The position numbers and the translations under genes were made by a program. From a virus, in the IMG/VR virus record IMGVR_UViG_3300021963_000084, positions 1 to 64,000 of that record: DNA of 64,000 nt. One strand, 5' to 3'. Positions 1 through 64,000 of this stretch are shown in pieces (position 1 is the first letter of the stretch; every line of letters begins with the position of its first letter). The notes beneath the pieces were generated by a model. That model saw nothing but the letters and a program-made list of their open reading frames with translations. It made no database searches and was not told where the DNA came from.

Positions 1-2
1 AA

Positions 3-575
3 ATGACTGAAAGACTAAATCATAAACTTAATGTAGATGCAATCAAAACAGTTAAAGATGTGAAGAATGTCTTTTATACTATGGAGTTGGTTGCTTCTAT
101 GGATGAAGATAATCCAATATATGAAGTCGCAAAGGAATACTTTACCATTCCTTATGTTGCACCTGAACTTAAATTCTCAACACCACGCAAGAGTATTGAA
201 GAAATCCAACAAGAGTTTGATGAGAAGATTGATGCTCTCATAAAGACAACAAAAGAAAAGTTTGAGTGTTCTAACTATTTTGCTGGAAAAAGATACAATC
301 AAAAGTTTGATAAGATTAATGAGAACTTTAATTATGCGAAGGAGCACGGACAGTTTCCACTAAAACTTACTCTTGATTACTCCCAGTTTGTTGCGACTGG
401 TTGTTCTGCGGAAAGTTCTCTTGTAATCAAACAGGGGAAAAACCACGAAGGTTATTATACAAATGGAAACCGTAGGTATTTGAGGTATTATATGCCTGAT
501 AAACCGAATGCGATTGTGAGGTTCTTTATGAAAACTTGTCTTGGTTTTTATTGGATTGATGAGAAGGACGGATGA
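3..575 (+). CDS. Hypothetical phage protein, 190 aa
   Basis: I do not recognise the family. The protein is soluble, rich in Lys, Glu, Tyr and Phe, with a helical, charged middle (about residues 60-110) and an aromatic C-terminus. There is no signal peptide or membrane segment. It starts 2 nt after the window edge, so upstream control is not visible. It is the first gene of a three-gene run: its TGA overlaps the ATG of the next gene in an ATGA junction, which indicates translational coupling. An earlier in-frame start outside the window cannot be excluded. Confidence 0.75.
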   Translation: MTERLNHKLNVDAIKTVKDVKNVFYTMELVASMDEDNPIYEVAKEYFTIPYVAPELKFSTPRKSIEEIQQEFDEKIDALIKTTKEKFECSNYFAGKRYNQKFDKINENFNYAKEHGQFPLKLTLDYSQFVATGCSAESSLVIKQGKNHEGYYTNGNRRYLRYYMPDKPNAIVRFFMKTCLGFYWIDEKDG

Positions 576-757
576 GATACTACGAAACCAGAACTTACGA
601 GCACCAGTGCGACTTTGATGCTAAAAATAGAGCAGAAAAAGCATCACAAGATTACTACAAAAAGTGGATAAATCTTCGTAAAGAAGTAAGAGAACTGGTG
701 AGAACTCAAAACATTTCTATTACACCTGAATTTGCTAAACTGATTGGAATGAAATGA
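572..757 (+). CDS. Hypothetical small basic protein, 61 aa
   Basis: The family is not recognised. The protein is short, helical and charged, with a Lys/Arg/Glu-rich centre. It starts at the ATG overlapping the previous stop (ATGA) and ends in another ATGA overlap with the next gene, so it is the middle cistron of a coupled trio. No transmembrane segment or cysteine cluster is visible. Confidence 0.7.
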   Translation: MRYYETRTYEHQCDFDAKNRAEKASQDYYKKWINLRKEVRELVRTQNISITPEFAKLIGMK

Positions 758-1035
758 CTAATCCACTCCTACAAAAATACGAAGAACTCTACGGAAAGAA
801 GGAAGAACCAAAACCACAAAAGACACACACAGAAAAACTGAAAGAACTTCGGGATACTTCTACTATTCCAATCACAAAACTCACAACTCACGATATTGAT
901 AGTATTAACGATAGTTTCTTACAGATTGCTGAAAAGGTAAAAAACAAAGAGGCACAAGTAACTTCTATGAATATGGATTATGAACATCAAACTCGCACAC
1001 AAAGAATTACTTTTGAGGTTTTGACCAATTTTTGA
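754..1035 (+). CDS. Hypothetical protein, 93 aa
   Basis: The family is not recognised. The N-terminal third is very rich in Lys, Glu and Pro and probably extended or helical; the C-terminal part has alternating hydrophobic residues suggesting beta structure. It is the last cistron of the ATGA-coupled trio. Its stop lies inside the first promoter cassette (1023-1079), so the operon end and the next gene's control region overlap. Confidence 0.7.
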   Translation: MTNPLLQKYEELYGKKEEPKPQKTHTEKLKELRDTSTIPITKLTTHDIDSINDSFLQIAEKVKNKEAQVTSMNMDYEHQTRTQRITFEVLTNF

Positions 1036-1079
1036 ACTGGCACAGGGAGACCCCACAAGGTCTCCTATTGGTCTATAAT
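1023..1079 (+). promoter_or_regulatory. Early-type promoter cassette, copy 1
   Basis: The right half-site ACTGGCA (1036-1042) is perfect and the left half is degenerate. A perfect 7-bp hairpin (GGAGACC at 1046-1052, GGTCTCC at 1059-1065) fills the spacer. The -10 TATAAT is at 1074-1079, 28 nt before the ATG at 1102. There is no recognisable -35 at the 17-nt position and no Shine-Dalgarno in the leader. Confidence 0.65.
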
Positions 1080-1101
1080 ACTCTTATAAGCAACCAAACC
1101 G

Positions 1102-1428
1102 ATGATTGACCTCTCTCAACTGACCGAAGACCAAATCAACGAACTTCAACTCCAAATCCAAAAACATAAGGAAGAACAAAAACACAAAGATAATCTAAAA
1201 AATCTAAAAGGTTATAAAGTGACCTTTTATGTGAGGTTTGACCCTGAAAAGCATAAGAATGATATGCTTACGAATGATGGAAACCTTGATGAAGGACTTT
1301 TTACTGACTATTTGTGTGATAATCTTGTTACAGACCTGATTGAGGATTTGGGATTGTGTGGTTATGAGGATGTTAGTTATCCTAATGTGGAAGTAGCAAC
1401 CCAAAAAGATATTGAAGAGAAGTTTTGA
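1102..1428 (+). CDS. Hypothetical protein, 108 aa
   Basis: The family is not recognised. Residues 1-38 form a highly charged Gln/Lys/Glu helix, probably coiled coil, followed by an acidic alpha/beta part. It is a single-gene transcription unit behind cassette copy 1. The leader after the predicted transcription start is about 16 nt, A/C-rich, and without a Shine-Dalgarno. Confidence 0.7.
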   Translation: MIDLSQLTEDQINELQLQIQKHKEEQKHKDNLKNLKGYKVTFYVRFDPEKHKNDMLTNDGNLDEGLFTDYLCDNLVTDLIEDLGLCGYEDVSYPNVEVATQKDIEEKF

Positions 1429-1485
1429 GGACACCTGAAGAACTGGCACAGAGGCACTCCAAATGCCCCTGTGATGCCTTATAAT
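1429..1485 (+). promoter_or_regulatory. Early-type promoter cassette, copy 2
   Basis: Half-sites GGACACC (1429-1435) and ACTGGCA (1442-1448) are separated by 6 nt. The spacer can fold into a stem pairing CACAGAGGCA with TGCCCCTGTG, with one mismatch. TATAAT at 1480-1485 is 28 nt before the ATG at 1508. The sequence from the -10 to the ATG is almost identical to copy 1. Confidence 0.7.
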
Positions 1486-1507
1486 ACTCTCATAAGCAAC
1501 CAAACCG

Positions 1508-1699
1508 ATGACTGAAGAACAAATCCTACAACTTGCTGAAAATCACCTAACTCTTGAAAAGTGGGAGGACATTTGTTGGAAGGCAGATACTTTACAACTC
1601 TTAAAGTTTGCCCGAGAACTTTGTGATAAGTGCAAATGGGAAGGATATTATGAAGGTTATGAGATGTGTTCTATTGATATGGGAGATGAGAATGTATGA
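1508..1699 (+). CDS. Hypothetical protein, 63 aa
   Basis: The family is not recognised. It is a small acidic protein with several Cys and Trp residues (Cys near residues 24, 39, 42 and 53). It is the first gene of a long compact operon of small genes running to 4479, transcribed from cassette copy 2. The TGA overlaps the ATG of the next gene in an ATGA junction. Confidence 0.7.
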   Translation: MTEEQILQLAENHLTLEKWEDICWKADTLQLLKFARELCDKCKWEGYYEGYEMCSIDMGDENV

Positions 1700-1935
1700 C
1701 TAAACTTTCTACACAAACACAAGCAATCATAGATGCTGCTGATGAAGTATTTTCTCACGGAGGAACAATTAGAGAGGGTTTTGCTGCTGCTCTTCGTGTT
1801 CTTGCTGATAATGTTGCCCCTGAAAATTATGCCTGTTTTTCGGGGCATAGAGAGTGGGATGAAGCACTTGAAACAAGAAATGAAAGTATTCGTGAGGCAA
1901 TTTTAGATATTGCTACTGAATTGGAGGCAATCTGA
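1696..1935 (+). CDS. Hypothetical protein, 79 aa
   Basis: The family is not recognised. It is Ala-rich and mostly helical with many acidic residues. It starts in an ATGA overlap with the upstream gene, and its stop shares a base with the next ATG (TGATG). It has no membrane segment. Its position within the overlapping small-gene operon is the only context available. Confidence 0.7.
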   Translation: MTKLSTQTQAIIDAADEVFSHGGTIREGFAAALRVLADNVAPENYACFSGHREWDEALETRNESIREAILDIATELEAI

Positions 1936-2153
1936 TGACTGACGAACAAAAACTCACACATCTCCTCAAAGTTCTCAAAAATTACGCAGAACAACCAACT
2001 TGTTATAATCTAAATCCTGATTATGAATACCCACACCACAGTTGGGATATTTTTGAAGATGGTTCTGATTATGGTGAGATTACCTTTGCCCGCACACTTT
2101 TAGAACAGATTGGTGTAGAGTTTAAGTATCCTTGTATGGAGGAAAATGACTAA
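1935..2153 (+). CDS. Hypothetical protein, 72 aa
   Basis: The family is not recognised. It is acidic and rich in Tyr and His in the middle, with a helical N-terminus (TDEQKLTHLLKVLKNY). Its end overlaps the next gene by 8 nt in an ATGACTAA arrangement. The same junction appears at 3113 and 11291, which supports both start choices. Confidence 0.7.
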   Translation: MTDEQKLTHLLKVLKNYAEQPTCYNLNPDYEYPHHSWDIFEDGSDYGEITFARTLLEQIGVEFKYPCMEEND

Positions 2154-2358
2154 CAAAAAAGAAGTAGCACAAAAAGTTTTTGAAGCCTTCTGGAAGAATG
2201 AACCACATCCGTGTAATGTTGATGGGTATGAGATTGCTAATGCTCTCCGTGAGTTAGTAGCAGAACTCCAATACTATCAATTTAAAGAGGATGTAGAGGA
2301 TATGGTGCTTGATGCCCGTGCTATACTTGATGTATGTGATGAGTTGGAGAACCTATGA
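2146..2358 (+). CDS. Hypothetical protein, 70 aa
   Basis: The family is not recognised. The protein is small, acidic and helical. Its start overlaps the upstream stop by 8 nt (ATGACTAA), and its stop overlaps the next start (ATGA). It resembles its neighbour at 1696-1935 in composition and in the recurring pattern AREL/LREL followed by an acidic stretch, so the two may be paralogues, but this is weak. Confidence 0.7.
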   Translation: MTNKKEVAQKVFEAFWKNEPHPCNVDGYEIANALRELVAELQYYQFKEDVEDMVLDARAILDVCDELENL

Positions 2359-2531
2359 CTGAAACCAAATACCTAGTCAGTTGGAAATCAGACACTCAAC
2401 GCACTCGTAAAGAAGCATATTTTGATACTCTTTGGGGTGCTGAAACGTGGTATAATGAGAAACTCACAGAGGGTAGGAAACCAAAACTCTGGCAGGAAGA
2501 AACCACCACGATTTTGAGGAAACTGAAATGA
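2355..2531 (+). CDS. Hypothetical protein, 58 aa
   Basis: This is a short gene placed between two ATGA overlaps (2355 with the upstream stop, 2528 with the downstream start). The product is Thr-, Trp- and Lys-rich, begins MTETKYLVSWKS and ends in a basic tail. The N-terminal strand and SWKSDTQRTRKEA pattern look like a small beta/alpha fold. No family was recognised. Its codon use matches its neighbours. Confidence 0.65.
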   Translation: MTETKYLVSWKSDTQRTRKEAYFDTLWGAETWYNEKLTEGRKPKLWQEETTTILRKLK

Positions 2532-2938
2532 CTGCTTGTAAATACTATGATTGTGGTTGGTGTTATGCTCCTGATGATGTAGAAACATCTGCCAGTTCTC
2601 AAAGTGCCTGTTTTGACTATGATTTTTGTCCTTATTTGAAATCACAAATGACTAAAGAAATTGACATCTCAAAAGTTCTCATAGAAGGAGACACCGCAAC
2701 CATTATGGGTGTGAAGTATAAGAGAGTAGAATCAGAAACAAAAACTCTTCGTGATGTGATTTATGATTGGTGGGATGATGTTTTTACGGAACAAACCTCT
2801 ATCAATGATTTGATTGATCGTATTGAAGCGTGGTTACCTAAAGAACAATCCGCACAAGGATCACAGAATGTCTATGTTGAATGTTCTGTAGAAGGTTTCA
2901 ACGATTGCCTCAACAAAATTAAACAAAATTTACGATGA
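2528..2938 (+). CDS. Hypothetical protein with N-terminal Cys cluster, 136 aa
   Basis: The first 40 residues carry cysteines in the pattern CKYYDCGWCYAP ... C ... DFCPYL, which looks like a small metal-binding or disulfide knuckle (inference). The remainder is an acidic alpha/beta region with DWWDDVF near residue 82 and a helical C-terminus. Similar Cys-headed small proteins are common in T4-like cyanophages, but their function is unknown to me. It is coupled by ATGA on both sides. Confidence 0.7.
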   Translation: MTACKYYDCGWCYAPDDVETSASSQSACFDYDFCPYLKSQMTKEIDISKVLIEGDTATIMGVKYKRVESETKTLRDVIYDWWDDVFTEQTSINDLIDRIEAWLPKEQSAQGSQNVYVECSVEGFNDCLNKIKQNLR

Positions 2939-3120
2939 CCCGATTTATTAAGAATCCTGATGAGATTGTCCTAGAGGACGTTCGTATGCTACACTATGAG
3001 ACGATGGAAGAGGGACGTGCCGTGTGGTTGGGAATCTATCTCAACAACGGTAAAATCTATCACCTTAACATCGGTGGTGACAATCTTTATGTGAACTATT
3101 CTGATGAATCAAATGACTAA
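2935..3120 (+). CDS. Hypothetical protein, 61 aa
   Basis: The family is not recognised. The product is mainly beta by pattern, acidic, and ends SDESND. It starts at an ATGA junction and ends in an ATGACTAA overlap with the next gene. It sits in the middle of the 1508-4479 operon. Confidence 0.7.
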   Translation: MTRFIKNPDEIVLEDVRMLHYETMEEGRAVWLGIYLNNGKIYHLNIGGDNLYVNYSDESND

Positions 3121-3430
3121 TCCACTGAAACTAAATGAAGATGCTCCCGCATTTTCTTATACACCTGCGGAACTATTCAACGTGATTATGTGCATCATCG
3201 CACATCCAAATCCAACACTCACGGAGCACGATAAAGCTCGTGCTATGGCAGTATTTCTGACCTTCGCAGATTACCTTGATAATTATACTGAGAGTGACAA
3301 CAACTTCGGTCATATCATCTACGAATCGGATTCTACCGATTTTGAGGGATATGTGCTACAATTACTAGGTAAGAAACCGCTGGATTTCTTCAAACCTGAC
3401 GTTGAAAAGATTCTCGATAGAATGAAATGA
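3113..3430 (+). CDS. Hypothetical protein, 105 aa
   Basis: The family is not recognised. It is helical, with a hydrophobic stretch around residues 20-30 that is too short and interrupted to call a membrane segment. I chose the ATG at 3113 because it recreates the ATGACTAA overlap used at 2146 and 11291. An in-frame ATG at 3104 would add three residues. Its stop overlaps the next ATG. Confidence 0.7.
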   Translation: MTNPLKLNEDAPAFSYTPAELFNVIMCIIAHPNPTLTEHDKARAMAVFLTFADYLDNYTESDNNFGHIIYESDSTDFEGYVLQLLGKKPLDFFKPDVEKILDRMK

Positions 3431-3657
3431 ACAAGTTTGAATACACTCGTGCTGTTATTCTGGGTGCTGTCCTAGGTATGTCATCACTCTCTCTGGTGTA
3501 TATGATCAACGTAGCACTGGACACACAACCGAAAGAACCACCAAAACCACAATCTAATTTTGAAGTGGTGGATCATTATAAGGACTGTGATCTTCTACGC
3601 TGGTCTTATCGTCAACTCTCTGAATACAAATACGTTCTTCATTGCCCAAACAAATGA
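3427..3657 (+). CDS. Small membrane-anchored protein, 76 aa
   Basis: Residues 9-31 form one hydrophobic segment, followed by a Pro/Lys linker (TQPKEPPKPQ) and a C-terminal domain with two cysteines (Cys52 and Cys73). The likely topology is an N-terminal anchor with an external or periplasmic tail, possibly disulfide-bonded. That is inferred from pattern only. The function is unknown. It is coupled by ATGA on both sides. Confidence 0.7.
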   Translation: MNKFEYTRAVILGAVLGMSSLSLVYMINVALDTQPKEPPKPQSNFEVVDHYKDCDLLRWSYRQLSEYKYVLHCPNK

Positions 3658-3935
3658 AACTCCTAGATTACGAAACCTATGAGGATTATGGTAAGGAATG
3701 GTTTATTCAAGTCCTCAGATTTAAAAAGTTTGCCCTACTTGACCTGACAGTTCAATGGGATGAATATCCTGCAACCGAACTCTTTCCTTATATCATTCTC
3801 AGTGTCGGTGCTCATCATTTGTTAGGATTTACATTCAGATGGAAAGCATTTGAGATGAGTTGTGATATAATTGATGTAGCACCACGCAATCTAGAATGGT
3901 ATCGTAATCACGGAAAGTATGATGACATCGACTGA
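3654..3935 (+). CDS. Hypothetical protein, 93 aa
   Basis: The family is not recognised. The ATG at 3654 overlaps the previous stop (ATGA) and is preferred over an in-frame TTG at 3642. The product is rich in aromatic residues (Trp, Tyr, Phe) with alternating hydrophobic strands in the centre. Its 3' end overlaps the next gene by 17 nt. Confidence 0.7.
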   Translation: MKLLDYETYEDYGKEWFIQVLRFKKFALLDLTVQWDEYPATELFPYIILSVGAHHLLGFTFRWKAFEMSCDIIDVAPRNLEWYRNHGKYDDID

Positions 3936-4113
3936 AACATTTACACAAACATCTCACGAACCTTATATCAGACATCATTATCGTCTGACAACAACTGAAG
4001 GGCAAGTCTATCAATTTGATAATTATGCTGATCTGATGCACCAATGGTTAGCACTTCCGAATACAATGGAGAGCATTATAGAGGTGATTGATGTGAAGAA
4101 AGGGTTTAAGTAA
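3919..4113 (+). CDS. Hypothetical protein, 64 aa
   Basis: The family is not recognised. It begins MMTSTETF, so either of two adjacent ATGs (3919 or 3922) could be the start. Residues 20-50 have a beta-strand pair followed by a helix (TTEGQVYQFDNYADLMHQW), a layout common in small phage proteins. The gene ends directly against the next ATG without a gap. Confidence 0.65.
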   Translation: MMTSTETFTQTSHEPYIRHHYRLTTTEGQVYQFDNYADLMHQWLALPNTMESIIEVIDVKKGFK

Positions 4114-4479
4114 ATGATTAACAACGGAAATGGTGAAACACTAGAACATCGTATGACCTATGATGATCTTATAAAAGGATTGAACTATGATCGTGATTCT
4201 GTTATTAGTGAATTGACACAGAGTAGAATTGACACAGAGATTCAATACAATGGATTAATTGAAGCACTTCATAGAATGTGTAAGTACAATGACATTGAAG
4301 TTGAACCTGAATTCTTTCTACAGGATGAACAAGTATTATATAATGAGTATTATGATGCTGTTAAAGGTTGGTATGAATCAAAGACCAATGAAGAAATTGT
4401 AGAGTTTTATCGTGTACACGAACCTTATGTGTTTGGTATGATCGATTCTCTGCAGGCATTATTTGATAAATCACCCTAA
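4114..4479 (+). CDS. Hypothetical acidic helical protein, 121 aa
   Basis: This is the last gene of the 1508-4479 operon. The product is strongly acidic and helical, with many Glu, Asp and Tyr residues, and contains no membrane segment. Its ATG immediately follows the upstream TAA. It is followed by the 468-nt non-coding segment with DnaA-box-like sites. No family was recognised. Confidence 0.7.
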   Translation: MINNGNGETLEHRMTYDDLIKGLNYDRDSVISELTQSRIDTEIQYNGLIEALHRMCKYNDIEVEPEFFLQDEQVLYNEYYDAVKGWYESKTNEEIVEFYRVHEPYVFGMIDSLQALFDKSP

Positions 4480-4518
4480 TTAACGTATCAATTAAATGTT
4501 ATTTTAAATATAGTTGAG

Positions 4519-4552
4519 TTTTCCACACCCCTGTGGAAAAACCTGTGGAAAA
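4519..4552 (+). promoter_or_regulatory. Cluster of three DnaA-box-like sites
   Basis: TTTTCCACA at 4519-4527 and its reverse complement TGTGGAAAA at 4532-4540 form a perfect 9-bp inverted repeat with a 4-nt gap. A second TGTGGAAAA follows at 4544-4552. TTTTCCACA is the DnaA box form reported for Synechococcus, and differs by one base from the E. coli TTATCCACA. Three exact copies within 34 nt are unlikely by chance. The arrangement could also be a hairpin. Confidence 0.55.
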
Positions 4553-4644
4553 CTATGATAATGGAGGATCTTATAGTCATCTAAGCCCGCAGTGTACCGA
4601 TTTGTCAAGCGATTGTATAAAATCTTCACAAAACCTCCACCCCC

Positions 4645-4673
4645 TTGACAAAACTCTCAAATGCCCCTATAAT
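4645..4673 (+). promoter_or_regulatory. Consensus sigma70 promoter P1
   Basis: TTGACA at 4645-4650 and TATAAT at 4668-4673 are separated by exactly 17 nt, a perfect consensus match. No ORF of useful size follows before the tRNA at 4948. It may therefore transcribe the tRNA, an untranslated RNA, or a primer RNA. Confidence 0.75.
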
Positions 4674-4736
4674 GAACTCTGTGAGGGTTCAAAGGAACAA
4701 TAAGGTCCTCTGATACCCTCCGATACCAGAAACCCC

Positions 4737-4765
4737 TTGACAACCCTCATAATGCCCTCTATAAT
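4737..4765 (+). promoter_or_regulatory. Consensus sigma70 promoter P2
   Basis: TTGACA at 4737-4742 and TATAAT at 4760-4765 are separated by exactly 17 nt. The surrounding sequence is a near copy of P1 (CCCTTGACAA at the -35, ATGCCC in the spacer, TATAATGA at the -10), so P1 and P2 look like a 92-bp duplication. P2 is upstream of the hairpin array and the tRNA-Leu. Confidence 0.75.
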
Positions 4766-4794
4766 GATTCTGTTCGGTTCTGAGAAACTCTTAT

Positions 4795-4927
4795 GATTTG
4801 AGAAAATCTTAAAAATCTCAGAAATCTTAAATCTGTGGTTTTTATAAAAATCTCAAAAACTTTAAAATTAAGATTTTAATGAATTCTATAATTCTATGAA
4901 TATCTTATAAGTTATAATTATAAGATA
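4795..4927 (+). repeat. Three-hairpin AT-rich array A
   Basis: Hairpin A1 has arms 4795-4803 and 4816-4826 (2-nt bulge) with loop AAATCTTAAAAA. A2 has 13-nt arms at 4844-4856 and 4868-4880 with 11 of 13 pairs and an 11-nt loop. A3 has perfect 10-bp arms at 4901-4910 and 4918-4927. The same order and loop sequences recur in array B at 6732-6869. Confidence 0.6.
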
Positions 4928-4947
4928 CTTATAGAGTTATTATATAA

Positions 4948-5030
4948 GGGACTATGGTGAAATTGGTAAACACAACAGACTTAAAATCTGTCGGATCTTA
5001 TCCTTGTCGGTTCAAGTCCGACTAGTCCTA
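4948..5030 (+). tRNA. tRNA-Leu(UAA)
   Basis: A full cloverleaf is visible. The acceptor stem is GGGACTA with TAGTCCT (one G-U pair) and the discriminator base is A. The anticodon stem is ACAGA/TCTGT with loop CTTAAAA, giving anticodon UAA. A long type-II variable arm (GGAT/ATCC) fits leucine. The T arm is GTCGG-TTCAAGT-CCGAC. The 3' CCA is not encoded. It reads UUA, a codon used by the AT-rich phage genes, so it probably supplements the host pool. It lies downstream of P1 and P2 and is followed within 2 nt by a 9-bp hairpin. Confidence 0.95.
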
Positions 5031-5033
5031 TTG

Positions 5034-5090
5034 TGACAGTCTTTGAACTGTCACAGAGTACTTGACTTCTAAATACAAGTGCTTTATAGT
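5034..5090 (+). promoter_or_regulatory. Early-type promoter cassette, copy 3
   Basis: This is the best dyad: TGACAGT (5034-5040), 6 nt, ACTGTCA (5047-5053), extending to perfect 9-bp arms at 5032-5040 and 5047-5055. A spacer stem pairs AGTACTTG with CAAGTGCT (one G-U). The -10 TATAGT is at 5085-5090, 28 nt before the ATG at 5113. As RNA, the dyad also forms a hairpin just after the tRNA and may end or help process its transcript. Confidence 0.7.
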
Positions 5091-5112
5091 TAACAAGTAA
5101 ACAAACGATTCA

Positions 5113-5271
5113 ATGTCTTCAACCAAATTTGAATACTATCTAGAGACTGCTGAAGGACTTACTCAAGAAGGGTATGTTACAGCAAATAACCATCAGAATG
5201 CTATCAAAAAAGTAAAAAAAGAGAATAAGAAATTCAAAATTACTTATTTGGACGTTCAACCTCTGTACTGA
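5113..5271 (+). CDS. Hypothetical small basic protein, 52 aa
   Basis: This short gene begins MSSTKFEYYLETAEGL, with a Lys-rich centre (about residues 31-42) and a hydrophobic C-terminus. It is first in a four-gene set behind cassette copy 3. The leader after the -10 is A/C-rich without a Shine-Dalgarno. The next gene starts 1 nt after its TGA. No family was recognised. Confidence 0.7.
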   Translation: MSSTKFEYYLETAEGLTQEGYVTANNHQNAIKKVKKENKKFKITYLDVQPLY

Positions 5272-5272
5272 T

Positions 5273-5404
5273 ATGGACAAGGAATTCTACAATCTCACCG
5301 AAGAAGCATATAAAATCCTCTGTGAAGAAGGGGATGTGCTTGATGTTTTGGATGAAATCGAGTATGATGATTATGAATTCACTGGAGACTTTGACTATGA
5401 TTGA
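5273..5404 (+). CDS. Hypothetical acidic peptide, 43 aa
   Basis: It begins MDKEFYNLTEEAYKILCEEG and ends in a run rich in Asp, Tyr and Glu. More than a third of its residues are acidic. It overlaps the next gene by 8 nt (ATGATTGA), which supports both reading frames. Its size and charge fit the small host-takeover-type proteins of T4-like phages, but no function can be assigned. Confidence 0.65.
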   Translation: MDKEFYNLTEEAYKILCEEGDVLDVLDEIEYDDYEFTGDFDYD

Positions 5405-5633
5405 CACTTACGTTGTTGTTGAAGGTGTTGCTTACTGGGAAAAGGATAGCAACTATTATACCACATCAGTAAATGCTGACAACACTATTGACTGGAAGAA
5501 TGCTACAAAGATTGATATTAAATCCTCTGACGGACCTGATATCGGCACTGTACATTCAATCTATGATACACTACAGTTCATCAAATCATCACAACGACGA
5601 CTACTTAATGAAACCCGAAAACTTTCTGTCTGA
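5397..5633 (+). CDS. Hypothetical protein, 78 aa
   Basis: The start at 5397 (MIDTYVVVEG) is chosen because it overlaps the previous stop by 8 nt. A longer in-frame start at 5322 would run through the upstream gene out of frame. The product has a strand-rich N-terminal half (VVVEGVAYWEKDSNYYTT) and a basic C-terminus. It resembles a small beta-barrel-like protein, with no family assigned. It overlaps the next gene by 26 nt. Confidence 0.65.
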   Translation: MIDTYVVVEGVAYWEKDSNYYTTSVNADNTIDWKNATKIDIKSSDGPDIGTVHSIYDTLQFIKSSQRRLLNETRKLSV

Positions 5634-5751
5634 CAGTACTTTAGACCTGCTCAGTGATAAAGCAGATGCTGAAGCATTTGCTATGGATATCGAGCAGAAA
5701 GCAGCAGCATTAGAAATCACAGTTGATTACTATATGCAAGAGTTTATGTGA
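5608..5751 (+). CDS. Hypothetical acidic helical protein, 47 aa
   Basis: It begins MKPENFLSDSTLDLLSD and is strongly acidic and helical. The start lies inside the end of the previous gene. Its TGA stop (5749-5751) is also the first three bases of the dyad of cassette copy 4, so gene end and control site are fused. No family was recognised. Confidence 0.65.
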   Translation: MKPENFLSDSTLDLLSDKADAEAFAMDIEQKAAALEITVDYYMQEFM

Positions 5752-5805
5752 CAGTTTCTGAACTGTCCACTGATTGCCCCACTGGTCACCCTGGTGGGGT
5801 ATCTT
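5749..5805 (+). promoter_or_regulatory. Early-type promoter cassette, copy 4
   Basis: TGACAGT (5749-5755), 6 nt, ACTGTCC (5762-5768). The spacer holds CCCCAC...GTGGGG, able to pair. The -10 is TATCTT at 5800-5805, 31 nt before the ATG at 5831. The left half-site contains the upstream stop codon. Confidence 0.65.
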
Positions 5806-5830
5806 ATAAGGGTCGTCAGGAATTCAATCG

Positions 5831-6004
5831 ATGAATTACTTCAACACCAACATCATTAAGAATCACGATGACCACCTGTACCTGAACAACAGTATGGCAG
5901 AGTGTTATGATTTCTGCCTGAGTGTTGCTGAACAGTTTGATAATATTGCCGATCAGGCATGGTGGTATGATCAGAAACAAGGTCATATCTGCTACGACGT
6001 ATGA
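5831..6004 (+). CDS. Hypothetical protein, 57 aa, possibly frameshifted
   Basis: It begins MNYFNTNIIKNHDDHLYLNN and is rich in Tyr, Asp and Asn. In the annotated frame it stops at 6004. Read one base over from about 5997, translation continues YDEWECVCPKVTHNAL to a TGA at 6048-6050, 13 nt before the better start of the next gene. That extension looks like genuine protein (Trp, Cys-x-Cys-Pro), so a one-base change, a sequencing error or a programmed shift is possible. Confidence 0.55.
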   Translation: MNYFNTNIIKNHDDHLYLNNSMAECYDFCLSVAEQFDNIADQAWWYDQKQGHICYDV

Positions 6005-6063
6005 TGAATGGGAATGTGTTTGCCCTAAAGTTACACACAATGCCCTCTGATTTTTATTTTAAA

Positions 6064-6318
6064 ATGACCGTGACTTCTCCTATTGCTCGTATGATCACTG
6101 CTGAAGAATCGAGTGCAATTGCATTCGTTAAGGTGGAAGATCTGAACGTGACTGTTGCTTATCAGTCGAATCCTGATACTCAGTATACCTACACTGCTGA
6201 TGCTGAATTTGCACAGCAACTTGTGCAAGTGCTGGAGGCAGAGGATCTGGCAGGCATTTCTCTGGGTGGTATGATTACCGATGCCCGCCGTGTGGGGGAC
6301 CTGCAGCAGACGGTCTGA
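6064..6318 (+). CDS. Conserved-looking phage hypothetical protein, 84 aa
   Basis: The start at 6064 (MTVTSPIARMITAEES) is preferred. An in-frame ATG at 6001 adds 21 residues that look like out-of-frame translation of the preceding gene. The product pattern is a small beta sheet (AFVKVEDLNVTVAYQS), then YTYTADAEFAQQLVQVL and a C-terminal ARRVGDLQQTV. It resembles a KTSC-like small fold only weakly. Its 3' end overlaps the dyad of cassette copy 5. Confidence 0.6.
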   Translation: MTVTSPIARMITAEESSAIAFVKVEDLNVTVAYQSNPDTQYTYTADAEFAQQLVQVLEAEDLAGISLGGMITDARRVGDLQQTV

Positions 6319-6366
6319 GAAGTGTCACAAGGGGGGTTGCAATGCCCCCCACCCCCCTGGTATATT
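6308..6366 (+). promoter_or_regulatory. Early-type promoter cassette, copy 5
   Basis: AGACGGT (6308-6314), 6 nt, AGTGTCA (6321-6327). The spacer hairpin is GGGGGG with CCCCCC around an 8-nt loop. The -10 TATATT is at 6361-6366, 33 nt before the ATG at 6394. The left half-site lies inside the upstream coding sequence. Confidence 0.6.
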
Positions 6367-6393
6367 ACATTTGTTCCTGAGGGATTCACCCCC

Positions 6394-6720
6394 ATGAGAA
6401 AGATCGAACGTCTGATGAATGCTGCCATCACCCGTGAGGTTGATTGGAAGTGCTCTAACACTGAGGTTCGTAATGAGGATGGTGTGAGCAAAGTGTTCCT
6501 GCACGGCAATCTGATTGCTGAGATTGGTGATACTTTCCTCCGTCTCTTTGATGGTGGTTGGCAATCCAACACCACCAAATCCCGTTTGAATGCTATTCTT
6601 CGTGAGCACGGTGCTGGTAGTGAGTGTGTGTTTCAAAAGCAGTGGCAATGGTTCATTACCATGAATACTGACAGGGGTATGGAAACTGTTCCTTTTCGTA
6701 GTTCTATGAAACTGGGGTAA
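6394..6720 (+). CDS. Conserved phage hypothetical protein, 108 aa
   Basis: The start at 6394 (MRKIERLMNAAITREVDW) sits at the expected distance from the cassette -10; an upstream in-frame start at 6322 would include the promoter. The central pattern VSKVFLHGNLIAEIGDTFLRLFDGG followed by NTTKSRLNAIL and an aromatic C-terminus (QKQWQWFI) is familiar from many bacteriophage and cyanophage hypothetical proteins. Its function is unknown. It is followed by a 13-bp hairpin and a T run (6732-6775), a likely terminator. Confidence 0.75.
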   Translation: MRKIERLMNAAITREVDWKCSNTEVRNEDGVSKVFLHGNLIAEIGDTFLRLFDGGWQSNTTKSRLNAILREHGAGSECVFQKQWQWFITMNTDRGMETVPFRSSMKLG

Positions 6721-6731
6721 ATCTTAAAATT

Positions 6732-6869
6732 TGAGATTCTGTAGAAATCTTAAAAACTACAGAATCTCATTTTTTATGAAAATCTTAAAAGTTTAAAAAT
6801 TAAGAATTTCATAAAAACTTTAATATTAATAATACTATAAGAGTATTATAATAATAACTCTTATAGTAT
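6732..6869 (+). repeat. Three-hairpin AT-rich array B
   Basis: B1 has perfect 13-bp arms at 6732-6744 and 6757-6769, with loop AAATCTTAAAAA, followed by six T. B2 has 13-nt arms at 6776-6788 and 6800-6812 (12 of 13 pairs, 11-nt loop). B3 has perfect 13-bp arms at 6832-6844 and 6857-6869 (12-nt loop). All three have nearly the same size. B1 can act as an intrinsic terminator. B1 and B2 share loops and arm sequence with A1 and A2 at 4795-4880. Confidence 0.7.
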
Positions 6870-6874
6870 AAACA

Positions 6875-6907
6875 ATGTCCTTTGATTTACTAATTGATTA
6901 TGTCTAA
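6875..6907 (+). CDS. Possible 10-aa leader peptide
   Basis: ATG at 6875 opens a 10-codon reading frame (MSFDLLIDYV) whose stop lies inside the start of the next gene, overlapping it by 8 nt. The overlap type matches true neighbours in this region (ATG inside the upstream stop area). Translational coupling is possible. No evidence for expression beyond the arrangement. Confidence 0.3.
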   Translation: MSFDLLIDYV

Positions 6908-7037
6908 GCAAGTAATGATTTCTATGCTGAATCAAGCAAACAATGGTCAAGAATTGCTTACTATTCTTGACAGTCTCACTGTTGAAGATAACAGCAGTGA
7001 GTATAAAGAACCTACTAGTGAGTTTATCGACTTCTGA
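6900..7037 (+). CDS. Hypothetical small protein, 45 aa
   Basis: It begins MSKQVMISMLNQANNGQELL and is followed by an acidic tail. Helical pattern, Gln/Asn-rich. It sits directly after hairpin array B and has no dyad cassette; TATAGT at 6862-6867, inside the right arm of B3, is the only -10 candidate. Very similar short proteins are common in T4-like cyanophages as far as I recall; the function is unknown. Confidence 0.65.
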   Translation: MSKQVMISMLNQANNGQELLTILDSLTVEDNSSEYKEPTSEFIDF

Positions 7038-7059
7038 TATCAATTGTCAAGTGTACTAG

Positions 7060-7117
7060 TGACACTTTGACAAGTGGCACAGGGTCAGTTGCAGAGCATT
7101 TGATTCTGTGCCATACT
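7060..7117 (+). promoter_or_regulatory. Early-type promoter cassette, copy 6
   Basis: TGACACT (7060-7066), 6 nt, AGTGGCA (7073-7079). GGCACAG at the right half-site can pair with CTGTGCC just before the -10. The -10 is CATACT at 7112-7117, 31 nt before the ATG at 7143. Confidence 0.6.
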
Positions 7118-7142
7118 ACATTTGTTGAATTGAAAAACACCA

Positions 7143-7364
7143 ATGATCAAACCTTTCATCAACACTTTGCTGTTCAACATTGCCACCATTGTTGCTATTG
7201 TGGTGGGCATTGTATCTTATACTTATCGTGCTGCCCGAGTTTGGTATAATGAGGGTGGACGTGAGTTTCTAATCAACACCGCTGCTAAGTTTGCTGCTGG
7301 TGTTAACAAACTGTCTGAGCGGGTATACTACACTCTGGAGGATGCAGAGACTGTTACTGTGTGA
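7143..7364 (+). CDS. Small membrane protein, 73 aa
   Basis: Residues 5-27 form one hydrophobic segment (NTLLFNIATIVAIVVGIVSY), followed by Arg, Trp and Tyr residues and a soluble helical tail. The likely position is the inner membrane with the tail in the cytoplasm (positive-inside). The function is unknown; proteins of this pattern occur in other cyanophages as hypotheticals. Its TGA is the start of the dyad of cassette copy 7. Confidence 0.7.
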   Translation: MIKPFINTLLFNIATIVAIVVGIVSYTYRAARVWYNEGGREFLINTAAKFAAGVNKLSERVYYTLEDAETVTV

Positions 7365-7419
7365 CAGTTGTAGAGGTGGCATAGTATTCTCCCAAATGAC
7401 AGGATGCTGTGCCTATAAT
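7362..7419 (+). promoter_or_regulatory. Early-type promoter cassette, copy 7
   Basis: TGACAGT (7362-7368, containing the upstream stop), 6 nt, GGTGGCA (7375-7381). A long spacer stem pairs GGCATAG with CTGTGCC. TATAAT at 7414-7419 is 28 nt before the ATG at 7442. Confidence 0.7.
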
Positions 7420-7441
7420 GACTTCAGTTCAATTCACCACG

Positions 7442-7585
7442 ATGCAACTAACATTTGAGCAGGTAGATGCCCTGCTGTCACTCATTGAGTTTCACGATGA
7501 TTGGGATGAAGTGAGTGAGCACGTTGGCACAAATGTTGCCGAACTTTATGACATTCTGACTGAACTTCGTGATGAACTTGCTTGA
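7442..7585 (+). CDS. Hypothetical acidic protein, 47 aa
   Basis: It begins MQLTFEQVDALLSLIEFH and consists of two short acidic helices. An in-frame ATG at 7418 overlaps the -10 and is less likely. It is the first gene of a three-gene unit; the next start is 1 nt past its stop. No family was recognised. Confidence 0.65.
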   Translation: MQLTFEQVDALLSLIEFHDDWDEVSEHVGTNVAELYDILTELRDELA

Positions 7586-7586
7586 C

Positions 7587-7760
7587 ATGAATCGCTCTGA
7601 ACTTCAGGATCGAATGGTTCAACAAATGTTGGACGACATGGATCTTAAAACTGTGATGTGCCTATGTTATGATTATCTGATGGAGGGTTACGATAAGTAT
7701 TCAGATGCAGAATTGACTGAAGAGGTTAATCACTACTATCCCGAACTTCTGGAGAATTGA
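7587..7760 (+). CDS. Hypothetical protein, 57 aa
   Basis: It begins MNRSELQDRMVQQMLDDMD. It is acidic and helical, with YDYLMEGYDKYSDAELTEEV in the second half. It starts 1 nt after the previous stop; an in-frame ATG at 7569 would overlap the upstream gene by 17 nt. It ends 2 nt before the next ATG. The function is unknown. Confidence 0.65.
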   Translation: MNRSELQDRMVQQMLDDMDLKTVMCLCYDYLMEGYDKYSDAELTEEVNHYYPELLEN

Positions 7761-7762
7761 TT

Positions 7763-7981
7763 ATGCAATTCCTGCTCACACATGTCACGTTTGATTGTTA
7801 TCTTGATGATGAGGATTGGACTGAAAAAGATCAAGATGAAACCGAACAACATTTGCCCAAAGCATACATCGGCACTGTTTGGCAAGCAGATGATGAAGAG
7901 GATTTGTTAGAGCAAATTAGTTCTAAATCTGGTTGGTGTGTTGATAGTTACGATTACACTATTATGCCCGCTAAAATGTAA
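7763..7981 (+). CDS. Hypothetical acidic protein, 72 aa
   Basis: The ATG at 7763 is chosen over an in-frame TTG at 7757. The product begins MQFLLTHVTFDCYLDDEDW; Asp and Glu make up roughly a quarter of it. The strand-turn-helix arrangement is unassigned. It is the last AT-rich gene before the GC-rich island, which begins within about 10 nt of its stop. Confidence 0.65.
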   Translation: MQFLLTHVTFDCYLDDEDWTEKDQDETEQHLPKAYIGTVWQADDEEDLLEQISSKSGWCVDSYDYTIMPAKM

Positions 7982-8067
7982 CAAACTGGGCGGCCGCTTC
8001 GCTGCCCCTTCCCTCCCCTCCCGCCCTCTAGGTTAAGGGCAGAGTTGGGCAGAGTCAAGGGGCAGAG
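7982..8067 (+). repeat. GC-rich intergenic segment with three GGGCAGAGT copies
   Basis: It opens with a 7-bp stem (GGGCGGC with GCTGCCC, one G-U) around a 6-nt loop at about 7988-8007, then a pyrimidine run. GGGCAGAGT occurs at 8037-8045, 8047-8055 and 8060-8068. No gene is visible. The hairpin may terminate the upstream operon. The segment marks the sharp start of the GC-rich island. Confidence 0.5.
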
Positions 8068-8126
8068 TGCCAGTTTGAGAGGTGGCACAGCAGGGGTCGC
8101 AGTGGGGTTTGACCCGTGCCTATAAT
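8068..8126 (+). promoter_or_regulatory. Early-type promoter cassette, copy 8
   Basis: TGCCAGT (8068-8074), 6 nt, GGTGGCA (8081-8087), so TGCCA and TGGCA pair. The spacer holds GGGTC...GACCC. TATAAT at 8121-8126 is 30 nt before the ATG at 8151. This is the first cassette in the GC-rich island. Confidence 0.65.
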
Positions 8127-8150
8127 GACTGCAGTTCAAACGACAGACCT

Positions 8151-8282
8151 ATGTGGGATGAGATTCAAGACATGCCTGGGGAGATTTTTGATCTGGAGGA
8201 GTGGGGTCACCCTATGGCAGAGTGCTGGCACGACATGGAGTTGAATGGGACAGATGAAGAGGTGGCACAGCAACCCGCCTGA
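8151..8282 (+). CDS. Hypothetical acidic peptide, 43 aa
   Basis: It begins MWDEIQDMPGEIFDLEEW. Highly acidic with Trp and Met residues. The ATG at 8151 is chosen by its 30-nt distance to TATAAT; an upstream in-frame ATG at 8082 lies inside the dyad. The last codons also encode the dyad of cassette copy 9, so the C-terminus (EEVAQQPA) may be shaped by the promoter. Confidence 0.6.
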   Translation: MWDEIQDMPGEIFDLEEWGHPMAECWHDMELNGTDEEVAQQPA

Positions 8283-8305
8283 CCCCCACCCTGACCCCTT
8301 ATACT
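8248..8305 (+). promoter_or_regulatory. Early-type promoter cassette, copy 9
   Basis: GGACAGA (8248-8254), 6 nt, GGTGGCA (8261-8267), wholly within the upstream coding sequence. The -10 TATACT is at 8300-8305, 30 nt before the ATG at 8330. No spacer hairpin is evident here. The 22 nt around the -10 recur at 8539, 9045 and 9298. Confidence 0.6.
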
Positions 8306-8329
8306 GATCTCATACCAAACGAAACGACC

Positions 8330-8497
8330 ATGACCCGTTACACCGTCTACGTTCCCTCTGCCCCCCACGAGAGCGAGAGCACCCATGATCTCGATCGTGC
8401 CTGGGATCTGTGCCTCTCCCTCTCTGAAGATTTCGGGTATGCACAGGTGAAGCAAGATGGTATGATCATCGGAGACTACACGAACGGGGGGATGTGA
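8330..8497 (+). CDS. Hypothetical protein, 55 aa
   Basis: It begins MTRYTVYVPSAPHESES and reads as strand, loop, helix, two strands (YAQVKQDGMIIGDYTNGG). GC-rich codons (CTC, ACC, GAG) dominate, unlike genes before 7.98 kb. The stop TGA is the first part of the dyad of cassette copy 10. No family was recognised. Confidence 0.65.
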   Translation: MTRYTVYVPSAPHESESTHDLDRAWDLCLSLSEDFGYAQVKQDGMIIGDYTNGGM

Positions 8498-8553
8498 CAC
8501 TCTAGGAACTGACACACGGGGTCACCACAGACCCCACCCTGACCCCTTATACT
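8495..8553 (+). promoter_or_regulatory. Early-type promoter cassette, copy 10
   Basis: TGACACT (8495-8501, containing the upstream stop), 6 nt, ACTGACA (8508-8514). The spacer has a perfect stem GGGGTC-ACCACA-GACCCC. TATACT at 8548-8553 is 28 nt before the ATG at 8576. Confidence 0.7.
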
Positions 8554-8575
8554 GATCTCAGTTCACACAACACCA

Positions 8576-9001
8576 ATGACCGTGACCCTGACCGCTTCCT
8601 ACCGTGAGATGCTCGCTGCTGACACTGTTAGCAAGATCGATGAGTTGCTCGATGAGAACTATTGCCTCGATGACATTCTGAAGTTCATCGATGAGTATAA
8701 CGAGCGTATGTTCGTTGATAACTATGAGGAGTATGTTCGTTGTGGTGAAGCAATCGGTTATGATGCCGTTGATGCTTATGCTAACGAGAACGGCATCGAT
8801 AACATCGACGGTTGCGATGAACGCTATCGTGGTGTGTATGAGAGCACTGCAGATTTCGCTGAAGAATACTACAGCGAACTGTACGATGTGCCCTGTGCTC
8901 TGGTAGTAGATTGGGAGGCAACGTGGGACACTTCGCTGCGGTACGATTTCACCGCTTGTGAGGCAGGATACCGCACCTGCCACATTTTCAGCGATTACTA
9001 G
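8576..9001 (+). CDS. ardA: ArdA-like antirestriction protein, 141 aa
   Basis: ArdA proteins mimic DNA and inhibit type I restriction enzymes. Seen here: 34 Asp/Glu against 9 Lys/Arg; a central block DERYRGVYESTADFAEEYYSE (positions about 81-101), which matches the ArdA pattern of an aromatic-Gly-aromatic-Ser followed by an acidic helix; then a C-terminal VDWEATWDTSLRYDF ... GYRTCHIF block in the place of the family's final strand. ArdA is usually about 165 aa, so this one is somewhat short. It lies alone behind cassette copy 10 in the GC-rich island. Expression early in infection would suit the role. Assignment rests on pattern recognition. Confidence 0.65.
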   Translation: MTVTLTASYREMLAADTVSKIDELLDENYCLDDILKFIDEYNERMFVDNYEEYVRCGEAIGYDAVDAYANENGIDNIDGCDERYRGVYESTADFAEEYYSELYDVPCALVVDWEATWDTSLRYDFTACEAGYRTCHIFSDY

Positions 9002-9059
9002 GACGGTTCAGGGGGTGGCACACGCTGCCCCCACCGACCCCCACCTGACCCCTTATACT
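9001..9059 (+). promoter_or_regulatory. Early-type promoter cassette, copy 11
   Basis: GGACGGT (9001-9007), 6 nt, GGTGGCA (9014-9020). TATACT at 9054-9059 is 27 nt before the ATG at 9081. The left half-site is identical to that of copy 12. The first base is the last base of the ArdA-like gene. Confidence 0.65.
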
Positions 9060-9080
9060 GTTCTCAGTTCAGACAACCCT

Positions 9081-9290
9081 ATGGGATACCCCATCAACAC
9101 CAGCAACAGCACCGCCATCGACACGCTGACGGTCAACCCCATCACGGGCACGGTTCGGGTCCGCTTCCAGTCCTACCCTACCGTCCGCCCCTACAGGATG
9201 AAGGCATCCCGCCGTGAGATTCTCGCCCTGCTGTGGGACAGCAACCGCTCCCTAGGACGGTGGGTGAACTGGCACTGTGTCGCTGCCTGA
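9081..9290 (+). CDS. Hypothetical protein, possibly KTSC-like, 69 aa
   Basis: It begins MGYPINTSNSTAIDTLTVN. The pattern of Ser-rich start, two strands (TLTVNPITGTVRVRF), an aromatic strand and a helix (REILALLWDSNRSLGRWVN) is reminiscent of KTSC-type small domains, but key spacing differs, so this is only a suggestion. The ATG at 9081 fits the cassette distance; an in-frame ATG at 8958 lies inside the ArdA-like gene. The 3' part encodes the dyad of copy 12. Confidence 0.6.
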   Translation: MGYPINTSNSTAIDTLTVNPITGTVRVRFQSYPTVRPYRMKASRREILALLWDSNRSLGRWVNWHCVAA

Positions 9291-9312
9291 CCCCCACCTG
9301 ACCCCTTATACT
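9255..9312 (+). promoter_or_regulatory. Early-type promoter cassette, copy 12
   Basis: GGACGGT (9255-9261), 6 nt, ACTGGCA (9268-9274), inside the upstream coding sequence. TATACT at 9307-9312 is 29 nt before the ATG at 9336. Confidence 0.65.
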
Positions 9313-9335
9313 GATCTCATCAGCAACGGACCCCG

Positions 9336-9512
9336 ATGCAAACTCTCAAAGCAACCGCCATCGCCCTGCTAGTCATCATACTGGCAACCGCTGGTTACGT
9401 TGCTTTGCTTCGCAATGGCAATGCCCGCATCGAAGCGAAGTGCCAGGCATCAGGTGGGCAGGTGCTTATGACACCTGGTCAAGTGTCCCGCTGCCTGCTC
9501 CCTGTTCGCTGA
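9336..9512 (+). CDS. Small membrane-anchored or secreted protein, 58 aa
   Basis: It begins MQTLKATAIALLVIILATAG: residues 6-25 are a hydrophobic segment after a Lys, consistent with a signal anchor. The remaining 33 residues hold two Cys (about 36 and 53) that could form a disulfide outside the cytoplasm. The function is unknown. The dyad of copy 13 lies in its coding end. Confidence 0.65.
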   Translation: MQTLKATAIALLVIILATAGYVALLRNGNARIEAKCQASGGQVLMTPGQVSRCLLPVR

Positions 9513-9523
9513 TCTGCTACAAT
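9469..9523 (+). promoter_or_regulatory. Early-type promoter cassette, copy 13
   Basis: TGACACC (9469-9475), 6 nt, AGTGTCC (9482-9488), inside the upstream gene. The -10 TACAAT at 9518-9523 is 28 nt before the ATG at 9546. The dyad-to-minus-10 distance is 49 nt, the shortest of the set. Confidence 0.55.
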
Positions 9524-9545
9524 ACTCTCACACGCAACCGATCCG

Positions 9546-9707
9546 ATGCGAATCGAAGTCCGTTACCAGACCCCCTACAACGCTTGTGAGTGGCGGTCAC
9601 AGTGGTTCCCCACCCTGGCAGAGGCAGAGCGTATGGTAGAATTCTACCGCTCCTGTGGGTCACCCTCCCACATCGCCCCTTCCTCCCTCGCTCAGTTCGA
9701 TCGCTGA
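9546..9707 (+). CDS. Hypothetical protein, 53 aa
   Basis: It begins MRIEVRYQTPYNACEWRSQW: strand, loop, then a helix with LAEAERMVEFYRSCG. This resembles a minimal beta-alpha unit. Two Cys are present. It is followed after 4 nt by the next gene, so the two probably form one transcript. No family was recognised. Confidence 0.6.
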   Translation: MRIEVRYQTPYNACEWRSQWFPTLAEAERMVEFYRSCGSPSHIAPSSLAQFDR

Positions 9708-9711
9708 TCTT

Positions 9712-9852
9712 ATGGCAAACCTCATCCGCCTCGCTCTGGTCGCTGCCATCTGCCTGATTTTCTCTCAGACCCTAGGATCGGTGCTCGCCCTCGCCCAGAC
9801 CCTTGACCGTGTGACAGCAGACAAGGTGGCACAGATCGCTGCCCTAGAGTGA
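9712..9852 (+). CDS. Small membrane peptide, 46 aa
   Basis: It begins MANLIRLALVAAICLIFSQT; residues 4-27 are hydrophobic, followed by a helical soluble tail. The ATG at 9712 is 4 nt after the previous stop; an in-frame ATG at 9655 is inside the previous gene. The tail codons (DRVTADKVAQIAALE) include the dyad of copy 14. Confidence 0.6.
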   Translation: MANLIRLALVAAICLIFSQTLGSVLALAQTLDRVTADKVAQIAALE

Positions 9853-9870
9853 CCGCCGACCCTGTAGACT
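9812..9870 (+). promoter_or_regulatory. Early-type promoter cassette, copy 14
   Basis: TGACAGC (9812-9818), 6 nt, GGTGGCA (9825-9831), inside the upstream gene. The -10 TAGACT is at 9865-9870, 30 nt before the ATG at 9895. Confidence 0.6.
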
Positions 9871-9894
9871 GATCACATCGAAACGAAACGACCG

Positions 9895-10065
9895 ATGACC
9901 ATCACCGAAGCAAACCAGATCTGGTTCGATTGCTACCAGAGCACCGACTACACCCTCTGGAGCAAGTACACCAGCGACCAGCGCCTGCAGGCAATCCAGA
10001 CCCGTGACCGCCACGCCAACGGCGAGGGACAGTGGGGCATCTGGAACATCAGCGACCGCCACTGA
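9895..10065 (+). CDS. Hypothetical protein, 56 aa
   Basis: It begins MTITEANQIWFDCYQSTDYT and is rich in Trp, Gln, Asp and Arg, with a polar, probably helical, C-terminal half. GC-rich codon use (CAG, ACC, CGC, GAC). The family is not recognised. It has its own cassette, copy 14, and a short A/C-rich leader. Confidence 0.65.
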   Translation: MTITEANQIWFDCYQSTDYTLWSKYTSDQRLQAIQTRDRHANGEGQWGIWNISDRH

Positions 10066-10084
10066 GGCGGATCGCCTGTAGACT
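10027..10084 (+). promoter_or_regulatory. Early-type promoter cassette, copy 15
   Basis: The left half-site GGACAGT (10027-10033) is good; the right half TCTGGAA (10040-10046) is degenerate. The -10 TAGACT at 10079-10084 is 30 nt before the ATG at 10109. It lies within the end of the upstream gene. This is the weakest dyad on the right side. Confidence 0.45.
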
Positions 10085-10108
10085 TCTCTCAGTTCAAACG
10101 ACACACCG

Positions 10109-10306
10109 ATGGCACTGTACAACATCGCAACCGATCTCAAGACCCGCGAGACTGTGTGGGTCATGACCAATGTGGTGAAGGGTCGCCCCCAGTTGAACTC
10201 CCACCGCGAGGGCACCGCAGGTCGCTCGCTCGCTGCCTCTGGTGTTGACGGACTGCCCGCCTGGGAGTGGGCAACCATGCACACCAACTATCGGGGGCGG
10301 GGTTGA
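10109..10306 (+). CDS. Hypothetical basic protein, 65 aa
   Basis: It begins MALYNIATDLKTRETVWVMT, followed by a basic, Gly- and Arg-rich stretch and a Trp-containing end. The N-terminal strand pair suggests a small beta fold. The family is not recognised. GC-rich codons as in its neighbours. Confidence 0.65.
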   Translation: MALYNIATDLKTRETVWVMTNVVKGRPQLNSHREGTAGRSLAASGVDGLPAWEWATMHTNYRGRG

Positions 10307-10331
10307 CCCCTGACCCCTGACCCTGTAGAAT
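10303..10331 (+). promoter_or_regulatory. Sigma70-like promoter of the last island gene
   Basis: TTGACC (10303-10308), 17-nt spacer, TAGAAT (10326-10331); 32 nt to the ATG at 10358. Here a recognisable -35 replaces the dyad, which is absent. The -35 overlaps the upstream stop codon. This contrast supports the view that dyad cassettes need an activator. Confidence 0.55.
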
Positions 10332-10357
10332 TCTCTCAAGTCAACCGACACCGACCG

Positions 10358-10552
10358 ATGGCACTGAACACCCTCCCCGCTCCGATGACCGCCGCCGAAC
10401 TCACCGCTAAGATCGAGGCAGGCGAATTCAAGATCAAGCGTCTGCCGACCCGCCGCCCTCGCAAGGCAGATCTGGTGATGACCCGTGTGATGGGCAGCAG
10501 CGGGTCAGCACGCTTTATGGCAGACAACGACCACCAGACCCGCTGGCAGTGA
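10358..10552 (+). CDS. Hypothetical basic protein, 64 aa
   Basis: It begins MALNTLPAPMTAAELTAKIE, followed by GEFKIKRLPTRRPRKADLV, a basic stretch that could contact nucleic acid (inference), and a polar end. The helix then basic segment is the only structural hint. It is the last gene of the GC-rich island. No family was recognised. Confidence 0.6.
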   Translation: MALNTLPAPMTAAELTAKIEAGEFKIKRLPTRRPRKADLVMTRVMGSSGSARFMADNDHQTRWQ

Positions 10553-10572
10553 CCAGCACGGCAGTTGCCCCG

Positions 10573-10628
10573 CCCCGTGCGGGGTCGCCGCCCCGCCGCC
10601 GTGTTGAAAAGTTAGGGTCCTTCCTAAC
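10573..10628 (+). terminator. GC-rich competing hairpins at the island end
   Basis: CCCC (10573-10576) can pair with GGGG (10581-10584), or GCGGGG (10579-10584) with CCCCGC (10591-10596); the two are mutually exclusive. A second hairpin, GTTAGG-GTCCTT-CCTAAC, lies at 10611-10628. No T run follows directly. It probably ends the island transcripts. Composition falls to AT-rich immediately after. Confidence 0.4.
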
Positions 10629-10708
10629 CTACAAAGGTTCCCAAACGCCCATAAGGTACTCTGTTTATAAAAAAAATTTTTCCAGAAAATTTTTACCGTA
10701 TTTTCATA

Positions 10709-10714
10709 TATAAT
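10709..10714 (+). promoter_or_regulatory. -10 element TATAAT
   Basis: TATAAT lies 24 nt upstream of the ATG at 10733, in an A/T-rich context. No dyad and no good -35 at 17 nt. It is a candidate promoter for the glutaredoxin gene set. Confidence 0.4.
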
Positions 10715-10732
10715 GACAGTTGCCTAACTTAG

Positions 10733-10900
10733 ATGACCGATGTAACATTAACACTCACAGAACAAGAAGTAGACATTATACTTAGCGCCCTTGAATTTGC
10801 CGTTGAGAATTCTGATGAATATGACAGAGACGAATATGAAGAGGTTCTGTATGATATTCAGAAGAAGCTTGACGAAGACTACGAGGATGAAGTAGAATAA
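10733..10900 (+). CDS. Hypothetical acidic protein, 55 aa
   Basis: It begins MTDVTLTLTEQEVDIILSAL and consists of a strand and acidic helices with DREYEEVLYDIQKKLDEDYED. The composition is again AT-rich. It is the first gene of the set that includes glutaredoxin, 18 nt upstream of it. No family was recognised. Confidence 0.65.
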   Translation: MTDVTLTLTEQEVDIILSALEFAVENSDEYDRDEYEEVLYDIQKKLDEDYEDEVE

Positions 10901-10918
10901 GATTTTTAGAGGGACTTT

Positions 10919-11155
10919 ATGACTTTCACAATTTACACAAGAAATGGGTGTGGGTACTGTGAACAAATTAAAGCAGTTCTACTGAACTTAAACTTAAGTT
11001 TCACAGAACAGCGTTTGGATGCAGACTTTTCCCGTGAGCAATTTACCGAACAATTTGGATATGGGGCAACATTTCCGAGAGTCTTTATGGATGGAAGACT
11101 GTTAGGTGGATGCAATGAAACAATTACATATTTAAGGAATCAAGGACTTGTATGA
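10919..11155 (+). CDS. grxC: Glutaredoxin, 78 aa
   Basis: Thiol-disulfide oxidoreductase of the thioredoxin fold, using glutathione. Seen: N-terminal strand FTIYTRNGCGYC with the active-site CGYC at residues 11-14, a following helix, ATFPRVFMDG with the cis-Pro position at about residue 53, and a GGC turn near 64. The length is normal for a class I glutaredoxin. Phage glutaredoxins are thought to reduce ribonucleotide reductase for nucleotide supply; no such gene lies in the window. It overlaps the next gene by 4 nt (ATGA). Confidence 0.93.
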   Translation: MTFTIYTRNGCGYCEQIKAVLLNLNLSFTEQRLDADFSREQFTEQFGYGATFPRVFMDGRLLGGCNETITYLRNQGLV

Positions 11156-11298
11156 GGGTTACTGTAAGAGTAGGCAAAGGAAATGAGAAAGTTTTCGATG
11201 AGTACGACGATGCTCTCGACTACATTGATACTTTCTTACCAGAAATTGAACTTGGGACGTTAAATACTGATGATATTCAGATAGACTATCATGACTAA
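11152..11298 (+). CDS. Hypothetical acidic protein, 48 aa
   Basis: It begins MRVTVRVGKGNEKVFDEYDD: strand pair then acidic helix, ending IDYHD. It starts in the glutaredoxin stop (ATGA) and ends in an ATGACTAA overlap with the next gene. No family was recognised. Confidence 0.65.
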   Translation: MRVTVRVGKGNEKVFDEYDDALDYIDTFLPEIELGTLNTDDIQIDYHD

Positions 11299-11473
11299 GA
11301 AATGGTATATTCGCAGAGAGAATACTTCAAAGTACATCAAAGAACCTTATATTTACTATGTGGGTGGTGATGACTGTTGGAGTGCCTCATTGGATAAAGC
11401 AAAGGGTTATAAAACTAAAAAAGAAGCAACAGCGTTAAGCCTTGAGATTGAAGGTGAAGTCTATGGAGAATAA
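11291..11473 (+). CDS. Hypothetical protein, 60 aa
   Basis: It begins MTKKWYIRRENTSKYIKEPY. The order strand, Tyr-rich strand (YIYYVGGDD), DCWSASLDKAKGYKTKKEA and helix looks like a small beta-beta-alpha phage protein. The function is unknown. It overlaps both neighbours (8 and 11 nt). Confidence 0.65.
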   Translation: MTKKWYIRRENTSKYIKEPYIYYVGGDDCWSASLDKAKGYKTKKEATALSLEIEGEVYGE

Positions 11474-11732
11474 GGATTTTTATGATTCGATAGGAGTTGA
11501 TAAACCTGTCAGAACAAATGAAGGTATTCTGGGTCCTACTGAAGAGCAAAATCAAGAATACTTTGTAGACTTTGAAGATCTCTTAAGGCGAATAAATAAT
11601 TTGGAGAATGTAGTACTTCAATTATTGAATCCAGAGTTTATGTACAGAAGACCTGGAAGTGAAGATTATGAAAAGATTACAGACACTTTAGATTATCTAC
11701 ACAATAAAGTTAAAGAATTAGAAGGTAAATGA
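11463..11732 (+). CDS. Hypothetical coiled-coil protein, 89 aa
   Basis: The ATG at 11463 is chosen; it overlaps the previous gene by 11 nt. Residues 30-60 (FVDFEDLLRRINNLENVVLQ) and the C-terminus are heptad-like, suggesting a coiled coil. The upstream position next to virion genes suggests an assembly or chaperone role, but this is inference. Its end overlaps the next ATG (ATGA). Confidence 0.65.
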   Translation: MENKDFYDSIGVDKPVRTNEGILGPTEEQNQEYFVDFEDLLRRINNLENVVLQLLNPEFMYRRPGSEDYEKITDTLDYLHNKVKELEGK

Positions 11733-12766
11733 CTACTACTGTTGTCTTTAATGATTATAATCCTTATCCTGGACTACCACCTGGATCACAAATTGTAACC
11801 AGTGCTGGTCGAGTAAGCACAACCACAACTGGTTACAACTCTTTAACAGGAAGAGAACCAGCATTGCTTCCTGCTGTAAATCTTCTGAACAGTTTTAATT
11901 TTACGTTGGATGCGAAACCAGGGGATACACCTCCATCTACGTTGACTAGCGGTGTGGATGCTGATGAAAGTTTTGCGACTACAGGTGTTCGTCAAGCGGC
12001 AGGATCAAGTTTAGTACCTTCTTTTGGTGCAACGAGTTCTGCAGATCCTTTTGGATTATATCGACTCTATAAAAGACCTACCAGTATGGAGTGGGTTAAG
12101 AATGGTGGGTCTTTAGGTAATGGTGTATGTCGCAACGAACGTGGTGATTGGTTTACTGAGGAAGCAATTACAACTGCCGATGAAACAGGAAATGGTATAC
12201 GCATAGAAACTGTTCCTGCAACAACTGCAACTAGAAGCATTTCTATTGGATGGACGACTACTACAACTGCAGGTTCTTCGACTAGCACTCCAATTTCTGC
12301 AACTGTTCCTAGTTGGAATACCTTAAGAATTCGTGGATCTTATAATGCTGCAGTGTTTTGTTATAATGATTTTCGTTATACCAATAACAATGATGGTGTA
12401 TTATATGAAGCAAATAGTTTATTTGAATTACCTGATCGAATTGATAATATTATTCGTTTCATTCCAGATGAAAGAAAAAGTACTACGTTAACATTTTATG
12501 TCAAAGTTAACTGGGTGTTGGAACATTATGACCCCTTTGGATTAGTTCCAAGTTCACAAAGAAATAGTAATGCTGCTGGTGCTGGTGGTAACAGTGGATT
12601 TGATATACATATGATTACTCACGTTGTAAATAATACCAATCCTAATTGGTCGAGAATTTTAAACGATATTATTAATGATCGTCAAAGAAGTGTTGAGGAA
12701 CAAGATGATCGTTATGGAAATACTTTCCCTGATCAAACAATATCTTTTGCAACCACGGCAGAATAA
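11729..12766 (+). CDS. Putative virion structural protein, 345 aa
   Basis: The sequence is rich in Ser, Thr, Asn and Gly with alternating strands, typical of a phage beta-structured tail component. It begins MTTTVVFNDYNPYPGLPPGS and contains a Trp/Tyr-rich middle and a helical, charged end. No signal peptide. It sits directly upstream of the PAAR gene (1-nt gap), so a baseplate hub, spike or tail-tip part is likely by position. No specific family was recognised. Confidence 0.65.
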   Translation: MTTTVVFNDYNPYPGLPPGSQIVTSAGRVSTTTTGYNSLTGREPALLPAVNLLNSFNFTLDAKPGDTPPSTLTSGVDADESFATTGVRQAAGSSLVPSFGATSSADPFGLYRLYKRPTSMEWVKNGGSLGNGVCRNERGDWFTEEAITTADETGNGIRIETVPATTATRSISIGWTTTTTAGSSTSTPISATVPSWNTLRIRGSYNAAVFCYNDFRYTNNNDGVLYEANSLFELPDRIDNIIRFIPDERKSTTLTFYVKVNWVLEHYDPFGLVPSSQRNSNAAGAGGNSGFDIHMITHVVNNTNPNWSRILNDIINDRQRSVEEQDDRYGNTFPDQTISFATTAE

Positions 12767-12767
12767 A

Positions 12768-13076
12768 ATGGCAAGAGCAGTAGGAACAATCGGACACAAA
12801 TATATTAATCGTTGTAGCACTCCAGTTCAGGGAGAAGGATCTCCTAATGTTTTTGTGAATGGTAAAGCAGTCGGCACGATTGGAACTAAAACATTACCTT
12901 ATCAAGAAATTGTTCCCTGTAAAGAATGTTGTCGCACACATACAGGAACTGTTTTAGAAGGATCTCCCACAGTTTTTGTAAATGGAAAAGCACTGCTGAG
13001 AATTGGTGATAAACATTTAGGTATCACTGGTCAACACGTTTTATTAGAAGGTTCTCCGAACGTATTTGCATCATAA
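12768..13076 (+). CDS. PAAR-motif spike-tip protein, 102 aa
   Basis: PAAR proteins sharpen the tip of the contractile tail spike (T4 gp5.4 equivalent). Seen: three repeats of a GSPNVFVNGKA/GSPTVFVNGKA/GSPNVFAS type block (residues about 23-33, 65-75 and 95-102), and Cys/His pairs (HKYINRC, CKECCRTH) that could bind the tip metal. Length is standard. An in-frame ATG at 12675 lies in the upstream gene and is rejected. It shares one base with the next start (TAATG). It supports assigning 11.7-17.4 kb to the tail tip. Confidence 0.85.
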   Translation: MARAVGTIGHKYINRCSTPVQGEGSPNVFVNGKAVGTIGTKTLPYQEIVPCKECCRTHTGTVLEGSPTVFVNGKALLRIGDKHLGITGQHVLLEGSPNVFAS

Positions 13077-16000
13077 TGAGTCCAATAGATCCCTTTGATC
13101 CCACTACTGTTCAATATATTCCAGAAGATCCTAGTAGTGGAACTGAGGGTCAAATTGTTCCTGTCTCATACATTCAAACGACTCAACAAAATATTGGAGA
13201 TTTTGTTAGTAACAATAATGTAGTTGTTGATCAAATTATTCCTATATCAGAGAGTTCCAGTTCCAGTAGTGTGAATATTATTGGAAATTCTGGTGTTGAT
13301 GTAAATGCAGTAAGAGATCTAGTTGTAAGTGTTCCTGGTACTATAACTGTAAATGAAGGATTTTCAACTACTCTACAAGTTTCAGTAAGTGTTGATGGTT
13401 CCACATTTCAATGGCAAAAACAAGAAGCAGGAACTTCTATATGGACTAACATATCTGGTGCTACCTCAATTAATTATACTACTCCAGTTCTTACATTTGC
13501 AAATGATAATGGAGATAAGTATCGTGTAATTGTTAGAAATGATGATACAACTAATAGTCCTGTAACTTCTTCTGAAATTACTCTCAATGTAAGAAGAGTA
13601 ATTACGATTACGGTTCAACCAACTGTTGCAAATTCTTATCCAGTTGGTACAACGGCATCTTTTTCAGTTACTGCCACTATCAGTAGTGGTTCTGCTGCAG
13701 CATTACAGTATCAATGGCAAAAACAAGAATTTGAAAATACTTTTTTTAGTAACGTTACAGTATCTGGCAATACAAGTTCATATACTACACCAATTTTAAA
13801 TACACTTCTAGACAATGGTGATTCATATCGTTGTGTGGTCAGTCATCCTGATGCAGATTCTGTAATTAGTAATGTAGTAACTCTTGTTGTCACAGGTGCT
13901 GATTATCAGATTACTCCTGCTATAAATGGAATTAGTTTTTGGAGACTATCTATTGATGGACCTTTAATTTTAGATCCAGCAAATGCATCTGAATATACAG
14001 TCAAGTCTTTGGAACCAGCAAGAACCCGAATCTACAGTAGAATGTGGGGTCAAGGAAGTTGTAACGCTCAAGGTGGTTATGCAGAAGGTTCTATTCCAAC
14101 AGTTCAACTTCAAACATTTACTGTCAAATTAAATGCAGGTGGCGGGACTGGTGGAAATGCAGGCGGAGGATATGCTGGAATTTTTAATGGTACTACAGTT
14201 AATCAAGCAAATGCATTATTAATTGCTGGTGGTGCTGGAGGTGGCGGAAGAACTGCTTCTATATTATGTACTTTTAGTGGTGGTACTGGTGGAGGTAGTA
14301 TTGGTGGTGATGGTGTCGATGCATCTGCAACTATTGGTGCTGGCGATGGTGGTACACAATCTGCTGGTGGAGCTGGGGGAGTTAGTACTAATGTTTCTTC
14401 ATTCACGACTACTTACAGCACTCCAGGAACATATGATTTAGCGATTCCTGCAGGTGCTATTAATATAACTTATGAAATTGTTGGTGGTACTGGTGGTACT
14501 GGTGGATCCTCAAGTGGAGGCACCTTAGGATTTGTTTCAGGTGGAGTTGGAGCTAGAGGACAAAAAATAGTTGGTACTCTAGGTTCCTCTGTTGTTAATC
14601 AAACATTGTCAATAAGAGTTGCTGGTGCTGGTGGAAATGGAACTGGTAATAATGGATATGACTCTGGTGGTTCTGCAGGTTCTGGATATTATAGTGGTGG
14701 TTCTGGTGGTAATCAACCAGGAGGAGAATTTAATGGGTCTGCAGGTTCTGGAGGAGGTGGCGGCGGCGCTTCTTCTATTACATTATCTTCCAATGTTTTA
14801 TTAGTTGCTGGCGGTGGCGGTGGCGGTGGCGGCGCTGCCGCATATGGTAATTCTGGATTTCCACCTGGACCTGCGAGAACTTCAACATCTTTAACAACTA
14901 CATTAAATGGTAGTAATGGAGGACTTGGAGGTGATGGAACTACTTCTGCGAATGCTTCTTCTGGCGGCGGCGGCGGCGGTAATCCAGGTGGATTTGGTGG
15001 TAGATATAATATATCAGGAAATAATATTAGTGGCGACGGCGGTGATGGCGGAGGTGGTTATTATAATACGAGTTATGTTAATACTGCATCTTTAGAAACT
15101 TCTAGCACAAATGCTTATGTAACAATTACATATTCACTACCAACACAAAACGGTTCATCTGGAACAGCATTGCAGGGGGGCGCTGGTGGAGTTGGAACTT
15201 ATACTGGCGGCGGTGGCGGCGGCGGTTATTGGGGCGGCGGTGGAGGTAGTGGATCTAGTACCGCTGCTGCTGGTGGTGGTGGATCTGGGTTCGTAGCAGT
15301 AACAGTTTCTGGAACAACATCAGGATTTGCAAATTCCGCTAATCCATATAGAAGTAACGCTGGAAGTGTGGATGGACCTTCTCGATTAGTTATAGAACAA
15401 ACAAATATTGTAATCACTCAGCAACCAGTTTCAGTAATTGCAGCATCTGGTACTTCTGCAACTATTTCTGTAACAGCATCTATTCCTAATATTCCCTCTC
15501 AAGTATTGCAATATCAATGGCAAAAGAAAGAATCAGGAACTGCAATATGGAACAATATTGCTGGTGCCAATAGTTCTTCATATATAATTTCCTCTTTATC
15601 GACAGCAGATAATGGAGATTTTTATAGATGTATTTTATCTAATCCACATTCTGTTGATGTGACTTCAAATGAAGCTGATATTACAGTAATTCAATCTGGA
15701 GCTGTATCAACCGTAGTTTATAGAACTGCAGGAAATGCTAATTTCACTCTTCCAAATGGTGTTGAAAGAATTAGGTTCTATATGTGGGGCGCTGGTGGTG
15801 ATGGAACTGGCGAATGTGTAAGTAGTAGCGGAGGAAGTGGTGGTTATATAAGTGGAGTTATTGATACCGTAGACGGTGATGTTTTTCTTGCAAAAGTAGG
15901 ATCTACAAACAATGGTTCTCCAGAAGGTCAATCTGGTTTTGGAGCTGGTCGGGGTGCTGGTTGGACTGGATTATTTAAATATGTTTCTGGAACTCCTCAG

Positions 16001-17359
16001 TTAGTCGCTATCGCTGGTGGCGGCGGTGGAGCTGGTCAAGCTGGTTCTGGTGGTGGTGGAGGAGGAAATGGAACTGGTGGTAATGGAGCAGGACCTAATG
16101 CAGGTGGCGGAGGACTACAAAATGCAGGAGGAACTGGGGCAGGTGGGGGTTTTTCTGGTTCTTTCTACACAAATGGAGGCGGTACTGGTTTTGAGAATGG
16201 TGGTGCCAGTGGTGGTACTGGTCAAGGAGTCAGTCGCCGTGGCGGTGGCGGCGGCGGCGGATATTATGGCGGCGGTGGCGGCGGCGGCGACCAAAACACT
16301 AACTGCACTGGTGGTGGTGGTGGTGGCGGTTCTGGATATGTTAATACTGCATATCTTGGTCCATCTGATACTAGTATTTCTTCTAGCACTGGTTTTTTGG
16401 GTTCATCAGGGGGAGTTAATCCATCTGTAACTGGAACTGTGTGGAATAATTTTGTGTCTAGTCCTGGTGGTTATCAAGCAGGTAGAAGTGGCAACGCTGG
16501 ATTAATTATATTTGAATTAACATACAGATTTGATTTCCAAGTTTCTCCAGCGGTAGCGGGAAGAACCAATTGGAGTTTAACTAATGATGGACCATTAATT
16601 TTAGATGGTGGTTCTGCAACAACTTATACATTGACTTCACTTAGAACTGCAAGTAGAACAGTTAAAATGTGGGGTCAGGGTTCTGCAACTAGCACTGGTG
16701 GATATTCCACAGGAACTGTTAATTTCACAAATGCAAGTACCTATACAGTAAGGTTAAATGCAGGTGGGGGGAGTCCTGGAGCAGGTAGTGGTTCTGGTTC
16801 TGGTGTAGGACAATCTGGAGGGGGATATGCAGGTTTATTCAGTACAGCTGTTATCAATCAATCGAATGCAATTATGATTGCTGGTGGAGCTGGTGGTGGA
16901 GCTCCCTCTGTAGGTGGTTCTGCGTCAGTTGTAGGTGGCACTGGTGGCGGAAGTTCTGGTGGAGCGGGTCAAAATTCTCCAGACACACAAAATGGTTCTA
17001 CTGGCGGTGGTGGAGGAACACAAAGCAGTGGAGGCGGTGCTGGTAGCAGTCCTGGGGGTGGTTCTACCTCTGGTTCAGCACTACAAGGTGGTCAAGGTGG
17101 TCAAGGATCTGGTAGTTCTAATAATTATTCTGGTGGCGGTGGCGGCGGCGGTGGATATTATGGAGGTGGTGGTGGAGGAGGAGGAAATGATAATGGTCAA
17201 GGTTCACGATCAGCATCTGGCGGTGGTGGTGGATCTGGATATATAAACACTTCAGTTGTAACTGGAGGATCTACCAGTGGGTTTGCAAATAGCGGTGATG
17301 TAAATAGAGGAAATGCTGGTAGTGCTGGGTATTCTTCTAGAGTCGTAATAAGCACTTGA
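13076..17359 (+). CDS. Giant glycine-rich Ig-like tail protein, 1427 aa
   Basis: Three Ig-like domains are visible at about residues 85-178, 178-272 and 780-872, each with the YQWQK/FQWQK tryptophan and a DNGD-x-YRC/V strand. Between and after them are four Gly-rich modules (about 272-440, 442-778, 875-1150, 1151-1427) with runs such as GGGGGGGYYGGGGGGG. The first and last modules share DGPLILD, MWGQGS and LNAGGG blocks and are duplicates. The Gly runs resemble polyglycine helix bundles of T-even adhesins (gp38 type) by pattern. A receptor-binding or tail-tip adhesin is inferred from this and the PAAR neighbour. The DNA contains many in-frame GGN repeats, which may vary in length. Confidence 0.75.
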   Translation: MSPIDPFDPTTVQYIPEDPSSGTEGQIVPVSYIQTTQQNIGDFVSNNNVVVDQIIPISESSSSSSVNIIGNSGVDVNAVRDLVVSVPGTITVNEGFSTTLQVSVSVDGSTFQWQKQEAGTSIWTNISGATSINYTTPVLTFANDNGDKYRVIVRNDDTTNSPVTSSEITLNVRRVITITVQPTVANSYPVGTTASFSVTATISSGSAAALQYQWQKQEFENTFFSNVTVSGNTSSYTTPILNTLLDNGDSYRCVVSHPDADSVISNVVTLVVTGADYQITPAINGISFWRLSIDGPLILDPANASEYTVKSLEPARTRIYSRMWGQGSCNAQGGYAEGSIPTVQLQTFTVKLNAGGGTGGNAGGGYAGIFNGTTVNQANALLIAGGAGGGGRTASILCTFSGGTGGGSIGGDGVDASATIGAGDGGTQSAGGAGGVSTNVSSFTTTYSTPGTYDLAIPAGAINITYEIVGGTGGTGGSSSGGTLGFVSGGVGARGQKIVGTLGSSVVNQTLSIRVAGAGGNGTGNNGYDSGGSAGSGYYSGGSGGNQPGGEFNGSAGSGGGGGGASSITLSSNVLLVAGGGGGGGGAAAYGNSGFPPGPARTSTSLTTTLNGSNGGLGGDGTTSANASSGGGGGGNPGGFGGRYNISGNNISGDGGDGGGGYYNTSYVNTASLETSSTNAYVTITYSLPTQNGSSGTALQGGAGGVGTYTGGGGGGGYWGGGGGSGSSTAAAGGGGSGFVAVTVSGTTSGFANSANPYRSNAGSVDGPSRLVIEQTNIVITQQPVSVIAASGTSATISVTASIPNIPSQVLQYQWQKKESGTAIWNNIAGANSSSYIISSLSTADNGDFYRCILSNPHSVDVTSNEADITVIQSGAVSTVVYRTAGNANFTLPNGVERIRFYMWGAGGDGTGECVSSSGGSGGYISGVIDTVDGDVFLAKVGSTNNGSPEGQSGFGAGRGAGWTGLFKYVSGTPQLVAIAGGGGGAGQAGSGGGGGGNGTGGNGAGPNAGGGGLQNAGGTGAGGGFSGSFYTNGGGTGFENGGASGGTGQGVSRRGGGGGGGYYGGGGGGGDQNTNCTGGGGGGGSGYVNTAYLGPSDTSISSSTGFLGSSGGVNPSVTGTVWNNFVSSPGGYQAGRSGNAGLIIFELTYRFDFQVSPAVAGRTNWSLTNDGPLILDGGSATTYTLTSLRTASRTVKMWGQGSATSTGGYSTGTVNFTNASTYTVRLNAGGGSPGAGSGSGSGVGQSGGGYAGLFSTAVINQSNAIMIAGGAGGGAPSVGGSASVVGGTGGGSSGGAGQNSPDTQNGSTGGGGGTQSSGGGAGSSPGGGSTSGSALQGGQGGQGSGSSNNYSGGGGGGGGYYGGGGGGGGNDNGQGSRSASGGGGGSGYINTSVVTGGSTSGFANSGDVNRGNAGSAGYSSRVVIST

Positions 17360-17384
17360 CAAGTTTTTATTCATACCTTATAAT
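17356..17384 (+). promoter_or_regulatory. Consensus sigma70 promoter
   Basis: TTGACA (17356-17361), 17-nt spacer, TATAAT (17379-17384): a perfect match. The -35 overlaps the stop codon of the glycine-rich gene. It would transcribe the 17409-18376 small operon. A host-type promoter inside the structural region suggests these genes are also expressed early. Confidence 0.75.
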
Positions 17385-17408
17385 TAGATTGTACTCTATA
17401 AGTTGAAT

Positions 17409-17552
17409 ATGGCAAAACGTCCTTCACTCACAAATAAAGTTTTAATTGAGTCTAAACCCAAAAAGAGTCGTCAAGGAGCTGGTAAGCATACTAAATACAG
17501 TGCAAGCTCTCGTAATGGAGCAAAAAAACGTTATAGAGGTCAAGGAAACTAA
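17409..17552 (+). CDS. Conserved small basic protein, 47 aa
   Basis: It begins MAKRPSLTNKVLIESKPKKS; nearly a third of residues are Lys or Arg, ending GAKKRYRGQGN. No Cys. Such a basic peptide could bind RNA or DNA (inference). I recall near-identical peptides in other T4-like cyanophages without known function. The next gene starts at its stop (TAATG). Confidence 0.7.
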   Translation: MAKRPSLTNKVLIESKPKKSRQGAGKHTKYSASSRNGAKKRYRGQGN

Positions 17553-17668
17553 TGGCAACAACTAAAGAAGAACAATCAACACAAGAAGAAAGTTCCAAAG
17601 TATTTGGGTATGTAGTAGGTAGAAGAGCAGAAGACCAAGAACATCCCGATAAAAAAGACCAAGAATGA
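17552..17668 (+). CDS. Hypothetical acidic peptide, 38 aa
   Basis: It begins MATTKEEQSTQEESSKVFGY and ends EHPDKKDQE; almost all residues are polar and it is probably disordered. It is placed between TAATG and ATGA overlaps in the operon, which supports translation. The function is unknown. Confidence 0.6.
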   Translation: MATTKEEQSTQEESSKVFGYVVGRRAEDQEHPDKKDQE

Positions 17669-18123
17669 CAGAAGTTGAAGCACACATAAAGGATTGGGTA
17701 CAAAGAGTCTCTAAAGTTCGACCAGAATTAGGAGGTTTTTCTGTTTGTCCTTTTGCTTCAAAGGCAAAATATACAATTGTTGAGTGTCAAGCAGAGGACA
17801 TCATACCTATTTCTGGGTATGATGTCGTTTTTTATGTTGTGGAAGATTACTTTGACCTTGAGAGTGTTCAATTTTGGGTCAATTTTTACAATAATTTATA
17901 CCCAGAAATGCTATTTTTTGAAGATTGTGGGTCTTATGACACTTATATTGGAGATGTTCAGACGAATAATGGTAAGTACAACTTGATTTTGATGCAAAAT
18001 AAGGAAGATTTGAGAAAAAATCGTCAAAAATTAGCAAATACAGGATATTATCATCACTGGAATGATGCATACTTGAAAGAAATTCTTGGTGATGACTACG
18101 AGATGGTCAAAAATTCGGGATAG
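17665..18123 (+). CDS. Hypothetical protein, DUF1415-like N-terminus, 152 aa
   Basis: Residues 9-36 (DWVQRVSKV ... GGFSVCPFASKA) follow the DUF1415 pattern of a Trp helix followed by a CPFA motif, which in that family is near a putative active site. The rest diverges: an acidic, aromatic middle and a conserved-looking end (NRQKLANTGYYHHWNDAYLKEI). The assignment is tentative and no reaction can be named. It starts at an ATGA overlap. Confidence 0.6.
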   Translation: MTEVEAHIKDWVQRVSKVRPELGGFSVCPFASKAKYTIVECQAEDIIPISGYDVVFYVVEDYFDLESVQFWVNFYNNLYPEMLFFEDCGSYDTYIGDVQTNNGKYNLILMQNKEDLRKNRQKLANTGYYHHWNDAYLKEILGDDYEMVKNSG

Positions 18124-18169
18124 CAACCCCGTAAAAAGTTCTGTTCAACCTTATTTTAGGAGAAAACAG

Positions 18170-18376
18170 ATGGCAAAGTACCAAGTAGACCGTGATGTTA
18201 ATTTTATGAAGCAAAATTGGGGCACAAATCGACTAATTACTGATTATGTGTTAACAAATGACGAAAAAATTAACACAAATAATGAAAAGGTTAACGAACC
18301 TCCAGTAGACAGATATTCAAGACCTTGTGGTGGTAAAGGTGGTTTTGATGATTATGTTGAGAGATGGCACGAATAA
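18170..18376 (+). CDS. Hypothetical protein, 68 aa
   Basis: The ATG at 18170 has a purine-rich Shine-Dalgarno-like TAGGAG about 8 nt upstream, unlike the leaders of region 1. The product begins MAKYQVDRDVNFMKQNWGTN and is polar. An in-frame ATG at 18086 lies in the upstream gene and is rejected. It is followed by the late promoter of gp25. Confidence 0.65.
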   Translation: MAKYQVDRDVNFMKQNWGTNRLITDYVLTNDEKINTNNEKVNEPPVDRYSRPCGGKGGFDDYVERWHE

Positions 18377-18377
18377 C

Positions 18378-18393
18378 CATAAATAAATAAAAC
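18378..18393 (+). promoter_or_regulatory. Late promoter (TAAATA type)
   Basis: CATAAATAAATAAAAC lies 27 nt upstream of gp25. It has the T4-like late-promoter core ATAAATA twice in tandem. Late transcription of the baseplate cluster is the likely function. Confidence 0.6.
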
Positions 18394-18404
18394 CTTCATT
18401 GTAA

Positions 18405-18809
18405 ATGGCACTAAAACCGTCAAGGTCATACAAAGATTTGAGTTTGACTTTTTCTCGTAATCCATTAACAGGTGATTTTGTTATTCTAAAAGATGAAAAT
18501 GCTATTAAAAGATCTATATTAAATCTTTTCTCATACAGAAAAGGTGAAAAATTTTTTAATGCTAAATTTGGAAGTGGCATACCAGATTTGCTTTTTGAAC
18601 CTTTTGACTATGCTACTGCTGGTATGATAAAAACTGAAATTGAAAATTTAATCAAAAATTATGAAACAAGGGTAAATTTATTGAATATTTTTATTACCCT
18701 GAATCAAGATGAAAATTCTTATGAAATACAAATTGAATATACCTTGCAAGATTTTAGTGCAGCACTGAATACAGTCAACCTGAGTTTAAGTTCAAGAACC
18801 AGAACATAG
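18405..18809 (+). CDS. 25: Baseplate wedge protein gp25, 134 aa
   Basis: T4 gp25 homologue, an inner wedge component with a GPW/gp25 (lysozyme-like without activity) fold. Seen: YKDLSLTFSRNPLTGDFVIL, then NAIKRSILNLFSYRKGEKFF, then GSGIPDLLFEPFDYATAGMI, which is the usual order for this family. The length agrees with T4 gp25 (132 aa). It is the first gene after the late promoter and is followed after 3 nt by gp6, its structural partner. Confidence 0.92.
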   Translation: MALKPSRSYKDLSLTFSRNPLTGDFVILKDENAIKRSILNLFSYRKGEKFFNAKFGSGIPDLLFEPFDYATAGMIKTEIENLIKNYETRVNLLNIFITLNQDENSYEIQIEYTLQDFSAALNTVNLSLSSRTRT

Positions 18810-18812
18810 TAA

Positions 18813-20657
18813 ATGGCATTCACACAAGTTAGTTCCTTAGATTTTAATGACATCAAAACCGCTCTCAGAGAATATCTGAGGACGAATACGGATTTTACTG
18901 ACTATGACTTTGAATCGTCTACTTTATCTGCTATTCTTGATCTTTTAGCATATAATACTTACTATACTGCCTTCAATACAACGATGGCAGTTAATGAAAC
19001 TTTTTTAAGTTCTGCTTCGCTAAGAGATAATGTAGTTAAAATCGCAAAACAGCTTGGATATACTCCAAAATCAAGAACTTCATCAAAAGCAACTTTATCA
19101 ATCACTGTCAATTTCTCTTCATTAGCTGCGGTAGATCCTAATTTAGTTCCTAAGTTTGTAACCTTAAAAAAAGGAAATTGCTTTATTTCATCAAATCCAA
19201 ATAATCGTTCAGAAACATTTCAATTTGCTATTTTAGATGATGTTATTACAGCTGTTACTAATAACAGAGCAGTTATTAGTAATGTACAAGGATTGACTCA
19301 TATTGATGTAATAGAAGGTTTATATTTAACTTATAAATTTACGGTAGATAATACTATTCCAAATCAAAGATTTATTATTCCAACAGAAAATATTGATACC
19401 TCTACAATTAGAGTATTTGTACGTTCAGGAGCAACAAGTTCTACCTTAGTAAAGTATGTTCAAGCAGAAAATATTTTAAACATCAAATCAACAGACAAAG
19501 TTTTCTTTGTCCAAGAAACAGATGATCAAAGATATGAATTAGTATTTGGTGATGGGGTAATTGGAAGAAAACTTCAAAACAACGAGATTATTGAAGTTTC
19601 TTACTTGGTATCATCAGGAGAAAAATCAAATAATATTCGTAATTTTGTATTTACTGGTGAAATATATGATGATAACTCTAATAGAATCTTAAATAATATT
19701 ACTACTGCACTAATTTCTAAATCTTCAGGCGGTAGCGACGTTGAGACAGTTGAACAAATTAAATTAAACGCACCAAAATTCTATTCTTCTCAGAATAGAG
19801 CGGTAACTTTGGATGACTATAAAATTATCCTTCAAAGAATTTTTCCAGCAATTGCGGATATTATTGTGTATGGTGGAGAAGATGAAAGTCCTCCTGAATA
19901 TGGCAGAGTTAAAATCGCAATTAAACCTACATATGCCGACAAACTAAGTAGTTCGACAAAAAGGAATATTTTACTTGAATTAAGAAAATATGCAGTTGCT
20001 TCAGTAATTCCAGTAATTGTAGATCCATCTATTATTGAAGTTTTATTATTCAGTCAAGTTTTTTACGATACTACTGCCACTAATTTAAGTCAGGAACAAA
20101 TTAAAAGTGTAGTAATTCAAAATTTAAAAAGTTACGAAGATACTAATAACATTAGTAAATTTAATGGAGTTATTAGAAAAAGTAAATTAGGAACAGTAAT
20201 TGATTCATCAGAAGATTCAATTACATCAAATGTTACTAATTTACGATTGAGAAAGAAAATGATTCCTGCAATTGGAGCAAGAGCTCAATATTTACTTTGT
20301 TATGTAAATCCTTTAGACCCATTATGTGGAGATTCTACTTTATCATCTTCGCCGTTCAGGATTAGTGATTATCCAAGTGTTGATGCATATTTTGATAATA
20401 TTAGTGATGGAACAATTAGAATATATACTATTGATCCAATCACATCCAATAAAGTAATTTTAAAAGATTCAATTGGTAGAGTTGATTTTGAAAAGGGTGA
20501 AGTTTCTATCGATTTGATTACCATTACATCTGGTTCTAATGAAAATAATGAAATTTTTATGACTGTTATACCAAGAAATCCAGATATTCGTGCTGTTAGG
20601 GAAGTTTACTTAGATCTTTCCTTAGACAATAGTGTATTTACTATAGTTCCAGAATAG
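18813..20657 (+). CDS. 6: Baseplate wedge protein gp6, 614 aa
   Basis: A large wedge subunit that forms the inner ring of the baseplate with gp25 and gp53. Seen: N-terminal helices with DFNDIKTALREYLRTNTDFT, FVFGDGVIGRKL-type strand segment near residue 248, and a Baseplate_J-like block NRAVTLDDYKIILQRIFPAI at about residues 328-347 followed by a conserved GGEDESPPEYGRVKIAI segment. It is close in length to T4 gp6 (660 aa). Confidence 0.93.
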   Translation: MAFTQVSSLDFNDIKTALREYLRTNTDFTDYDFESSTLSAILDLLAYNTYYTAFNTTMAVNETFLSSASLRDNVVKIAKQLGYTPKSRTSSKATLSITVNFSSLAAVDPNLVPKFVTLKKGNCFISSNPNNRSETFQFAILDDVITAVTNNRAVISNVQGLTHIDVIEGLYLTYKFTVDNTIPNQRFIIPTENIDTSTIRVFVRSGATSSTLVKYVQAENILNIKSTDKVFFVQETDDQRYELVFGDGVIGRKLQNNEIIEVSYLVSSGEKSNNIRNFVFTGEIYDDNSNRILNNITTALISKSSGGSDVETVEQIKLNAPKFYSSQNRAVTLDDYKIILQRIFPAIADIIVYGGEDESPPEYGRVKIAIKPTYADKLSSSTKRNILLELRKYAVASVIPVIVDPSIIEVLLFSQVFYDTTATNLSQEQIKSVVIQNLKSYEDTNNISKFNGVIRKSKLGTVIDSSEDSITSNVTNLRLRKKMIPAIGARAQYLLCYVNPLDPLCGDSTLSSSPFRISDYPSVDAYFDNISDGTIRIYTIDPITSNKVILKDSIGRVDFEKGEVSIDLITITSGSNENNEIFMTVIPRNPDIRAVREVYLDLSLDNSVFTIVPE

Positions 20658-20668
20658 AGTCATTAAAG

Positions 20669-23600
20669 ATGAGTTCAGATAAGTTAAATATTTCAACTTT
20701 TATTGAAGAACAACTTCCTTCTTTCATTAAGGAAGAATTTCCTAGATTTTCAAATTTTTTCACTAGTTATTACAAATCTCTAGAAATTTCTGGAGGTGTA
20801 CTTGACATTGCCAATAATATTTTAGATTATGTTAATTTTGACTCATTAACAAAAGAAAATTTAATAAGTGAAACTAATTTAACTTCTGCGGTAACATCTT
20901 CTGGGACAACTATTTCTGTAAATTCAGTAAAAGGATTTCCCGAAAAAGAAGGTATTATTTTAGTTGATAGAGAAATAATTTTTTACAAAGAAGTAAATAA
21001 AACTACTAATCAATTTTTAAATTGTGCTAGAGGATATTCGGCAACTACAGCATTAAGTGACTTAGGAACAACAGTCACTAATTCGGTTGCCGCTTCGCAT
21101 ACAAATGGGAGTATCGTAAAAAATCTTTCTAATTTAATTCTATTTGCATTTATTAAAAATTATCAGAATCAGTATCTTGATGGATTTCCATATACTCAAC
21201 TAGATTCTGATATCGATCAAGTAACTTTACTTGAGAATATTAAAGATTTTTATAGTTATAAGGGAACTACAACTTCAATTCAATTTTTATTTCAATCAAT
21301 TTTTGCTGAAGAAGTTGAGGTATTTTTCCCTCGTGAAACTTTACTCAAAGCATCTACATCAAATTGGTCTGTAGATGATATTATTAAAGTAGAAGCAATT
21401 TTAGGAAATCCTGGTGATTTAGTAGGGTATCAAATTTTTCAAACTGATATTGCTGGTACGGCATCAGTTTCTACTGTATTAGAACCAATATTAGTTAATA
21501 GTATTTCTAATGCTGGAACTATTTTTGAACTAAATCTTAATATCTTAGAAAGACAAAATTTTATAGTTCCATCAACCACAATTTTAAGAAAACAATTATC
21601 ACCATCTGATGATACTATCTTAGTAGATTCTACTATTGGATTTCCAGAGCAACAAGGAATATTACAAATTAATGATGAATATATTACTTATAGATACAAA
21701 TCTTTTAATCAATTCTTTGATTGTGTAAGAGGTGCTTTTGATAGTGTTCCTGCAAATCATGCTTTAAATTCAAATATTAATACAACTGAATATCTTTATG
21801 GATATAAGGATGGAATAGTTAATGATTCTAATCTTATAAAAATGAGATTAATTGGTGTTTTATCTTCTGCAACTATTGAAGATGGATCATCTTTCTATGA
21901 ATCGAATGAAGATATTGATCTTACTCCTAATGGAGTTGTTGATTTAAGAAAGCAATTTACGGAATGGATTTTTAATGAAAATGGAAGAACAGCATCTAGT
22001 GCAAATATTGCAATTAATAATGCAGTTAAAAATATTTCATCAGACGTAGCAGCGGTATATAAAACTGATGACTATGCTTATGTATCTTCAACTGGATTAC
22101 CAACTCACGGTATTGGACCATTTAGAGGAGTATCTGGAAATCCAGGAAATCAACTTTTACTTAGAAATATTCCATTACAAACTGAAAGACTTACTCAAGC
22201 ACAACCTGTAGGGCAAAAAGCAACAGGTATATTCGTTAATGGTGTTGAATCATATAGTTGTATTGATTTAACATCAGAAATTTTTGGTTCTATTGAATCT
22301 GTATCAATTATTGATGGTGGTCGTGGATTTTTAACCGATGTAAATCCTGTTTTTAGATTAAGTGGTGGCGGGGGATCTGGTGCTACATTTAGCGGCGTTA
22401 CTGCGAATGGTCAAGTTACTTCTGTTGTCGTAGTAAGTGGCGGAACTGGTTATACTTCAGATCCAACTATTGAAATTGCATATGGTTTTGATGCAACAGC
22501 AACTATTTTGAATGAGTCGGATATTGTTGGTGGTTCAATTAGAACTATTACAATCACCAATCCAGGAAGTAATTATGTAGTTCCTCCTGATGTTATAATT
22601 AGAGACATTACAGGAAGAGGTAGAGGTGCTTTTGCTACAGCTACTATTTCTGGAGGAACTGTTACTGGAATCACCATCCTCAATGGTGGTGTAGACTATA
22701 ATGACAGGAATAATGTTGTAGTTTCTTTAATTTCAAAAGGAACTGGAGTTGTAGCAACTGCAAACGTCAAACGTTGGAGATATAATAGAGTATTTAAACT
22801 TTTAAATGATAGAATTTCATCAACTAGTCCTTGGCAATCAGTAACTTCATCAAAAGTAGATTTTTCTAATGGATATTTGTACGAAGGTCTTGATATTCAA
22901 CGTGGACTTGAATATGCATACGCATTAAATCCTAAACTTCTTAGATATGAATTGAATGATAATGTTGAAGGTGTTTCCCTGGGATACCAGGAAGTAACAA
23001 GTGGATTTGCACATTCTCCAATTATTGGATGGGCATATGATGGTTCTCCAATTTATGGTCCGTATGGATACACAAATCCATTAAACTCTTCTTCTGGTAT
23101 TTCCAGAATGACAAGTAGTTATTCACTAATTTCTTCAATACCAATAGGAAGACCAAATGTAACTAACTATCCTTTAGGTTCATTTACTAGTGATTATGAA
23201 TTCTTAAATGGATCTGGAAGTCTTGATCAGCATAATGGCAGATTCTGTGTCACTCCAGAATATCCAGAAGGTGTATATGCTTATTTTATCACAGTAGACC
23301 AGTTTGGTAATGGAGTATATCCTTATATTATAGGTCCAACTTACAAATATGTTCCTTCAATCTCTAATTTTGATGTATCAATTACTCAATTAGAAAGAAA
23401 CTTACCACTGCAGGCAAAAAGAATCAGAACTCCTCTGATGCCTACTACTGGTGCTGAAGCAAGACTTTTTGTGAATGCTGTTGACAGGGGTTCAATTGAA
23501 TCATATGAAGTTTACGATACAGATCCAAACTTTAAGGTAAATGATTATTTGTATGTTGATAGCACTGATACTGAAGGTTCTGGTATAATTGCAAAAGTAA

Positions 23601-26600
23601 ATAAAATTGCTGGTGTAACAGTAAGTTCCGTTACATATAGTGTTGCATCAGGATTTACTGCATCTGGCATCACTGTAATTAGTGGTTTGACGCAATTCTC
23701 ATATCCAACTGTTATTACTTGTCCTGGCGTTACAATTCCATATGAAGCATATGTAACCACCACAGAACCTCATAGATTATCGATTAATGAGCAAATTGTT
23801 GTCAATATGACAGCAAGAAATATTCCTTTGACTATGACTTATAAAGTCAGAGTTTCTGATTATCAAACAATTACCTATAATGATCCTTTAGTTGGATCTA
23901 CATTAGCAACTGATGTTACATTTACTACTACTGTAATTAGTGTAAATAATATCACCTCATTCCGTTTGAATGATTATATTAGAATTAATAATGAAATAAT
24001 GAGAATTACTGCAATTACTGGAACTTTATCTGGTAATCTTACAGTAACAAGAGCGCAGTTAGGTACTACTCTTGCTTTACATAATGCAACTCAAACAATC
24101 ACTCGTCACGTTCCAGTTGATGAATTTCCATATCAACTTACAGTTGGGCAAACAATAACGGATGGTTCGGCAACTGGAACAATTTATGCATTAAATAAAC
24201 AGAATAGGACTATAGAAATAAAAGTATCAAGCGGTACTTTTACAAATCTTAGTGTAATATCTGATACCAATTCACCAGTAAGAAGAATTGCAATAAACAC
24301 TGTAACACAAAAAAACAGTTATTGGGAAGTTGATGTCACCAACACTGGAAATCATTATGTGAGAAATCTTGATTTTGAAATGATTAAAGGAACAAGATAT
24401 GTTTTTGATGTAAGTCATCCAAGTAACTCTGGATATTCTTTAGTTTTCAGTGAAGATTTTGGAAATATTAATCAAATTAATTTTGCTACAATATCAGGAG
24501 TTCCTGGAACTACAGGAGCATCTATTATTTTCGATGAAAATATTTTTTCTGATTTAGATGTACCACGACTTTATTATTATGAATTGAGAAATAGAGTAGT
24601 CAATGGTAGAAACAAATTTAATATAAAAAATAATTATGTTTCTGGTACTAAAAATATAACTTTGATTGATAATTATACATTTAAATATTCTATTGATGGT
24701 CAACCAGAAGAAAGAACATTTAATAATATTAATTATGAAACCACTTCAGAATCTGCAATAGGTAAAATTATTTCTATTGAGAATATTGATGGTGGGTTTG
24801 GATATAAAAAATTACCTTCAGTGATAGGTATAACACATAAAGAAGTGGATGCTGCAAGATTATCGTTTACTTTATCATCTGGAGGTGGATTTAATACTGT
24901 ATCTGTTTTAAACGGAGGAGAAAGATATTCTAATGATGTTGAACTTCGCATCATCACTTCAACTGGTTCTGGAGCAACATTATCACCAGTATTAGTAAAT
25001 GGTAGAATCCAAAATGTGACTATAGTAAAATCTGGAAAAGGATATCGTGCTTCTGATAGAATTGTAGCAATTGATAAATCTGTTATTATCTTTCCAGAGA
25101 GTAATAGCATTGGAAAAATTAAAACTCTTAGATTTAATAATTATGGAAATAGATTTAGTCTTGATAGAACTCTTTCAAAAGAACTTAAATTTGCAGCAAA
25201 AATAACTGTAACAAATTTAACCATACCATACAGAATCGGTGAAATTTTAAATCATCCAAATAATGTTTCATTTGAAGTAAAGGAAATTAATAAAGTTGGA
25301 AATAAATCCTACTTACTTAAATTAAACTTACTAAGTGGTGATTTAAGTTCTGTAAAAATTAATACGTTATTGACAGGAACCGTTAATTTATCCACATCTA
25401 TCATAAAGAATATTAAGTATCCTGTAGTGTATGGAAACGTTTCTGGATATATTTCAAGATTTGGATATTTTGATGACGATCTTGGAAAAATTAGTGCTTC
25501 ATCTCAAAAAATTACAGATAGTTATTATTATCAAGATTATTCTTATGTTGTAAGAACTACAAAATCTCTTAGAAGTTATAGAAAACAATTAAATAAAAGT
25601 ACTCATCCATTAGGATTCAAACTTTTTGGCGAAGTATCTCTAAGAGATGAAATTGCGTTTACTGCATCAGGTCATACTGGTAGTGTATTTTTACCAAGTA
25701 ATCCTACTCAAAATCAAGTAATTATTACAGTAAGTGGAATTAATGTAGAGTCTTTTATTTCTCAAACCAGAAGAAGTGTCAATATTATAAATCAGTCTAT
25801 TTTACCTAAAATTCCTGGAACTGGTTCTGCTTTAGTTAATGTATCAAATAATGATGTTGATGTGAGAAGAATTAGTGATTTATCATCTCAATTCAATGGT
25901 TCAGAAAAAACTTTTAATTTAAGTACAATTGATGGAGCTCCTACATCTGGAATGGAAGAATATTCCAGCTTAGTTGTTTTAAATCAAATTATTCAAGAAC
26001 CAGTAGAAACTAAAAATATTAGTTCTATTTCATACTATGGTGGAAATGCAACCATTACAACAACGGAACCACACGGTTATTCTTATACTTTATCTGGACA
26101 AACTTATCCAACAAGTAGATATGTAAGTATTACTGGAGTGACTGTAACTGGTGTTCCATATATTTTCAACGATAGGTTTGAAATTTATGATGTACCATCA
26201 TCAAATACATTCACAGTTCTTTTTGAAAATGAAGTTGGAATTACTACTAATAATGATCCAAGGACTTGTGCAGATGTCAGATCTACAGTAGATAATTTAG
26301 TTGGAATCATAACTAATGCGTTATCTATAGCGAACATCGGGTCAGGAGTAACATTACCATCACAAAACAATGGCATTTGGGCAGTTACTTCAGGAAATTC
26401 TGATATTATTGCCGCAAATAGACATAGAGATGGTGCTAATTTAATTACCGCAAATCGTACAGAAATTCTGAATAGTGCGTATAATGTCATATCAGGTTTT
26501 ACTGGAAATCCAGACCCAGTAAAATGTATTCGTGATATTGGGTATATTGTTGATGCGGTAGTGCTCGATTTGTATACTGGCGGCAATAGCAATATATTGA

Positions 26601-28588
26601 ATGCAACAAGAGCTTACTTTACTCCATCTGGAACTACACTTATTTCTAATGGTGTCGAGGGAGAAGTTCCTCAAACAATAACTGCTTTTAATGCAGCAAG
26701 AGATTTGATGAAGCTTGCTTTGACAAATCAACTTTCAGTTAAAGACTTGACAATCATACCTGACTTTATTCCAGCGTCAGGAGTAGTTTCAAATTCAGAT
26801 CTTCTTAATGCAAAGTTAAGAAAAGGTTCTTTTGATTTTAATAATGGACAAATTATGTTTGAAGAACCACCTGGAGAAGGTTCTACTTTCTACTCTGCAT
26901 CTTATAAATTCGTAAGTCCTGCAGATCAAACAAGATATGTTTATAAAGTAAAAACCATTTTATTTGATGGTATCACAAATTCATTTGAACTTTATAAAGA
27001 AAATGGTACTGCACTGACTACTGAAGCAGATGAAAATCTTTTAGTATTCATCGACGGAGTTCTTCAGTTCTATGGAGAAACTTATACTATCGATAGAACA
27101 GTATCTCCAAATAGAATTAATTTTACATTTACTCCAGATAAAGAAAGAAGATTCTTTGCTTATTCTTTTGGTAAGTATAAGTATCTTGATAGCATCAATA
27201 ATTTGATTGATGGTTCGCAAACGGTCTTTAATTTACAATTTAACAGTGATAATTATAAAATTGGTGTTCCTGATAGATTATTAGTTCTTTTAGATGGAGT
27301 TCCTCAACTTTATGGTGATTCTTATACTATTAATGAAAGTGTTATATTCTTTAACGAACCTCCTCAGGCAAATAAAAATTGTAAGATGCTTTTCTTCTAT
27401 GGAAAGTCATTTGATAAAACTTTATCAATTTATGATGGGAAAGTTTTTGACCCAATTTACACAATTGGTGATGTAACTCCTGATGGTTGTCAAGTTTGGA
27501 CTAAGAATCAAACTTCATATTCTTATATTGAACCAGGAGACAGAATTGCTATCGAAGGTGAAACACCAAAAGAATTAATTGAAATTAGATCTCAATTTGT
27601 CAAGTATTCTGATATGCTTCAGTATATTTGTCTTATTTTTGATGATAATTCTTATGTAAGAGGTAAAAATGCTGTTGCTTCGGCAGTTGTTTCTGGAACT
27701 ACAAGCGGTGTTACATCAGTAACTCTTTTAAATGGTGGCTTTGACTACGATACTGCTCCAGTTATTGTCTTCAAAAATTCTTGTGATAACCCAGGAAAAG
27801 GAGCAAAAGCTGAACCTGTAATGAGAAATGGTTCAGTAGTAGGTATTAACGTTCTCAGTTCTGGATCTGGATATACTTCTGCACCTGAAGTAATCTTTGC
27901 TAAGAAGTATGAAATTATCAGACAAAAATATCCAGTTTACACTAGAGATAATATTGAAGTATCTTATACTCCTCCTGCATATCAAACAGGAAACTTCCTA
28001 TCTGCAAATAGCACTATTTCTAGTACCACTAGTGGGAATGTAGCAGAAAAAGATATTACAGTTCCTACAATTAGTGTATTAATGAATACTATTAGTACAC
28101 CAGTGGTAGTAATGCAAAATCCTGAAACTGATAATATTGGAAATTCACTTGGAATTTTTGAACATAATGCTTTTGGTTATGAACCACTTAATCTTGATGG
28201 TAATAATCCTCCTTTCTTGGGAAGCAATACGAATTTAGAAACATTCATTAGATTGTATCCTAATTTGACTATTGGTGATTTTGTTAATAGAAGTAATCAA
28301 ACTACTGGTGTAAATGAATTTAATGAATTTAATCTTGGTTTGGAGACATATATTACTGTAGGAGCATCGTTAGCAAGTGGAATTACTAATACTGATACTA
28401 CAATTGTTGTTTCTGGAAATACAAATTATTTCCCAACAGTATCTGGTTATGTACTATTTGGTAATGAAATTGCTCAATACACAACTATTTCTGGTCAAAC
28501 ATTGTTGAATGTCTCTCGTGGTCTTAATACTACAACAGCATCTGGTCACAGTGCTGGTGAATATTTCAACATTGCTTGGCGAGGGTAA
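20669..28588 (+). CDS. Giant baseplate/virion structural protein, 2639 aa
   Basis: It stands in the gp7 position between gp6 and gp8. The N-terminus (STFIEEQLPSFIKEEFPRFS) is a helical block found in many cyanophage structural proteins. Four copies of a small domain with GFP/GI, an acidic turn and a C-x-RG end occur at about residues 71-150, 305-370, 1080-1148 and 2566-2637. GGxGYxxxP strand repeats lie at 540-690 and 2350-2420. A YHYH-type domain with GWAYDGSPIYGPYGY is at about 780-890. A Cys-containing helical module (ADVRSTVDNLVGI ... KCIRDIGYIVDAVV) is at about 1865-2030. I infer a multi-domain wedge/peripheral baseplate protein. No T4 gp7 similarity was verified. Confidence 0.85.
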   Translation: MSSDKLNISTFIEEQLPSFIKEEFPRFSNFFTSYYKSLEISGGVLDIANNILDYVNFDSLTKENLISETNLTSAVTSSGTTISVNSVKGFPEKEGIILVDREIIFYKEVNKTTNQFLNCARGYSATTALSDLGTTVTNSVAASHTNGSIVKNLSNLILFAFIKNYQNQYLDGFPYTQLDSDIDQVTLLENIKDFYSYKGTTTSIQFLFQSIFAEEVEVFFPRETLLKASTSNWSVDDIIKVEAILGNPGDLVGYQIFQTDIAGTASVSTVLEPILVNSISNAGTIFELNLNILERQNFIVPSTTILRKQLSPSDDTILVDSTIGFPEQQGILQINDEYITYRYKSFNQFFDCVRGAFDSVPANHALNSNINTTEYLYGYKDGIVNDSNLIKMRLIGVLSSATIEDGSSFYESNEDIDLTPNGVVDLRKQFTEWIFNENGRTASSANIAINNAVKNISSDVAAVYKTDDYAYVSSTGLPTHGIGPFRGVSGNPGNQLLLRNIPLQTERLTQAQPVGQKATGIFVNGVESYSCIDLTSEIFGSIESVSIIDGGRGFLTDVNPVFRLSGGGGSGATFSGVTANGQVTSVVVVSGGTGYTSDPTIEIAYGFDATATILNESDIVGGSIRTITITNPGSNYVVPPDVIIRDITGRGRGAFATATISGGTVTGITILNGGVDYNDRNNVVVSLISKGTGVVATANVKRWRYNRVFKLLNDRISSTSPWQSVTSSKVDFSNGYLYEGLDIQRGLEYAYALNPKLLRYELNDNVEGVSLGYQEVTSGFAHSPIIGWAYDGSPIYGPYGYTNPLNSSSGISRMTSSYSLISSIPIGRPNVTNYPLGSFTSDYEFLNGSGSLDQHNGRFCVTPEYPEGVYAYFITVDQFGNGVYPYIIGPTYKYVPSISNFDVSITQLERNLPLQAKRIRTPLMPTTGAEARLFVNAVDRGSIESYEVYDTDPNFKVNDYLYVDSTDTEGSGIIAKVNKIAGVTVSSVTYSVASGFTASGITVISGLTQFSYPTVITCPGVTIPYEAYVTTTEPHRLSINEQIVVNMTARNIPLTMTYKVRVSDYQTITYNDPLVGSTLATDVTFTTTVISVNNITSFRLNDYIRINNEIMRITAITGTLSGNLTVTRAQLGTTLALHNATQTITRHVPVDEFPYQLTVGQTITDGSATGTIYALNKQNRTIEIKVSSGTFTNLSVISDTNSPVRRIAINTVTQKNSYWEVDVTNTGNHYVRNLDFEMIKGTRYVFDVSHPSNSGYSLVFSEDFGNINQINFATISGVPGTTGASIIFDENIFSDLDVPRLYYYELRNRVVNGRNKFNIKNNYVSGTKNITLIDNYTFKYSIDGQPEERTFNNINYETTSESAIGKIISIENIDGGFGYKKLPSVIGITHKEVDAARLSFTLSSGGGFNTVSVLNGGERYSNDVELRIITSTGSGATLSPVLVNGRIQNVTIVKSGKGYRASDRIVAIDKSVIIFPESNSIGKIKTLRFNNYGNRFSLDRTLSKELKFAAKITVTNLTIPYRIGEILNHPNNVSFEVKEINKVGNKSYLLKLNLLSGDLSSVKINTLLTGTVNLSTSIIKNIKYPVVYGNVSGYISRFGYFDDDLGKISASSQKITDSYYYQDYSYVVRTTKSLRSYRKQLNKSTHPLGFKLFGEVSLRDEIAFTASGHTGSVFLPSNPTQNQVIITVSGINVESFISQTRRSVNIINQSILPKIPGTGSALVNVSNNDVDVRRISDLSSQFNGSEKTFNLSTIDGAPTSGMEEYSSLVVLNQIIQEPVETKNISSISYYGGNATITTTEPHGYSYTLSGQTYPTSRYVSITGVTVTGVPYIFNDRFEIYDVPSSNTFTVLFENEVGITTNNDPRTCADVRSTVDNLVGIITNALSIANIGSGVTLPSQNNGIWAVTSGNSDIIAANRHRDGANLITANRTEILNSAYNVISGFTGNPDPVKCIRDIGYIVDAVVLDLYTGGNSNILNATRAYFTPSGTTLISNGVEGEVPQTITAFNAARDLMKLALTNQLSVKDLTIIPDFIPASGVVSNSDLLNAKLRKGSFDFNNGQIMFEEPPGEGSTFYSASYKFVSPADQTRYVYKVKTILFDGITNSFELYKENGTALTTEADENLLVFIDGVLQFYGETYTIDRTVSPNRINFTFTPDKERRFFAYSFGKYKYLDSINNLIDGSQTVFNLQFNSDNYKIGVPDRLLVLLDGVPQLYGDSYTINESVIFFNEPPQANKNCKMLFFYGKSFDKTLSIYDGKVFDPIYTIGDVTPDGCQVWTKNQTSYSYIEPGDRIAIEGETPKELIEIRSQFVKYSDMLQYICLIFDDNSYVRGKNAVASAVVSGTTSGVTSVTLLNGGFDYDTAPVIVFKNSCDNPGKGAKAEPVMRNGSVVGINVLSSGSGYTSAPEVIFAKKYEIIRQKYPVYTRDNIEVSYTPPAYQTGNFLSANSTISSTTSGNVAEKDITVPTISVLMNTISTPVVVMQNPETDNIGNSLGIFEHNAFGYEPLNLDGNNPPFLGSNTNLETFIRLYPNLTIGDFVNRSNQTTGVNEFNEFNLGLETYITVGASLASGITNTDTTIVVSGNTNYFPTVSGYVLFGNEIAQYTTISGQTLLNVSRGLNTTTASGHSAGEYFNIAWRG

Positions 28589-28592
28589 TAAA

Positions 28593-28600
28593 TATAAATA
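28593..28600 (+). promoter_or_regulatory. Late promoter TATAAATA
   Basis: TATAAATA begins 37 nt upstream of the gp8 ATG, in the gap after the 2639-aa gene. It matches the T4 late -10 consensus. AAAGGA downstream is a possible ribosome site. Confidence 0.7.
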
Positions 28601-28629
28601 ACTCAAAGGAAAATTAAGTCTTTAATAAC

Positions 28630-30195
28630 ATGCCAGCTCTTATTTCTGAACAGTTCAGAATTCATAACGCAAAACAATTTGAAGAAGCATTTAGTGAAGC
28701 ATCTCCCACTAATATGTACTTTTTTATTGGTCGTCCACAGGCTTGGGATATTGCTACGGTTTCTGGTATTACCAGTTATGTTGGTCAATCTTCTGGTAGT
28801 CAGCATAGCACTTCTTATCTTGCGACTCCAGATGAAAATAATCCACCAACTCCAATTGATAATTTTAATTATGAGAAGGAAATTTTCGATGATATGATTT
28901 CATTGAAAAAAGTTGACTCTGCTAATGTCAGACTGGTAATTCCTCGTTATGACTGGACTTCTGGACAAACATATTCAATGTATCGTCCTAATTATAGTGC
29001 TGACTATAGAGCAAATAGTGCTGGTGAAAACGCAACTAATTTATATTCATCGAAGTTCTATGTAGTTCATAATTACAAAGTTTATAAGTGCATCTATAAT
29101 GGTTCAAGTCCATCTAATATTAATGGTGTAGCATCAACGGTAGCACCAACTGGAACTGGCACTGGGATTATCGGACCTCTTGCCGATGGTTATATGTGGA
29201 AATTTATGTATAGTATCGGTACAGATGACGTTCTGAAGTTCTATACCAGTACTTATATCCCAACACCAGCAGCGTGGGGAATTGGTTCCTCTGGAGACCC
29301 TACAAATGGCGTAGATGTAAAAGCAGCGGCGGTTGATGGTTCAATCAATGCTGTTGTAATTAAGAATGGTGGTAGTGGTTATACTGATAACACTTATACC
29401 AATGTTCCCATTAGAGGAGATCATAATGTTAACGGTGGTATTCAGGCAACTTGTACTTTAGTGGTTTCTGGCGGAACTATTACATCTGTTACTATTACAA
29501 ATGCTGGTTCTGGATATACTTTTGGTAAAATTAATGTTAATGTAACTGAAATTCCTGGTATTGGAGCTGGTGGTTCTGGAGCTAATTTGGAAGTTATCAT
29601 TTCTCCAAATGGTGGGCACGGATTTGATGTTTACAAAGAACTCGGCGCAAAACGAGTAATGGTTAATGTTCGTCTTGAGTATAGTGAAGCAAATGAATTT
29701 CCAATTGATACTGAATTTAGGAGAATTGGTATTCTCAAAGATCCTCGTGAATCTTCAGGAATTGTAGCTGCTGGATCCACTTATAATGCTCTTACTTCAA
29801 TCAAATTTCCTTCGGCAAGCACTTCATCTTTCTTAGTTGATGAAATTGTCACTCAAACGACAACAAATGCAACTGGAAAGGTTGTTTCTTGGGATAGTTC
29901 TACTAAAATTTTGAAAGTTTATCAAAATGAATATGAGCACTCTGCAACTGGTGCTCAAGGTGGTTTCTTAAATAAATTTGATGGTGCTAACACAATTGTA
30001 GGAGCAACTTCAGGAACTTCATTAGCTCCAGACACTGCATATAATCTTTCTACACAAAATCTTCAGTTCACCAATGGTTATGCAAGACCTGAGATTAAGA
30101 AATATACTGGAGATATCATCTATACAGAAAACAGAAGAACTGTATCTCGTGCAGTAGATCAAATTGAAGATGTAAAACTGGTCGTAGAATTCTAA
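28630..30195 (+). CDS. 8: Baseplate wedge protein gp8, 521 aa
   Basis: Begins MPALISEQFRIHNAKQFEEA, followed by NMYFFIGRPQAWD, the characteristic start of cyanophage gp8, and has DGYMWKFMYSI at about residue 186-196 and an IRIG-type end (YTENRRTVSRAVDQIEDVKL). It is longer than T4 gp8 (334 aa) because of an insert of GGSGYTD/GSGYTFG strand repeats at about 235-325. It forms the outer wedge with gp10. It is followed by a 39-nt gap with a hairpin. Confidence 0.9.
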   Translation: MPALISEQFRIHNAKQFEEAFSEASPTNMYFFIGRPQAWDIATVSGITSYVGQSSGSQHSTSYLATPDENNPPTPIDNFNYEKEIFDDMISLKKVDSANVRLVIPRYDWTSGQTYSMYRPNYSADYRANSAGENATNLYSSKFYVVHNYKVYKCIYNGSSPSNINGVASTVAPTGTGTGIIGPLADGYMWKFMYSIGTDDVLKFYTSTYIPTPAAWGIGSSGDPTNGVDVKAAAVDGSINAVVIKNGGSGYTDNTYTNVPIRGDHNVNGGIQATCTLVVSGGTITSVTITNAGSGYTFGKINVNVTEIPGIGAGGSGANLEVIISPNGGHGFDVYKELGAKRVMVNVRLEYSEANEFPIDTEFRRIGILKDPRESSGIVAAGSTYNALTSIKFPSASTSSFLVDEIVTQTTTNATGKVVSWDSSTKILKVYQNEYEHSATGAQGGFLNKFDGANTIVGATSGTSLAPDTAYNLSTQNLQFTNGYARPEIKKYTGDIIYTENRRTVSRAVDQIEDVKLVVEF

Positions 30196-30210
30196 TATAT
30201 ACCTTAGTAT

Positions 30211-30227
30211 AACTAAACTTTTTAGTT
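30211..30227 (+). promoter_or_regulatory. Hairpin just upstream of the 2545-aa gene
   Basis: AACTAAA-CTT-TTTAGTT is a perfect 7-bp stem with a 3-nt loop ending 7 nt before the ATG at 30235. There is no Shine-Dalgarno. It could affect translation initiation. As a terminator it would lack the T run on this strand. Confidence 0.4.
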
Positions 30228-30234
30228 AAAAAAT

Positions 30235-33200
30235 ATGCCCCAGAATACTAATCTAAATAGGTCGCCATATTTTGACGATTTTGACCCAATAAAGAATTTT
30301 TATAGAGTACTTTTTAGACCAGGGTATTCTATTCAATCACGAGAGCTTACTAGTCTTCAATCGATTTTACAAAATCAAATTGAGCAATTAAGTAAATCGA
30401 GATTTAAACAGGGTTCTATCGTAGTTCCTGGGGAAATTATTTACGATGATCGATATGATTATGTCAAATTAAGTTCATTTACAAATAACTTATTAATTAC
30501 TGATTATATTGGCACAAGAGTCACTGGTAGTGTCTCTGGACTAGTTGCTACCATTGTAAACGCAACAGCAGCAACTGCTACAGATTCAGCTACATTTTTT
30601 GTAAAATATGAAAATAGTGGTTCTTCTACCACTGCAACCAGATTTACTGAGGGAGAAACTCTTACTGCTAATTCTGCTGGCAATCCAACTGCCATCGTAG
30701 GAATCACTGGCACTGCAAGACCTACTAGCACTCCTGCAGTTGGTTCTGGATCTGCAGTAACTGTTAATGAAGGCGTATATTTTATTAACGGTACTTTAGT
30801 AAGAACTGATAGGCAAACTGTAATTCTCGATAAGTATGGTAACACTCCTTCATATAAGGTTGGATTTGTTGTATCCGAAACACTTGTAACACCAGAAGAA
30901 GACTTTTCACTTTTGGATAATGCACAAGGATATTCAAACTTTACTGCTCCAGGAGCACACAGACTTAAAATTACTGTAACTCTTGCTAAGAGAGCATTAG
31001 ATTTCCCAGAACAAAGAGATTTTGTTCAACTTCTTCTAATTCAAGGTGGTGTTGTTAGACAAACTGTTGAGACAGGGGACAATTCATCTTTATTTGAAGA
31101 TGTTTTAGCAAGAAGAACTTATGACGAATCTGGAGACTATGTTGTAAGAGACTTCAATTTGGGTCTCAGAGAACATTTGAATTCTGGTTCAAATAATGGT
31201 GTATATCTTGCATCTGCAGGTGGTGATGCTGGTAAGTTCATCGCTGAATTGAGTCCTGGTAAAGCATACGTTAGAGGATATGAAATTGAAACTACTTCCA
31301 CTAGATATGTGGAAATCAATAAAGCTAGGGATACAGCTACAAATTCAGACGTTGCTTTATCTATTTTAGAAGGTCCTAATTTTACAGTCAGAAATCTTTA
31401 TGGATTTCCTGATATTGAAAATATTTCGGGAGGTGGTGGACTAGTAATTACTAGCACAAAGTCTTTTTCTGAAGTTAAACTATTTCAAAATTATTCTGAT
31501 GGTATGTTTGGTGATACTTCTTATGGAAGTGATACTACTTCACCAGAGTCAGAAGTTTGCTGGATAATTACTGTAACTGGTGCTGGACTATCTGCGATCA
31601 CAGCAGCTGCTGCTGGCGGAACTTGGGTAATTTCATCTGCCCCAGGTGGTTCGATTAATGGAATTATCAAGAATTATTCTGTAAATGCTGCAGGAACTTT
31701 TGCTACGTTATTCGTAACTAAAACAGGAACTGGAATTTTCAGAGCTGGAAATTCTATTGCTATCTCTACAACAGGTGGCAATGTTACTGCAACTCTATCA
31801 ACTTATGAAAAGATAAGCAGTGGTTTGGTAGGTATTTCAAAAACCAAGTATATCAAATTACTCAGTCCTGGAAGTACAACTTCCAATGTACTCGATAAAT
31901 TAAGCACTACATTTAAATTAGGATTATTTAAAACTAATTACACTACTAAAATTGTTTGCAAAAATAGTGTAAATTTCTTTACTGGTGGCACTACGTTAGC
32001 AGTAGGTCGTTATGTTTATGGACAATCTAGTGGCGCTTCTGGTATTTTAGAAACTTATTCCGATGAAGGACGTGAAATATTTTTATCTAATGTTTCTGGT
32101 ACTTTCAGACCTGGAGAAACAATCATCACTGAACCAATTGGTACTTCAACACCAGTTAATTTTATTGAACCAGAAGGAACTATTGAATATTTTAAACAAG
32201 TTAATGGGGGAACTGGATATACTACTGCGAGTGGAATTACAGTTACTATCAATGGCGTAGATAAAACTTCTATAATTGGAACATCTAATATTAATGTTTC
32301 TGGGGGAAAAGTAAATTCTATTGATTTAACTCCTAGTGTAAGAGAAGCATTAGGTTCTTCTTATACCACTCCACCTACAGTTGTAATTTCTGGAGGTGGT
32401 GGAACAGCAGCAGAATTTATTGCAATCACAAATTCTAATACAGTTGTAAACTTTGATTCTTCTTATGTAAGAAGTTTCTATGGATTTACTAGCAATAATT
32501 ATTTTTCAGGAGATATCTCTTCAGTTCAAAATGATTATGTAGTATCAAATGGAGCATTATTTAGTGCTTCAGATGGAGATCATTTTATTAGAGCTGATAA
32601 CTTAGGAGCAAGACCAGATTTAGATTTAATTAATGGTGATATTATTAGAGTAGTAAATAATACTGGTGCTTCTACGAAATATATTGTAAGACAGGCTGTA
32701 AGAGATAGTGGTTCAAATACTGCTAGAATTTATGTTTATGGTAAGGTTCTTTCTACATTTGGTGCAAAGACTGTCACCAGAATTAGAACAAAACTTAATG
32801 GTCTAACTTCTGATACAAATATTATACCATTCGCAAATAAAAATGTTAGTACTGCTGTTTTAAATCCAGGTTCAAATACTGAAATTAATTACACTATTCA
32901 AAAAGAGTTTGTTGATATTTTAGATGGTTCTGGAAGTAAAACATTTACTTTATCAACAGGTGAGTCATTCATTAATGACACATATGTTTTTACTCTTCTC
33001 ACATCCCATCCAACAATTGCTGTTATCTCTGCTGGATCATTAATTGACATTTCAAGTAATGTTACAAATTCTGGTTCATCATTGACGGTTAATTTAGGTT
33101 CTACTTATTCAGGACTTCAATTTAAATTAGTTGCCACAGTAAGAAAATCTGACACCACTCCTAAAACAAAAACGCTTTTTGTTGATGCTACGCAAAATAT

Positions 33201-36200
33201 TGATTCAGATTTTACTAACGAAATTATTCCATTGATCTACGCTGATGGATATAAACTCAAGGGAGTTTATATGTCAACTTCTGGAGCATCAGCAACAGTT
33301 AATGATGTCAATATTACTGATAATTTTATTTTTGATGGCGGACAAAGAGAAACTTATTATGACCTCGCACGATTAATTAGAAAACCAGGAGCACCTGTTC
33401 CCACTAACAAATTATTAGTAGTGTTTGATTATTTTAGACACGTAGGTGCTGGTGATTATTTTGTTGTTGATTCATATACTAACATTGATTACGGCGATAT
33501 TCCTACCTTCAATTCTAGTGTTCATGGTCTGGTTTCTCTATCAGATGTTGTTGATTTTAGACCACGAGTTGCTGATTATAATGAAACCAATGGATCTTGG
33601 ATCGCTGGATTTGCTGACAAGAGTTTCATAGAGTCTGCAAATTTTGATGGAGGTGGAGCATCTGCTTCATATGTTGCATTATTTGGTCAACCCTTTGATA
33701 CAGGTTATCGTTATTATCTCAATAGAATTGATTCAATTTATCTTAATAAATCTGGACGTTTTGTTGTTGCATCAGGAACACCATCACTGAATCCCCAAGT
33801 TCCTTCTCAAATTGATGATGCTATCCTCTTATATACTTTAAATATTCCTGCATATACTGCTAATGTTTCTGATATCAAAATTAGAAGTTTTGATAACAGG
33901 CGTTACACTATGCGTGATATTGGAAAGTTAGTTAAGAGAATTGAAAAACTCGAATACTACACTACTCTCAGTTTACTTGAGCAGGACACATTTAATTCTC
34001 AAGTTCGTGATGAAAACGGAAATGAAAGATTTAAGAATGGTATTATTGTAGATAATTTTGAAGGACATAATGTAGGTAATACATTATCTACTGACTATGC
34101 TTGTTCTGTAGATACTCAAACAGGTATTTTGAGACCAAGTTTCTATGCATCACAAACTGAATTAATTGAAAATAACTTAACAGATGCTCAGAGAACTGCA
34201 AATGGATATAAGAGAACTGGTGATTTAATTACTCTTCCCTATACTGAACAATCAACTGTTCTAAATCAATTTGCCACTAGAAATTTAACTATTAATCCAG
34301 GAAGAGCATCTAGATATGCTGGGGTAATGACTCTTGAACCAAATATTGATGAATGGAGAGACACCATAACTCCACCTGAGTTAGTTGTAAATGAAAATTC
34401 TATTTTTGATACTATTAGGAATAATTCTACTGATCTTTGGGGAAGTATTTGGAATGACTGGCAATTTGCCTGGACAGGAACTCAGTCTTATAATCTTGCT
34501 AACTCGACAACTAGTATTTCAAACGGTATTGCTCAATTTGGAGATAACACAAATAATCTTGTCAGAGGTTCTACTAGAACAAGGTCGAGAAATGGTACTC
34601 AGAATAGATTAACTCCATATGGTTCAGCAGTGAACGCTGTTGGTGAAAGAGTAGTTGCTAATGTTTATAATCCTTATATTAGAAGTAGAGTTGTTTCTTT
34701 TGTAGCAAGAGGTCTTGAACCAAATACAAGACTGTACGCTTTCTTTGATGGTATTGATGTAAATGCTTGGGTAAGTCCAGACAATGTTAATGGACTATTA
34801 ACTCCTTTTACTGGAGTAGCAGGTTATGCTGAACTCGGTTTTGGTCAAGCAATTACTACTGATGCAAATGGAAATATTAGTGGTCAATTTTTAATTCCTA
34901 ACGGATATGCACCTGTTTCTGGCAGAAGAGTTCTTGATTTAACTTCATCTCCATCTACTTTCTATCAAACATCTGGAGAACAGAGAAGATTTACTGCAGG
35001 AACTAAAGTTCTCAGACTTACTTCAAGTTCAACCAATACTTCAGATCAGACAAGTGTAACTACTTTTGTTGAATCTGAATATGTAGTAAGTGGATCTCCA
35101 GAAACTAGTCTTGGAAGTATTCAATCAACTCGTGTTCCCTCTATCAGCAGAAGATCTATTTCAAACTCTGATACTGTTCAGTTTGTAGGAACAAATAGAG
35201 TTAACGTAAATCAATCTGGGTTATTAGATCCAATTGCACAAACATTTGAGGTTAGTGGTTTTGATGAGGGATTATTCTTAACCAGTTTAGATTTATATTT
35301 CCAAAATAAAACTACATCTTCTGGAACTGATACCGATAGACCTGTCACTGTTTATTTGACTGAAACTACTGCAGGTGTACCTACTAGAAGAACTTTACCA
35401 TTCAGTGAAGTTACACTAAACCCTGATACTATTCTTAGGATTAGAACCACAAATACTGTATCTCCTGGAGTATCTTTTACTGCTGGTGTTACAGTTACAG
35501 GAGTTTCTTCTGGAGCTACAGGAGAGATTAAAACTACTCAAGTTGTTAGTGATCCAAATACTAGATATAATTTAAGATTGAGAAATCATAATGGTATTTC
35601 TTTTATTCCAGGTGAACAACTAATACTGAACGTTTCTCCTGCAATCACAACAACACAATTCTTTATTGATCTTGATAGTGGTCAAGTAGAAAGTATTAAA
35701 GTGACAGATTTCGGAAGTGGATATTCATCAGTAGCAGGTGGAGTAACTATTAACATCACAGGTGATAATGGTGGTGCATTTGGAATTCCTGCAGCAGCGG
35801 TTGCTGATGTATATGAGGGAAGGATTTATAATATTAGAGTTACTAATCCTGGAAATGGATATTATGCTGCTCCAGCAGTATCAATCACTGGAACTGGTGG
35901 TACTGGTGCAACTGCACAAGCAATTTTTAGAATCACTAATCCAGCAGTTAAAATGGGGATTTCTGTTTCTACAGATGCAACTGTTAAAACAAGATTTACA
36001 TTCCCATCTCCTGTTTACTTAGCAAACAATACTACTTATGCTTTTGTAGTATCAAGTACTTCACCTGATTATACAGTTTATACCTCAAGAGTTGGTGAAG
36101 CACTTTTAGCAAGTACAGTATTAGCTACAAATCAACCTGGAGTTGGTTCTCTTTATAAGGCACAAAATTCTTCTTCCTGGGTAGAAGATCCTATAGAAGA

Positions 36201-37872
36201 TATCAAGTTTACTATAAACAGAGCTGTTTTCTCAAGAGGATCTACAGCAAACGTTGAATTAGTAAATAAAGATCTTGAAACCGTCATTCTTCCTAATAAT
36301 CCAATTAGCGTTGATAACACTGTAGGAACTTCTTCAGTATTTGGCGGAAATGAAAAAATTCTAAGAATAAATCATCCAAATCATGGTATGCAATCTGGTG
36401 ATGTGGTATTCTTAAGTGGTATTGCTGGTATCGGAAGTCCTGAAAATGTTTTCGGAATTCCTGTTTCTATTTTAAATGGATTCCATGATATTTTCAATGT
36501 TGGACTTGATGATTACTGTATTTTAATCAATAGTACTTTATGGAGTTCTATTCCAGTTACATTAACTGGAAGTGGTTCTGGTGGGGGTTCTCTAGTAAGA
36601 GCAACGACAAATAAATTATATCAGATCATTCAATCTCAAGTGGGAACACTCGCATTTTCTTCATCATCTGTATCTCATTCTATTACCACTACAAATGGCA
36701 AAGCAGTTGATAGTTCAACTACTAATGAATATACATTAAGCAGTGCTGTTAATATTATACCAGGAGAAAATTATTTCTTTGATACAAGTAGAGTAATTGC
36801 TTCTGCACTAAATGAAATTAATTATGATGGCGTAAATCGTCTTAATGGAAGAAAAACATTAACATATACATTATCAATGCAAACTGGAAGAGACAATGTT
36901 TCTCCAGTAATTGATCTTAGAAGAGCAAATGTAATTACAGTCGGAAGTAGATTAGATAATCCAACTGGAAATGAAGTAAGATATGGTGCAAAGAGTCAGG
37001 TATTGACAGTTCCTACTTCTTCTTCATATAGTTTAACTTCTACAACTCAACTTGTAAAAACTACTATCATCAATTTTACTGCTGCAGCTGGTGGATCTTT
37101 TGCCGTCACAACTGGATCTCCAACAGTATTGAATCAAATCCAAGGAGGAACAGTGGTGACTGGTGAAATTGTTTCTGTATCAGCAGGGCAACTTAAAGTA
37201 ATTAATACCACAGGAACTTTTGTAAGTGGCACACAAATTAGTCAAACAATTGGTGCTGCTACAATTACTACTACTCCTACGAGTGTGGTGAATAAGAGTG
37301 GTATTGTAAATGGATGGGATTCTGGAAATGGAACTCTGCGTATTAAATTAACAAGTGAAACACCATTTACTGCAAATGATATTATTAATGATTTTTCAGC
37401 AACCCCAACTGCAAGGTTAATTTCTGCTGCTTCTTCGACTAGAGGATTCTTGTTTATTCCTGATACTGAACCAATTGGTACTTCTACGAAATCAAAATAT
37501 CTCACAAAAGAAGTAACTCTTGAAGCACCAGCAGAATCTCTTGATGTAAGAATTACTGCAAATCTCTTCTCTAATAGTGATATGAAGGTTATGTATAAGA
37601 TTAAAGAAGATGGAAGCACTCAAGACTTCAATAGAATTTCTTGGAGTTACTTCAATGGCACTGGACTATCAGACAATAATGCAACTGCAACCCCAGATAC
37701 ATTGAACACCCAATCACCAACTGCAGAAGATTTAAACTCTTATATTGAGTATAGATTCACCGCAAATGATTTGGCACCTTTCAAGTCATTTGCAATTAAA
37801 ATTGTATTTACCAGCAGTAATCCTGCTTACCCGCCAAGAGTAGAAGACCTTCGTGCAATCGCTCATTCATAA
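30235..37872 (+). CDS. DUF4815 baseplate protein, gp10 position, 2545 aa
   Basis: The N-terminal MPQNTNLNRSPYFDDFDP, then KNFYRVLFRPGYSIQSRELT and SILQNQIEQ, is the start of the cyanophage DUF4815 family. A conserved core block YDLARLIRKPGAPVP at about residue 1040 and RRYTMRDIGKLVKRIEKLEYY at about 1222 follow, then a long beta-rich C-terminal part with GGTGYT-type repeats (about 660, 1850) and a late SRVIASALNEINYDG segment. Placed after gp8, it is the probable functional counterpart of T4 gp10. Its size, several times T4 gp10 (602 aa), suggests fibre-like additions. It overlaps the next ATG by one base. Confidence 0.85.
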   Translation: MPQNTNLNRSPYFDDFDPIKNFYRVLFRPGYSIQSRELTSLQSILQNQIEQLSKSRFKQGSIVVPGEIIYDDRYDYVKLSSFTNNLLITDYIGTRVTGSVSGLVATIVNATAATATDSATFFVKYENSGSSTTATRFTEGETLTANSAGNPTAIVGITGTARPTSTPAVGSGSAVTVNEGVYFINGTLVRTDRQTVILDKYGNTPSYKVGFVVSETLVTPEEDFSLLDNAQGYSNFTAPGAHRLKITVTLAKRALDFPEQRDFVQLLLIQGGVVRQTVETGDNSSLFEDVLARRTYDESGDYVVRDFNLGLREHLNSGSNNGVYLASAGGDAGKFIAELSPGKAYVRGYEIETTSTRYVEINKARDTATNSDVALSILEGPNFTVRNLYGFPDIENISGGGGLVITSTKSFSEVKLFQNYSDGMFGDTSYGSDTTSPESEVCWIITVTGAGLSAITAAAAGGTWVISSAPGGSINGIIKNYSVNAAGTFATLFVTKTGTGIFRAGNSIAISTTGGNVTATLSTYEKISSGLVGISKTKYIKLLSPGSTTSNVLDKLSTTFKLGLFKTNYTTKIVCKNSVNFFTGGTTLAVGRYVYGQSSGASGILETYSDEGREIFLSNVSGTFRPGETIITEPIGTSTPVNFIEPEGTIEYFKQVNGGTGYTTASGITVTINGVDKTSIIGTSNINVSGGKVNSIDLTPSVREALGSSYTTPPTVVISGGGGTAAEFIAITNSNTVVNFDSSYVRSFYGFTSNNYFSGDISSVQNDYVVSNGALFSASDGDHFIRADNLGARPDLDLINGDIIRVVNNTGASTKYIVRQAVRDSGSNTARIYVYGKVLSTFGAKTVTRIRTKLNGLTSDTNIIPFANKNVSTAVLNPGSNTEINYTIQKEFVDILDGSGSKTFTLSTGESFINDTYVFTLLTSHPTIAVISAGSLIDISSNVTNSGSSLTVNLGSTYSGLQFKLVATVRKSDTTPKTKTLFVDATQNIDSDFTNEIIPLIYADGYKLKGVYMSTSGASATVNDVNITDNFIFDGGQRETYYDLARLIRKPGAPVPTNKLLVVFDYFRHVGAGDYFVVDSYTNIDYGDIPTFNSSVHGLVSLSDVVDFRPRVADYNETNGSWIAGFADKSFIESANFDGGGASASYVALFGQPFDTGYRYYLNRIDSIYLNKSGRFVVASGTPSLNPQVPSQIDDAILLYTLNIPAYTANVSDIKIRSFDNRRYTMRDIGKLVKRIEKLEYYTTLSLLEQDTFNSQVRDENGNERFKNGIIVDNFEGHNVGNTLSTDYACSVDTQTGILRPSFYASQTELIENNLTDAQRTANGYKRTGDLITLPYTEQSTVLNQFATRNLTINPGRASRYAGVMTLEPNIDEWRDTITPPELVVNENSIFDTIRNNSTDLWGSIWNDWQFAWTGTQSYNLANSTTSISNGIAQFGDNTNNLVRGSTRTRSRNGTQNRLTPYGSAVNAVGERVVANVYNPYIRSRVVSFVARGLEPNTRLYAFFDGIDVNAWVSPDNVNGLLTPFTGVAGYAELGFGQAITTDANGNISGQFLIPNGYAPVSGRRVLDLTSSPSTFYQTSGEQRRFTAGTKVLRLTSSSTNTSDQTSVTTFVESEYVVSGSPETSLGSIQSTRVPSISRRSISNSDTVQFVGTNRVNVNQSGLLDPIAQTFEVSGFDEGLFLTSLDLYFQNKTTSSGTDTDRPVTVYLTETTAGVPTRRTLPFSEVTLNPDTILRIRTTNTVSPGVSFTAGVTVTGVSSGATGEIKTTQVVSDPNTRYNLRLRNHNGISFIPGEQLILNVSPAITTTQFFIDLDSGQVESIKVTDFGSGYSSVAGGVTINITGDNGGAFGIPAAAVADVYEGRIYNIRVTNPGNGYYAAPAVSITGTGGTGATAQAIFRITNPAVKMGISVSTDATVKTRFTFPSPVYLANNTTYAFVVSSTSPDYTVYTSRVGEALLASTVLATNQPGVGSLYKAQNSSSWVEDPIEDIKFTINRAVFSRGSTANVELVNKDLETVILPNNPISVDNTVGTSSVFGGNEKILRINHPNHGMQSGDVVFLSGIAGIGSPENVFGIPVSILNGFHDIFNVGLDDYCILINSTLWSSIPVTLTGSGSGGGSLVRATTNKLYQIIQSQVGTLAFSSSSVSHSITTTNGKAVDSSTTNEYTLSSAVNIIPGENYFFDTSRVIASALNEINYDGVNRLNGRKTLTYTLSMQTGRDNVSPVIDLRRANVITVGSRLDNPTGNEVRYGAKSQVLTVPTSSSYSLTSTTQLVKTTIINFTAAAGGSFAVTTGSPTVLNQIQGGTVVTGEIVSVSAGQLKVINTTGTFVSGTQISQTIGAATITTTPTSVVNKSGIVNGWDSGNGTLRIKLTSETPFTANDIINDFSATPTARLISAASSTRGFLFIPDTEPIGTSTKSKYLTKEVTLEAPAESLDVRITANLFSNSDMKVMYKIKEDGSTQDFNRISWSYFNGTGLSDNNATATPDTLNTQSPTAEDLNSYIEYRFTANDLAPFKSFAIKIVFTSSNPAYPPRVEDLRAIAHS

Positions 37873-38075
37873 TGGACAAGTATAAAGTAGAAGGTCACGC
37901 TGATCTTTATCGTGATATGAATTCAGGTGCCATCATTAATTCAAATTATGATGAGTACCTGAAATATAAAAAGGCAAAGGCAAACCGTGACAATATGGTT
38001 AATGAGATAAATACTTTGAAGCAAGAACTTGATGAAATCAAGCAATTATTAAAGCAACTTACCAATGGCAATTAG
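37872..38075 (+). CDS. Small coiled-coil protein, 67 aa
   Basis: Residues 35-63 (VNEINTLKQELDEIKQLLKQ) have a clear heptad pattern. The N-terminal MDKYKVEGHADLYRDMNSGA is conserved in many cyanophages between baseplate and fibre genes, as I recall. It may act as an adaptor or fibre assembly chaperone (inference). It overlaps the next gene by 11 nt. Confidence 0.75.
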   Translation: MDKYKVEGHADLYRDMNSGAIINSNYDEYLKYKKAKANRDNMVNEINTLKQELDEIKQLLKQLTNGN

Positions 38076-40251
38076 AGAAGTTTTACTTAGCAATACTTTT
38101 GAGCAGCAACGTCAGTTAATCAATCTGATCGGAACTGATATTGGTGATTGTCAAAACTTAGTTACTCCGTCAAAAGTAGTTACTACTTCTGTTAATCAGG
38201 TAGTTGCTGGTTTTGTTACTCTTTCAGGGCAAACAATTCAACTTGAAGATGGTTCTTTAGGAACACCAAGTTTATCTTTTGATAGTGCTACTAATTTAGG
38301 TCTTTATAAGGTAGACGCAAATACTCTTGGTGTTACAAAAAGTCTTTATGTGGCTAGTGGTCTCACAGTAGAAGGAGATATTACATTTAGAGCTGGTAAT
38401 GGTAGTGCTGGTAGTATTATTTTTGGAGATTTAGATACTGATAATATTGTCTTTAATGCTGATTTAAATTCACACGCTATTCCCAATATCGATAATACCT
38501 ATGATTTAGGTTCTTTATCTAAGGAATGGAGAAATCTTTACATTGATGGAACTGCTTATATTGATACTCTTCAAGTTGATGAAGATTTAACTGTTACTGG
38601 AAACGTTGCAGTAAATGGCGGTAACGTTACAACTACTTCAAACACTGTTACAGTATTTAATTCAACAGCTGTAAATGCGCTTGTTTTAGGTGATGCTACT
38701 ACTATCACTTTAGGCGCAACAACAGGAACTTTAACCTTAAGAAATCCTACAGTTGTAGGAACAAATACGACTCAAAATCTTTATAATACTGTAGCAACCA
38801 CAGTAAATGCTTTTGGTGCGGCATACAATGTAACCATGGGTGTTACTGCTCCCAGTGGAGTTCCCAATACTAATTTTAGAATCAGAAGTGATGATACAGT
38901 ATTAGATGGTGATTTAAATGTAAATGGTGGTGAGATTTTATCTAGTCAGAATACTTTTTTATTATTAATTAATAATAGTGATATTAGAATTGGTTCTACT
39001 ATTGGAACTGGAACTACAGTAATTAATAATTCTTTAAAAATTAAAGGTTCTTCCCTTGATTTATCAAATCAAGCAGTCACAGTTTCTCTGATTGATAATG
39101 TTAATCCAGCCCTTAGAATTAGAGAGGGAACAAATGATTATTTGAGTTTCCAAACAACAGACAGTGCTGAAAAAGTTATCTTCCACAAAAATGCAAATTT
39201 CACCCAGAACGGGTACTTCGGAGATAATAATATTTTGCATCTCGGAGACAGTAATGATCTAGCAATCTACCACGATGGTTCTCATAGTTACATCAGAGAT
39301 CAAGGAACTGGAAATCTTTATATTCAAGGAACTAATAATGTTTCTATCAGAAAAGATGATGGTTCTGAAGTTATGGCAGTATTCAATGCCGATGGTGCAT
39401 CAGAACTTTACTTTGATAACTCTAAGAAACTTGAAACAACTGCAACAGGAATTACTGTAACAGGTGATATCTCTGTTTCTAATATTAACGGCGCTGGAGC
39501 TACATTTACAGGAAATGTAACTGCTTCTGGTGTTACAGTAAATGGTAATTTGACTGTAAATGGCACAACCACTACAATAAATTCAACTGTACTAAGTATT
39601 GATGATGTTAATATTGTACTTGCCGATGGTGCATCGACTTCAGCAGCAGTAGATGGTGCTGGCATTACACTCGGAACCACTGGAATTACTTTCACTTATT
39701 CAAACACTGGAACTCGCTGGTCATCAACAGAAAACTTAAATATTGCTACAGGAAAAACTTATCAAATTGCAGGAACTACAGTTCTTTCTGCAACTCAAGT
39801 ATTAGGAAGAGGATTTACTAATGCTGCTGGTGAAATTGTAACTACAGATGGCACTCAAACTTTAAGTGCTAAAACATTAACCAGTCCAGCAATTAATGGT
39901 GGTGCCTTTGGATCAGCAAGTTCAACGACTGATGCAGATGCTACTGTTGATGCTTCTGTAACTACTTTATATGCATATGTGCAAAGTGCCAGTACAACAG
40001 CAAGAACAATTAATATTAGCAACCTTGCTCCAGGAAGAATCATTGAATTGTATTTAAGAAATACTAACGCTGGAGCAAAAACAATTAACATTACAGCAAG
40101 CAATACCACAACTGGATTTACTGCTGTCAACCTTTCTAAAGGTGATGCTGGCGGCACAAGTCAAACTAGCGTAACGTTGGCTGCTACTTCAGGAACAGCA
40201 GTTGTACTTATCTTTAACGCAAATGGTGTGATCGGAGGCAGCATTTCATAA
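38065..40251 (+). CDS. Tail fibre-like virion protein, 728 aa
   Basis: The pattern NTYDLGSLSKEWRNLYIDGTAYI (residues about 140-162), ITVTGDISVSNIN, VNGNLTVNGTTTTINSTVLS and HLGDSNDLAIYHDGSHSYIRD is the repeat vocabulary of cyanophage tail-fibre proteins. The N-terminus (MAIREVLLSNTFEQQRQLIN) probably attaches to the baseplate; the C-terminal 150 residues (TLYAYVQSASTTARTINISN...) form a compact beta tip. Host binding is inferred. It overlaps the upstream coiled-coil gene. Confidence 0.8.
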   Translation: MAIREVLLSNTFEQQRQLINLIGTDIGDCQNLVTPSKVVTTSVNQVVAGFVTLSGQTIQLEDGSLGTPSLSFDSATNLGLYKVDANTLGVTKSLYVASGLTVEGDITFRAGNGSAGSIIFGDLDTDNIVFNADLNSHAIPNIDNTYDLGSLSKEWRNLYIDGTAYIDTLQVDEDLTVTGNVAVNGGNVTTTSNTVTVFNSTAVNALVLGDATTITLGATTGTLTLRNPTVVGTNTTQNLYNTVATTVNAFGAAYNVTMGVTAPSGVPNTNFRIRSDDTVLDGDLNVNGGEILSSQNTFLLLINNSDIRIGSTIGTGTTVINNSLKIKGSSLDLSNQAVTVSLIDNVNPALRIREGTNDYLSFQTTDSAEKVIFHKNANFTQNGYFGDNNILHLGDSNDLAIYHDGSHSYIRDQGTGNLYIQGTNNVSIRKDDGSEVMAVFNADGASELYFDNSKKLETTATGITVTGDISVSNINGAGATFTGNVTASGVTVNGNLTVNGTTTTINSTVLSIDDVNIVLADGASTSAAVDGAGITLGTTGITFTYSNTGTRWSSTENLNIATGKTYQIAGTTVLSATQVLGRGFTNAAGEIVTTDGTQTLSAKTLTSPAINGGAFGSASSTTDADATVDASVTTLYAYVQSASTTARTINISNLAPGRIIELYLRNTNAGAKTINITASNTTTGFTAVNLSKGDAGGTSQTSVTLAATSGTAVVLIFNANGVIGGSIS

Positions 40252-40258
40252 TCCTTCC

Positions 40259-40287
40259 TTGACAACCCTTATAAATTATAGTATGAT
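40259..40287 (+). promoter_or_regulatory. Consensus sigma70 promoter for the glycosyltransferase
   Basis: TTGACA (40259-40264), 17 nt, TATGAT (40282-40287). A TATAAA sequence lies in the spacer. It begins 8 nt after the fibre stop and 23 nt before the ATG at 40311. It suggests host-polymerase expression of the enzyme independent of late transcription. Confidence 0.75.
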
Positions 40288-40310
40288 GTCTATGAAAAAT
40301 TGTCATTTCT

Positions 40311-41492
40311 ATGAGTAAGAAAAAATTATTGTGGATTGGTGACTGTGTTATTCCGAGTGGATTTGGCAGAGTATCAGAATCCATTCTGACTAGAATTCAT
40401 TCAAAATATGATACCACAGTAATGGGTATCAATTATTTTGGTCAAAAACACGAGTTTCCATTTAAAATTTTCGCCGCTAGTACTAAAGGTGGTGCATCAG
40501 ATCCTTATGGATTCAATTATGTTGAAGAACTTTATAATGCTATTAAACCAGATATCATTGTAGCATTCAATGATGTTTGGATTATTAATATGTATTGGCA
40601 AAAACTTAAGGCATATAAAGAATCTGATGAATTTAAGTGGATTAATTATTTCCCTGTAGATGGGGGCGGTTGGTTTGAACCAGTCGTAAAATGGATGGAG
40701 GAAACAGATCTTTCTGTTACATACACTAATTATGCAAAAAACGTAATTCTTGAAGCTGGTTATGAAGGTAAAATTGAAACCTTAGAGCACGGTGTTGACA
40801 CGCAAACTTTTTTTCCTATGGACAAAAAGCAATGCCGAGGTATTATTGGCAAAATGCAAGATGATGATTTCATTGTATTCAATGGCAATCGTAATCAACC
40901 ACGCAAAAGAATTGATTTAACTATTATGGCATTTGCCAGGTTTGCGGTTGACAAACCAGATGCTAAATTATACCTACATATGGGTGTTAAGGATTGTGGA
41001 TGGGACATTGTACCTCTTTTCAATACTGAAATGAAGAAGAATGGTCTAGACCCACAAGGAAGACTATATCTTTCTGGTTTGGAAATGACTCCTGAAAAAA
41101 ATGCAATCACTCCAGAAGTTCTCAACATCATCTATAATTCAGTTGATGTTGGAGTAAATACTTCTGAAGGAGAAGGTTGGGGTCTTGTTCCTTTTGAGCA
41201 CGCTGCAACTGGTTGTCCTCAAGTAGTTCCTAACTATGCTGCAAGTGCTGAATTGTTTAAGAATGCTGGTAGTTTAGTTGATATTGCTTTTATGGGTAAA
41301 GATGTTAACTACGGAATTGATAGAGCATATGTATCAGTAGAAGGAATAGTGGAAGAACTTAATAAACTTTATAATGACAAAAAACATTATGAATCTTGTT
41401 CCAAAAAATGTATGGCTCTAACTCAGAGACCAGAATATAAGTGGGACAATATCGCTAAAAAAATGAACAAGTACATCTCATCGGTAATTTAA
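40311..41492 (+). CDS. GT4-type glycosyltransferase, 393 aa
   Basis: GT-B fold sugar transferase. Seen: N-terminal Rossmann strand KKLLWIGDCVIPSGFGRVSE; central NGNRNQPRKRIDL basic segment (donor phosphate binding region in GT4, near residue 193-205); SEGEGWGLVPFEHAATGCP at about 283-301, the E-x7-E motif of the family, with the second Glu in place. It may glycosylate phage DNA, virion protein or host surface; no sugar can be inferred. It lies between fibre genes, behind its own promoter. Confidence 0.85.
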   Translation: MSKKKLLWIGDCVIPSGFGRVSESILTRIHSKYDTTVMGINYFGQKHEFPFKIFAASTKGGASDPYGFNYVEELYNAIKPDIIVAFNDVWIINMYWQKLKAYKESDEFKWINYFPVDGGGWFEPVVKWMEETDLSVTYTNYAKNVILEAGYEGKIETLEHGVDTQTFFPMDKKQCRGIIGKMQDDDFIVFNGNRNQPRKRIDLTIMAFARFAVDKPDAKLYLHMGVKDCGWDIVPLFNTEMKKNGLDPQGRLYLSGLEMTPEKNAITPEVLNIIYNSVDVGVNTSEGEGWGLVPFEHAATGCPQVVPNYAASAELFKNAGSLVDIAFMGKDVNYGIDRAYVSVEGIVEELNKLYNDKKHYESCSKKCMALTQRPEYKWDNIAKKMNKYISSVI

Positions 41493-41496
41493 AACT

Positions 41497-41679
41497 ATGG
41501 AACGCACAGAACTTAAAGAAAATTTCACCAATCAGTTTAATACTGTAATCGATGAAATCAAAAATCTTGAAGCACAATTAACTGCTAAACGAGAAATGGC
41601 ACTTAAACTTAAAGGCGCTATCGAAGCACTATCACTTTTAGAAACTGAAAATACTGAAGAAGAACCTTCAGAAGAATGA
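41497..41679 (+). CDS. Small coiled-coil protein, 60 aa
   Basis: A heptad-rich helix spans about residues 5-48 (ENFTNQFNTVIDEIKNLEAQ, then KREMALKLKGAIEALSL), followed by an acidic tail. It starts 4 nt after the glycosyltransferase stop and may be co-transcribed. A structural or chaperone role is possible. Its end is followed by a combined terminator/late promoter. Confidence 0.65.
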   Translation: MERTELKENFTNQFNTVIDEIKNLEAQLTAKREMALKLKGAIEALSLLETENTEEEPSEE

Positions 41680-41688
41680 TAAATACAG

Positions 41689-41720
41689 ACCTTCCTTATA
41701 AATAACAAGGAAGGTTTTTT
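41689..41720 (+). terminator. Intrinsic terminator with a late promoter in its loop
   Basis: Perfect 9-bp arms ACCTTCCTT (41689-41697) and AAGGAAGGT (41707-41715), followed by a T run to 41720. The 9-nt loop is ATAAATAAC, so together with the last stem T it forms TATAAATA, the late-promoter core. A GATAAATA copy also occurs at 41678. The element would end early-type transcripts from the sigma70 promoter and start late ones. Confidence 0.7.
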
Positions 41721-41726
41721 CATTAT

Positions 41727-42059
41727 ATGTCCGCAATTACAATTAATGTAGTAATAGAGCAGGGGTCTGATTTTGCAGCGACCTTTACCATTAAGAATGC
41801 GGATGGTTCTTACTTGAATCTGACTGGATTCACAGCAGAAAGTAAGATGAAAAAAAGTTACTACACTAGTAGTTCTGTGGCATTAAATGTTACTTTTACT
41901 GATAGAAGTAGAGGAATGATTACATTATCATTACCCGCTGCAACTACAACTACATTGACACCAAAAAGATACGTTTATGATATTATCTTAACTTCACCAA
42001 TTGGAGTTAAAACTAGAGTTGTTGAAGGAATTGCTACAGTAACTCCAGGAGTAACATAG
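41727..42059 (+). CDS. Small virion structural protein, 110 aa
   Basis: A beta-sandwich pattern: MSAITINVVIEQGSDFAATF, FTAESKMKKSYYTSSS, DRSRGMITLSLPAATT and KRYVYDIILTS. This order is typical of a common cyanophage structural protein whose function is unknown. It lies downstream of the combined terminator/promoter. The next CDS starts at a GTG that overlaps its stop. Confidence 0.7.
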   Translation: MSAITINVVIEQGSDFAATFTIKNADGSYLNLTGFTAESKMKKSYYTSSSVALNVTFTDRSRGMITLSLPAATTTTLTPKRYVYDIILTSPIGVKTRVVEGIATVTPGVT

Positions 42060-42760
42060 TGTCCGACTTTCAGGTAACGTTAAACACTAATAATTATACT
42101 GTAGTTCCACAGGAACCAGATGAATATCGTGTTGGTGTAGATTATGCACCAGATAATAAATCTATTCAATATCAAAATTTAATTATTGATAATTTGTCAG
42201 GGCAATTTGATTGTGTCCGCAGAACTTTTGATATTAGAGTAGGTGGGGTTTTGTATAATGCACTTAACGATCAACAACTTATCATATCACTAAATAATGT
42301 TATATTGCAGCCTGGTGTAGGTTATACTGTATCAGGTAATCAGATTACTTTTGCGACTGCTCCTTGTAATGTTCCCTTTTTTGGTATCGCTTTAGCAAAC
42401 ACCGCTGATTTGACAAGAACCATAAATTATGTTGTTGATTATGGGTCTAGTCCCATTAATGTTGGCGATAAAGGGTCTCTTGCAATTGATGTCACTGGTG
42501 TGATAGAATCTTGGGTATTGGTTGCTGATCAAATTGGTAGTTTGGTTTTGGACATTAGAAAAGCATCATATGCTGATTATCCAAATGTCACTACAATATG
42601 TGGAGGGACTAGACCCTCATTAGTAAACCAAAACAAAAACACCAGCAGCAATTTAGGTACTTGGAATAAAGTTCTTAATGCTGGTGATATCTTAAATTAT
42701 AATGTTATCTCAGTGACTGGAATCAACAGGTTCTCAATCGCACTGAAAGTAAAATTATAA
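42059..42760 (+). CDS. Putative virion structural protein, 233 aa
   Basis: It uses a GTG start at 42059 (MSDFQVTLNTNNYTVVPQEP), overlapping the previous stop. An internal block QFDCVRRTFDIRVGG then LIISLNNVILQPGVGYTVSG is typical of a phage domain that presents a surface loop. Its place between two structural genes supports a tail component. Its stop overlaps a TATAAATA late promoter. Confidence 0.7.
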   Translation: MSDFQVTLNTNNYTVVPQEPDEYRVGVDYAPDNKSIQYQNLIIDNLSGQFDCVRRTFDIRVGGVLYNALNDQQLIISLNNVILQPGVGYTVSGNQITFATAPCNVPFFGIALANTADLTRTINYVVDYGSSPINVGDKGSLAIDVTGVIESWVLVADQIGSLVLDIRKASYADYPNVTTICGGTRPSLVNQNKNTSSNLGTWNKVLNAGDILNYNVISVTGINRFSIALKVKL

Positions 42761-42763
42761 ATA
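42756..42763 (+). promoter_or_regulatory. Late promoter TATAAATA
   Basis: It overlaps the stop of the 233-aa gene. GGAGGAAC at about 42800 is a strong Shine-Dalgarno for the following gene, unlike region 1 leaders. Confidence 0.7.
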
Positions 42764-42812
42764 TATTTGAATTCAATACGAAAGTCAATTTTTTCCTCGG
42801 AGGAACTTTTAA

Positions 42813-43994
42813 ATGGCTCTTTTAGTCCCAAATATTGGTGAAGTAGATTCGCTTCGCACTTTGCTGAATGCGACTCATCAGATTCCAAGAAACTTGGTTC
42901 TGAAACTCTTCACTTCTAATACGACTCCAGCTGAAGGTGATGTTCCTTCGGCAACCGCTTACTTTGAACCATATAATGATTCAAATACTAACGGATATGG
43001 TTCGGCACCTACCACAGGATATCCTGCTCTTGTAGATAACCGTGGAGACCAATCATATACTGCTAATTACGGTATTCTTCTAAATGGTAATCGTTGGCAG
43101 ATTTCAACCGCTGGTGATCCAGTAGCATCTTCAACTAACTCAACAGGAACTGCTGGCGAATATACCATCACTGTAACTGGTCTTACTGGAACAATTAGTG
43201 TAGGTAACCTTGTATCTGGTACTGGTATTGCTTCTGGTGCTAAAGTTTCCAGAGTTTCTGGTAGCACAGTCATTCTGACAATTGCAAATACAGGTACTGT
43301 TTCTGGTGCAATCTCATTCACTGGTGGCGTTACTACTGCTACTTATCCTGAGCAGGTATTCACATTTACTTCTGCTGCTGGTAACGTTTATGGTTACTAT
43401 CTGTCCAGAGCACAGAATATGCCTGTAACTCTGCAGGGTGTTGCAAACGCTGCAACTGCTGCTGCTGGCACAACTCTGAACAAAGGTGATAACAGCAATC
43501 CTTGTATTGGTGTCGTTGGAAACAACTTCATTACACTGCCTAACACTGCAGGTATTATGGATGATATCACCACTGGTATGGTTGTTGGTGGAAACAATGC
43601 TGTTGCTTCTGGAACCACAATCAATGGTATCGACCTTGCTCTCAGAAGAATCTATCTGTCTTCTAACCTGACCGATAACATTCAGGTTGCTACTGACTCA
43701 AGCATTACTCTTGATTTCACTCAGATTTCTACTGGTGGTATCAACCACGGTCTGCAAGTCGGTGATGTTATCTATGTTGCTCGTGGTACAGGTAATACGA
43801 CAACCACAGCTGGTCATTACACAATCTTCAGTAAGACAAATACAACATTCCAGACAACTCCTGCTCTGAATGGAACTGGTTCAGCAACGCTGTATCCAAG
43901 CATCCTGTTCGCTGAAAGATTCACAAATGGTCCATACCCAATTCAAAACAACGGCGACCAAATCAAGATTACCCTGAATGTAAGCCTTGACTGA
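42813..43994 (+). CDS. Virion structural protein, 393 aa
   Basis: It begins MALLVPNIGEVDSLRTLLNA, with a strong Shine-Dalgarno. Residues about 108-170 contain an ISVGNLVSGTGIASG / ITVTGLTGT block that is the same repeated domain found several times in the 3363-aa protein. The C-terminal half is beta-rich with conserved LQVGDVIYVARG. Codon use shifts to more C-ending codons than in the preceding genes, fitting high expression. It is probably a tail-surface or fibre component. Confidence 0.75.
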   Translation: MALLVPNIGEVDSLRTLLNATHQIPRNLVLKLFTSNTTPAEGDVPSATAYFEPYNDSNTNGYGSAPTTGYPALVDNRGDQSYTANYGILLNGNRWQISTAGDPVASSTNSTGTAGEYTITVTGLTGTISVGNLVSGTGIASGAKVSRVSGSTVILTIANTGTVSGAISFTGGVTTATYPEQVFTFTSAAGNVYGYYLSRAQNMPVTLQGVANAATAAAGTTLNKGDNSNPCIGVVGNNFITLPNTAGIMDDITTGMVVGGNNAVASGTTINGIDLALRRIYLSSNLTDNIQVATDSSITLDFTQISTGGINHGLQVGDVIYVARGTGNTTTTAGHYTIFSKTNTTFQTTPALNGTGSATLYPSILFAERFTNGPYPIQNNGDQIKITLNVSLD

Positions 43995-44027
43995 TTTTTA
44001 AAAATCACTCTTATATTATTAAGTTTG

Positions 44028-44053
44028 GGGGATTACTACGGTAATCCCCTTTT
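44028..44053 (+). terminator. Intrinsic terminator
   Basis: Perfect 9-bp arms GGGGATTAC (44028-44036) and GTAATCCCC (44041-44049), with loop TACG, followed by TTTT. It separates the 393-aa gene from the 3021-aa repeat gene. Confidence 0.8.
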
Positions 44054-44068
44054 AATTAGAGAACGTAG

Positions 44069-47000
44069 ATGACAGCATATACCTACAATGCCACATCAAA
44101 TGAAGGTATGGGCGTTTCGTCCAGTGGGTCGGCTGCGCCTACAATTGTTTACAGTTATACAACAGCAACAGAAGATTTAGTTGTTTACAATGATTATTTA
44201 AGTGTTTCTCAAGTACATAATGTATCCATAGACTTTGGTAGCATAGTAAGTCCTGGAGATGTTGCGTTCGATTATAAGTATATTACACCAGATTTCAATG
44301 ATCAAAATAAAGTTAAGACATATGGAGGAAGTTCAAATGTCTTAGCAACAAAGGTATTTAATGGAGAAGGATTAATTAAAGTCGGTGAATATGTACCTCC
44401 AGTATTTATTTGGATTGGTTCAGGTACACTCTTTGAAATGGGTGGAGACATTACAAGAATGGTGGCACCAGGAATTACTGGTCCACCTATTGTATCGAGC
44501 ACAACCAGAATTTATACTGGATCTGGTAGTGTAGAATATAATATTAACAGTAGTAAGTCAAGAAATTATACTTACGACTTTGGTGTATCATTCGATGATA
44601 CATCATTCATTACAAGAAATTACGGACTGCTGGAGTCACCACACTCTACGGCATTTGATTATGGTTCCATTGATAGCTTCAGTAGTTTAGCATACGAAGA
44701 TTACAGATATATTGATTATATTCCAGTATTTGGAAAACTTTCTATTCAAGGTTTTGCAAATCCTCTAAGTAAAGTCTTTACTGAAACTTCATCAGGAACT
44801 CTGTTTGAAGTTGGTTCTGTAACAGAATCTATTCTTTATCAAGAACAATCAGATACTAATACATCTCTCTTCAGAGTATTTGGTTCTGCAACAATTGATA
44901 AAAACCTTCTACCAACTATTAGGTCATATACTGGATTTGCTAATCTATTCAACATTGGCACTAAAACTGAATCAGCAACTTACAATTATAATTCTTCTTC
45001 AATTGTTGGTTATGCAGAAATTGATTATCAATCAATTACTACTTCTGGAACAACCTCAAATTATGGTTCAATAATTGATGAGGTTTCTAATCAATATGAT
45101 TATGGTTCAATTGTTAATGTTGGTATTGCGAAACCTTACGGTTCTGCTTTTGTAACTGGTTTCATTGTTAATAAAAACACCAAAACGTTTGTCGGTTCTG
45201 GTGATATTTCAAATATCAATGGTTCTGCACAGGCAGTCTCTTATAATACACCAGAAGAAACTCTTCTCTTCAATATTTCTGGTGGTTACTCCTCAGCATA
45301 TCTTGTAAAAACTTATATTGCATCTGGGGATGTTAAAACTGTCATCTCTTCAGAAAATCGCAATACTTACAATTACGATATTAATGCAGTATCACTTTAT
45401 AATTCTCAAGACTTTGGTGCAATTACTGCTTCAGGTACAACTGCAAATTATGGCAGTGTAGCAGTTGGTAGTTCTGCAGAGAAAAATTATGGTTATGTAA
45501 TTGACAATGACTTTGTATACCCATTTGGTACTCTTACACTATCAGGAAACTTCTCACCGAAACTCAGAAATTCTTTCTTCGGTTCTGGTGGAGCATCTGT
45601 TTATGGAGATGCAACTGTTGTATTCGCAGAACCAACACCTCAAGTTTACAAAGATACCGAAACAGCTCTCTTCAATGTTTTTGGTGCAGCAACAACAGTA
45701 TTCCAGAGAGGAGCAATATATTCTGGTTCTGGTTCACTATTCAACATTGGTGGTTCTACTTCATCAAGAACCTGGAGTTACACGTTTGGTTCTATTGTAG
45801 AATTTGAAAGTGAAAATTATGGATTTATTACTGCGTCTGGAACTACTGTAAATTATGGTCTGGTTTCTGTTGATAGTGATGCTGAATCTGATTATGGTTA
45901 TGTATTCAATCGCCAGACTGAATACCCATACAGAGGTCTTACAACCCTCCAAGGTCAATCCACCACGATATTCAATCTTGGACCTTCAGTTATTGGTTCA
46001 GGTAGTCTGTTTGCAATCAATGGTGCTGCAGATACATCAGCATTTGTAGGTAACGTATTCGATAGCACAGACCTCTTTAGAGTCACTGGAGATGCTATTG
46101 CACTTCGTAGTCCTAAGTATGATGCTTCTGGAGCATACAAAGCACTCTCTGGTTCTACAAACACTACAACTTATAGCTATAACTTCTCTGCAACTCAAAG
46201 TTATACTGAAGGCGATTATGGTTCAATCACTGCCTCAGGAACAACTATTAATTATGGACTTGTTTCCGAAGGAAGTTCTGTAGGGTTTGATTATGGTTAT
46301 GTTATTGATAATAAGATTCTTAAATCACCATTTGGTTCCATCTTCATCAGTGGTGCATTTAGTAATCTTAAACTTACAGATGCTTATGCTGGTTCTGGAA
46401 CAATTAATGTTTCTGGTAATGCAGCACTTGTATTTGTTGAACCATCACCACAGATTTATGTTGACAAAGACCCAGTTCTCTTCTTCGTAACTGGTAATGC
46501 AAATGTAGAATTCTATCGCAGACCTTCCTTTATTGGAACTGGCAGAATTTCCACTCTTAATGGTTCTGCATCATCCAGAGTATTTACATATAGTGAGCAG
46601 TCAATTAATCCATACAGCACTACAAATTATGGATTTATTACTGCATCTGGAACTACTGTTAATTATGGTCTGATTATCAATAGCAGTGATTCCGAATTCA
46701 CTTATGGATTTGTTGTTGAAAGAGGCATTCAGTATCCATACGGAACTCTTCAATTATCTTCAGAATCAACATCTGCAAAAACAAAAACAGCAGTTGGTGA
46801 AGGTTCATTCTTTACCATCAAAGGTTCTGCTGAATCTACTACATTTGTCGATAAGTCTGTCGAATCTACAGAACTCTTTACTTTATCTGGTGCATCTACT
46901 AATAATGTTGCATTCAAAGAATTTGGTTCTGGTTCCATCAAAACTATTCTCGGAACATCAGATTCTGCAACATATCACTATAACACATCTTCAGTTAATC

Positions 47001-50000
47001 TGTTTAATACAACAGACTTTGGTTCTATTACTGCATCTGGAACTACTGTTAATTATGGATTAATTTCTGTTGGTAGTGATGCTGAATCTGATTATGGATA
47101 TGTATTTGATACTATTTCAATTTATCCATTCGGTCCTCTGAATGTTCGTGGTAATGCAACTACCGACCTCGATACAGCTCCATCATATGTTGGTTCTGGT
47201 TCTCTGTTTATTCTTAGAGGTTCTGCTGATACTTTAGTTCCAGCAATTAAAACTGATACCGAGACTTCACTCTTTACAATTTATGGTGATGCTGCAGTTG
47301 TATCAAGAACTGCTTATGTTGGTTCTGGTTCAGTGCTTAATATTGGAATTGGTGGAGAAAGTGCATCATACAACTATAATCAGTCTTCAACATACGCTGA
47401 TGGATTTGCACAAACTTACACAACCGAAGATTTTGGTCTTATTACTGCATCTGGAATTACAGAAAATTATGGAAGCATTACTGTAGGAAGTTCTGCGGAA
47501 CTTGATTATGGAACTCTTGTAATTGGTAGTGTTGTTGTTCCTTATGGAAACTTAACCATCAGTGGTGGAATCAGCAACTTCAAGAGAGCATTTGGATTCT
47601 CTGGTTCTGGTTCTATCAATTCTTCTGGTGCTGCAGGAGTTGTATTTGCAGAACCAACTCCACAAGTTTATGTTGATAAAGAAATTGCTCTATTTAGAGT
47701 ATATGGTGATGCGACAACTGCACTTAATAGAAGACCAATTTATGTTGGTTCTGGTTCACTCTTTAGTATCAGTGAATCTATATCTTCAGTTACTTATAAT
47801 TATTCCTTCACTTCAATTGAAGAATTTAATACTCTTAATCTCGGAACAATTACAACTTCTGGAACCACTACAAATTACGGTTCCATAACGACTGGTTCTA
47901 CTGGTGATATTGATTATGGTTATGTAATTATTAGAGAAACTGAATTCCCATACAGAGGAAGAGTTGACATTTCTGGTTCTGCTACTGTTCAGTTCAATAG
48001 AATTCCATCTTATGAGGGAAGTGGAACTCTATTTGAAACAGGTGGTAGTGCTCTTATCTTCAGTTTGTTTGGCAAGAAAGTTCTTGAAAGTACAGACCTT
48101 TATAATGTTTATGGTAATGCTAAAACTCATTTCGTTCCATCATACAATACTTCAGGTTCATTTGCAACTATCAACGCTCCGCAAGATAGTGCATCTTACT
48201 CATATAATACCTCATCAATTCTTGGTTATGGAACTCTTAATCTCGGAACAATTACAACTTCTGGAACAACTGCGAATTATGGTTCTGTAACACAAGGAAG
48301 TTCTGCTGAATTTGATTATGGTTACCTAATTGATACTGATGTTGTATATCCATTTGGAACTCTCAATGTTTATGGTTCTTCACCAAGTATCAGAATTCTT
48401 GGTGTTTCCATTCCTGCAACAGGTTCACTGTTTGCAATTGGAGGCGAAGCAGATTCTAGAGCAATTACTGTCGAAACAGATACTGAAACAACGAATCTGT
48501 TCAATGTATATGGCGAAGCAAATGTTCAGGTTGCCAGTGCATACGATCAATTCTCATCTATTTCTTTTGGTTCTTTCTTTGGAACTGGATATATCGAAGA
48601 AAGAGCAACCTATCATTACAATACCAGTTCTAAGAATCTTTTCAGTCAATTTGATTATCAGTCAGTATCTACTTCACCTTCAATTACTGCTGATTATGGT
48701 CTCATCATCAATGAAACTAATAGTGAATTAAATTATGGATACATTAATCAAAACCAATCACTTTATGCTTTCGGTCCATTTACTATTGGCGGAAGTGTAA
48801 CAAGTTCGTTCTTACCGACTCTGAACTTTAAAGGTTCTGGAAGAATTGATATTTATGGTGCTTGCGATCTTGTTGTTATTCTCACTGCTAAGAAAGAACC
48901 AGAAAGCACTGACCTCTATGAAGTCAGTGGTTCCGCAAACGTTGCTGTCATCAAACCAGTACCACAAGAAAAAGGATATATTACTTTACTTTCTGGTGCT
49001 GCAGAATCTGTTACTTATATTTACAACGAAACTGTTGTTAATGAATTCAGTGGTATTGACTATGGAACAATTACAGCATCTGGAACGACAATTGATTATG
49101 GTTCAGTAACAATTCCAAGTAGTAGTGGTATAGATTATGGTTCAGTCGTATTTACCACAACAACATATCCCTACGGTTCATTCTCGTATAGTGGTTCTGC
49201 AGCAGCAGTATTTAATCTTGGACCAATTTACATTGGATCTGGTTCACTGCTTGCAACTGGTGGTGCTGCAGAAACTGTATTGTTTGCCGCAGAAACAACA
49301 GATCTATTTAAGGTATCTGGTTCTGCAAATGCTCCGTTCATTAAGTCTTATGTTGGCGATGGTTCTCTCTTCAACATCGGTGAAAAGATTGAAGCAGCGA
49401 CCTTCGCATATAATACTTATTCAGTATCAGAATTTGTTTCCCAAGATTATCAGTCAGTATCTTCTGTTGCAGGAATCGCAAATAATTATGATTCTATTGA
49501 TGACGAACCTGCACTTGCACTCAGTTATGGATTAATTACTGATGTTACCACACTGTATCCATTCGGAACATTTAATGTTTCTGGATCTGCTGCTGTTGTT
49601 GCATATCAAGTATACACACAAATTGGTACTGGTTCACTGTTTGCAACTGGTGGATCTGCAGAAACCAGACTCTTTGCAGAAGTTTCTACAGACCTCTTCA
49701 AGGTATCTGGTTCTGCAAATGCTCCATTCAGCAGACCTTATACTGGAACTGGTTCACTGTTCAAGATTGGAGATAAGATTGAGGCAGTAACTTATAGTTA
49801 CAATGGTTCTTCTGAAATTCCATTCAATAATTTTGATTATGGTTTAGTTACTGCGTTTGGAATTACTGAAAATTATGGTTCTATTACAAATAACAGTGCC
49901 GTTGCAGAAGATTATGGTTCAATCACTCTGATTGACCCAATCAAACCTTATGGTGCAATCAGATTCAATGGTTCATCTGGGGTTGTATTTGCACCAACAC

Positions 50001-53000
50001 CTTATCAAGGTTCAGGTACACTTTTTGCTGCTGGTGGAGAAGCAGATGCAAAAGTTATTATTGCATCTACAGAAACTCAACTCTTTACAATCAGTGGTGC
50101 TGCATCCAATGTTCAGAGAGGATTTGGTTACTTTGCTACTGGTTCACTCTTCAATATTGGTTCACTGGAAGAAAAAGTTGCTTATAGTTACAACACTTCT
50201 TCAAGTACTAAATTTGAAAATCTTGATTATCAATTTATTGATAATTCACCTACAATTACAGATGATTATGGCTATATCAATAATGCTGCGGGAGATATTG
50301 ACGATTACGGCAATATAGGTATTACTTCACAGCAAACACCATTTGGTATTCTTAATCTTAGTGGTGGTTCTGCCGAAGTATTCAAACCAATTCTTGCTTG
50401 GAATGGTTCAGGTAATATTAATATTAGGGGTGAAGTTCTCGTTGGATTTACTCTTAGTGGTAAGTTTAGTCCTGAAAGCACTGACCTCTTTACAATCTTT
50501 GGTACTGCTGAATCTTCTAGACCATTCGTTGCAGTAACTGGTGGTTCACTCTTTACTGTTGGAGATAGAGTAGAAAGAGCATCTTACAGCTATAATACTT
50601 CTTCAATCGTTGCATATGACACCAGAGATTATCAGTTTATCACTGCCTCTGGAATTACAATTGATTATGGAAATATTCTTGGTACTCAAACGAATATTGA
50701 AAATTATGGTTATATTGTAAATCTTGAGTACGCTTATCCATTTGGTAAGTTCAGAATTCTTGGCGGTGAAGATGAAAGCATTATTCGCAGAAGAGCATTT
50801 GCTGGTTCTGGTTCTCTGTTTGCTATTGGAGGAGAAGGTGATGCTTACAGTAGAATTGCTGTTACTGAAACTCAACTTTTCAATATTTCTGGTTCTGCTA
50901 TCGAGAAGAATACCGAAAGATATATTGGAACTGGTTCACTCTTCTCATACAATGGTCTTGTAGAATCTGTTGCTGTAAGTCCAGACGAAGAAACCACTGG
51001 TCTCTTCAGAATTTCTGGTGCTGCAATCGAGAAGAACACAGAAAGATATATTGGTTCTGGCGATGCTATTACAATCCAAACTGCGATATTCCCAGAATAT
51101 CTGTACTATCGTCCAGTTCCTCGTTATGTCAATTCTGTTTATGGACCTATTGGCGGAGAGTTTTCAATCTCTGGTGCTATTTCACAGAGAGCAACAAATT
51201 CTTATGTTGGAACTGGAAGCATTTTTGCTGGTGGAACAGCAGTAGAAGTATTCCAGAAAGCATATGTTGGTTCTGGTGTAGAATTTGTTTCTGGAACTTC
51301 CAAAGAAAGATTTATGCCAGTACATATTGGTACTGGTTCACTGTTCAGTATTGGAGGAATTTCGGAGGCAACGACAAAAGTTGTTCCATCAGAGACTCAA
51401 CTCTTCAAAGTTTCTGGTGCTGCTGTCGAAACTCACACCGAAGTATACATTGGAACAGGAACAGAATTTGTATCTGGCGATTCTACTACTTCCAAGTCCA
51501 ACATTCATATTGGTTCTGGTTCACTGTTTACGTTCAACAGCGGCACGGAGTCTGTTGCGGTTGTTGCAACTACAACAATTCTTTACAATATCTCTGGTCA
51601 GGCAACAGAAGCATTTGGCAGAGCAACATACGAAGGTTCAGGAAGTCTGTTTACTCAAAACGGAATTGCTGAATCCAGAACTTATATTGCTCCTACCGAA
51701 ACTTGCCTCTTCAGAGTATCCAGTGCAACAACTGAAAGTGTTACTTCTGCAAATGTTGGTTCTGGAACAGAATTTGTTTCTGGAATTTCAATCAACAGCT
51801 TTATTCCTCGTTACTTTGGTTCTGGTTCGCTGTTTGCTGTTGGCGGAGAGGGCAATGCATATGCAAGAATTGCTTCAACCGAAACCCAACTCTTCAATGT
51901 AACTGGTTCTGCAGAAGCAAGCAGAACAAATCTTTACGTTGGTTCTGGTTCGCTCTTTGCAATCAACAGCGGCACCGAATCTGCTGCAGTTGTACCATTA
52001 ACAACTGGTCTCTACAATATCAATGGTCAAGCAACAGAATCAAGAACGCAAACGCAAATTGGTTCTGGTTCTCTGTTCGCTGTTGGTGGTGCATCAGTTG
52101 TATTCAGCGATGTTGCAACAACCGAAACTCAACTCTTCAGAATTTCTGGTGCTGCAACAGAAGCACATACAGAATTCTACTCAGGTTCTGGTTCCGAGTT
52201 TATTTCTGGAACGGCAGCGGAAAGATATCTGCCTACTATTATTGGCACTGGTTCTCTGTTTGCATTCAACAGTGCAACAGAATCTTCAACTGTTTCTATT
52301 CCAACCGAAACTCAACTTTTCAGAGTTTCTGGTTCTGCAGATATCAGAGAATCCAATACTTATGTTGCATTTGGAACGGAATTTATTTCTGGTTCACTTA
52401 CAGAGAACAGCAGAAAATCTTATGTTGGTTCTGGTTCTCTGTTCACAATCAATAGTGCAACCGAATCTACTTCTATTGCAGTTCAAGCAGAGACTCAACT
52501 CTTCAGAGTTTCTGGTTCCGCTCTGGAAAAAGATTCAGCATCCTATGTTGGTTCTGGTTCCGTTACTCTTGCAGCGGGCGCAGCAGAAATCAAAACTTCT
52601 GTTCCTACAATCGAAACTCAACTGTTCAGAGTTTCTGGTTTTGCAACCGAGAGACATACAGAATCTTATGTTGGAACTGGAACAGAATTTGTTTATGGTG
52701 GAGTTCAGGATTCTTCTACTGCAATTTATGTTGGTACTGGAACACTCAGAACAGTTTCTGGTGCAGCAGAATCCACAACAATTTCGATTCCAAACGAAAC
52801 TCAACTCTTCAGAGTTTCTGGATTTGCTACTACTGCATACAACGCAGTATTTACAAATATTGGTTCTGGTCAAGAAACAATTTCTGGTTCTGCAACAGAA
52901 AAGAATGCAGAAAACTATGTTGGCAAAGGTTCACTCTTTACCTTCAATTCAGCATCAATTGCCAGCACTATTATTATTCCAATTCAGACAAATCTCTTCA

Positions 53001-53134
53001 GAATTTCTGGTAGAGGTGCTGATAGTTACACCAGAATTTCTGTATTTGAAGGCGGTCAAATTAATATTTCTGGTCAGTCTACAGATCAAAGAGTTGAGTT
53101 TGTTCCTGCAAGAATCTTCGGAACAATAATTTAA
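44069..53134 (+). CDS. Giant tandem-repeat virion protein, 3021 aa
   Basis: Residues up to about 2230 consist of roughly 16 long repeats of about 130-150 aa; each has a Y-Y/F-N-T/S-S strand, then ITASGTTVNYGLV-type block, DYGYV, YPFG, a GSGSLFxIGG block and LF-x-V-SGxA. From about 2230 to the end the unit shortens to about 35-45 aa with TETQLFRVSGxA and YVGSGTEFVSG blocks. Shared blocks show repeated internal duplication. It has no Cys-rich or membrane segment. A long fibre or whisker is inferred. No T4 counterpart was identified. Confidence 0.75.
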   Translation: MTAYTYNATSNEGMGVSSSGSAAPTIVYSYTTATEDLVVYNDYLSVSQVHNVSIDFGSIVSPGDVAFDYKYITPDFNDQNKVKTYGGSSNVLATKVFNGEGLIKVGEYVPPVFIWIGSGTLFEMGGDITRMVAPGITGPPIVSSTTRIYTGSGSVEYNINSSKSRNYTYDFGVSFDDTSFITRNYGLLESPHSTAFDYGSIDSFSSLAYEDYRYIDYIPVFGKLSIQGFANPLSKVFTETSSGTLFEVGSVTESILYQEQSDTNTSLFRVFGSATIDKNLLPTIRSYTGFANLFNIGTKTESATYNYNSSSIVGYAEIDYQSITTSGTTSNYGSIIDEVSNQYDYGSIVNVGIAKPYGSAFVTGFIVNKNTKTFVGSGDISNINGSAQAVSYNTPEETLLFNISGGYSSAYLVKTYIASGDVKTVISSENRNTYNYDINAVSLYNSQDFGAITASGTTANYGSVAVGSSAEKNYGYVIDNDFVYPFGTLTLSGNFSPKLRNSFFGSGGASVYGDATVVFAEPTPQVYKDTETALFNVFGAATTVFQRGAIYSGSGSLFNIGGSTSSRTWSYTFGSIVEFESENYGFITASGTTVNYGLVSVDSDAESDYGYVFNRQTEYPYRGLTTLQGQSTTIFNLGPSVIGSGSLFAINGAADTSAFVGNVFDSTDLFRVTGDAIALRSPKYDASGAYKALSGSTNTTTYSYNFSATQSYTEGDYGSITASGTTINYGLVSEGSSVGFDYGYVIDNKILKSPFGSIFISGAFSNLKLTDAYAGSGTINVSGNAALVFVEPSPQIYVDKDPVLFFVTGNANVEFYRRPSFIGTGRISTLNGSASSRVFTYSEQSINPYSTTNYGFITASGTTVNYGLIINSSDSEFTYGFVVERGIQYPYGTLQLSSESTSAKTKTAVGEGSFFTIKGSAESTTFVDKSVESTELFTLSGASTNNVAFKEFGSGSIKTILGTSDSATYHYNTSSVNLFNTTDFGSITASGTTVNYGLISVGSDAESDYGYVFDTISIYPFGPLNVRGNATTDLDTAPSYVGSGSLFILRGSADTLVPAIKTDTETSLFTIYGDAAVVSRTAYVGSGSVLNIGIGGESASYNYNQSSTYADGFAQTYTTEDFGLITASGITENYGSITVGSSAELDYGTLVIGSVVVPYGNLTISGGISNFKRAFGFSGSGSINSSGAAGVVFAEPTPQVYVDKEIALFRVYGDATTALNRRPIYVGSGSLFSISESISSVTYNYSFTSIEEFNTLNLGTITTSGTTTNYGSITTGSTGDIDYGYVIIRETEFPYRGRVDISGSATVQFNRIPSYEGSGTLFETGGSALIFSLFGKKVLESTDLYNVYGNAKTHFVPSYNTSGSFATINAPQDSASYSYNTSSILGYGTLNLGTITTSGTTANYGSVTQGSSAEFDYGYLIDTDVVYPFGTLNVYGSSPSIRILGVSIPATGSLFAIGGEADSRAITVETDTETTNLFNVYGEANVQVASAYDQFSSISFGSFFGTGYIEERATYHYNTSSKNLFSQFDYQSVSTSPSITADYGLIINETNSELNYGYINQNQSLYAFGPFTIGGSVTSSFLPTLNFKGSGRIDIYGACDLVVILTAKKEPESTDLYEVSGSANVAVIKPVPQEKGYITLLSGAAESVTYIYNETVVNEFSGIDYGTITASGTTIDYGSVTIPSSSGIDYGSVVFTTTTYPYGSFSYSGSAAAVFNLGPIYIGSGSLLATGGAAETVLFAAETTDLFKVSGSANAPFIKSYVGDGSLFNIGEKIEAATFAYNTYSVSEFVSQDYQSVSSVAGIANNYDSIDDEPALALSYGLITDVTTLYPFGTFNVSGSAAVVAYQVYTQIGTGSLFATGGSAETRLFAEVSTDLFKVSGSANAPFSRPYTGTGSLFKIGDKIEAVTYSYNGSSEIPFNNFDYGLVTAFGITENYGSITNNSAVAEDYGSITLIDPIKPYGAIRFNGSSGVVFAPTPYQGSGTLFAAGGEADAKVIIASTETQLFTISGAASNVQRGFGYFATGSLFNIGSLEEKVAYSYNTSSSTKFENLDYQFIDNSPTITDDYGYINNAAGDIDDYGNIGITSQQTPFGILNLSGGSAEVFKPILAWNGSGNINIRGEVLVGFTLSGKFSPESTDLFTIFGTAESSRPFVAVTGGSLFTVGDRVERASYSYNTSSIVAYDTRDYQFITASGITIDYGNILGTQTNIENYGYIVNLEYAYPFGKFRILGGEDESIIRRRAFAGSGSLFAIGGEGDAYSRIAVTETQLFNISGSAIEKNTERYIGTGSLFSYNGLVESVAVSPDEETTGLFRISGAAIEKNTERYIGSGDAITIQTAIFPEYLYYRPVPRYVNSVYGPIGGEFSISGAISQRATNSYVGTGSIFAGGTAVEVFQKAYVGSGVEFVSGTSKERFMPVHIGTGSLFSIGGISEATTKVVPSETQLFKVSGAAVETHTEVYIGTGTEFVSGDSTTSKSNIHIGSGSLFTFNSGTESVAVVATTTILYNISGQATEAFGRATYEGSGSLFTQNGIAESRTYIAPTETCLFRVSSATTESVTSANVGSGTEFVSGISINSFIPRYFGSGSLFAVGGEGNAYARIASTETQLFNVTGSAEASRTNLYVGSGSLFAINSGTESAAVVPLTTGLYNINGQATESRTQTQIGSGSLFAVGGASVVFSDVATTETQLFRISGAATEAHTEFYSGSGSEFISGTAAERYLPTIIGTGSLFAFNSATESSTVSIPTETQLFRVSGSADIRESNTYVAFGTEFISGSLTENSRKSYVGSGSLFTINSATESTSIAVQAETQLFRVSGSALEKDSASYVGSGSVTLAAGAAEIKTSVPTIETQLFRVSGFATERHTESYVGTGTEFVYGGVQDSSTAIYVGTGTLRTVSGAAESTTISIPNETQLFRVSGFATTAYNAVFTNIGSGQETISGSATEKNAENYVGKGSLFTFNSASIASTIIIPIQTNLFRISGRGADSYTRISVFEGGQINISGQSTDQRVEFVPARIFGTII

Positions 53135-53141
53135 AATATTT

Positions 53142-53150
53142 TATAAATAA
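53142..53150 (+). promoter_or_regulatory. Late promoter TATAAATAA
   Basis: It lies 8 nt after the stop of the 3021-aa gene and 32 nt before the next ATG. T4 late -10 core. Confidence 0.7.
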
Positions 53151-53173
53151 AGTAGCAACTATTCAACCGCCAG

Positions 53174-53362
53174 ATGACAACACAAGTACAATTCCGTAGA
53201 GGAACAACGGCACAACACGCCACGTTTACTGGTGCTCAAGGAGAGATTACAGTAGATACCGACAAAAAAACAGCAATTGTACATGATGGTTCAACAGCTG
53301 GCGGAATTGAATTAGCCAGAGCGGATGGAGCGATTGCTTATTCCATCATTTTTGGATTGTGA
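53174..53362 (+). CDS. Stand-alone Mtd N-terminal-like peptide, 62 aa
   Basis: It begins MTTQVQFRRGTTAQHATFTG, followed by GEITVDTDKKTAIVHDG, which is the N-terminal module that starts many phage fibre and tropism proteins (Mtd-N-like). Normally it is joined to a long receptor-binding part; here the protein ends after 62 residues. It may be a minor structural protein or a fibre relic. It is followed by the 3363-aa gene. Confidence 0.7.
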   Translation: MTTQVQFRRGTTAQHATFTGAQGEITVDTDKKTAIVHDGSTAGGIELARADGAIAYSIIFGL

Positions 53363-53414
53363 TTTTAGATATATAGTTATAAAGTAAAAACAGCCCTCGC
53401 AGGAAATTTAAGAA

Positions 53415-56400
53415 ATGGCAAAGCAGTTATCTTATTACTACACTTTTACACCAGGCACAAACACTGTTGTAGTGAGTGGTAATGTTAACAGGAAAAGACT
53501 GTTACTGATTACCAACACCACAAGAAATGTAATCATTTATAATATGACCCAGCCATCGCTGGGTGCATCATCAATTACATATAATGATGCAACAAATGAA
53601 ACTACAGTTGTACTTACATACAATTGTGGTGCTGCTGGAATGCTTTCCACAGACGTTCTTCAGATTTTCTCTGAACAAGACGCTGTAACATTCCAACCTG
53701 CAGATTGGTTAGTTGACCCTGTTAGCAAATTGCGTGTATCGCAACCTAACACTTTGATTGATACAGACTTTGAATATGGTCTTCAGTCAACCAAGTGGGA
53801 ATCTCTGGAAAGAGTAAACAACATTCCAAGTTTCTATTCTTCCACAAACGACACTCCACTTAGCAACATTACGAGTGTAACTACAAATGGCGGCAAGGAA
53901 GTTACGGTAACTACTTCTTCTGCTCACGGTCTGACCACTGGTACTCCAATTGATATTCGTGGTCTGAACTCAATCACTGCCGAGGGCACATATCTTATCC
54001 GTAAGACAACTGATTATCAATTCACCTTTGAGGTATCTGCTGTTCAGGGTGGTACTCCTTCTATACCTATTTCAATTTTAACACCTTATACTAATGTAAT
54101 TGTTGGTCGTTTCTATGTCAACTCTTCACTGAATCTTGACAATAGCACAACAAACGAAGATGGTCCTATTGCAACTGATTCTGTATCACCATCTAGTACA
54201 TTAACCGCAACAACTTCGTATGACCACGGTTTTGTTGCTAATGCACCTTTTTATATCACAAACAGCCTTGGTAATACTTCGGTAAACTTTGACCCCGCAG
54301 CGTTCTCGATCGGTGGTAATATTGAAGATAGAACTGCTTTCGACTTTGATACAGGTTTCTTTAACCCATATGAACCAGTACACGATGGTTGCACACTCAG
54401 AAGAATTCCTGCAACTCAACTTGATAACCGTTCAACAACCGCTGTAGTAACTGGTTCAATTTCTGGTACTACTCTTAACGTTTCTGGTGTAACTTCAGGT
54501 ACTCTTGTAATTGGACAAACAATTACTGGTGCTGGTGTATCACCAAACACTGTAATTACTGCTCTTGGTACTGGGTCAGGTGGAACTGGTAGTTATACTG
54601 TTAATATTACTCAAACTGTATCTGCTGGTACTACTTTAACTGCAGCATTCCCAACTTCTGGTTTTATTACAATTCCTAATCATGGACTTGTAACTGGTGA
54701 TGCAATTTGCTACATCGGTACAACTGGATCACAAAGTCCTCAAATTGCTGCTGTTACCGCTGGATACTTCCAGGTTTCTTCAGGTAATATTCCAACATAT
54801 AATAATGGTCCTACAACGCCTGGTCAGAGCACAGACCTCTCCAGTTGGATGTATGCCGTTGTAATCGATAAGGATACCATTAGAGTAGCAACCAACCCTA
54901 AGGATGCTTATGATAGAACTAACCTGATTGTATTCACATCTTTTGGTGATTCTCCTAACAATGATCTGTTCTTTGGTCTGATGGCTAAGAGAGGATTTGA
55001 AATTCAATCTTCAATCCTAAACGTTCAAACTATTGCTGGTTCTTCTGAAGTAAAAGTAAATCTTGTTTCTGGTGCAACTTGCAGAAGTGTTGGCATTTAC
55101 CCAGAAATGCAGGTAACACTTTCCGACACTGGCGTAAGTGCTATGGATGGTGTTTATGTAGTCAAGGAAAACCCAGTTACTGTAAACTTTGCAAATGAGA
55201 TTTTCCAAGAGAATGACACTCATTTCATTATGGAAGGTCCTACAAATGCATCCGCAGCACTTGTAACTCAGGCAGCTACTGCTACCTACACCTTATCAGC
55301 AACTGCTGCTGCAACTAATGTATTCCTGACACAAAATCTTCTTGAGAGAACTGTAACACCAGCAAGCATCGTAACTGTTTCTGGTTCTACTGTAACAATT
55401 AGCGGTGTATCTAATCTTGGTGATGGTGCATCTCCTTATAGAGTTGGATCCACTGTAAGATTTACAGCTCTCGGTGGTGTAATCACTGGTGCTACTGCGT
55501 ATACTGATTATTATATCACTGCAGCAACTGCTATTGTTAATGGTGTATCGACACTGACACTTTCTTCAACTCATCCAACAGTTGCTAACACAGCACTGAC
55601 TCTTGCAACTACTGCAACAACTATTGCTACTTGCACGGGTTCGATTTCAGGTACTACTCTGACTGTAAGCGTAGCTCCAACTGGTGGTACTTTACAAATT
55701 GGTCAAGTAATTACTGGAACTGGTATTGCTCCTGGTACTACAATTGTAGGTTTTGGTACTGGTAATGGTAGCAACACTGGTACTTACTATGTAAGTATTT
55801 CGCAAACAGTATCTTCTACTTCAATTACTGCATCAGTATTCTTGAAAGTTTACACTAGTGGTATTCGTACTCAGATTCACGCTGGTGCGCTTTCTTGGAT
55901 GAACCACACCAGAATGTCGATACATGATTGGGGTTCAATCACTGCTAAGATGTTTACTCGTGAGTGCATCTCAAACAGTGGTTCGCAAATTTTCCTCAAG
56001 AATCACGGTCTGTTAAATGGTCAACCTCTGATGTATGTCGGTGGTGGTAACGGTTGGGCAATTAATAGTGGTACTCCATTCTTCTTCCAAGAATCTGCAA
56101 ACCAGTCACCAATATACTTCGTTGAAACAGTTGACCGTGATAATATCAGAATTTGGACTTCTGAACCTGATGGTGTTGTAGGTGCTTATGGTGGTTATAC
56201 AAATAACGCATCTTCAATTTCTGGTAACCAGCAAGTTACTCTGAGTCCAACAGGTTCACCAAGCGTTCTGCCTGTAACTCACGCTGGTGGTGTATATCAA
56301 CTGCACCCTGGATTTGTAGTTGCAAACTTCACTTCAGTTGCCAATACTCAAGGTCAAGGTAGAGATAAGGCTGTCGGTCTGTTCCAGAGAGTCCCTGCTT

Positions 56401-59400
56401 GGATGACTGAGAATGCTCCTGTCATTATCAAGACTAACGTAGGTGCTTCACTGCCCGTATCTGATACAAGACAAGTTCCTGGTGGTTGGCCTTCAACTGG
56501 TCCAGCAATTTTCCAATCAACACCAAGTACTTGGGGTACTTCTGCTGCAAACAATACTGTTCAGTTTGCTAAGTACTTCGCAAGAGGTATTCAGGAAAAC
56601 TATTCAGGTGAAACAACCTTCACTGGTACTATTGCAGGAACCACTCTTACAGTAACTGCAGTTCCCGTAAACTCAGTAATTCCAATTCAAGTTGGAATGG
56701 AACTGACTGGAACTGGAGTATCTGCTGGCACCGTAATCATTGCTGGTCCTACTGCAGGTGGAACTGGTACTTATACAGTTAATATTACTCAATCAGTAAG
56801 CAGCACCACAATTAGAGGTGTAACTAGAGCAGAATATACTCAGTCAGGTAGAGCAGAATTTGCATTCTCGATTGCTCCTAATGGACAACCAATCAACTTT
56901 ATTACTACAAGTGCTGTTCCTGGAACTTCAACTGCAACTGCTCCAGCAAGATTCTTCTGCACAAGAGTTGTAGATAATCCTTATGCTAACACATTCTTCC
57001 TGCCATTCCACGGTGGTACTGTAGGTAGAAGAACAACATATGTAACTGGTGCGTTCAATACTTCAACACCAGTAGGATCACAAGAAACAGAATCAATTCT
57101 TCCTATTGCAACTGGATTCCCAAGACCTGCATTTGATTACATCACCGACCGTAACAACATTAGATGGCCAAGAACAAACCTTGTTCTGAACCACGGTGCT
57201 GCTCAAGGTACTACAACATTTACTGGTTTCGATTTCAATGGTACTGATTACGCTAACGTTGTTTCTAACAACACTCGTTATCAAATGGTTCCTCTGACAA
57301 ATGATATCTTCAGAATTGCACAGGTAGGTACAAGACTACCAACAGGTTCACCTACAATTCAATTCACACTGAACCAGTCACAAACTCAGAGACAGAACCT
57401 TCAAACCGTTGCTAACGTAGGTACAAGAGCTACTAACGCTGCTGGTGGTCCTTTCGGTGTAACACAAGTCAAGTTCTTGACTTCAGCGACAACAAGAATT
57501 CCTAATGCTAATGCAAACAGAATTATTGTTCCTATTCAAAGACTGACATTCCTTGAGAATGACCTTGTAAGATATGATACAAATGGTGGTTCCGAAGTTA
57601 ATAGCTTGTTTGGTGGTCTGAACGGTCTTCAGAATGGTAGCGTTTATTCGATTAAAAACGTTTCTCTCAAAACACCTATCGGAACTGGTCTTTCCACAAG
57701 CAGAAACTTCAGTTCAACTGCAACTGTATTAGAGTTTGATACTGCAAATACTGCAATTTACACTGCTTCGATTGCAGGAAATGTAATGACAGTAACTGCT
57801 GTTTCTACTGGTGTACTCCAAGTTGGTGAATTAGTTACGGGAACTGGTGTTGCTGCTAATACAATTATTACAGCATTTGGTACTGGAACTGGTGGTATCG
57901 GAACATACTCTGTATCTGGTCCAGCACAAACAGTATCATCAACCACAATGCAAGGTGTATCCTCAGTAAGAGTTGAAGAAGGAGATATTCTTCAAATTGG
58001 TTCTCCTGATGGTGCTGCTGAGCAAGTTCTTGTAGGAGCTGCTGCAAGATTTACTGGTAGTATTTCAGGCACAACTCTCACAGTTTCTGGAGTAACAAGT
58101 GGCACTCTTGCTCTGAATCAAACACTGACTGGAACTGGCGTAACTCCTGGAACAGCAATTGTTGCATTTGGTTCAGGTAGTGGTGGTGCTGGTACTTATA
58201 CTGTTAATATTTCACAAACAGTTACTGCTGGAACTGTAATGGCTGCTTCAAGTGGAAGCAATTCAATTACAGTAACAAGAGGATTTGCTGGCACAACACC
58301 TCAGGCAATTCCAGAGGCTGCTCCAATCTTTAAAATTTTTGGTTCATTCCAACTATATTCACAGAACTTGCTGACACCAAGAAACTTCACTATTCTTGCT
58401 GCTTCGGTCAATGCAACAACCTTTATCTTTACCCAAACTGACCATAGACTGAATACTGGTGACCCAATCGTATACATCAGTGGTGGTGCTACTGATCCAT
58501 TCACAGGTGCTGGACTTGCTGCAAACACTATTGTATTTGCAATCGTAATTGATGCAAACACATTCAGAATTGCACCTACTAAGGAAGCTGCATATTCAGA
58601 CTTCTTCATAACAACCACTTCAACGAATACCAACTTCCTCACAGTTGTTGATACAATTCCTCTGAAGTCGTTCGTTAACCAGTCTGACTTTGACCACAAA
58701 CTTCTCAACGTTTCTTCAACTGGTTCGATTGATGGTCCTTATACTGCTCAATCTGTAACTTCAAGAACTCTGAGACTGAAGCCAACTAATAATTCTGCAC
58801 TGACCATTAACCCAAGAGAACTGGTATTCAACCCAGCAAAAACAGTTAACCTGAAGACTGGTCAGTTCTACTATGGTGGTCACGGTTTCTCGCAAGGAAC
58901 GAGAGTTATTTACTCCAGAAACGGAAACCGTTTTGAGATTGGTAGACAGAAGCAACTGGTATTTGAGATTTCTCAAATTAACAGAACAAACAATGTTGCT
59001 ACAATTACATTTACTGCACCTCATGGTTTAACTGTTGGTCAAACTTATCAGGCACAATACCTCAATGTAACGACTGCTGGACAAGATAGTTTTGATATTA
59101 CAAATGCTCCTGTATTTGCAGTATCAGCAACTCAAGTTTCTTATGCGACTGGTCAAAATGGGCAATCAGCAGTTTCTACACAATCTGGTACTGGAACAAT
59201 GGCGCTGTGGGGCACACAACACCCAATGCAAGGATTTAATTGCCTATATGATATCGACCTTTCAACTGTTACTGCTCCTGTAGGAAATGGCACTACTGTA
59301 ACCTACACCATTGCACATAACACAGTTCAAGAACCATTTGCTGTTGGCGATACTGTAAACGTAACTGGTGTTCTGGTTGGAGGTAGCACCAATAATGGTT

Positions 59401-62400
59401 ACAATGGTACATTCAAGGTTGTGTCTTCAACTTCAACCACTATCACAGTAACCAATAATACTACTGGCGGTTCTCCATCTGTTCCTGCAACTGGTTGTTC
59501 AATCAGAGGTGTTTATTTCGTAGTTCGTGAAAGTTTCGATATCTTCCGTCTCGCTAGAACAAAAGCTCTGGCACACGCTGGCGTAGGTATTCAAAACTTC
59601 TCTTGCCAAGGTTCCAACTTTGTTGCTCCAGTTCAGTTTGCAATTAGCAATATTTCACGTTCAGCAAACGTTGCTACTGTAACAACAGCTGCTGCTCACA
59701 ATCTTGTAGTTAATCAAACATATAATGCTTCTATCATTGAGATTACAACTGCTGGTTTCTTATCATTCGCAGCAAGCAACGTATACATTACTGTCACTGG
59801 TGCTAATACATTTACATATGCTAACGCTGGTACGAACGTAGGTTCAACTGCTGTTACTGGAACTCTGACAATTTCAGGTATTAATGAAGTTGGTCATAAA
59901 CTGATTTCGTTCCAGGTAAGTGGTGAAACTCTGGGTAATGGTACTGCTACCGTTATCGCAAGAGACGCTATCCTGACTGACCCAACAACACTTGCAAACA
60001 GTGTAAGACCAGCGACCGATAGAATCTCTTTCGGTATAGTGAGTCACGGTTTCGTAACGGGTGACCGTATTACCTACCGTATTTGGGGTAATGGTTCTGT
60101 AATCCTTGGTCTGACTGATGGTGCTAATTATTTTATTAACAACACTGTCAACCCTAACACGACTGGTCCTCTCTCAAGAGGTGGTGTTGAATCTGGACAA
60201 ACTGCAACACAATTCTCACTTCACAATACTTGGGTAGGTGCTTATACCAACACTGATATTGTTGATATTCTTGGTGGTGGTACTGGTGCTCTGCATCAGT
60301 TTAAGGTTTCCAACCCAACTCTGAGAGGCACTACATTCAAGGGTGAATGGTCATCTGGAGATAACTATGCTTACGGTGATGTTGTCACATATCGTGGCGA
60401 ATACTTTATGTCAGTCAGCGGTGCTACTGCTCCTGGGCAAACAACATTTGTTGCTAACACTGGTAGAACTCCTGTAGAAACTAGTGGTGCATATAACAAC
60501 GCTTGGCAGCAGGTTCCTAACCTTCCTGCATACTCATCAAGATTCCTTGCACAGTATAAGGGTGGCGATACAGTTCTTCTGTCGAATACTGTTCCAACGA
60601 GAACTGTTCCTTTTGCTGCTAGTGTTACTACACCTTCACAAACAACTGGTGTATTCTCTGTTGCTAACCACAGACTTGCTACGGGTGATGGCGTAATTTA
60701 CCGTACTAATAACCTCGGCGGTCAAAACTCCAACGGTTCATCACTGCAGAGCATTTATGCATCAGGTATTCCACAAAGACCACAAGCTGGTAACAGCGTA
60801 GTCTGGAATAACGATAAAATTCTTGCTGACAACATCTATTATGTAAACGTTCTCGATGAGAGCAACTTCACGCTGCACTTATCACTTGCTGGAGCACTTT
60901 CAGGTAACTCTTTCGTCGGCAACATTAACCAACCAACTGGTTTTGCGATTACCAACTTCACAAGAGCTCAAATCAATAACATCTGGACTAACACTATTAC
61001 TGCTACCTCTCACGGTCTCGTAGTTGGTGCAAGATATCTGGGTTCTGTTGATTGTGCAACTGGTCCTGCTGACCCATCAACTTTTGACGCATACAACGTA
61101 GTTCTGACTGTAACTGATGCTAACACACTGACATATCCAAGTACAACCTCGGGTGCTGTCGGTTCAATTGCTGGTACTGGTACTCTGAGACTTATCGACG
61201 CAACTGATTTGGTAATTCCTGGTTCAGCATTCACTGGAACTGGTGTTCATAGACTTGAGAAACTTGAAGGTGTTGTTTATCAACCAACTGTTATCTCGGT
61301 TAACAGCGATAACGAAATGGTTATCACTGACCCACTGCCTTCCAGACAGATTGTATTCAACCCACAAGGTTCATTCGTAAATCAGGCTGGTACAACTCAA
61401 CCAATTGTTAACCTTGTAACTGGTGACATTTATCTGCCCAATCACGGTATTACTACTGGTACTAAACTGTACTATTCATCTGGTTTCCAGATTGGTACAA
61501 GACTTGGTAATACTCCTGTCGCTGCTGGTATTTACTTTGCAATTAAGATTAACGATGATATTATTAGACTTGGTGCAAGCACGACTGCTGATGCTGCAAA
61601 CGCATTAGCAAACCTGTCTGCTGCTCTTCGTGGTCAAGCATTTGTTCCATCATCAACAGGTTCTGGTTTCAACCACTACCTCATCGTTGCTGCTCCTGCT
61701 GGTTCTACCAACATTCGTTATAACACAAGTGGTGATTTAATCAATGATACAACTGGCGCTGCAGCTGCTAACATTGGACCCGCAAACTCCAACTACTACA
61801 GCAACCAAGTTTCTGCTAACCTTCGTGACGGTGTACTTCAGGGTGTTAACTTCCTGTATCCAACTCAAGTTTATACCAGAGCAAACTGTGTTAACGTTCA
61901 TAGACCATTTGACGGTGGTGTAGAACTTCAGGCTGCTAAGGCACCTCAAGTTATGATTACCAGACAGACACGTAAGTACTTCCGTTATCAGTCTGGTAAG
62001 GGTCTCCAGTATTCAACTGGTATCAACTTCAGTCCATCACTGGATGTTTCATACATCACGCACGATGGTTCTACCTATGCAACTATTGTAACCAGAAAGG
62101 CACATAACCTTGTTGCTGGTAACAGAATTATGGTAGAGAACGTTGAAGTAACTTCAGGTGTAGCAACTCCATACACAAATCCATCAAACAATCTGTACTT
62201 CACAGTATTTGATGTAATTGACGAGTTTACCTTCCGTTATGCAACAAACGGAGTACCTGCAGACCTCGCTCCTTCAGGATTCCCAGATCTGTTTGTATAC
62301 GAATGGTCTGGTGCTTCTGTTCGTGCTGGTATGTTTGATGACCAAAATGGTATGTACTTTGAATATGATGGTCAAAATCTGAATTGTGTAAGAAGATCTG

Positions 62401-63506
62401 CAACTGGTCAGTTAGGTGGTTTTGTAAGTGTAGCATTCAACAGCAATATTGTAACTGGTACTAACACTAGATTTACTAAGCAACTTTCACCTGGACACTC
62501 AATCGTCATTCGTGGACAAACCTACAAGGTTGGTTCGGTTGTAAGTGATACTCAAATCAACATCACTCCTGCATACAGAGGTGTTGCTGGTAGCAGAATC
62601 GTTATGACGAAAGTTGAAGAAGTCAGAGTTCCTCAATCACAGTGGAATATTGATAAGTGTGATGGAACAGGAATTAATGGATTCCACCTGAATATTCACA
62701 GAATGCAGATGGCATACATTGATTACTCCTGGTATGGTGCTGGTAAGGTACGTTTCGGATTTAAGGATACTGATGGTCGTGTATTCTACTGCCACGAGTT
62801 TGTACATAACAACAAGAAAGTTGAAGCATACCTCCGTTCTGGTAACCTTCCCGCTCGTTATGAAATTGAAAATGGTATTAACCCAACCTACTCACCATCG
62901 CTCTATCACTGGGGTGCTTCGGTAATTATGGATGGCGTATTTGAGGATGACAAGGCATACCTGTTCACCGCTGCTTCAGGTTCCGCTGGTTCTGACATTA
63001 TTACAGTTCCTCAGTCTCTCGCAGGAACAGTTGTTCCAATTCTTTCACTGAGATTAGCACCTGCTGTTGATAGTTCTCTCTCTGGTTCACTTGGAAGCAG
63101 AGACTTAATCAACCGAATGACTGTTAAACCTAACTCTTGCGGTCTGGTTATTACTAACGCAGCAAGCAGAGCTGCTTCGGTTCGTCTGATTCTCAATGGC
63201 AACCTTTCACAATCTGCTTATTTTAGCGGTTATGGTTCACCATCACTGTGTCAAGTAATTAAGCACACTGGTCAGGCACAAGATACTATCACTGGCGGTA
63301 CGATTGTATTTGAATTCCGTGCTGCTGCTGGCGCTCCTATCACTCAGGACCTAGGACAGCTGATTGAACTTGGTAACTCGATTATGGGCGGTGACTTTGT
63401 ATATCCAAACGGTCCAGATATTCTGACTCTGGCAATCGTTCCTACTGATACTGGTGCAGTAACAACCGTCACTGCACGTCTCACCTGGACTGAATCGCAG
63501 GCATAA
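53415..63506 (+). CDS. Giant virion structural protein, 3363 aa
   Basis: It begins [20 protein letters not shown], a start I know from cyanophage structural proteins. Five copies of a domain with SISGTTLTV...[11 protein letters not shown] (about residues 340-410, 735-810, 1065-1135, 1447-1515 and 1543-1612) are inserted. Short blocks [15 protein letters not shown] and similar (turn plus gating-type strand) recur. The C-terminus (about 2870-3363) has a different, compact composition with Trp and Tyr and probably forms a tip. The AGGAAA upstream and the C-ending codons suggest strong expression. A long tail-fibre or capsid decoration role is inferred; no T4 equivalent was found. Confidence 0.8.
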
Positions 63507-63528
63507 TTCTCTCAAACATAAGATACAG

Positions 63529-63562
63529 AGAGGGGGGCAACCCCCTCTTTTTTTATAAATAA
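63529..63562 (+). terminator. Terminator fused to a late promoter
   Basis: 8-bp arms AGAGGGGG (63529-63536) and CCCCCTCT (63541-63548), loop GCAA, then a T run (63548-63554). The T run is continuous with TATAAATAA (63554-63562), the late-promoter core for gp13. Same logic as at 41689. Confidence 0.8.
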
Positions 63563-63584
63563 CTTTATAGGAATATTATAACTA

Positions 63585-64000
63585 ATGGCAAGACCCGCTT
63601 CTAGGCAGCAATTAATAGACTATTGTTTGCGTAAACTAGGATTTCCTGTACTTGAAATTAACGTAGATGACGACCAAATTGAAGATGCAATTGATGATGC
63701 AATTCAATTTTTTCAAGAACGTCATTTTGACGGTAGCATTCGCACCATTTTAAAATTAAGAATTACACCAGAAATAGTATCATCTGCGAAAACCAATACT
63801 ACAGTATCAGGAACTACATACTTAGAACAAAATAATTACATCACAATTCCAGACCATATCCTTGGAATCACTCAAGTTTATGCTCAGGACAACAGTGTAT
63901 CTTCAGTATCAGGAAATATTTTTAGTATCAAATATCAGTTATTTTTAAATGATTTCTATAACTTCGGTTCAATGGAAATCCTTAATTACTATATGATTAA
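63585..64000 (+). CDS. 13: Neck protein gp13, partial (first 138 aa)
   Basis: It begins MARPASRQQLIDYCLRKLGF, followed by DDDQIEDAIDDAIQFFQERH, the typical start of cyanophage gp13, which connects the portal/neck to the tail. The frame is open at the window end, so about half of the expected length is missing. It has its own late promoter directly upstream. Confidence 0.85.
   Translation, partial: MARPASRQQLIDYCLRKLGFPVLEINVDDDQIEDAIDDAIQFFQERHFDGSIRTILKLRITPEIVSSAKTNTTVSGTTYLEQNNYITIPDHILGITQVYAQDNSVSSVSGNIFSIKYQLFLNDFYNFGSMEILNYYMI

Follow-up and report, generated by a model that had tools for sequence, protein, structure and literature searches.

An imperfect palindrome, or dyad, standing at a fixed distance upstream of a -10 box precedes fifteen gene starts near one end of the window, a term that designates here the whole stretch of DNA analysed (64,000 nucleotides, positions 1 to 64,000 of the IMG/VR virus record IMGVR_UViG_3300021963_000084). 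Judged from sequence, this promoter type is common to all Kyanoviridae (T4-like cyanophages). The dyad is probably the operator of a dimeric activator, itself probably supplied by the phage, which would drive the early (host-takeover) transcription of a T4-like cyanophage. All the dyad-preceded gene starts given in a preliminary description of the window, from 1102 to 10109, were recovered (15/15), together with their geometry: 49-53 nt separate the dyad start from the -10 box and 27-33 nt the -10 start from the ATG in 15 of 15 cases, counting for site 7060 the CATACT at +52, where the mechanical top score falls on TACATT at +57. The cassettes, the contrasting promoter and the late promoters are the following.

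1023..1101, plus strand: cassette 1; dyad 1023-1042 with a poor left half-site; predicted hairpin GGAGACC-CCACAA-GGTCTCC; -10 TATAAT 1074-1079; ATG 1102, opening an ORF of 108 aa
1429..1507, plus strand: cassette 2; dyad 1429-1448; predicted hairpin; -10 TATAAT 1480-1485; ATG 1508
5034..5112, plus strand: cassette 3; perfect dyad TGACAGT-N6-ACTGTCA 5034-5053; -35 TTGACT 5062-5067; -10 TATAGT 5085-5090; ATG 5113
5749..5830, plus strand: cassette 4; dyad 5749-5768, over the upstream stop codon; predicted hairpin CCCCACTGG...CCTGGTGGGG; weak -10 at about 5800; ATG 5831
6308..6393, plus strand: cassette 5; dyad 6308-6327; predicted hairpin GGGGGG...CCCCCC; -10 TATATT 6361-6366; ATG 6394 of a Kyano_Gp96 family gene (PF23790)
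7060..7142, plus strand: cassette 6; dyad 7060-7079; predicted hairpin GGCACAG...CTGTGCC; -10 CATACT 7112-7117; ATG 7143
7362..7441, plus strand: cassette 7; dyad 7362-7381; predicted hairpin; -10 TATAAT 7414-7419; ATG 7442
8068..8150, plus strand: cassette 8; dyad 8068-8087; predicted hairpin; -10 TATAAT 8121-8126; ATG 8151
8248..8329, plus strand: cassette 9; dyad 8248-8267; without strong hairpin; -10 TATACT 8300-8305; ATG 8330
8495..8575, plus strand: cassette 10; dyad 8495-8514; predicted hairpin GGGGTC...GACCCC; -10 TATACT 8548-8553; ATG 8576 of an ArdA-like antirestriction gene
9001..9080, plus strand: cassette 11; dyad 9001-9020; -10 TATACT 9054-9059; ATG 9081
9255..9335, plus strand: cassette 12; dyad 9255-9274; -10 TATACT 9307-9312; ATG 9336
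9469..9545, plus strand: cassette 13; dyad 9469-9488, best match on the minus strand; -10 TACAAT 9518-9523; ATG 9546
9812..9894, plus strand: cassette 14; dyad 9812-9831; weak predicted hairpin; -10 TAGACT 9865-9870; ATG 9895
10027..10108, plus strand: cassette 15; weak dyad 10027-10046; predicted hairpin CCGCC-ACTGA-GGCGG; -10 TAGACT 10079-10084; ATG 10109
10303..10331, plus strand: promoter without dyad, the contrast case; TTGACC-17-TAGAAT, as earlier described
28593..28600, plus strand: T4-type late promoter TATAAATA, first copy
41697, 42756, 53142 and 63554: further TATAAATA late promoters

With up to two mismatches allowed, the dyad pattern was matched 29 times in the 64-kb window, against 6.4 +/- 2.6 times in shuffled sequences (maximum 13), and all the strong matches lie within 1-10.1 kb. 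Scanning the full 82 kb contig with a matrix derived from the sites returned 16 units combining dyad and -10; the reversed matrix returned 2. The consensus first proposed, KGACRGT-N6-RSTGKCA, describes a real dyad but is exact in few sites, most of them showing 1-3 deviations; the consensus of 155 promoter-configured sites refines it to WGTGMCASTT-N4-AASTGKCACA, a 24-bp imperfect palindrome centred about 54 bp 5' of the expected transcription start. The leader is about 30 nt long and has no evident Shine-Dalgarno sequence. The description of the units as single-gene applies to part of them; several hold two or more genes, and a terminator-like hairpin is part of the cassette as well. The dyads, whose driven genes include the ArdA-like and Kyano_Gp96 genes, occupy a part of the contig separate from that of the late promoters. 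These occur only from 28.6 kb on; the minus strand has no TATAAATA copy, and 1-28.5 kb is free of them. An even spread of dyads through the structural region, which had been named beforehand as speaking against an early-promoter role, was not seen; the late promoters lie in the complementary region.

The same arrangement recurs well beyond the window. In ten cyanophage genomes, a dyad with a -10 box at 49-54 nt was found 165 times, against 15 for the reversed matrix, and 10 of the 10 genomes contain such units (about 21 in S-PM2, about 20 in S-SSM7, only about 4 in S-SM2), while the SAR11 phage HTVC008M has 1. In Syn9 units stand at 47206, 48560, 49080, 51002 and 52998, inside the small-gene cluster gp67-gp90, and further ones at 127494 and 148744. 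When 120 IMG/VR contigs were picked by the dyad alone, a -10 box stood at 50-54 nt in 123 of 261 cases (47%), compared with 5.4% at random positions. A few strict palindromes of viral contigs stand at gene ends, without a -10 box at 51 nt. The offset of the -10 box peaks at 51-52 nt across genomes, and this spacing is kept in highly diverged genomes whose spacer sequences are unrelated. This bears directly on the idea that the fifteen cassettes are look-alikes of one recently duplicated promoter, their common spacing reflecting descent only. Some cassettes are indeed nearly identical, as are 1034-1109 and 1440-1515, but the spacing and the two half-sites are retained in genomes and contigs whose spacers and flanks bear no relation to one another; because the motif alone is conserved across genomes, descent as the sole cause is refuted and can be given hardly any credence. 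Individual cassettes have nevertheless been reused. Positions 1034-1080 of cassette 1 are 98% identical to S-PM2 8586-8633, which precedes another gene, and cassette 2 is 94% identical to S-SRM01 57329-57414 and 90% identical to S-PM2 9853-9937, with different downstream genes each time. That one cassette precedes different genes in the studied virus, S-SRM01 and S-PM2 suggests an exchange of neighbouring genes.

The dyad appears to act as DNA. Its half-sites do not covary under two ways of site selection, the commonest 3/18 combination being an A-G mismatch, and the dyad is therefore considered a DNA operator, the reading as an RNA hairpin being rejected. When sites were picked by the right half and the -10 box only, the left half emerged unselected (C4 88%, A5 81%, G2 78%). 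The initial proposal of a protein that binds the dyad in DNA form and works with RNA polymerase at a fixed distance is thus well supported by the spacing and by the non-covarying half-sites. It is very improbable that the dyad is instead part of a stem-loop, at the 3' end or terminator of the transcript before it, and that promoters are merely sited after terminators. It is true that many dyads run over the upstream stop codon and have a second hairpin after them, which in some relatives is a textbook terminator with a U-tract, and strict palindromes are found at gene ends too; against this, mismatches between the non-covarying halves are frequent, and the distance to the -10 box is constant though the hairpins vary. 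No Rfam family was detected in the searched sequence besides the tRNA.

Between the dyad and the -10 box, which is of the sigma-70 type, lies a spacer of about 30 bp, mostly predicted to form a terminator-like hairpin and mostly devoid of a -35 box. A hairpin of -8 kcal/mol or below is predicted between the right half of the dyad and the -10 box in 11 of the 15 cassettes, and the spacers of the whole set fold with a hairpin z of -1.65, against -0.34 in control stretches. This hairpin had been missed in the first reading of the sequence. The absence of a -35 box, asserted for all the cassettes, holds for most sites but fails at 5034 (TTGACT-17-TATAGT), the sole cassette with a good -35 among the 15 of the window. 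Over the whole unit set, -35 matches of at least 5/6 occur in 10%, against 0.9% in shuffles, and 13 of 20 units of S-SSM7 have a TTG at 16-18 nt. On this pattern the dyad is not always a -35 replacement, since some units, mainly in S-SSM7, retain a -35-like TTG.

The symmetry and constant position of the operator would suit any dimeric regulator, and -10-only promoters can be active unaided in cyanobacteria. The dyad could accordingly be read as the operator of a phage or host repressor, serving stage-wise silencing or the block of superinfecting phages. This is improbable: repressor operators normally overlap the -35/-10 region or the start site, whereas the dyad has its centre near -54, upstream of the core of the polymerase footprint, alike in about 165 units, and the lack of a -35 box in most units suggests a need for help. 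We infer activation, start sites and early timing of the dyad promoters from their sequence. Under the activator reading, a homodimeric protein of the helix-turn-helix type would bind the palindrome, on the DNA face that RNA polymerase occupies, and would recruit the enzyme in a class-I-like manner, in place of -35 recognition, the host polymerase being thereby directed to phage early genes. The spacer hairpin may end the preceding transcript and insulate the units, and the cassettes could serve as homology islands for gene shuffling.

The regulator might also belong to the host. A normal transcription factor of marine Synechococcus or Prochlorococcus could bind the dyad, the phage having merely copied the operator; unless the phage injects an activator, its early genes have to be read by host machinery in unmodified form, and alt, modA, modB, motA and asiA are missing from cyanophages (PMC2984593). 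This origin is nevertheless unlikely. The dyad shows no excess over the reversed pattern in 61 host-family genomes, and a strict-palindrome scan of genome contigs yielded 64 contigs, many of them cyanobacterial, in which a -10 box at 51 nt is not above background in cellular contigs, save for one contig (L196) binned as Flavobacteriales that looks like a cyanophage. A host regulon was rejected, most of the examined sites being coding sequence or intergenic hairpins that have no -10 box at 51 nt. As host genomes lack matching sites, a binder encoded or delivered by the phage is more likely than one that normally serves the host as a regulator. Dyad enrichment is likewise absent from T4, S-TIM5, Ma-LMM01, P-SSP7, Syn5, P60 and HTVC008M, a set that includes T7-like cyanophages.

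The search for the binder among phage proteins started from the 25 Syn9 ORFs present in all eight cyanophages and absent from HTVC008M, many of which are shadow ORFs. The best phage helix-turn-helix candidate for the putative dyad binder, and a weak one, is Syn9 gp97 (T4-GC 160; 54-80 aa), for which a confident three-helix model was obtained (pLDDT 90.5). Its matches in the PDB are weak, mostly to HTH proteins and none significant, and no convincing Pfam family was found for it. It occurs in 420 phage records, all of cyanophages, but S-SSM7, with its some 20 dyad units, lacks it, which counts against it as the dyad binder. A shared-presence comparison starting from S-SSM7 returned DUF7717, psbA, MazG, a glutaredoxin-like protein and others, with no obvious regulator among them.

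It was called unclear in 2010 (PMC2984593) how T4-like cyanophages, lacking Alt, ModA/B, MotA and AsiA, redirect the host RNA polymerase to their early genes. One possibility, advanced tentatively, is that cyanomyovirus takeover relies on a phage-supplied dimeric activator, injected or expressed independently of the dyad, which on the 24-bp palindrome at -54 may replace -35 recognition. Such an early-promoter switch would differ from T4 Alt and from MotA/AsiA, and its operator would form part of promoter-terminator cassettes prone to recombination, which offer a possible mechanism of gene exchange for a region of small unknown genes. A precise operator of fixed geometry, absent from the hosts, also provides a probe with which to isolate the binding protein, and the dyad would allow early genes to be recognised in cyanophage contigs of any kind, uncultured ones included.

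Several known systems resemble these promoters in part. Doron et al., in 2016 (ISME J 10:1437), reportedly found in Syn9 and P-TIM40 a novel element, distinct from MotA/AsiA, that controls early genes and is said to be abundant and conserved among T4-like cyanophages. The dyad, found in the Syn9 gp67-gp90 cluster and family-wide, is probably that "novel regulatory element". The novelty in cyanophages that the preliminary description had claimed is not supported, as the element is family-wide and probably already published for Syn9; what the present analysis contributes is the description of the dyad at -54, the independence of its half-sites, the negative result in host genomes and the cassette shuffling. 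Late promoters of P2/P4, served by the Ogr/Delta activators, likewise combine a dyad about 55 bp 5' of the start with the lack of a good -35, but the P2 dyad (TGT-N12-ACA) acts late, and the cyanophage dyad agrees with it in position, not in sequence. NtcA and CRP sites are also dyad operators of cyanobacterial promoters; both had rightly been set aside, GTA-N8-TAC not being matched by the consensus of 155 sites and TGTGA-N6-TCACA differing in sequence and spacing. In T4 middle promoters, too, an activator site accompanies the -10 box and takes the place of -35 recognition, but the MotA box is single and near -30, whereas the dyad is a palindrome near -54; no conserved box appears near -30 when the consensus is taken with the -10 boxes in register, and motA and asiA are absent from cyanophages (PMC2984593). 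The PeSL (promoter-early stem-loop) cassettes of T4-type phages (Arbiol 2010 and Comeau 2014, cited in PMC4503421) are comparable as compact associations of promoter and hairpin, repeated between small accessory genes with signs of gene exchange, as in the 11 of 15 predicted terminator-like spacers reported above. PeSLs are, however, described as strong sigma-70 promoters, whereas the dyad cassettes mostly lack a -35 (a match of at least 5/6 in 10% of the set and in 1/15 in the window) and carry an upstream operator dyad. A few PeSL-like features, of doubted role, were named in S-PM2 (PMC4503421), against the some 21 dyad units found there.

The window belongs to an 82 kb IMG/VR virus record, whose source can be assigned to a T4-like cyanophage of the Kyanoviridae because Kyano_Gp96 and a gp6-like baseplate protein are encoded; S-SRM01 and S-PM2 are its nearest relatives by DNA comparison. 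The fifteen dyads, two-armed palindromic sites preceding gene starts from 1102 to 10109, were recovered at the positions proposed in the preliminary description. The -10 box lies 49-53 nt from the dyad at all fifteen sites (that at 7060 being counted with CATACT at +52) and 27-33 nt from the ATG. With two mismatches allowed, the dyad pattern has 29 matches in the window versus 6.4 expected, the strong ones being confined to the first 10.1 kb. The consensus proposed earlier, KGACRGT-N6-RSTGKCA, locates the sites correctly and is stricter than the data, and the reported lack of a normal -35 fails at site 5034, which has TTGACT-17-TATAGT. A tRNA-Leu (TAA) gene at 4948-5030 ends four bases ahead of this perfect dyad. 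Upstream of it, a tandem pair of near-consensus host-type promoters (4641-4675 and 4733-4767; TTGACA-17-TATAAT and similar) contrasts with the dyad promoters in having no dyads.

As suggested at the outset, a matrix built from the window sites was scanned on S-SRM01, S-PM2, S-CRM01, Syn9, P-SSM2, S-RIM32, S-RSM4, S-SM2 and S-SSM7, a unit being a dyad with a -10 at 49-54 nt. These nine cyanophages and the complete record yielded 165 units versus 15 when the matrix was reversed, and a single unit was found in HTVC008M, a SAR11 phage. Pooling the cyanophage genomes gives a peak of the best -10 offset at 51-52 nt. The same peak (74 at 51 nt, 39 at 52 nt) is found in an independent set of IMG/VR contigs, retrieved by the dyad pattern alone and outside matrix building, where a -10 falls at 50-54 nt in 123 of 261 cases versus 313 of 5808 random positions. 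The refined consensus, WGTGMCASTT-N4-AASTGKCACA, is nearly identical in two independent genome sets. Its downstream half-site, mostly TGGCA or TGTCA, is slightly stronger than the upstream one (TGACA or TGCCA), and its center lies about 54 bp ahead of the start expected from the -10. At the sequence level, the element, its geometry and its distribution can be considered established, and family-wide in the Kyanoviridae.

S-SSM7 carries a dense array of units at 38003-51752, and 13 of its 20 genome-wide units keep a TTG at -35 spacing, a promoter sub-variant. A DUF7717 gene, conserved in the cyanophages compared and in most of them located shortly 3' of a dyad promoter, would be a conserved early gene of unassigned function:

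Syn9: gp69, 47472-47945
S-SSM7: 38060
Related genes: in S-PM2, S-SRM01, P-SSM2, S-RIM32, S-RSM4

If the palindrome were an RNA stem, covariation would be expected at its variable positions. None was found between the half-sites: at 1/20, 3/18 and 6/15 the bases pair no more often than in shuffled pairs, and an A-G mismatch is the most frequent 3/18 combination. When sites were chosen by the right half and -10 only, the left half re-emerged, again without half-site covariation. This absence makes an RNA stem very unlikely, and the palindrome is predicted to act as DNA. The spacer between dyad and -10 folds beyond expectation (z -1.65 versus -0.34 for the control) and takes the form of a textbook terminator, U-tract included, in some relatives; its hairpin may terminate transcripts.

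The dyads are not spread evenly through the structural region, which would have spoken against the promoter reading: they occupy 1-10.1 kb, and the T4-type late promoters TATAAATA, eight on the plus strand of the record, all lie from 28.6 kb onward. The dyad-driven genes are small and mostly of unknown function, with one ArdA-like antirestriction gene, as expected of early genes. The dyad promoters are presumably early, and activated through the dyad. Four ORFs of very large size (2545-3363 aa), which probably encode tail fibres or adhesins, lie in the structural region:

20669-28588: very large ORF
30235-37872: very large ORF
44069-53134: very large ORF
53415-63506: very large ORF

No dyad enrichment was found in 61 host-family genomes, and the dyad is at background in T4, S-TIM5, Ma-LMM01, P-SSP7, Syn5, P60 and HTVC008M. 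Where cellular contigs hold a strict palindrome, 6 of 54 cases have a -10 within 50-54 nt. Since host family and other phages are at background and cellular palindromes rarely have a -10 at that distance, a phage-specific or phage-delivered binder is favored. Three of the six cases lie in one contig (NHFO01000061.1; -10 at 51-52 nt) of a MAG labelled Flavobacteriales TMED113, which looks like a mis-binned cyanophage contig. Three Nostocales genomes carry palindromes of the TGTGACAGTT/AACTGTCACA type that are perfect or nearly so. In two (L136, L175) they lie at the 3' end of purH, and in the third (L187) they have identical flanking sequence; they appear to be terminator hairpins that have no relation to the phage promoters. 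A search among proteins common to dyad-bearing phages pointed to gp97 of Syn9, a small HTH-like protein of three helices present in 420 phage records, all from cyanophages. It is only a weak candidate binder, because it is not recognizable in S-SSM7 despite the many units there; it is also absent from the present record, a genome fragment.

Doron et al. 2016 reportedly describe, in their abstract, a novel regulatory element controlling Syn9 early genes and conserved in T4-like cyanophages. The dyad is probably this element, because Syn9 has dyad units within its cluster of small genes, and the earlier statement that no described equivalent is known from cyanophages probably does not hold. The motif is not shown in the consulted papers that cite that study. 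What the present analysis adds is the operator geometry, the lack of enrichment in hosts and the cassette exchange.

Counterparts of the cassette at 1429-1513 exist in S-SRM01 (94% identity) and S-PM2 (90%), with a different downstream gene in each of the three. The cassette at 1034-1080 is 98% identical to an S-PM2 cassette located ahead of another gene, and the window gene next to it sits elsewhere in S-PM2. Judged by this genome comparison, cassettes have been shuffled between genes. Such reuse before different genes resembles the behavior of PeSL, the promoter-early stem-loop cassettes of T4-type phages, whereas the strong sigma-70 (-35) feature that defines PeSL is missing in most of these cassettes.

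Inside the dyad array, G+C rises to 56% at 8000-10500, from about 35-40% around it, which suggests a recent acquisition from a high-GC source. AT-rich degenerate repeats of the AAATCTTAAAA type occupy two gene-free stretches (4789-4902 and 6730-6834), possibly a replication or regulatory region.
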